Source of the DNA: Saccoglossus kowalevskii
Lineage: Eukaryota > Hemichordata > Enteropneusta > Harrimaniidae
Length of the DNA: 35,451 nucleotides
Direction of reading: 5' to 3'
Assembly (NCBI RefSeq): GCF_000003605.2
Contig: NW_003106459.1
Span: 1 to 35,451, forward strand
Part shown: in pieces, positions 1-35,451 of the stretch
Position numbering within the stretch: the first letter of the stretch is position 1
Layout of the letters: every line of letters begins with the position of its first letter
The notes under the pieces: generated by a model
Told to the model about the DNA's origin: nothing
Databases searched by the model: none
What the model saw: only the letters and a program-made list of their open reading frames with translations
Made by a program: the position numbers and the translations under genes

Positions 1-1500
1 TCAACTAACGATTCATATCGTATCTAGTCATCCTACAGACTGACGTAGTGCAACTGACGGTTCAAATAGTTATGTAGTCATCCATGCAGACTGATATGGT
101 TCTTCTGACGGTTCATATCGTTATTTAGTCATCCTTGCAGACTCTCATGGTTCAACTGACGGCTCATATCGTTATCTAGTCATCCTTGTAGACTGACATA
201 ATTCATCTGACGGTTCATATCCTTATCTAGTCATCCTTGCAGACTGTCGTAGTACAACTGACGGTTCATATCTGTATCTAAACATCCATGAAGACTGCCA
301 TAATTCAACTGATGGTTCATATCGTTATCTAGTCATCCTTGCAGACTGACGTAGTTCAACTGACGGTTCATATCTTTATCTAGTCATACTTGCAGACTGG
401 CATAGTTCAACTGACTGTTCATATCGTTATCTAGACATCCATGCTGACTGGCATAATTTACCTGACGGTTCATATCGTTATTTAGTCATCCTTGCAGACT
501 TGCATGGTTTACTGACGGTTCAGATCGTTATTTAGTCATCCATGCAGACTGACATAGTTCAATTGACGGTTCATATCGTTATCTAGTCATCCTTGCAGAC
601 AGACATAATTCAACTGACGGTTCATACCATTATCTAGTCATAATTGCAGACTGGCATAGTTGAACTGACGGTTAATATCGTTATTTAGTCATCCTTTCAG
701 ACTGGTAAAGTTCAACTGACGGTTCATATCGTTATTTAGCCATCCTTGCAGACTGACATAGTTCAACTGACGGATCATTTCGTTATTTAGTCGTCCATAC
801 AGACTGACATAGTTCAACTGACGGTTCATATCGTTATCTAGTCATCCTTGCAGACTGACATAGTTCTATTGACAATTCATATCTTTATTTAGTCATCCTT
901 GCCGACTGACATAGTTCTATTGACCATTCATATCGTTATTTATTCATCTTTGCAGACTGACATAGTTCTATTGAGAATTCATATCGTTATTTATTCATCC
1001 TTGCAGACTGGCATAGTTCTATTGACAATTCATATCGTTATTTAGTCATCCTTGCAGACTGACATAGTTCTATTGACGGTTCATATCGTTATCTAGTCAT
1101 CCTTGCAGACAGACATAATTCAACTGACGGTTCATACCATTATCTAGTCATAATTGCAGACTGGCATAGTTGACTGACGGTTATATCGTTATTTAGTCAT
1201 CCTTTCAGACTGACATAGTTCAACTGACAATTCATATCGTTTTTTAGTCATCCTGCAGACTGGCATGGTTCAACTAACGGTTCATATCGTTATTTAGTCA
1301 TCCTTGCTGACTGACATAGTTCAACTGACGGTTCATATCGTTATTTAGTCATCCATGCAGACTGGTATGGTTCTACTGACGGTGCATATCATTATCTAGT
1401 CATCCATGCAGACTGGAATGGTGCAATTGACGGTTCATTTCGTTGTCTAGCCATCCTTGCAGACTGGTATGGTTCAACTGATGGTTCATATTGTTATTTA
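1..1500 (+). repeat. HOR family A copy, left-edge, rearranged (about 30 monomers)
   Basis: The window opens inside the monomer that follows the HOR marker. A-family words follow in order: GTGCAACTGACGG with AAATAGTTATG, TCGTAGTACAAC, CTGACTGTTCAT, AATTTACCTGACGG, GACAGACATAATTC, GGTTAATATCG, GATCATTTCG, and TTGAGAATTC at about 971. After 1060 a few earlier types (GACAGACATAATTC and its neighbour) appear a second time, so this copy carries an internal insertion. Six one-base deletions fall in this segment (near 20, 34, 508, 1172, 1184 and 1250), far more than anywhere else in the window. Confidence 0.85.
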
Positions 1501-2826
1501 GTCAGCTTTGCACACTGGCATGGTTCAACTGACGATTCATATCGTTATCTAGTCATTCTTACAGACTGACGTAGTGCAACTGACGGTTCAAATAGTTATG
1601 TAGTCATCCATGCAGACTGATATGGTTCTTCTGACGGTTCATATCGTTATTTAGTCATCCTTGTAGACTGACATAATTCATCTGACGGTTCATATCCTTA
1701 TCTAGTCATCCTTGCAGACTGTCGTAGTACAACTGACGGTTCATATCTTTATCTAAACATCCATGAAGACTGGCATAATTCAACTGATGGTTCATATCGT
1801 TATCTAGTCATCCTTGCAGACTGACGTAGTTCAACTGACGGTTCATATCTTTATCTAGTCATACTTGCAGACTAGCATAGTTCAACTGACTGTTGATATC
1901 GTTATCTAGACATCCATGCAGACTGGCATAATTTACCTGACGGTTCATATCGTTATTTAGTCATCCTTGCAGACTTGCATGGTGCTACTGACGGTTCAGA
2001 TCGTTATTTAGTCATCCATGCAGACTGACATAGTTCAATTGACGGTTCATATCGTTATCTAGTCATCCTTGCAGACAGACATAATTCAACTGACGGTTCA
2101 TACCATTATCAAGTCATAATTGCAGACTGGCATAGTTGAACTGACGGTTAATATCGTTATTTAGTCATCCTTTCAGACTGGTATAGTTCAACTGACGGTT
2201 CATATCTTTATTTAGCCATCCTTGCAGACTGACATAGTTCAACTGACGGATCATTTCGTTATTTAGTCGTCCATACAGACTGACATAGTTCAACTGACGG
2301 TTCATATCGTTATCTAGTCATCCTTGCAGACTGACATAGTTCTATTGACAATTCATATCTTTATTTAGTCATCCTTGCCGACTGACATAGTTCTATTGAC
2401 AATTCATATCGTTATTTATTCATCTTTGCAGACTGACATAGTTCTATTGAGAATTCATATCGTTATTTATTCATCCTTGCAGACTGGCATAGTTCTATTG
2501 ACAATTCATATCGTTATTTAGTCATCCTTGCAGACTGACATAGTTCTATTGACAATTCATATCGTTATTTAGTCATCCTTGCAGACTGGTATGGTTCAAC
2601 TGACGGTTCATATCGTTATGTCGTCATCCTTGCTGACTGACATAGTTCAACTGACGGTTCATATCGTTATTTAGTCATCCATGCAGACTGGTATGCTTCT
2701 ACTGACGGTTCATACCGTTATCTAGTCATCCATGCAGACTGGTATGGTGCAATTGACGGTTCATGTCGTTGTCTAGCCATCCTTGCAGACTGGTATGGTT
2801 CAACTGATGGTTCATATCGTTATTTA
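1501..2826 (+). repeat. HOR family A, most complete copy (26 monomers, 1,326 bp)
   Basis: This runs from one GTCAGCTTTGCACACTGG marker to the next and is exactly 26 x 51 bases. It is the cleanest A unit in the window and serves as reference. It lacks the CTCATGGTTCAAC monomer found near 140 and 28560, so the full A unit is probably 27 monomers. It has no 48-bp monomer and no CGTTAGTTAG monomer, which separates it from family B. The TTGAGAATTC monomer is at about 2447-2456. Confidence 0.88.
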
Positions 2827-3187
2827 GTCAGCTTTGCACACTGGCATGGTTCAACTGACGATTCATATCGTTATCTAGTCATTCTTACAGACTGACGTAG
2901 TTCAACTGACGGTTCAAATTGTTATCTAGTCATCCATGCAGACAGATATGGTTCTTCTGACGGTTCGTATCGTTATTTAGTCATCCTTGCAGACTCTCAT
3001 GGTTCAACTGACGGTTCATATCGTTATCTAGTTATCCTTGTAGACTGGCATAATTCATCTGACGATGTATATCCTTATCTAGTTATCCTTGCAGACTTAC
3101 GTTGTTCAACTGACGGTTCATATCTTTATCTAAACATCCATGTAGACTGGCATAATTCAACTGATGGTTCATATCGTTGTATAGTCA

Positions 3188-3241
3188 ACCTTGCAGACTG
3201 GCATAATTCAACTGACGGTTCATATCGTTATCTTATCCTTG
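3188..3241 (+). repeat. 48-bp monomer diagnostic of HOR B (first of 14)
   Basis: In this monomer type TATCTAGTCATCC is shortened to TATCTTATCC, a net loss of three bases, giving 48 instead of 51. Copies are seen near 3231, 4702, 8577, 10567, 11685, 13514, 15297, 18201, 19831, 21661, 23851, 25939, 31597 and 34397. Each is followed two monomers later by the CGTTAGTTAG type. It is absent from family A and from B copies with a deleted centre, so it tags complete B units. Confidence 0.85.
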
Positions 3242-4889
3242 CTGACTGGCATAGTTCAACTGACGGTTTATATCATTTTATAGTCATTCTTGCAGATCGG
3301 CATAGTTCAACTGACGGTTCAGATCGTTAGTTAGTCATCCTTGCAGACTGGCTTAGTACAACTGACGGTTTATGTCGTTATTTAGCCATACTTGCAGACT
3401 GGCATGGTTCAACTGACGATTCATATTGTTATCTAGTCATTCTTGCAGATTGACATAGTTCTATTGATGGTTCATATCGTTATCTAATCATCCTTGCAGA
3501 CTGACATAATTCAACTGACGGTTCATACCATTATCTAGTCATCATTGCAGACTGGCATAGTTGAACTGACGGTTCATATCATCATTTAGTCATCCTTGCT
3601 GACTGACATAGTTCAACTGACGGATCATATCATTATTTAGTCGTCCATGCAGACTGACATAGTTCAACTGACGGTTCATATCGTTATCTAGTCATCCTTG
3701 CATATTGGCATAGATCTATTGACGGTTCATATCGTTATTTAGTCATCCTTGCAGACTGACATAGTTCTATTGACAATTCATATCTTTATTTAGTCATCCT
3801 TGCAGACTGGCATAGTTCTATTGACAATTCATATCGTTATTTAGTCATCCTTGCAGACTGACATAGTTCTATTGACAATTCATATCGTTATTTAGTCATC
3901 GTTGCAGACTGGTATGGTTCAACTGACGGTTCATATCGTTATGTAGTCATCATTGCTGACTGACATAGTTCAACTGACGGTTCATATCGTTATTTAGTCA
4001 TCCATGCAGACTGACATAGTTCAACTGACGGTTCATATCGTTATCTAGTCATCCTTGCATATTGGCATAGTTCTATTGACGGTTCATATCGTTATTTAGT
4101 CATCCTTGCAGACTGACATAGTTCTATTGACAATTCATATCTTTATTTAGTCATCCTTGCAGACTGGCATAGTTCTATTGACAATTCATATCGTTATTTA
4201 GTCATCCTTGCAGACTGACATAGTTCTATTGACAATTCATATCGTTATTTAGTCATCCTTGCGGACTAGTATGGTTCAACTGACGGTTCATATCGTTATG
4301 TAGTCATCCTTGCTGACTGACATAGTTCAACTGACGGTTCATATCGTTATTTAGTCATTCTTACAGACTGACGTAGTTCAACTGACGGTTCAAATTGTTA
4401 TCTAGTCATCCATGCAGACTGATATGGTTCTTCTGACGGTTCGTATCGTTATTTAGTCATCCTTGCAGACTCTCATGGTTCAACTGACGGTTCATATCGT
4501 TATCTAGTCATCCTTGTAGACTGGCATAATTCATCTGACGATTCATATCCTTATCTAGTTATCCTTGCAGATTTACGTAGTTCAACTGACGGTTCATATC
4601 TTTATCTAAACATCCATGTAGACTGGCATAATTCAACTGATGGTTCATATCGTTGTATAGTCATCCTTGCAGACTGGCATAATTCAACTGACGGTTCATA
4701 TCGTTACCTTATCCTTGCTGACTGGCATAGTTCAACTGACGGTTTATATCATTTTATAGTCATTCTTGCAGATCGGCATAGTTCAACTGACGGTTCAGAT
4801 CGTTAGTTAGTCATCCTTGCAGACTGGCTTAGTACAACTGACGGTTTATGTCGTTATTTAACCATACTTGCAGACTGGCATGGTTCAAC

Positions 4890-5705
4890 TGACGATTCAT
4901 ATCGTTATCTAGTCATTCTTGCAGATTGACATAGTTCTATTGATGGTACATATCGTTATCTAATCATCCTTGCAGACTGACATAATTCAACTGACGGTTC
5001 ATACCATTATCTAGTCATCATTGCAGACTGGCATAGTTGAACTGACGGTTCATATCGTTATTTAGTCATCCTTGCTGACTGACATAGTTCAACTGACGGA
5101 TCATATCGTTATTTAGTCGTCCATGCAGACTGACATAGTTCAACTGACGGTTCATATCGTTATCTAGTCATCCTTGCATATTGGCATAGTTCTATTGACG
5201 GTTCATATCGTTATTTAGTCATCCTTGCAGACTGACATAGTTCTATTGACAATTCATATCTTTATTTAGTCATCCTTGCAGACTGGCATAGTTCTATTGA
5301 CGATTCATATCGTTATCTAGTCATTCTTGCAGATTGACATAGTTCTATTGATGGTACATATCGTTATCTAATCATCCTTGCAGACTGACATAATTCAACT
5401 GACGGTTCATACCATTATCTAGTCATCATTGCAGACTGGCATAGTTGAACTGACGGTTCATATCGTTATTTAGTCATCCTTGCTGACTGACATAGTTCAA
5501 CTGACGGATCATATCGTTATTTAGTCGTCCATGCAGACTGACATAGTTCAACTGACGGTTCATATCGTTATCTAGTCATCCTTGCATATTGGCATAGTTC
5601 TATTGACGGTTCATATCGTTATTTAGTCATCCTTGCAGACTGACATAGTTCTATTGACAATTCATATCTTTATTTAGTCATCCTTGCAGACTGGCATAGT
5701 TCTAT
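4890..5705 (+). repeat. 408-bp tandem duplication (two copies of 8 monomers)
   Basis: Copy 1 (about 4890-5297) and copy 2 (about 5298-5705) are head to tail at an offset of exactly 408 (8 x 51). Both carry the variant GATGGTACATATCG (4942 and 5350), which I did not see elsewhere. The junction monomer at about 5281-5331 is a hybrid: its left half is of the GGCATAGTTCTATTGAC type and its right half of the GACGATTCATATCG type. This is what an unequal exchange between different monomers leaves. Confidence 0.85.
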
Positions 5706-6033
5706 TGACAATTCATATCGTTATTTAGTCATCCTTGCAGACTGACATAGTTCTATTGACAATTCATATCGTTATTTAGTCATCCTTGCTGACTGACATA
5801 GTTCAACTGACGGTTCATATCGTTATTTAGTCATCCTTGCAGACTGGCATAGTTCAATTGACAATTCATATCGTTATTTAGTCATCCATGCAGACTGGTA
5901 TGGTTCTACTGACGGTTCATATCGTTATCTAGTCATCCATGCAGACTGGTATGGTGCAATTGACGGTTCATGTCGTTGTCTAGCCATCCTTGCAGACTGG
6001 TATGGTTCAACTGATGGTTCATATCGTTATTTA

Positions 6034-7104
6034 GTCAGCTTTGCACACTGGCATGATTCAACTGACGATTCATATCGTTATCTAGTCATTCTTACAGACT
6101 GACGTAGTTCAACTGACGGTTCAAATTGTTATCTAGTCATCCATGCAGACTGATATGGTTCTTCTGACGGTTCGTATCGTTATTTAGTCATCCTTGCAGA
6201 CTCTCATGGTTCAACTGACGGTTCATATCGTTATCTAGTCATCCTTGTAGACTGGCATAATTCATATGACGGTTCATATCCTTATCTAGTTATCCTTGCA
6301 GACTTACGTAGTTCAACTGACGGTTCATATCTTTATCTAAACATCCTTGCAGACTGGCTTAGTACAACTGACGGTTCATGTCGTTATTTAGCCATACTTG
6401 CAGACTGGCATGGTTCAACTGACGATTCATATCGTTATCTAGTCATTCTTGCAGATTGACATAGTTCTATTGATGGTTGATATCGTTATGTAATCATCCT
6501 TGCAGACTGACATAATTCAACTGACGGTTTATACCATTATCTAGTCATCATTGCAGACTGGCATATTTGAACTGACGGTTCATATCGTTATTTAGTCATC
6601 CTTGCTGACTGATATAGTTCAACAGACGGATCATGTCGTTATTTAGTCGTCCATGCAGACTGACATAGTTCAACTGACGGTTCATATCGTTATCTAGTCA
6701 TCCTTGCATATTGGCATAGTTATATTGACGGTTCATATCATTATTTATTCATCCTTGCAGACTGACATAGTTCTATTGACAATTCATATCTTTATTTAGT
6801 CATCCTTGCAGACTGGCATAGTTCTATTGACAATTCATATCGTTATTTAGTCATCCTTGCAGACTGACATAGTTCTATTGACAATTCATATCGTTATTTA
6901 GTCATCCTTGCCGACTGGTATGGTTCAACTGACGGTTCATATCGTTATGTAGTCATCCTTGCTGACTGACACAGTTCAACTGACGGTTCATATCGTTATT
7001 TAGTCATCCATGCAGACTGACATAGTTCAACTGACGGTTCATATCGTTATCTAGTCATCCTTGCATATTGGCATAGTTCTATTGACCGTTCATATCGTTA
7101 TTTA
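6034..7104 (+). repeat. HOR family B, internally deleted (21 monomers, 1,071 bp)
   Basis: The B order is followed to the CTAAACATCC monomer near 6340. It then jumps inside one monomer to CTTGCAGACTGGCTTAGTAC, skipping the CGTTGTATAG, 48-bp, TATCATTTTATAG and CGTTAGTTAG types. The segment ends early, with the GCATATTGGCATAG monomer fused to the marker monomer at about 7100. The length is exactly 21 x 51, consistent with loss of the 48-bp monomer. Confidence 0.82.
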
Positions 7105-8226
7105 GTCAGCTTTGCACACTGGCATGGTTCAACTGACGATTCATATCGTTATCTAGTCATTCTTACAGACTGACGTAGTGCAACTGACGGTTCAAATAGT
7201 TATGTAGTCATCCATGCAGACTGATATGGTTCTTCTGACGGTTCATATCGTTATTTAGTCATCCTTGCAGACTGGCATAGTTCAATTGACTGTTCATATC
7301 GTTATCTAGACATCCATGCAGACTGGCATAATTTACCTGACGGTTCATATCATTATTTAGTCATCCTTGCAGACTTGCATGGTTCTACTGACGGTTCAGA
7401 TCGTTATTTAGTCATCCATGCAGACTGACATAGTTCAATTGACGTTTCATATCTTTATCTATTCATCCTTGCAGACAGACATAATTCAACTGACGGTTCA
7501 TACCATTATCTAGTCATAATTGCAGACTGGCATAGTTGAACTGACGGTTAATATCGTTATTTAGTCATCCTTTCAGACTGGTATAGTTCAACTGACGGTT
7601 CATATCGTTATGTAGCCATCCTTGCAGACTGACATAGTTCAACTGACGGATCATTTCGTTATTTAGTCGTCCATACAGACTGACATAGTTCAACTGACGG
7701 TTCATATCGTTATCTAGTCATCCTTGCAGAGTGACATAGTTCTATTCGCAATTCATATCTTTATTTAGTCATCCTTGCCGACTGACATAGTTCTATTGAC
7801 AATTCATCTCGTTATTTATTCATCTTTGCAGACTGACATAGTTCTATTGAGAATTCATATCGTTATTTAGTCATCCTTGCAGACTGGTATAGTTCTATTG
7901 ACAATTCATATCGTTATTTAGTCATCCTTGCAGACTGACATAGTTCTATTGACAATTCATATCGTTATTTAGTCATCCTTGCAGACTGGTATGGTTCGAC
8001 TGACGGTTCATATCGTTATGCAGTCATCCTTGCTGACTGACATAGTTCAACTGACGGTTCAAATCGTTATTTAGTCGTCCATGCAGACTGGTATGGTTCT
8101 ACTGACGGTTCATATCGTTATCTAGTCATCCATGCAGACTGGTATGGTGCAATTGACGGTTCATGTCGTTATCTAGCCGTCCTTGCAGACTGGTATGGTT
8201 CAACTGATGGTTCATATCGTTATTTA
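7105..8226 (+). repeat. HOR family A, internally deleted (22 monomers, 1,122 bp)
   Basis: A-family words are present: AAATAGTTATG (about 7194), CTGACTG-type TTCAATTGACTG (7285), AATTTACC (7330), GGTTAATATCG (about 7547), CATTTCG (7652) and TTGAGAATTC (about 7847). Near 7260 the array jumps from the GATATGGTTCTTC monomer to the GGCATAGTTCAATTGACTG monomer. About five A monomers of the complete unit (the CTCATGG to TATCTTTATCTAG types) are therefore missing. The length is exactly 22 x 51. Confidence 0.82.
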
Positions 8227-10161
8227 GTCAGCTTTGCACACTGGCATGGTTCAACTGACGATTCATATCGTTATCTAGTCATTCTTACAGACTGACGTAG
8301 TTCAACTGATGGTTCAAATTGTTATCTAGTCATCCATGCAGACTGATATGGTTCTTCTGACGGTTCGTATCGTTATCTAGTCATCCTTGTAGACTGGCAT
8401 AATTCATCTGACGGTTCATATCCTTATCTAGTTATCCTTGCAGACTTACGTAGTTCAACTGACGGTTCATATCTTTATCTAAACATCCATGTAGACTGGC
8501 ATAATTCAACTGATGGTTCATATCGTTGTATAGTCATCCTTGCAGACTGGCATAATTCAACTGACGGTTCATATCGTTATCTTATCCTTGCTGACTGGCA
8601 TAGTTCAACTGACGGTTTATATCATTTTATAGTCATTCTTGCAGATCGGCATAGTTCAACTGACGGTTCAGATCGTTAGTTAGTCATCCTTGCAGACTGG
8701 CTTAGTACAACTGACGGTTTATGTCGTTATTTAGCCATACTTGCAGACTGGCATGGTTCAACTGACGATTCATATCGTTATCTAGTCATTCTTGCAGATT
8801 GACATAGTTCTATTGATGGTTCATATCGTTATCTAATCATCCTTGCAGACTGACATAATTCAACTGACGGTTCATAACATTATCTAGTCATCATTGCAGA
8901 CTGGCATAGTTGAACTGACGGTTCATATCGTTATTTAGTCATCCTTGCTGACTGACATAGTTCAACTGACGGATCATATCGTTATTTAGTCGTCCATGCA
9001 GATTGACATAGTTCAACTTACGGTTCATATCGTTATCTAGTCATCCTTGCATATTGGCATAGTTATATTGACGGTTCATATCGTTATTTATTCATCCTTG
9101 CAGACTGACATAGTTCTATTGACAATTCATATCTTTATTTAGTCATCCTTGCAGACTGACATAGTTCTATTGACAATTCATATCGTTATTTAGTCATCCT
9201 TGCAGACTGGTATGGTTCAACTGACGGTTCATATCTTTATGTAGTCATCCTTGCTGACTGACATAGTTCAACTGACGGTTCATATCGTTATTTAGTCATC
9301 CATGCAGACTGACATAGTTCAACTGACGGTTCATATCGTTATCTAGTCATCCTTGCATATTCGCATAGTTCTATTGACGGTTCATATCGTTATTTATTCA
9401 TCCTTGCAGACTGACATAGTTCTATTGACAATTCATATCTTTATTTAGTCATCCTTGCAGACTGGCATAGTTCTATTGACAATTCATATCGTTATTTAGT
9501 CATCCTTGCAGACTGACATAGTTCTATTGACAATTCATATCGTTATTTAGTCATCCTTGCAGACTGGTATGGTTCAACTGACGGTTCATATAGTTATGTA
9601 GTCATCCTTGCTGACTGACATAGTTCTATTGACAATTCATATCGTTATTTTGTCATCCTTGCAGACTGGTATGGTTCAACTGACGGTTCATATCGTTATC
9701 TAGTCATCCTTGCATATTCGCATAGTTCTATTGACGGTTCATATCGTTATTTAGTCATCCTTGCAGACTGACATAGTTCTATTGACAATTCATATCTTTA
9801 TTTAGTCATCCTTGCAGACTGGCATAGTTCTATTGACAATTCATATCGTTATTTAGTCATCCTTGCAGACTGACATAGTTCTATTGACAATTCATATCGT
9901 TATTTAGTCATCCTTGCAGACTGGTATGGTTCAACTGACGGTTCATATAGTTATGTAGTCATCCTTGCTGACTGACATAGTTCAACTGACGGTTCATATC
10001 GTTATTTAGTCATCCATGCAGACTGGTATGGTTCTACTGACGGTTCATATCGTTATCTAGTCATCCATGCAGACTGGTATGGTGCAATTGATTGTTCATG
10101 TCGTTGTCTAGCCATCCTTGCAGACTGGTATGATTCAACTGATGGTTCATATCGTTATTTA
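8227..10161 (+). repeat. HOR family B with duplicated tail (38 monomers)
   Basis: The B order includes the 48-bp monomer near 8577 and the CGTTAGTTAG monomer near 8675. The length, 1,935, is 38 x 51 minus 3. The excess over 26 monomers lies in repeats of the tail block (GCATATTGG or GCATATTCG, TATCTTTATTTAG, TATCGTTATGTAG types) between about 9040 and 10020. Confidence 0.85.
9355..10068 (+). repeat. 357-bp-offset tail duplication
   Basis: Two tail blocks start at about 9355 and 9712 (offset 7 x 51). Both carry GCATATTCGCATAG and the variant CATATAGTTATGTAG (near 9588 and 9945). The copies agree for roughly 260 bases and then differ in monomer composition. The duplication was therefore followed by a further exchange, or its unit ended there. 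Confidence 0.75.
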
Positions 10162-11278
10162 GTCAGCTTTGCACACTGGCATGGTTCAACTGACGATTCA
10201 TATCGTTATCTAGTCATTCTTACAGACTGACGTAGTTCATCTGACGGTTCAAATAGTTATCTAGTCATCCATGCAGACTGATATGGTTCTTCTGACGGTT
10301 CGTATCGTTATTTAGTCATCCTTGCAGACTCTCATGGTTCAACTGACGGTTCATATCGTTATCTAGTCATCCTTGCAGACTGGCATAATTCATCTGACGG
10401 TTCATATCCTTATCTAGTTATCCTTGCAGACTTACGTAGTTCAACTGACGGTTCATATCTTTATCTAAACATCCATGTAGACTGGCATAATTCAACTGAT
10501 GGTTCATATCGTTGTATAGTCATCCTTGCAGACTGGCATAATTCAACTGACGGTTCATATCGTTATCTTATCCTTGCTGACTGGCATAGTTCAACTGACG
10601 GTTTATATCATTTTATAGTCATTCTTGCAGATCGGCATAGTTCAACTGACGGTTCAGATCGTTAGTTAGTCATCCTTGCAGACTGGCTTAGTACAACTGA
10701 CGGTTCATGTCGTTATTTAGCCATACTTGCAGACTGGCATGGTTCAACTGACGATTCATATCGTTATCTAGTCATTCTTGCAGATTGACATAGTTCTATT
10801 GATGGTTCATATCATTATCTAATCATCCTTGCAGACTGACATAATTCAACTGACGGTTTATACCATTATCTAGTCATCATTGCAGACTGGCATATTTGAA
10901 CTGACGGTTCATATCGTTATTTAGTCATCCTTGCTGACTGACATAGTTCAACAGACGGATCATATCGTTATTTAGTCGTCCATGCAGACTGACATAATTC
11001 AACTGACGGTTCATATCGTATCTAGTCATCCTTGCAGACTGACGTAGTTCAACAGTGGTTCATATCTTTATCTAGTCATTCATGAAGACTGGCATAATTC
11101 AACTGATGGTTCATATCGTTATCTAGTCATCCATGCAGACTGGTATGGTTCTACTGACGGTTCATATCGTTATCTAGTCATCCATGCAGACTGGTATGGT
11201 GCAATTGACGGTTCATGTCGTTGTCTAGCCATCCTTGCAGACTGGTATGGTTCAACTGATGGTTCATATCCTTATTTA
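10162..11278 (+). repeat. HOR family B, truncated, ending in an A-like hybrid (22 monomers)
   Basis: The B order runs to the GACGGATCAT monomer at about 10954. From about 10990 it continues into monomers resembling A types (GACGTAGTTC with TATCTTTATCTAG, then CATGAAGACTGG) before returning to the shared GGTATGGTTCTAC type at 11140. Two one-base deletions sit in this hybrid zone, near 11016 and 11052. The length, 1,117, is 22 x 51 minus 5, made up of 3 for the 48-bp monomer and 2 for these deletions. Confidence 0.8.
10282..10662 (+). other. Representative stop-free, Met-free block recurring in HOR B (not a gene)
   Basis: Between an in-frame TGA at 10279-10281 and TAG at 10663-10665 there are 127 stop-free codons reading as eight diverged copies of a 17-residue repeat around STDGSYRYLVILAD. 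There is no ATG in frame. An equal-sized block recurs at 11399-11779, with related blocks in the other complete B copies. The stops that bound it are themselves fixed parts of monomers 5/6 and 13. I read this as a by-product of a 51-base period in a stretch where the Trp-position codon is TGG, TCT, TTA or CGG instead of TGA, not as a protein. Confidence 0.6.
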
Positions 11279-13111
11279 GTCAGCTTTGCACACTGGCATG
11301 GTTCAACTGACGATTCGTATCGTTATCTAGTCATTCTTGCAGACTGACGTAGTTCAACTGACGGTTCAAATTGTTATCTAGTCATCCATGCAGACTGATA
11401 TGGTTCTTCTGACGGTTCGTATCGTTATTTAGTCATCCTTGCAGACTCTCATGGTTCAACTGACGGTTCATATCGTTATCTAGTCATCCTTGTAGACTGG
11501 CATAATTCATCTGACGATTCATATCCTTATCTAGTTATCCTTGCAGACTTACGTAGTTCAACTGACGGTTCATATCTTTATCTAAACATCCATGTAGACT
11601 GGCATAATTCAACTGATGGTTCATATCGTAGTATAGTCATCCTTGCAGACTGGCATAATTCAACTGACGGTTCATATCGTTATCTTATCCTTGCTGACTG
11701 GCATAGTTCAACTGACGGTTTATATCATTTTATAGTCATTCTTGCAGATCGGCATTGTTCAACTGACGGTTCAGATCGTTAGTTAGTCATCCTTGCAGAC
11801 TGGCTTAGTACAACTGACGGTTTATGTCGTTATTTAGCCATACTTGCAGACTGGCATGGTTCAACTGACGATTCATATCGTTATCTAGTCATTCTTGCAG
11901 ATTGACATAGTTCTATTGATGGTTCATATCGTTATCTAATCATCCTTGCAGACTGACATAATTCAACTGACGGTTCATACCATTATCTAGTCATCATTGC
12001 AGACTGGCATAGTTGAACTGACGGTTCATATCGTTATTTAGTCATCCTTGCTGACTGACATAGTTCAACTGACGGATCATATCGTTATTTAGTCGTCCAT
12101 GCAGACTGACATAGTTCAACTGACGGTTCATATCGTTATCTAGTCATCCTTGCATATTGGCATATTTATATTGACGGTTCATATCGTTATTTAGTCATCC
12201 TTACAGACTGACATAGTTCTATTGACAATTCATATCTTTATTTAGTCATCCTTGCAGACTGGCATAGTTCTATTGACAATTCATATCGTTATTTAGTCAT
12301 CCTTGCAGACTGACATAGTTCTATTGACAATTCATATCGTTATTTAGTCATCCTTGCAGACTGGTATGGTTCAACTGACGGTTCATATCGTTATGTAGTC
12401 ATCCTTGCTGACTGACATAGTTCAACTGACGGTTCATATCGTTATTTAGTCATCCATGCAGACTGGTATGGTTCTACTGACGGTTCATATCGTTATCTAG
12501 TCATCCATGCAGACTGGTATGGTGCAATTGATGGTTCATGTCGTTGTCTAGCCATCCTTGCAGACTGGTATGGTTCAACTGACGGTTCATATCGTTATCT
12601 AGTCATCCTTGCAGACTGACATAGTTCTATTGACAATTCATATTTTTATTTAGTCATCCTTGCCGACTGACATAGTTCTATTGACAATTCATATCGTTAT
12701 TTATTCATCTTTGCAGACTGACATTGTTCTATTGAGAATTCATATCGTTATTTAGTCATCCTTGCAGACTGGCATAGTTCTATTGACAATTCATATCGTT
12801 ATATTGTCATCCTTGCAGACTGACATAGTTCTATTGACAATTCATATCGTTATTTAGTCATCCTTGCAGACTGGTATGGTTCAACTGACGTTTCATATCG
12901 TTATGTAGTCATCCTTGCTGACTGACATAGTTCAACTGACGGTTCATATCGTTATTTAGTCATCCATGCAGACTGGTATGGTTCTACTGACGGTTCATAT
13001 CGTTATCTAGTCATCCATGCAGACTGGTATGGTGCAATTGACGGTTCATATCGTTGTCTAGCCATCCTTGCAGACTGGTATGGTTCAACTGATGGTTCAT
13101 ATCCTTATTTA
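11279..13111 (+). repeat. HOR B with grafted A tail (36 monomers, 1,833 bp)
   Basis: B order with the 48-bp monomer near 11685 and CGTTAGTTAG near 11777. A complete B tail runs from about 12070 to 12580. A second tail of A type follows from about 12590, including CTTGCCGACTG and TTGAGAATTC (site at 12736). The length equals 36 x 51 minus 3. The A tail carries variants CATTGTTCTATTGAG, GTTATATTGTC and GACGTTTCATATCG that recur only at 17,270-17,600. Confidence 0.82.
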
Positions 13112-13660
13112 GTCAGCTTTGCACACTGGCATGGTTCAACTGACGATTCATATCGTAATCTAGTCATTCTTGCAGACTGACGTAGTTCAACTGACGGTTC
13201 AAATTGTTATCTAGTCATCCATGCAGACTGATATGGTTCTTCTGACGGTTCGTATCGTTATTTAGTCATCCTTGCAGACTCTCATGGTTCAACTGACGGT
13301 TCATATCGTTATCTAGTCATCCTTGTAGACTGGCATAATTCATCTGACGATTCATATCCTTATCTAGTTATCCTTGCAGACTTACGTAGTTCAACTGACG
13401 GTTCATATCTTTATCTAAACATCCATGTAGACTGGAATAATTCAACTGATGGTTCATATCGTTGTATAGTCATCCTTGCAGACTGGCATAATTCAATTGA
13501 CGGTTCATATCGTTATCTTATCCTTGCTGACTGGCATAGTTCAACTGACGGTTTATATCATTTTATAGTCATTCTTGCAGAGCGGCATAGTTCAACTGAC
13601 GGTTCAGATCGTTAGTTAGTCATCCTTGCAGACTGGCTTAGTACAACTGACTGTTTATGT
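12220..13660 (+). repeat. Duplicated block, copy 1 (offset 4,686 to about 16906-18346)
   Basis: Rare variants recur at a constant offset of 4,686. They include CATTGTTCTATTGAG (12723 and 17409), GAATTC (12736 and 17422) and AGAGCGGCATAG (about 13579 and 18265), plus TTATATTGTCATCC, GACGTTTCATATCG and CTGACTGTTTATG. 4,686 is 92 x 51 minus 6, as two intervening 48-bp monomers predict. The match breaks near 13660, where this copy lost one monomer (CTGACTGTTTATG fused to TATCTAGTCATTC). Confidence 0.8.
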
Positions 13661-14944
13661 CGTTATCTAGTCATTCTTGCAGATTGACATAGTTCTATTG
13701 ATGGTTCATATCGTTATCTAATCATCCTTGCAGAGTGGCATAGTTGAACTGACGGTTCATATCGTTATTTAGTCATCCTTTCAGACTGGTATAGTTCAAC
13801 TGACGGTTCATATCGTTATTTAGCCATCCTTGCAGACTGACATAGTTCAACTGACGGATCATTTCGTTATTTAGTCGTCCATACAGACTGACATAGTTCA
13901 ACTGACGGTTCATATCGTTATCTAGTCATCCTTGCAGACTGACATAGTTCTATTGACAATTCATATCTTTATTTAGTCATCCTTGCCGACTGACATAGTT
14001 GTATTGACAATTCATATCGTTATTTATTCATCTTTGCAGAATGACATAGTTCTATTGAGAATTCATATCGTTATTTAGTCATCCTTGCAGACTGGCATAG
14101 TTCTATTGACAATTCATATCGTTATTTAGTCATCCTTGCAGACTGACATAGTTCTATTGACAATTCATATCGTTATTTAGTCATCCTTGCAGACTGGTAT
14201 GGTTCAACTGACGGTTCATATCGTTATGTAGTCATCCTTGCTGACTGACATAGTTCAACTGACGGTTCATATCGTTATTTAGTCATCCTTTCAGACTGGT
14301 ATAGTTCAACTGACGGTTCATATCGTTATTTAGCCATCCTTGCAGACTGACATAGTTCAACTGACGGATCATTTCGTTATTTAGTCGTCCATACAGACTG
14401 ACATAGTTCAACTGACGGTTCATATCGTTATCTAGTCATCCTTGCAGACTGACATAGTTCTATTGACAATTCATATCTTTATTTAGTCATCCTTGCCGAC
14501 TGACATAGTTGTATTGACAATTCATATCGTTATTTATTCATCTTTGCAGACTGACATAGTTCTATTGAGAATTCATATCGTTATTTAGTCATCCTTGCAG
14601 ACTGGCATAGTTCTATTGACAATTCATATCGTTATTTAGTCATCCTTGCAGACTGACATAGTTCTATTGACAATTCATATCGTTATTTAGTCATCCTTGC
14701 AGACTGGTATGGTTCAACTGACGGTTCATATCGTTATGTAGTCATCCTTGCTGACTGACATAGTTCAACTGATGGTTCATATCGTTATTTAGTCATCCAT
14801 GCAGACTGGTATGGTTCTACTGACGGTTCATATCGTTATCTAGTCATCCATGCAGACTGGTATGGTGCAATTGACGGTTCATGTCGTTGTCTAGCCATCC
14901 TTGCAGACTGGTATGGTTCAACTGATGGTTCATATCCTTATTTA
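13112..14944 (+). repeat. HOR B with two tandem A tails (36 monomers, 1,833 bp)
   Basis: B types run to about 13735, where a GCAGAGTGGCATAG monomer leads into A-type tail words (CTTTCAGACTGGTATAG, TTTAGCCATCC, CATTTCG, CTTGCCGACTG, TTGAGAATTC). That A tail occurs twice, starting at about 13779 and 14289. The length matches the preceding segment exactly although the composition differs. Confidence 0.82.
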
Positions 14945-16190
14945 GTCAGCTTTGCACACTGGCATGGTTCAACTGACGATTCATATCGTTATCTAGTCAT
15001 TCTTACAGACTGACGTAGTTCAACTGACGGTTCAAATTGTTATCTAGTCATCCATGCAGACTGATATGGTTCTTCTGACGGTTCGTATCGTTATTTAGTC
15101 ATCCTTGCAGACTCTCATGGTTCAACTGACGATTCATATCCTTATCTAGTTATCCTTGCAGACTTACGTAGTTCAACTGACGGTTCATATCTTTTTCTAA
15201 ACATCTATGTAGACTGGCATAATTCAACTGATGGTTCATATCGTTGTATAGTCATCCTTGCAGACTGGCATAATTCAACTGACGGTTCATATCGTTATCT
15301 TATCCTTGCTGACTGGCATAGTTCAACTGACGGTTTATATCATTTTATAGTCATTCTTGCAGATCGGCATTGTTCAACTGACGGTTCAGATCGTTAGTTA
15401 GTCATCCTTGCAGACTGGCTTAGTACAACTGACGGTTTATGTCGTTATTTAGCCATACTTGCAGACTGGCATGGTTCAACTGACGATTCATATCGTTATC
15501 TAGTCATTCTTGCAGATTGACATAGTTCTATTGATGGTTCATATCGTTATCTAATCATCCTTGCAGACTGACATAATTCAACTGACGGTTCATACCATTA
15601 TCTAGTCATCATTGCAGACTGGCATAGTTGAACTGACGGTTCATATCGTTATTTAGTCATCCTTGCTGACTGACATAGTTCAACTGACGGATCATATCGT
15701 TATTTAGTCGTCCATGCAGACTGACATAGTTCAACTGACGGTTCATATCGTTATCTAGTCATCCTTGCATATTGGCATATTTATATTGACGGTTCATATC
15801 GTTATTTAGTCATCCTTACAGACTGACATAGTTCTATTGACAATTCATATCTTTATTTAGTCATCCTTGCAGACTGGCATAGTTCTATTGACAATTCATA
15901 TCGTTATTTAGTCATCCTTGCAGACTGACATAGTTCTATTGACAATTCATATCGTTATTTAGTCATCCTTGCAGACTGGTATGGTTCAACTGACGGTTCA
16001 TATCGTTATGTAGTCATCCTTGCTGACTGACATAGTTCAACTGACGGTTCATATCGTTATTTAGTCATCCATGCAGACTGACATAGTTCAACTGACGGTT
16101 CATATCGTTATCTAGTCATCCTTGCATATTCGCATAGTTCTATTGACGGTTCATATCGTTATTTAGTCATCCTTGCAGACTGACATAGTT
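13759..16190 (+). repeat. Long-range duplicated block, copy 1 (about 2.43 kb; partner 32861-35290)
   Basis: Sequence and rare variants match the block at 32861-35290 at a constant offset of 19,102. The offset drops to 19,100 after two one-base deletions in the partner (near 34070 and 34171). Shared rare marks are GCAGAATGACATAG (14039 and 33141), GTTGTATTGAC and CTTTTTCTAAACATCTATG (15191 and 34291). By eye I count only about ten differences. The block contains the 510-bp A-tail dimer, so that dimer formed first. Confidence 0.88.
13779..14798 (+). repeat. 510-bp tandem duplication of an A tail
   Basis: Two 10-monomer units (about 13779-14288 and 14289-14798) lie at an offset of exactly 510. 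Paired marks are CTTTCAGACTGGTATAG (13779 and 14289) and GAATTC (14059 and 14569). They differ at GCAGAATGAC in unit 1 against GCAGACTGAC in unit 2. The same dimer, with the same difference, is present at 32881-33900. Confidence 0.87.
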
Positions 16191-17797
16191 CTATTGACAA
16201 TTCATATCTTTATTTAGTCATCCTTGCAGACTGGCATAGTTCTATTGACAATTCATATCGTTATTTAGTCATCCTTGCAGACTGACATAGTTCTATTGAC
16301 AATTCATATCGTTATTTAGTCATCCTTGCAGACTGGTATGGTTCAACTGACGGTTCATATCGTTATGTAGTCATCCTTGCTGACTGACATAGTTCAACTG
16401 ACGGTTCATATCGTTATTTAGTCGTCCATGCAGACTGACATAGTTCAACTGACGGTTCATATCGTTATCTAGTCATCCTTGCATATTGGCATATTTATAT
16501 TGACGGTTCATATCGTTATTTAGTCATCCTTACAGACTGACATAGTTCTATTGACAATTCATATCTTTATTTAGTCATCCTTGCAGACTGGCATAGTTCT
16601 ATTGACAATTCATATCGTTATTTAGTCATCCTTGCAGACTGACATAGTTCTATTGACAATTCATATCGTTATTTAGTCATCCTTGCAGACTGGTATGGTT
16701 CAACTGACGGTTCATATCGTTATGTAGTCATCCTTGCTGACTGACATAGTTCAACTGACGGTTCATATCGTTATTTAGTCATCCATGCAGACTGACATAG
16801 TTCAACTGACGGTTCATATCGTTATCTAGTCATCCTTGCATATTCGCATAGTTCTATTGACGGTTCATATCGTTATTTAGTCATCCTTGCAGACTGACAT
16901 AGTTCTATTGACAATTCATATCTTTATTTAGTCATCCTTGCAGACTGGCATAATTCTATTGACAATTCATATCGTTATTTAGTCATCCTTGCAGACTGAC
17001 ATAGTTCTATTGACAATTCATATCGTTATTTAGTCATCCTTGCAGACTGGTATGGTTCAACTGACGGTTCATATCGTTATGTAGTCATCCTTGCTGACTG
17101 ACATAGTTCAACTGACGGTTCATATCGTTATTTAGTCATCCATGCAGACTGGTATGGTTCTACTGACGGTTCATATCGTTATCTAGTCATCCATGCAGAC
17201 TGGTATGGTGCAATTGATGGTTCATGTCGTTGTCTAGCCATCCTTGCAGACTGGTATGGTTCAACTGACGGTTCATATCGTTATCTAGTCATCCTTGCAG
17301 ACTGACATAGTTCGATTGACAATTCATATTTTTATTTAGTCATCCTTGCCGACTGACATAGTTCTATTGACAATTCATATCGTTATTTATTCATCTTTGC
17401 AGACTGACATTGTTCTATTGAGAATTCATATCGTTATTTAGTCATCCTTGCAGACTGGCATAGTTCTATTGACAATTCATATCGTTATATTGTCATCCTT
17501 GCAGACTGACATAGTTCTATTGACAATTCATATCGTTATTTAGTCATCCTTGCAGACTGGTATGGTTCAACTGACGTTTCATATCGTTATGTAGTCATCC
17601 TTGCTGACTGACATAGTTCAACTGACGGTTCATATCGTTATTTAGTCATCCATGCAGACTGGTATGGTTCTACTGACGGTTCATATCGTTATCTAGTCAT
17701 CCATGCAGACTGGTATGGTGCAATTGACGGTTCATGTCGTTGTCTAGCCATCCTTGCAGACTGGTATGGTTCAACTGATGGTTCATATCCTCATTTA
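14945..17797 (+). repeat. HOR B with heavily amplified tail and an A tail (56 monomers)
   Basis: The B order includes the 48-bp monomer near 15297 and CGTTAGTTAG near 15390, followed by repeated passes through the tail types to about 17150. An A tail then starts at about 17275. The length, 2,853, is 56 x 51 minus 3. The excess is explained by the 714-bp tandem duplication listed separately. Confidence 0.83.
15690..17117 (+). repeat. 714-bp tandem duplication in HOR tail (14 monomers per unit)
   Basis: ATTGGCATATTTATATTGACGG occurs near 15771 and 16485 (offset 714 = 14 x 51). GCATATTCGCATAG near 16125 and 16839 keeps the same offset, as does CCTTACAGACTG. Unit edges are only approximate because the flanking monomers are themselves repeats. 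One private difference is CATAATTC for CATAGTTC near 16950 in the second unit. Confidence 0.8.
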
Positions 17798-18346
17798 GTC
17801 AGCTTTGCACACTGGCATGGTTCAACTGACGATTCATATCGTTATCTAGTCATTCTTGCAGACTGACGTAGTTCAACTGACGGTTCAAATTGTTATCTAG
17901 TCATCCATGCAGACTGATATGGTTCTTCTGACGGTTCGTATCGTTATTTAGTCATCCTTGCAGACTCTCATGGTTCAACTGACGGTTCATATCATTATCT
18001 AGTCATCCTTGTAGACTGGCATAATTCATCTGACGATTCATATCCTTATCTAGTTATCCTTGCAGACTTACGTAGTTCAACTGACGGTTCATATCTTTAT
18101 CTAAACATCCATGTAGACTGGCATAATTCAACTGATGGTTCATATCGTTGTATAGTCATCCTTGCAGACTGGCATAATTCAATTGACGGTTCATATCGTT
18201 ATCTTATCCTTGCTGACTGGCATAGTTCAACTGACGGTTTATATCATTTTATAGTCATTCTTGCAGAGCGGCATAGTTCAACTGACGGTTCAGATCGTTA
18301 GTTAGTCATCCTTGCAGACTGGCTTAGTACAACTGACTGTTTATGT
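16906..18346 (+). repeat. Duplicated block, copy 2 (offset 4,686 from about 12220-13660)
   Basis: This is the partner of 12220-13660 and carries the same private variants (CATTGTTCTATTGAG, TTATATTGTC, GACGTTTCATATCG, AGAGCGGCATAG, CTGACTGTTTATG). It retains the monomer missing from copy 1 at the right edge. The AGAGCGGCATAG and CTGACTGTTTATG variants recur at 23,920-24,000, so at least part of this block exists in three copies. Confidence 0.8.
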
Positions 18347-19426
18347 CGTTATTTAGCCATACTTGCAGACTGGCATGGTTCAACTGACGATTCATATCGT
18401 TATCTAGTCATTCTTGCAGATTGACATATTTCTATTGATGGTTCATATCGTTATCTAATCATCCTTGCAGACTGGCATAGTTGAACTGACGGTTCATATC
18501 GTTATTTAGTCATCCTTGCTGACTGACATAGTTCAACTGACGGATCATATCGTTATTTAGTCGTCCATGCAGATTGACATAGTTCAACTGACGGTTCATA
18601 TCGTTATCTAGTCATCCTTGCATATTGGCATAGTTATATTGACGGTTCATATCGTTATTTAGTCATCCTTGCAGACTGACATAGTTCTATTGACAATTCA
18701 TATCTTTATTTAGTCATCCTTGCAGACTGGCATAGTTCTATTGACAATTCATATCGTTATTTAGTCATCCTTGCAGACTGACATAGTTCTATTGACAATT
18801 CATATCGGTATTTAGTCATCCTTGCAGACTGGTATGGTTCAACTGACGGTTCATATCGTTATGTAGTCATCCTTGCTGACTGACATAGTTCAACTGACGG
18901 TTCATATCGTTATTTAGTCATCCATGCAGACTGACATAGTTCAACTGACGGTTCATATCGTTATCTAGTCATCCTTGCATATTCGCATAGTTCTATTGAC
19001 GGTTCATATCGTTATTTACTCATCCTTGCAGACTGACATAGTCCTATTGACAATTCATATCTTTATTTAGTCATCCTTGCAGACTGGCATAGTTCTATTG
19101 ACAATTCATATCGTTATTTAGTCATCCTTGCAGACTGACATAGTTCTATTGACAATTCATATCGTTATTTAGTCATCCTTGCAGACTGGTATGGTTCAAC
19201 TGACGGTTCATATCGTTATGTAGTCATCCTTGCTGACTGACATAGTTCAACTGACGGTTCATATCGTTATTTAGTCATCCATGCAGATTGGTATGGTTCT
19301 ACTGACGGTTCATATCATTATCTAGTCATCCATGCAGACTGGTATGGTGCAATTGATGGTTCATGTCGTTGTCTAGCCATCCTTGCAGACTGGTATGGTT
19401 CAACTGATGGTTCATATCGTTATTTA
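17798..19426 (+). repeat. HOR family B copy (32 monomers)
   Basis: Near-complete B order with the 48-bp monomer at about 18201 and CGTTAGTTAG at about 18297. The ATACCATTATC monomer is skipped near 18465, where the ATTGATGG type runs directly into GGCATAGTTGAAC. Tail types are repeated from 18590 to 19290. The length, 1,629, is 32 x 51 minus 3. Confidence 0.83.
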
Positions 19427-20596
19427 GTCAGCTTTGCACACTGGCATGGTTCAACTGACGATTCATATCGTTATATAGTCATTCTTACAGACTGACGTAG
19501 TTCAACTGACGGTTCAAATTGTTATCTAGTCATCCATGCAGACTGATATGGTACTTCTGACGGTTCGTATCGTTATTTAGTCATCCTTGCAGACTCTCAT
19601 GGTTCAACTGACGGTTCATATCGTTATCTAGTCATCCTTGTAGACTGGCATAATTCATCTGACGGTTCATATCCTTATCTAGTTATCCTTGCAGACTTAC
19701 GTAGTTCAACTGACGGTTCATATCGTTATCTAAATATCCATGTAGACTGGCATAATTCAACTGATGGTTCATATCGTTGTATAGTCATCCTTGCAGACTG
19801 GCATAATTCAACTGACGGTTCATATCGTTATCTTATCCTTGCTGACTGGCATAGTTCAACTGACGGTTTATATCATTTTATAGTCATTCTTGCAGATCGG
19901 CATAGTTCAACTGACGGTTCAGATCGTTAGTTAGTCATCCTTGCAGACTGGCTTAGTACAACTGACGGTTCATGTCGTTATTTAGCCATACTTGCAGACT
20001 GGCATGGTTCAACTGACGATTCATATCATTATCTAGTCATTCTTGCAGATTGACATAGTTCTATTGATGGTTCATATCGTTATCTAGTCATCATTGCAGA
20101 CTGGCATATTTGAACTGACGGTTCATATCGTTATTTAGTCATCCTTGCTGACTGACATAGTTCAACAGACGGATCATATGGTTATTTAGTCGTCCATGCA
20201 GACTGACATAGTTCAACTGACGGTTCATATCGTTATCTAGTCATCCTTGCATATTGGCATAGTTCTATTGACGGTTCATATCGTTATTTAGTCATCCTTG
20301 CAGACTGACATAGTTCTATTGACAATTCATATCTTTATTTAGTCATCCTTGCAGACTGGCATAGTTCTATTGACAATTCATATCGTTATTTAGTCATCCC
20401 TGCAGACTGACATAGTTCTATTGACAATTCATATCGTTATTTAGTCATCCTTGCAGACTGGTATGGTTCAACTGATGGTTCATATCGTTATGTAGTCATC
20501 CTTGCTGACTGACATAGTTCAACTGACGGTTCATATCGTTATCTAGTCATCCTTGCATATTGGCATAGTTCTATTGACGGTTCATATCGTTATTTA
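19427..20596 (+). repeat. HOR family B copy, tail truncated (23 monomers)
   Basis: B order with the 48-bp monomer near 19831 and CGTTAGTTAG near 19926. One monomer is lost near 20085 (an ATTGATGG type fused to a CATCATTGCAG type). At about 20590 the GCATATTGGCATAG monomer runs straight into the marker monomer, skipping the tail. The same fusion is seen at about 7100, so the two junctions may share an origin. Confidence 0.8.
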
Positions 20597-21106
20597 GTCA
20601 GCTTTGCACACTGGCATGGTTCAACTGACGATTCATATCGTTATCTAGTCATTCTTACAGACAGACATAATTCAACTGACGGTTCATACCATTATCTAGT
20701 CATAATTGCAGACTGGCATAGTTGAACTGACGGTTAATATCGTTATTTAGTCATCCTTGCAGACTGGCATAGTTCTATTGACAATTCATATCGTTATTTA
20801 GTCATCCTTGCAGACTGACATAGTTCTATTGACAATTCATATCGTTATTTAGTCATCCTTGCAGACTGGTATGGTTCAACTGACGGTTCATATCGTTATG
20901 TAGTCATCCTTGCTGACTGACATAGTTCAACTGACGGTTCATATCGTTATTTAGTCATCCATGCAGACTGGTATGGTTCTACTGACGGTTCATATCGTTA
21001 TCTAGTCATCCATACAGACTGGTATGGTGCAATTGACGGTTCATGTCGTTGTCTAGCCATCCTTGCAGACTGGTATGGTTCAACTGATGGTTCATATCCT
21101 TATTTC
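20597..21106 (+). repeat. Shortest marker interval: 10-monomer A/B hybrid (510 bp)
   Basis: After the marker monomer the array jumps near 20660 to the A-family types GACAGACATAATTC and GGTTAATATCG. It then goes to the shared CTATTGACAATTC tail types and back to the three monomers preceding the next marker. The length is exactly 10 x 51. It shows that A pieces can be inserted into B without loss of register. Confidence 0.82.
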
Positions 21107-22427
21107 GTCAGCTTTGCACACTGGCATGGTTCAACTGACGATTCATATCGTTATCTAGTCATTCTTACAGACTGGTGTGGTTCAACTGACGGTTCAAATT
21201 GTTATCTAGTCATCCATGCAGACTGATATGATTCTTCTGACGGTTCGTATCGTTATTTAGTCATCCTTGCAGACTCTCATGGTTCAACTGACCGTTCATA
21301 TCGTTATCTAGTCATCCTTGTAGACTGGCATAATTCATCTGACGATTCATATCCTTATCTAGTTATCCTTGCAGACTGCATCATTCTTCTGACGGTTCGT
21401 ATCGTTATTTAGTCATCCTTGCAGACTCTCATGGTTTAACTGACGGTTCATATCGTTATCTAGTCATCCTTGTAGACTGGCATAATTCATCTGACGATTC
21501 ATATCCTTATCTAGTTATCCTTGCAGACTTACGTAGTTCAACTGACGGTTCATATCTTTATCTAAACATCCTGTAGACTGGCATAATTCAACTGATGGTT
21601 CATATCGTTGTATAGTCATCCTTGCAGACTGGCATAATTCAACTGACGGTTCATATCGTTATCTTATCCTTGCTGACTGGCATAGTTCAACTGACGGTTT
21701 ATATCATTTTATAGTCATTCTTGCAGATCGGCATAGTTCAACTGACGGTTCAGATCGTTAGTTAGTCATCCTTGCAGACTGGCTTAGTACAACTGACGGT
21801 TTATGTCGTTATTTAGCCATACTTGCAGACTGGCATGGTTCAACTGACGATTCATATCGTTATCTAGTCATTCTTGCAGATTGACATAGTTCTATTGATG
21901 GTTCATATCGTTATCTAATCATCCTTGCAGACTGACATAATTCAACTGACGGTTCATACCATTATCTAGTCATCATTGCAGACTGGCATAGTTGAACTGA
22001 TGGTTCATATCGATATTTAGTCATACTTGCAGACTGACATAGTTCTATTGACAATTCATATCTTTATTTAGTCATCCTTGCAGACTGGCATAGTTCTATT
22101 GACAATTCATATCGTTATTTAGTCATCCTTGCAGACTGACATAGTTCTATTGACAATTCATATCGTTATTTAGTCATCCTTGCAGACTGGTATGGTTCAA
22201 CTGACGGTTCATATCGTTATGTAGTCATCGTTGCTGACTGACATAGTTCAACTGACGGTTCATATCGTTATTTAGTCATCCATGCAGACTGGTATGGTTC
22301 TACTGATGGTTCATATCGTTATCTAGTCATCCATGCAGACTGGTATGGTGCAATTGACGGTTCATGTCGTTGTCTAGCCATCCTTGCAGACAGGTATGGT
22401 TCAACTGATGGTTCATATCGTTATTTA
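21107..22427 (+). repeat. HOR family B with an out-of-register 152-bp duplication (26 monomers)
   Basis: B order with the 48-bp monomer near 21661 and CGTTAGTTAG near 21767. Three monomers (GTATCGTTATTTAG, CTCATGG and TCTGACGATTC types) occur twice, at 21231 and again at 21383. The offset is 152, one base short of three monomers. The junction near 21375-21385 reads GACTGCATCATTC, unlike any other monomer. CTAAACATCCTG near 21565 lacks one base. The length, 1,321, is 26 x 51 minus 5. Confidence 0.82.
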
Positions 22428-23200
22428 GTCAGCTTTGCACACTGGCATCGTTCAACTGACGATTCATATCGTTATCTAGTCATTCTTACAGACTGACGTA
22501 GTTCAACTGACGGTTCAAATTGTTATCTAGTCATCCATGCAGACTGATATGGTTCTTCTGACGGTTCGTATCATTATTTAGTCATCCTTGCAGACTCTCA
22601 TGGTTCAACTGACGGTTCATATCGTTAACTAGTCATCCTTGTAGACTGGCATAATTCATCTGACGGTTCATATCCTTATCTAGTTATCCTTGCAGACTTA
22701 CGTAGTTCAACTGACGGTTCATATCTTTATCTAAACATCCATGTAGACTGGCATAATTCAACTGATGGTTCATATCGTTGTATAGTCATCCTTGCAGACT
22801 GGCATAATTCAACTGACTGTTCATATCGTTATCTAGACATCCATGCAGACTGGCATAATTTACCTGACGGTTCATATCGTTATTTAGTCATCCTTGCTGA
22901 CTGACATAGTTCAACTGACGGATCATATCGTTATTTAGTCGTCCATGCAGACTGACATAGTTCAACTGACAGTTCATATCGTTATCTAGTCATCCTTGCA
23001 TATTGGCATAGTTCTATTGACGGTTCATATCGTTATTTAGTCATCCTTGCAGACTGACATAGTTCTATTGACAATTCATATCTTTATTTAGTCATCCTTG
23101 CAGACTGGCATAGTTCTATTGACAATTCATATCGTTATTTAGTCATCCTTGCAGACTGACATAGTTCTATTGACAATTCAAATCGTTATTTAGTCATCCT
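22000..23200 (+). repeat. Duplicated block, copy 1 (offset 2,292 then 2,241 to 24292-25441)
   Basis: Rare marks recur at offset 2,292: GTCATACTTGCAGACTGAC (22019 and 24311), GTCATCGTTGCTG, GCATCGTTCAAC (22446 and 24738) and CGTTAACTAG (about 22624 and 24916). After one monomer is dropped from the second copy near 25040 the offset becomes 2,241. CTGACAGTTCATATCG (about 22967 and 25208) confirms this. Confidence 0.83.
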
Positions 23201-23447
23201 TGCAGACAGGTATGGTTCAACTGACGGTTCATATCGTTATGTAGTCATCCTTGCTGACTGACATAGTTCAACTGACGGTTCATATCGTTATTTAGTCATC
23301 CATGCAGACTGGTATGGTTCTACTGACGGTTCATATCGTTATCTAGTCATCCATGCAGACTGGTATGGTGCAATTGACGGTTCATGTCGTTGTCTAGCCA
23401 TCCTTGCAGACTGGTATGGTTCAACTGATGGTTCATATCCTTATTTA
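22428..23447 (+). repeat. HOR B with an A insert replacing its centre (20 monomers, 1,020 bp)
   Basis: B types run to about 22800. A hybrid monomer then carries CTGACTGTTCATATCG and TAGACATCC, followed by the A type AATTTACCTGACGG, after which B resumes at GACGGATCAT (about 22917). The 48-bp monomer and CGTTAGTTAG monomer are absent. The length is therefore exactly 20 x 51. Confidence 0.83.
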
Positions 23448-24719
23448 GTCAGCTTTGCACACTGGCATGGTTCAACTGACGATTCATATCGTTATCTAGT
23501 CATTCTTACAGACTGACGTAGTTCAACTGACGGTTCAAATTGTTATCTAGTCATCCATGCAGACTGATATGGTTCTTCTGACGGTTCGTATCGTTATTTA
23601 GTCATCCTTGCAGACTCTCATGGTTCAACTGACGGTTCATATCGTTATCTAGTCATCCTTGTAGACTGGCATAATTCATCTGACGATTCATATCCTTATC
23701 TAGTTATCCTTGCAGACTTACGTAGTTCAACTGACGGTTCATATCTTTATCTAAACATCCATGTAGACTGGAATAATTCAACTGATGGTTCATATCGTTG
23801 TATAGTCATCCTTGCAGACTGGCATAATTCAATTGACGGTTCATATCGTTATCTTATCCTTGCTGACTGGCATAGTTCAACTGACGGTTTATATCATTTT
23901 ATAGTCATTCTTGCAGAGCGGCATAGTTCAACTGACGGTTCAGATCGTTAGTTAGTCATCCTTGCAGACTGGCTTAGTACAACTGACTGTTTATGTCGTT
24001 ATTTAGCCATACTTGCAGACTGGCATGGTTCAACTGACGATTCATATCGTTATCTAGTCATTCTTGCAGATTGACATAGTTCTATTGATGGTTCATATCG
24101 TTATCTAATCATCCTTGCAGAGTGGCATAGTTGAACTGACGGTTCATATCGTTATCTAGTCATCATTGCAGACTGGCATAGTTGAACTGACGGTTCATAT
24201 CGTTATTTAGTCATCCTTGCTGACTAACATAGTTCAACTGACGGATCATATCGTTATTTAGTCGTCCATGCAGACTGACATAGTTCAACTGACGGTTCAT
24301 ATCGTTATTTAGTCATACTTGCAGACTGACATAGTTCTATTGACAATTCATATCTTTATTTAGTCATCCTTGCAGACTGGCATAGTTCTATTGACAATTC
24401 ATATCGTTATTTAGTCATCCTTGCAGACTGACATAGTTCTATTGACAATTCATATCGTTATTTAGTCATCCTTGCAGACTGGTATGGTTCAACTGACGGT
24501 TCATATCGTTATGTAGTCATCGTTGCTGACTGACATAGTTCAACTGACGGTTCATATCGTTATTTAGTCATCCATGCAGACTGGTATGGTTCTACTGATG
24601 GTTCATATCGTTATCTAGTCATCCATGCAGACTGGTATGGTGCAATTGACGGTTCATGTCGTTGTCTAGCCATCCTTGCAGACAGGTATGGTTCAACTGA
24701 TGGTTCATATCGTTATTTA
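23448..24719 (+). repeat. HOR family B copy (25 monomers)
   Basis: B order with the 48-bp monomer near 23851 and CGTTAGTTAG near 23946. Variants GGAATAATTC (23769), AGAGCGGCATAG (about 23925) and GCAGAGTGGCATAG (about 24117) also occur together near 13430-13740, so the two regions share an ancestor. The length, 1,272, is 25 x 51 minus 3. Confidence 0.83.
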
Positions 24720-25441
24720 GTCAGCTTTGCACACTGGCATCGTTCAACTGACGATTCATATCGTTATCTAGTCATTCTTACAGACTGACGTAGTTCAACT
24801 GACGGTTCAAATTGTTATCTAGTCATCCATGCAGACTGATATGGTTCTTCTGACGGTTCGTATCATTATTTAGTCATCCTTGCAGACTCTCATGGTTCAA
24901 CTGACGGTTCATATCGTTAACTAGTCATCCTTGTAGACTGGCATAATTCATCTGACGGTTCATATCCTTATCTAGTTATCCTTGCAGACTTACGTAGTTC
25001 AACTGACGGTTCATATCTTTATCTAAACATCCATGTAGACTGGCATAATTCAACTGACTGTTCATATCGTTATCTAGACATCCATGCAGACTGGCATAAT
25101 TTACCTGACGGTTCATATCGTTATTTAGTCATCCTTGCTGACTGACATAGTTCAACTGACGGATCATATCGTTATTTAGTCGTCCATGCAGACTGACATA
25201 GTTCAACTGACAGTTCATATCGTTATCTAGTCATCCTTGCATATTGGCATAGTTCTATTGACGGTTCATATCGTTATTTAGTCATCCTTGCAGACTGACA
25301 TAGTTCTATTGACAATTCATATCTTTATTTAGTCATCCTTGCAGACTGGCATAGTTCTATTGACAATTCATATCGTTATTTAGTCATCCTTGCAGACTGA
25401 CATAGTTCTATTGACAATTCATATCGTTATTTAGTCATCCT
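24292..25441 (+). repeat. Duplicated block, copy 2 (partner of 22000-23200)
   Basis: This carries the same private variants as 22000-23200, in order. It is one monomer shorter, because the CGTTGTATAG monomer is missing before CTGACTGTTCAT near 25055. The copies lie about 2.3 kb apart, so a block larger than one HOR was duplicated locally. Confidence 0.83.
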
Positions 25442-28387
25442 TGCAGACTGGTATGGTTCAACTGACGGTTCATATCGTTATGTAGTCTTCCTTGCTGACT
25501 GACATAGTTCAACTGACGGTTCATATCGTTATTTAGTCATCCTTGCAGACTGGTATGGTTCAACTGATGGTTCATATCGTTATGTAGTCATCCTTGCTGA
25601 CTGACATAGTTCAACTGACGGTTCAAATTGTTATCTAGTCATCCATGCAGACTGATATGGTTCTTCTGACGGTTCGTATCGTTATTTAATCATCCTTGCA
25701 GACTCTCATGGTTTAACTGACGGTTCATATCGTTATCTAGTCATCCTTGTAGACTGGCATAATTCATCTGACGATTCATATCCTTATCTAGTTATCCTTG
25801 CAGACTTACGTAGTTCAACTGACGGTTCATATCTTTATCTAAACATCCTGTAGACTGGCATAATTCAACTGATGGTTCATATCGTTGTATAGTCATCCTT
25901 GCAGACTGGCATAATTCAACTGACGGTTCATATCGTTATCTTATCCTTGCTGACTGGCATAGTTCAACTGACGGTTTATATCATTTTATAGTCATTCTTG
26001 CAGATCGGCATAGTTCAACTGACGGTTCAGATCGTTAGTTAGTCATCCTTGCAGACTGGCTTAGTACAACTGACGGCTTATGTCGTTATTTAGCCATACT
26101 TGCAGACTGGCATGGTTCAACTGACGATTCATATCGTTATCTAGTCATTCTTGCAGATTGACATAGTTCTATTGATGGTTCATATCGTTATCTAATCATC
26201 CTTGCAGACTGACATAATTCAACTGACGGTTCATACCATTATCTAGTCATCATTGCAGACTGGCATAGTTGAACTGACGGTCCATATCGATATTTAGTTA
26301 TCCTTGCTGACTGACATAGTTCAACTGACGGATCATATCGTTATTTAGTCGTCCATGCAGACTGACATAGTTCAACTGACGGTTCATATCGTTATTTAGT
26401 CATCCTTGCTTATTGGCATAGTTCTATTGACGGTTCATATCGTTATTTAGATATCCTTGCAGACTGACATAGTTCTATTGACAATTCATATCTTTATTTA
26501 GTCATCCTTGCAGACTGGCATAGTTCTATTGACAATTCATATCGTTATTTAGTCATCCTTGCAGACTGACATAGTTCTATTGACAATTCATATCGTTATT
26601 TAGTCATCCTTGCAGACTGGTATGGTTCAACTGACGGTTCATATCGTTATGTAGTCATCCTTGCTGACTGACATAGTTCAACTGACGGTTCATATCGTTA
26701 TTTAGTCATCCATGCAGACTGACATAGTTCAACTGACGGTTCATATCGTTATCTAGTCATCCTTGCATATTGGCATAGTTCTATTGACGGTTCATATCGT
26801 TATTTAGTCATCCTTGCAGACTGACATAGTTCTATTGACAATTCATATCTTTATTTAGTCATCCTTGCAGACTGGCATAGTTCTATTGACAATTCATATC
26901 GTTATTTAGTCATCCTTGCAGACTGACATAGTTCTATTGACAATTCATATCGTTATTTAGTCATGCTTGCAGACTGGTATGGTTCAACTGACGGTTCATA
27001 TCGTTATGTAGTCATCCATGCAGACGGGTATGGTGCAATTGACGGTTCATGTCGTTGTCTAGCCATCCTTGCAGACTGGCATAGTTGAACTGACGGTTCA
27101 TATCGTTATTTAGTCATCCTTGCTGACTGACATAGTTCAACTGACGGATCATATCGTTATTTAGTCGTCCATGCAGACTGACATAGTTCAACTGACGGTT
27201 CATATCGTTATCTAGTCATCCTTGCATATTGGCATAGTTCTATTGACGGTTCATATCGTTATTTAGTCATCCTTGCAGACTGACATAGTTCTATTGACAA
27301 TTAATATCTTTATTTAGTCATCCTTGCAGACTGGCATAGTTCTATTGACAATTAATATCGTTATTTAGTCATCCTTGCAGACTGACATAGTTCTATTGAC
27401 AATTCATATGGTTATTTAGTCATCCTTGCAGACTGGTATGGTTCAACTGACGGTTCATATCGTTATGTAGTCATCCTTGCTGACTGACATAGTTCAACTG
27501 ACGGTTCATATCGTTATTTAGTCATCCTTGCAGACTTGCATGGTTCTACTGACGGTTCAGATCGTTATTTAGTCATCCATGCAGACTGACATAGTTCAAT
27601 TGACGGTTCATATCGTTATCTAGTCATCCTTGCAGACAGACATAATTCAACTGACGGTTCATACCATTATCTAGTCATAATTGCAGACTGGCATAGTTGA
27701 ACTGACGGTTAATATCGTTATTTAGTCATCCTTTCAGACTGGTATAGTTCAACTGACGGTTCATATCGTTATTTAGCCATCCTTGCAGACTGACATAGTT
27801 CAACTGACGGATCATTTCTTTATTTAGTCGTCCATACAGACTGACATAGTTCAACTGACGGTTCATATCGTTATCTAGTCATCCTTGCAGACTGACATAG
27901 TTCTATTGACAATTCATTTCTTTATTTAGTCATCCTTGCCGACTGACATAGTTCTATTGACAATTCATATCGTTATTTATTCATCTTTGCAGACTGACAT
28001 AGTTCTATTGAGAATTCATATCGTTATTTAGTCATCCTTGCAGACTGGCATAGTTCTATTGACAATTCATATCGTTATTTAGTCATCCTTGCAGACTGAC
28101 ATAGTTCTATTGACAATTCATATCGTTATTTAGTCATCCTTGCAGACTGGTATGGTTCAACTGACGGTTCATATCGTTATGTAGTCATCCTTGCTGACTG
28201 ACATAGTTCAACTGACGGTTCATATCGTTATTTAGTCATCCATGCAGACTGGTATGGTTCTACTGACGGTGCATATCATTATCTAGTCATCCATGCAGAC
28301 TGCAATGGTGCAATTGACGGTTCATTTCGTTGTCTAGCCATCCTTGCAGACTGGTATGGTTCAACTGATGGTTCATATTGTTATTTA
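24720..28387 (+). repeat. HOR B, 72 monomers without a marker, grading into an A tail
   Basis: This is the longest interval between markers: 3,668 bases = 72 x 51 minus 4. It includes the duplicated block to about 25440. A hybrid monomer near 25620 then re-enters B at AAATTGTTATC, followed by a B unit with the 48-bp monomer near 25939 and CGTTAGTTAG near 26034. Tail types are repeated from 26300 to 27500. Near 27010-27070 two hybrid monomers skip and return. From about 27530 an A segment begins (GACTTGCATGGTTC, GACAGACATAATTC, GGTTAATATCG, GAATTC at 28012). Confidence 0.8.
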
Positions 28388-29612
28388 GTCAGCTTTGCAC
28401 ACTGGCATGGTTCAACTGACGATTCATATCGTTATCTAGTCATTCTTACAGACTGACGTAGTGCAACTGACGGTTCAAATAGTTATGTAGTCATCCATGC
28501 AGACTGATATGGTTCTTCTGCCGGATCATATCGTTATTTAGTCATCCTTGCAGACTCTCATGGTTCAACTGACGGCTCTTATCGTTATCTAGTAATCCTT
28601 GTAGACTGACATAATTCATCTGACGGTTCATATCCTTATTTAGTCATCCTTGCAGACTGTCGTAGTACAACTGACGGTTCATATCTTTATCTAAACATCC
28701 ATGAAGACTGGCATAATTCAACTGATGGTTCATATCGTTATCTAGTCATCCTTGCAGACTGACGTAGTTCAACTGACGGTTCATATCTTTATCTAGTCAT
28801 ACTTGCAGACTGGCATAGTTCAACTGACTGTTCATATCGTTATTTAGTCATCCTTGCAGACTTGCATGGTTCTACTGACGGTTCAGATCGTTATTTAGTC
28901 ATCCATGCAGACTGACATAGTTCAATTGACGGTTCATATCGTTATCTAGTCATCCTTGCAGACAGACATAATTCAACTGACGGTTCATACCATTATCTAG
29001 TCATAATTGCAGACTGGCATAGTTGAACTGACGGTTAATATCGTTATTTAGTCATCCTTTCAGACTGGTATAGTTCAACTGACGGTTCATATCGTTATTT
29101 AGCCATCCTTGCAGACTGACATAGTTCAATTGATGGATCATTTCGTTATTTAGTCGTCCATACAGACGGACATAGTTCAACTGACGGTTCATATCGTTAT
29201 CTAGTCATCCTTGCAGACTGACATAGTTCTAATGACAATTCATATCTTTATTTAGTCATCCTTTCCGACTGACATAGTTCTATTGACAATTCATATCGTT
29301 ATTTATTCATCTTTGCAGACTGACATAGTTCAAATTGAGAATTCATATCGTTATTTAGTCATCCTTGCAGACTGGCATAGTTCTATTGACAATTCATATC
29401 GTTATTTAGTCATCCTTGCAGACTGACATAGTTCTATTGACAATTCATATCGTTATTTAGTCATCCATGCAGACTGGTATGGTTCTACTTACGGTTCATA
29501 TCGTTATCTAGTCATCCATGCAGACTGGTATGGTGCAATTGACGGTTCATTTCGTTGTCTAGTCATCCTTGCAGACTGGTGTAGTTCAACTGATGGTTCA
29601 TATCGTTATTTA
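28388..29612 (+). repeat. HOR family A copy (24 monomers plus one base)
   Basis: A words run in order, including AAATAGTTATG (about 28478), the CTCATGG monomer (about 28558), TCGTAGTACAAC and CTGACTGTTCAT (about 28825), which is fused to the next type with loss of one monomer. GAATTC is at 29339. The monomer holding that site has one extra base (GTTCAAATTGAG for GTTCTATTGAG). The tail before the next marker skips two monomers. The right-hand marker is a variant, GTCATCTTTGCACACTGG. Confidence 0.82.
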
Positions 29613-31091
29613 GTCATCTTTGCACACTGGTATGGTTCAACTGACGATTCATATCGTTATCTAGTCATTCTTACAGACTGACGTAGTTCAACTGACGGTT
29701 CAAATTGTTATCTAGTCATCCATGCAGACTGATATGGTTCTTCTGATGGTTCATATCGTTATCTAGTCATCCTTGCAGACTGGCATGGTTCAACTGACGG
29801 TTCATATCGTTATTTAGTCATCCTTGCTGACTGACATAGTTCAACTGACGGATCATATCATTATCTAGTCATCCTTGCAGATTGACGTAGTTCAACTGAC
29901 GGTTCATATCGTTATCTAGTCATCCTTGCATATTGGCATAGTTCTATTGACGGTTCATATCGTTATTTAGTCATCCTTGCAGACTGACATAGTTCTATTG
30001 ACAATTCATATCTTTATTTAGTCATCCTTGCAGACTGGCATAGTTCTATTGACAATTCATATCGTTATTTAGTCAGCCTTGCAGACTGACATAGTTCTAT
30101 TGACAATTCATATCGTTATTTAGTCATCCATGCAGACTGGTATGGTTCAACTGACGGTTCATTTCGTTATGTAGTCATCCTTGCTGACTGACATAGTTCA
30201 ACTGACGGTTCATATCGTTATTTAGTCATCCTTGCAGACTAGCATGGTTCTACTGACGGTTCAGATCGTTATTTAGTCATCCATGCAGACTGACATAGTT
30301 CAATTGACGGTGCAAATCGTTATCTAGTCAGCCTTGCAGACAGACATAATTCAACTGACGGTTCATACCATTATCTAGTCATAAATGCAGACTGGCATAG
30401 TTGAACTGACGGTTAATATCGTTATTTAGTCATCCTTTCAGACTGGTATAGTTCAACTGACGGTTCATATCGTTATTTAGCCATCCTTGCAGACTGACAT
30501 AGTTCAACTGACGGATCATTTCGTTATTTAGTCGTCCATACAGACTGACATAGTTCAACTGACGGTTCATATCGTTATCTAGTCATCCTTGCAGACTGAC
30601 ATAGTTCTATTGACAATTCATATCTTTATTTAGTCATCCTTGCCGACTGACATAGTTCTATTGACAATTCATATCGTTATTTATTCATCTTTGCAGACTG
30701 ACATAGTTCTATTGAGAATTCATATCGTTATTTAGTCATCCTTGCAGACTGGCATAGTTCTATTGACAATTCATATCGTTATTTAGTCATCCTTGCAGAC
30801 TGACATAGTTCTATTGACAATTCAAATCGTTATTTAGTCATCCTTGCAGACAGGTATGGTTCAACTGACGGTTCATATCGTTATGTAGTCATCCTTGCTG
30901 ACTGACATAGTTCAACTGACGGTTCATATCGTTATTTAGTCATCCATGCAGACTGGTATGGTTCTACTGACGGTTCATATCGTTATCTAGTCATCCATGC
31001 AGACTGGTATGGTGCAATTGACGGTTCATGTCGTTGTCTAGCCATCCTTGCAGACGGGTATGGTTCAACTGATGGTTCATATCCTTATTTA
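29613..31091 (+). repeat. Rearranged HOR B with A tail (29 monomers, 1,479 bp)
   Basis: Early B types (AAATTGTTATC, GATATGGTTCTTC) jump near 29750 through hybrid monomers to the GACGGATCAT and GCATATTGGCATAG region. An A tail follows from about 30235 (CATGGTTCTAC, GACAGACATAATTC, GGTTAATATCG, CATTTCG, GAATTC at 30716). There is no 48-bp monomer, and the length is exactly 29 x 51. Confidence 0.8.
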
Positions 31092-34046
31092 GTCAGCTTT
31101 GCACACTGGCATGGTTCAACTGACGATTCATATCGTTATCTAGTCATTCTTACAGACTGACGTAGTTCAACTGACGGTTCAAATTGTTATCTAGTCATCC
31201 ATGCAGACTGATATGGTTCTTCTGACGGTTCGTATCGTTATTTAGTCATCCGTGCAGACTCTCATGGTTCAACTGACGGTTCATATCGTTATCTAGTCAT
31301 CCTTGTAGACTGGCATAATTCATCTGACGGTTCATATCCTTATCTAGTTATCCTTGCAGACTTACGTAGTTCAACTGACGGTTCATATCTTTATCTAAAC
31401 ATCCATGTAGACTGGCATAATTCAACTGACGGTTCATATCCTTATCTAGTTATCCTTGCAGACTTACGTAGTTCAACTGACGGTTCATATCTTTATCTAA
31501 ACATCCATGTAGACTGGCATAATTCAACTGATGGTTCATATCGTTGCATAGTCATCCTTGCAGACTGGCATAATTCAACTGACGGTTCATATCGTTATCT
31601 TATCCTTGCTGACTGGCATAGTTCAACTGACGGTTTATATCATTTTATAGTCATTCTTGCATCTCGGCATAGTTCAACTGACGGTTCAGATCGTTAGTTA
31701 GTCATCCTTGCAGACTGGCTTAGTACAACTGACGGTTTATGTCGTTATTTAGCCATACTTGCAGACTGGCATGGTTCAACTGACGATTCATATCGTTATC
31801 TAGTCATTCTTGCAGATTGACATAGTTCTATTGATGGTTCATATCGTTATCTAATCATCCTTGCAGACTGACATAATTCAACTGACGGTTCATACCATTA
31901 TCTAGTCATCATTGCAGACTGGCATAGTTGAACTGACGGTTCATATCGTTATTTAGTCATCCTTGCTGACTAACATAGTTCAACTGACGGATCATATCGT
32001 TATTTAGTCGTCCATGCAGACTGACATAGTTCAACTGACAGTTCATATCGTTATCTAGTCATCCTTGCATATTGGCATAGTTCTATTGACGGTTCATATC
32101 GTTATTTAGTCATCCTTGCAGACTGACATAGTTCTATTGACAATTCATATCGTTATTTAGTCATCCTTGCAGTCTGACATAGTTCTATTGACAATTCATA
32201 TCGTTATTTAGTCATCCTTGCAGACTGGTATGGTTCAACTGACGGTTCATATCGTTATGTAGTCATCCTTGCTGACTGACATAGTTCAACTGACGGTTCA
32301 TATCGTTATTTAGTCATCCATGCAGACTGACATAGTTCAACTGACGGTTCATATCGTTATCTAGTCATCCTTGCATATTGGCATAGTTCCATTGACGGTT
32401 CATATCGTTATTTAGTCATCCTTGCAGACTGACATAGTTCTATTGACAATTCATATCTTTGTTTAGTCATCCTTGCAGACTGGCATAGTTCTATTGACAA
32501 TTCATATCGTTATTTAGTCATCCTTGCAGACTGACATAGTTCTATTGACAATTCATATCGTTATTTAGTCATCCTTGCAGACTGGTATGGTTCAACTGAC
32601 GGTTCATATCGTTATGTAGTCATCCTTGCTGACTGACATAGTTCAACTGACGGTTCATATCGTTATTTAGTCATCCTTGCAGACTTGCATGGTTCTACTG
32701 ACGGTTCAGATCGTTATTTAGTCATCCATGCAGACTGACATAGTTCAATTGACGGTTCATATCGTTATCTAGTCATCCTTGCAGACAGACATAATTCAAC
32801 TGACGGTTCATACCATTATCTAGTCATAATTGCAGACTGGCATAGTTGAACTGACGGTTAATATCGTTATTTAGTCATCCTTTCAGACTGGTATAGTTCA
32901 ACTGACGGTTCATATCGTTATTTAGCCATCCTTGCAGACTGACATAGTTCAACTGACGGATCATTTCGTTATTTAGTCGTCCATACAGACTGACATAGTT
33001 CAACTGACGGTTCATATCGTTATCTAGTCATCCTTGCAGACTGACATAGTTCTATTGACAATTCATATCTTTATTTAGTCATCCTTGCCGACTGACATAG
33101 TTGTATTGACAATTCATATCGTTATTTATTCATCTTTGCAGAATGACATAGTTCTATTGAGAATTCATATCGTTATTTAGTCATCCTTGCAGACTGGCAT
33201 AGTTCTATTGACAATTCATATCGTTATTTAGTCATCCTTGCAGACTGACATAGTTCTATTGACAATTCATATCGTTATTTAGTCATCCTTGCAGACTGGT
33301 ATGGTTCAACTGACGGTTCATATCGTTATGTAGTCATCCTTGCTGACTGACATAGTTCAACTGACGGTTCATATCGTTATTTAGTCATCCTTTCAGACTG
33401 GTATAGTTCAACTGACGGTTCATATCGTTATTTAGCCATCCTTGCAGACTGACATAGTTCAACTGACGGATCATTTCGTTATTTAGTCGTCCATACAGAC
33501 TGACATAGTTCAACTGACGGTTCATATCGTTATCTAGTCATCCTTGTAGACTGACATAGTTCTATTGACAATTCATATCTTTATTTAGTCATCCTTGCCG
33601 ACTGACATAGTTGTATTGACAATTCATATCGTTATTTATTCATCTTTGCAGACTGACATAGTTCTATTGAGAATTCATATCGTTATTTAGTCATCCTTGC
33701 AGACTGGCATAGTTCTATTGACAATTCATATCGTTATTTAGTCATCCTTGCAGACTGACATAGTTCTATTGACAATTCATATCGTTATTTAGTCATCCTT
33801 GCAGACTGGTATGGTTCAACTGACGGTTCATATCGTTATGTAGTCATCCTTGCTGACTGACATAGTTCAACTGATGGTTCATATCGTTATTTAGTCATCC
33901 ATGCAGACTGGTATGGTTCTACTGACGGTTCATATCGTTATCTAGTCATCCATGCAGACTGGTATGGTGCAATTGACGGTTCATGTCGTTGTCTAGCCAT
34001 CCTTGCAGACTGGTATGGTTCAACTGATGGTTCATATCCTTATTTA
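31092..34046 (+). repeat. HOR B followed by one full and one partial A tail (58 monomers)
   Basis: B order with the 48-bp monomer near 31597 and CGTTAGTTAG near 31693. A 102-bp duplication of the ATATCCTTATC and CTAAACATCC pair is present (31331 and 31433). After the B tail, an A segment starts at about 32680 (GACTTGCATGG). It contains two GAATTC sites, at 33161 and 33671. The length, 2,955, is 58 x 51 minus 3. Confidence 0.82.
31331..31534 (+). repeat. 102-bp tandem duplication of a monomer pair
   Basis: The pair with ATATCCTTATCTAG plus TTACGTAGTTC and CTAAACATCC occurs twice at an offset of 102 (2 x 51), starting near 31331 and 31433. All other B copies have the pair once. The hybrid entering the second pair reads CATAATTCAACTGACGG in place of CATAATTCATCTGACGG. 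Confidence 0.82.
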
Positions 34047-35290
34047 GTCAGCTTTGCACACTGGCATGGTCAACTGACGATTCATATCGTTATCTAGTCA
34101 TTCTTACAGACTGACGTAGTTCAACTGACGGTTCAAATTGTTATCTAGTCATCCATGCAGACTGATATGGTCTTCTGACGGTTCGTATCGTTATTTAGTC
34201 ATCCTTGCAGACTCTCATGGTTCAACTGACGATTCATATCCTTATCTAGTTATCCTTGCAGACTTACGTAGTTCAACTGACGGTTCATATCTTTTTCTAA
34301 ACATCTATGTAGACTGGCATAATTCAACTGATGGTTCATATCGTTGTATAGACATCCTTGCAGACTGGCATAATTCAACTGACGGTTCATATCGTTATCT
34401 TATCCTTGCTGACTGGCATAGTTCAACTGACGGTTTATATCATTTTATAGTCATTCTTGCAGATCGGCATAGTTCAACTGACGGTTCAGATCGTTAGTTA
34501 GTCATCCTTGCAGACTGGCTTAATACAACTGACGGTTTATGTCGTTATTTAGCCATACTTGCAGACTGGCATGGTTCAACTGACGATTCATATCGTTATC
34601 TAGTCATTCTTGCAGATTGACATAGTTCTATTGATGGTTCATATCGTTATCTAATCATCCTTGCAGACTGACATAATTCAACTGACGGTTCATACCATTA
34701 TCTAGTCATCATTGCAGACTGGCATAGTTGAACTGACGGTTCATATCGTTATTTAGTCATCCTTGCTGACTGACATAGTTCAACTGACGGATCATATCGT
34801 TATTTAGTCGTCCATGCAGACTGACATAGTTCAACTGACGGTTCATATCGTTATCTAGTCATCCTTGCATATTGGCATATTTATATTGACGGTTCATATC
34901 GTTATTTAGTCATCCTTACAGACTGACATAGTTCTATTGACAATTCATATCTTTATTTAGTCATCCTTGCAGACTGGCATAGTTCTATTGACAATTCATA
35001 TCGTTATTTAGTCATCCTTGCAGACTGACATAGTTCTATTGACAATTCATATCGTTATTTAGTCATCCTTGCAGACTGGTATGGTTCAACTGACGGTTCA
35101 TATCGTTATGTAGTCATCCTTGCTGACTGACATAGTTCAACTGACGGTACATATCGTTATTTAGTCATCCATGCAGACTGACATAGTTCAACTGACGGTT
35201 CATATCGTTATCTAGTCATCCTTGCATATTCGCATAGTTCTATTGACGGTTCATATCGTTATTTAGTCATCCTTGCAGACTGACATAGTT
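32861..35290 (+). repeat. Long-range duplicated block, copy 2 (partner 13759-16190)
   Basis: Near-identical to 13759-16190 at offset 19,102 and then 19,100. Differences seen include GTAGACTGACATAG at about 33546, the two one-base deletions near 34070 and 34171, GTATAGACATCC at about 34345, CTTAATACAAC at about 34518 and GACGGTACATATCG at about 35145. The left edge is a GGTTAATATCG against GGTTCATATCG difference. At the right edge CTATTGACAA is replaced by CAACTGACGG. Confidence 0.87.
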
Positions 35291-35451
35291 CAACTGACGG
35301 ATCATATCGTTATTTAGTCGTCCATGCAGACTGACATAGTTCAACTGACGGTTCATATCGTTATCTAGTCATCCTTGCATATTGGCATATTTATATTGAC
35401 GGTTCATATCGTTATTTAGTCATCCTTACAGACTGACATAGTTCTATTGAC
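34047..35451 (+). repeat. HOR family B copy running off the window
   Basis: Begins at the last marker. It has the 48-bp monomer near 34397, CGTTAGTTAG near 34492 and a full B tail. A repeated partial tail follows from about 35290 (GACGGATCAT, then GCATATTGGCATATTTATATTG) and continues to the window edge. It contains two single-base deletions, near 34070 (CATGGTCAAC) and 34171 (ATGGTCTTC). Confidence 0.82.
34138..34497 (+). CDS. Spurious 119-codon ORF inside the satellite (probably not expressed)
   Basis: A TTG-initiated frame ending at TAG 34495-34497. After about 14 residues it reads as seven diverged 17-residue repeats of the form STDGSYRYLVILAD plus WHS. Sequence upstream of 34171 is in a different frame, normally closed by a stop. 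The single-base deletion at about 34171 (ATGGTCTTC instead of ATGGTTCTTC) links it to the frame that is stop-free through monomers 6-13. There is no ATG, no ribosome-binding site, and no signal peptide or known domain. The partner region near 15040-15400 lacks the deletion and does not form this ORF. I list it only because it is the longest reading frame here. Confidence 0.08.
   Translation: MLSSHPCRLIWSSDGSYRYLVILADSHGSTDDSYPYLVILADLRSSTDGSYLFLNIYVDWHNSTDGSYRCIDILADWHNSTDGSYRYLILADWHSSTDGLYHFIVILADRHSSTDGSDR

Follow-up and report, generated by a model that had tools for sequence, protein, structure and literature searches.

Results

The window, by which we mean the whole analysed stretch of 35,451 nucleotides from Saccoglossus kowalevskii, is an entire contig (C118), and all of its 35,451 bases belong to one 51-bp satellite (Table 1). 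The array is therefore not confined to positions 1501-6033, where an earlier note made from the sequence alone had described it. The monomers form one family arranged head to tail, as in satellites with higher-order repeats (HORs). Their length is 51 bp in 670 of 697 cases, 48 bp in 14, 50 bp in nine, 49 bp in two and 52 bp in one, with one 9-bp end piece. Besides the 48-bp type and 12 monomers changed in length by one or two bases only, no out-of-register junction was found in the window, and such near-constant lengths mean that no junction shifts the register.

Table 1. Positions of the array, its units, sub-units and repeated segments within the window.
Feature	Position	Strand	Remark
51-bp satellite array, 697 monomers, single orientation	1..35451	+	reaches past both contig ends
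Cleanest A unit, 26 monomers, 1,326 bp	1321..2646	+	A1-A27 with one hybrid replacing A7 and A8
B unit, 26 monomers, 1,323 bp	2647..3969	+	rare type variants at 3055 and 3562
48-bp monomer (B12, type V)	3208..3255	+	first of 14 copies
Hybrid monomer, example	6313..6363	+	B10 to column 29, then B14; 0 mismatches
B-to-A hybrid monomer, example	7078..7128	+	B22, then A4; 1 mismatch
B unit, all 26 monomers in common types, 1,323 bp	11099..12421	+	sole such copy
1,651-bp segment with A/B junctions	12016..13666	+	repeated at 16702-18352, 14 mismatches (99.15%)
1,233-bp segment	13736..14968	+	repeated at 32838-34070, 2 mismatches (99.84%)
10-monomer sub-unit A18-A27 (510 bp), two tandem copies	13745..14764	+	
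7-monomer sub-unit B20-B26 (357 bp), four tandem copies	15680..17107	+	three joins are B1/B20 hybrid junctions
Long A block, 37 monomers	27494..29381	+	
A18-A27 sub-unit, two tandem copies, second site	32847..33866	+	

As 51 is 3 x 17, the array might encode a protein made of 17-residue repeats. The consensus is open in one frame, in which 332 of the 648 monomers examined are free of stops, and in contig C1521 the edge array can be read without stops for 67 and 152 codons. However, the frame is interrupted by a stop in the other 316 monomers, variability is not raised at third codon positions (0.110, 0.106, 0.088), synonymous substitutions number 13 of 67 against 34 of 153 possible, and the Pfam matches of the C1521 frame all fall under the curated cut-offs. 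A coding origin was rejected on the stops, the codon-position variability and the synonymous counts, and we consider it very improbable. Known RNA families gave no hit at the gathering threshold in the window or in C1521:1-10000.

The monomers follow a fixed order

The most frequent successor of a monomer type was taken in 555 of 696 monomer steps, against 132±4 (maximum 143) in 200 shuffles. A 53-monomer reference, composed of a unit A of 27 monomers and a unit B of 26, rebuilt the window with 72 switches and 329 mismatches over 35,496 columns (0.9%), while five shuffled monomer orders required 615-631 switches and three permuted reference orders 602-674. Models with a single unit were much worse than this reference (102 switches and 647 mismatches for B alone; 185 and 1,247 for A alone). 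The two recurring strings of about 26 monomer types that the earlier note had predicted are thus present.

Monomers at the same position of the unit are 98.3% identical (5,043 pairs among the 625 of 696 monomers left unbroken by the parse), a value almost flat with distance (rho 0.03), whereas adjacent monomers are 85.3% and monomers of different positions 84.0% identical. Copies of the unit are therefore much closer to one another than neighbouring monomers are, which, with the fixed order, is the organisation of an HOR satellite. Pairwise differences between monomers do not fall into two modes: their histogram climbs with no gap from 1 to a peak at 9 differences, and certain types lie only 2 bases apart. 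This would suit a continuum of 51-bp monomers devoid of real higher-order structure, but the fixed order, the contrast in identity and the 72 switches against more than 600 make such a reading next to impossible. The earlier note had named a continuum with no fixed order as the outcome contrary to its proposal; the continuous distances were indeed seen, the disorder was not. The HOR result thus rests on the order of the monomers and not on clean monomer clusters. Complete units are few, the majority being truncated or spliced; a first-pass parse gave no more than five stretches that ran without a break for about 26-30 monomers, from 2488, 9674, 11124, 22864 and 27498.

Units A and B

The cleanest copy of A is one monomer short because the monomer at 1627 is an A7/A8 hybrid (0 mismatches); the full unit therefore has 27 monomers. 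This agrees with the size announced earlier for A (about 27 monomers, one of them missing from a 1,326-bp copy), and two copies likewise confirm the 26 monomers and 1,323 bp given for B. Monomers specific to A or B form 28 alternating blocks through the window, as had been described, compared with 207 on average, and never fewer than 180, in 500 shuffles. Among the 14 A blocks, six have at least ten monomers, three have three and five have one. The 48-bp monomer, rightly assigned to B, is flanked by types T and W in 14/14 copies. All six motifs that the earlier note had placed in the unit centres occur in the window (CTGACTGTTCAT four times, AATTTACC five, GGTTAATATCG eight, GAATTC 12, CGTTAGTTAG 14 and GGCTTAGTAC 14); two of those attributed to the A centre, GGTTAATATCG (A18) and GAATTC (A24), lie instead in the right shoulder of A.

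After refinement of the consensus, A1 equals B1, A5 equals B5 and A25-27 equal B24-26, so that the end monomers are shared as claimed. The middles of the two units align in order, with a score of 42 against a best of 20 in 500 permutations, and 21 of the 25 paired positions differ at 0-5 of 51 bases. The centres differ, also as claimed: four central monomers in A and five in B are unrelated, the four paired core positions showing 6-8 differences of 51 with the nearest match never at the paired position. Some monomers in the shoulders of A (A11, A19, A21 and A23) are closest to a B type from a different position. The layout is thus one of identical ends, diverged shoulders and an unrelated core. 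The "two families" of the earlier note stand as two recurring units in one array, but not as unrelated families. The unrelated centres would suit an origin of A and B as independent units within this satellite, later joined by insertion or fusion; we consider this improbable, given the identical ends and the ordered homology of both flanks, which lies well above that of permuted orders. A and B have the appearance of a single higher-order repeat in two diverged versions, which recombined with each other.

Junctions, hybrid monomers and repeated mosaics

The mosaic parser itself selected 65 junctions, 43 with clean neighbours and 22 without. Among the former, 36 junction monomers combine the two predicted parents with no more than one mismatch, and seven show 3-7 mismatches as hybrids (for example 6 at 9625 and 7 at 25560). 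For 38 of the 43, an equally good fit was reached by no more than 5% of 400 parent pairs drawn at random; a single reference fits as well as the hybrid for 8 of the 43 and better for 3. Many of the 22 others match no simple hybrid (for example at 11049, with 11 mismatches). Parental hybrids at the junctions are expected from in-register unequal exchange; template switching at replication would likewise yield in-register hybrids.

Certain joins between A and B are found more than once at an identical column: B3 to A20 twice, B1 to A14 three times, A14 to B19 twice and B22 to A4 twice. These recurrences bear on whether A and B are alleles of one locus that alternate because the assembler switched between haplotypes. 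The genome is assembled in as many as 4,830 contigs, three of 20 further contigs consist entirely of tandem arrays over the 10 kb sampled from each, and no difference in diversity within positions was seen between the units (1.5% at 17 positions of A, 1.7% at 18 of B; Mann-Whitney p = 0.48), all of which is compatible with alleles. On the other hand, the same false join would hardly be made repeatedly, so that identical junctions and mosaics of 1.2-1.7 kb repeated with only 2 and 14 mismatches render an assembler artefact quite improbable. Local errors may still occur in an array known here from the assembled contig alone.

The satellite elsewhere in the genome

The 51-bp family occurs in at least 4 of the 4,830 contigs (C118, C947, C3453 and C1521). 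A 32-base pattern, with up to 3 mismatches, gave at least 757 forward and 171 reverse matches; among the matches listed, 558 lie in C118, 22 in C1521 and 65 in the first 5 kb of C3453. The arrays of C3453 and C947 have a higher-order unit different from that of the window. BLAST of the 51-bp consensus against part of the first-10-kb stretches of 20 other contigs gave no match, and viral contigs had no match to a 28-base pattern. Satellites are often under-assembled. Three short satellites of this genome (51, 44 and 47 bp) have no similarity to one another detectable by BLAST (E up to 1), and all three are ordered beyond shuffling; higher-order organisation may therefore be the rule for the satellites of this genome.

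Discussion

The window very probably represents a non-coding HOR satellite whose unit, about 1.3 kb long, has some 26-27 monomers of 51 bp; A and B would be sister variants of this unit within one array. Misaligned copies would undergo in-register homologous exchange, by unequal crossing-over or conversion-like repair, which would delete, duplicate and splice blocks and leave hybrid monomers at the joins; the resulting mosaics would then have been duplicated again. Exchange, rather than another template-switching process, is the cause that we infer for the hybrids and splices, and any account of how A and B came together is likewise conjectural.

A 26-27-monomer unit of 51 bp in an invertebrate deuterostome, with some three dozen well-placed hybrids in 35 kb, makes the array a compact record of rearrangement: of which joins occur, and of the fact that the register is kept and mosaics of two variants are re-duplicated. 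If this is true, the array points to in-register exchange as the source of higher-order structure on many satellites, independently of the length or the protein-binding sites of alpha satellite. It is possible, though doubtful, that an alpha-satellite-like system evolved independently in a hemichordate, with putative centromeric arrays of 44-51 bp, locus-specific long units and two variants recombining freely. A literature search of partial coverage returned no paper on higher-order repeats in hemichordates and, in the accessible portions of the sources under Saccoglossus satellite DNA, none on hemichordate satellites.

Primate centromeres are the best-known setting of long higher-order units. 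Alpha satellite arranges its diverged monomers in a set order, includes unit variants in which monomers are deleted or duplicated, and has further arrays built on other units. The same is seen here: the monomers are diverged but ordered, copies of the unit are about 98% identical, one array contains unit variants that have lost or duplicated monomers, and other arrays of the same monomer family have different units. The resemblance to alpha satellite put forward in the earlier note thus holds for organisation, but not for the CENP-B box or monomer length. For TTCGNNNNANNCGGG, which we take to be the CENP-B box motif, the window has three matches at up to 2 mismatches and none closer, against 28 expected from shuffles, and is not enriched. 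The host is a hemichordate, to which the gene order of the mitochondrial contig also points, and most units are incomplete. The likeness is one of organisation only. The alpha-satellite monomer measures 171 bp, according to the available part of one report (PMC4585704), and not 51 bp as here.

Cascading HORs with sub-fragments, described in the accessible text on human chromosome 3 alpha satellite (PMC11157248), also combine a canonical unit with shorter recurring sub-units, here of 7 and 10 monomers. Their definition in that text requires repeated monomer types inside the canonical copy (PMC11157248), which is approached here only by B23 and B24, one cluster initially and separate consensuses after refinement. 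In a survey of animals and plants, as far as its available portion goes, clear HORs were found in 76 of 171 species with Sanger data, and units of at least 3 monomers were rarely seen, which was attributed to read length (PMC4053949). The same portion reports two repeat variants of switchgrass never mixed within single reads (PMC4053949), whereas A and B are spliced together here within a few kb. Finally, the As51 satellite belongs to characiform fishes and is linked to 45S rDNA; in the part of its description that was accessible (PMC13170303) it has an AT-rich monomer of 51 bp, and it resembles the hemichordate satellite in both respects when compared by description rather than by sequence.

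Higher-order structure of the array

Tandem Repeats Finder placed a single array of period 51 over bases 1 to 35,451 of the window, which is one whole contig (C118, 35,451 bp) of the 572-Mb, 4,830-contig assembly. Wraparound alignment yielded 697 monomers (670 of 51 bp, 14 of 48, 9 of 50, 2 of 49, 1 of 52, and one 9-bp end), representing 257 distinct aligned sequences with a mean pairwise identity of 83.7%, the 9-bp end counted in. The 51-bp register is kept throughout. Twelve monomers carry a one- or two-base length change, four of them in the first 1.3 kb (1-1270) and two near 34.1 kb (34020-34170); for those near the ends, the source is perhaps a lower consensus quality close to contig ends. 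A stop codon falls in the best frame of 316 of 648 monomers, and codon tests on the window monomers revealed neither a third-position excess of variability nor any sign of coding selection. The array looks non-coding. The CENP-B box is not enriched in the window (3 matches with 2 mismatches versus 28 expected).

The earlier note had proposed clustering the monomers by type and reading their order. Average-linkage clustering at 2.5 differences produced 83 clusters, and the 34 with at least five members took in 622 of the 697 monomers. Clustering by itself is not clean: the pairwise differences show no gap, and certain types are only two bases apart. The monomer order is clear. The modal successor follows in 555 of 696 steps, as compared with 132 in 200 shuffles (sd 4, maximum 143), and all 14 copies of the 48-bp monomer (type V, position B12) have type T on one side and type W on the other.

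Unit B is a cycle of 26 monomers (1,323 bp) and unit A a cycle of 27, in agreement with the earlier note; the cleanest A copy is only 1,326 bp long, a single hybrid taking the place of A7 and A8. With the 53 majority-refined monomers of A and B as reference, a copying model needed 72 switches (jumps between reference monomers) and 329 mismatches (0.9%) to account for 35,496 aligned columns. Reference B alone required 102 switches and 647 mismatches, and reference A alone 185 and 1,247. Shuffling the monomer order five times raised the number of switches to 615-631, and permuting the order within A and B three times gave 602-674. Over switch penalties ranging between 1e-3 and 1e-8 the count varied only from 77 to 66. 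In a first-pass parse, five unbroken stretches reach about 26-30 monomers (starting at 2488, 9674, 11124, 22864 and 27498); the majority are shorter.

Units and duplicated mosaics in the window
Feature	Position	Remark
Cleanest A copy	1321-2646	1,326 bp
B unit	2647-3969	2 of 26 monomers in rare forms
B unit	11099-12421	all monomers in common type; only such copy
Duplicated mosaic	13736-14968 = 32838-34070	2 mismatches
Duplicated mosaic	12016-13666 = 16702-18352	14 mismatches
7-mer B20-B26	from 15680	four in tandem
10-mer A18-A27	13745 and 32847	two in tandem at each

Relation of A to B

In the refined consensus, 25 positions pair between the two units, B13, A18 and A22 being unpaired. The differences per 51 bases are, in order, 0, 3, 1, 1, 0, 3, 1, 2, 4, 2 and 5 in the left part, 6, 8, 8 and 7 in the core, and 4, 1, 3, 2, 3, 4, 2, 0, 0 and 0 to its right. 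The ends are therefore common, the shoulders diverged and the core unrelated; for a few shoulder monomers (A11, A19, A21, A23) the nearest B type lies at a non-paired position. By class, 141 monomers are A-specific, 388 B-specific and 167 common to both. The specific monomers alternate in 28 blocks (average of 500 shuffles, 207), which bears out the alternation described earlier; among the 14 A blocks, five consist of one monomer and three of three. Within-position diversity is similar in A (1.5%) and B (1.7%).

The higher-order finding is real. The previous description of two families sharing their ends and differing in their centres stands for the common ends and the unrelated core, but not for the separateness of the families, because the middles align as monomer strings (score 42; 500 permutations of the B order, mean -3.6, maximum 20). 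The reading that fits best derives both A and B from a single ancestral unit, of which they are variants; in place of "two families", the description should speak of two variants of a single higher-order unit that recombine with each other.

Junctions and probable exchange between misaligned monomers

Among the 625 of 696 monomers left unbroken by the parse, same-position copies are 98.3% identical (5,043 pairs), versus 85.3% for neighbours and 84.0% for different positions. Same-position identity is nearly flat with distance, from 98.7% at <1 kb to 98.2% at >27 kb. Seven of the 72 switches join homologous positions (A24 to B23). The remaining 65 are discontinuities, which fall into 48 kinds; B1 to B20 is the most frequent (8 times). 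The parents of each junction monomer were predicted from the two monomers at either side, and 43 of the 65 junctions have clean neighbours. In 36 of these 43 the junction monomer is a left-parent/right-parent hybrid with at most 1 mismatch, and in 38 no more than 5% of 400 random parent pairs fit equally well. The hybrid was better than the best single reference monomer in 32 cases, tied in 8 and worse in 3; as hybrids, 7 of the 43 have 3-7 mismatches (e.g. 9625, 25560). The other 22 junctions include clusters of adjacent junctions, in which the hybrid test was often unsuccessful. Mosaics underwent renewed duplication.

In-register hybrids and mosaics such as those seen in the window are what one would expect from unequal homologous exchange between misaligned monomers. 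Template switching at replication is a possible source of the junctions. Two variants of one higher-order unit, made into mosaics via in-register unequal exchange, are the best explanation, and a very probable one.

Related arrays and other satellites in the genome

Exact matches to a 28-base pattern number 79 in the genome: 74 in the window, 3 in contig C3453 and 2 in contig C947 (reverse strand). Allowing up to 3 mismatches, a 32-base pattern gave 757 forward and 171 reverse matches (reversed control, 0), and among the matches listed only C118, C947, C1521 and C3453 occur. From the per-contig counts (558 in C118, 22 in C1521, 65 in the first 5 kb of C3453), these four contigs hold, by extrapolation, nearly all matches. 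In its first 5 kb, C3453 (13,968 bp) has ordered strings of its own, which for the most part recur at intervals of about 25-30 monomers or multiples of that; none of the 98 monomers read there is identical to any window monomer. A trio of variant sites in C947 (19492/19594/19709) recurs at 22480, 24166 and 26209 with the same inner spacing. Over 992 bp, the 994 readable bases of C947 are 90.6% identical to C3453, versus about 82-83% for either against the window. Out-of-register changes, of which the window has none, are a 13-bp insertion in C947 (18907-19900, reverse strand) and monomers of 41-45 bp in C3453 (1-5000).

An array edge lies in contig C1521, where diverged 51-bp monomers, partly in a two-monomer pattern, occupy 1.35 kb at the contig end and are preceded by 9.2 kb of different sequence. 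The 9.2 kb contain LINE-like element pieces (RVT_1, E = 1.5e-18; endonuclease matches slightly under cut-off). A further piece there also resembles a reverse transcriptase (RVT_1, E = 0.015, under cut-off). In the diverged repeats (L003, a stretch of this contig, 9194-9856), frames of 67 and 152 codons run without a stop and show a 17-residue repeat.

Twenty further contigs were sampled over their first 10 kb, several of these stretches being withheld. In C119, C3000 and C4500 the sampled stretch consists entirely of 55-, 44- and 47-bp repeats, respectively; BLAST found no mutual similarity among these and the 51-bp consensus monomers (E up to 1). Ordered repeats beyond shuffling are present in the 44- and 47-bp arrays too (long diagonals take in 0.66 and 0.58 of the monomers; ten shuffles, <=0.05), whereas the 55-bp array is too uniform for the order test (0.97 versus up to 0.94). 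Tandem arrays of tRNA genes occur in the first 10 kb of C117 (26 called, 25 tRNA-Pro; 461-bp units over part), C500 (36 called, 33 tRNA-Ser; about 261-bp units) and C2500 (39 called, 38 tRNA-His; about 262-bp units). A 978-codon stop-free frame in C4000 (1-10000) resembles, by eye, a leucine-rich Toll-like receptor.

The mitochondrial contig

The last contig (C4830, 17,037 bp, 10 kb read) is mitochondrial, with a 141-bp tandem repeat of 4.8 copies at 1-671. Its nd5 was compared with solved structures and the remaining frames were named by eye: nd5 adjoins cob, while an nd6 frame on the minus strand is flanked by tRNA genes close to the small rRNA. PMC2697986 gives nd5-cob adjacency in hemichordates and Xenoturbella, and likewise in birds, while chordates place nd6 between, and the order nd5, nd6, cob in 15 of 20 echinoderm genomes. 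By this gene order the source is likely to be a hemichordate, probably an acorn worm. The nd5 of this contig contains 16 AAA codons; in the same paper, AAA is missing in Balanoglossus carnosus and stands for lysine in Saccoglossus (PMC2697986).
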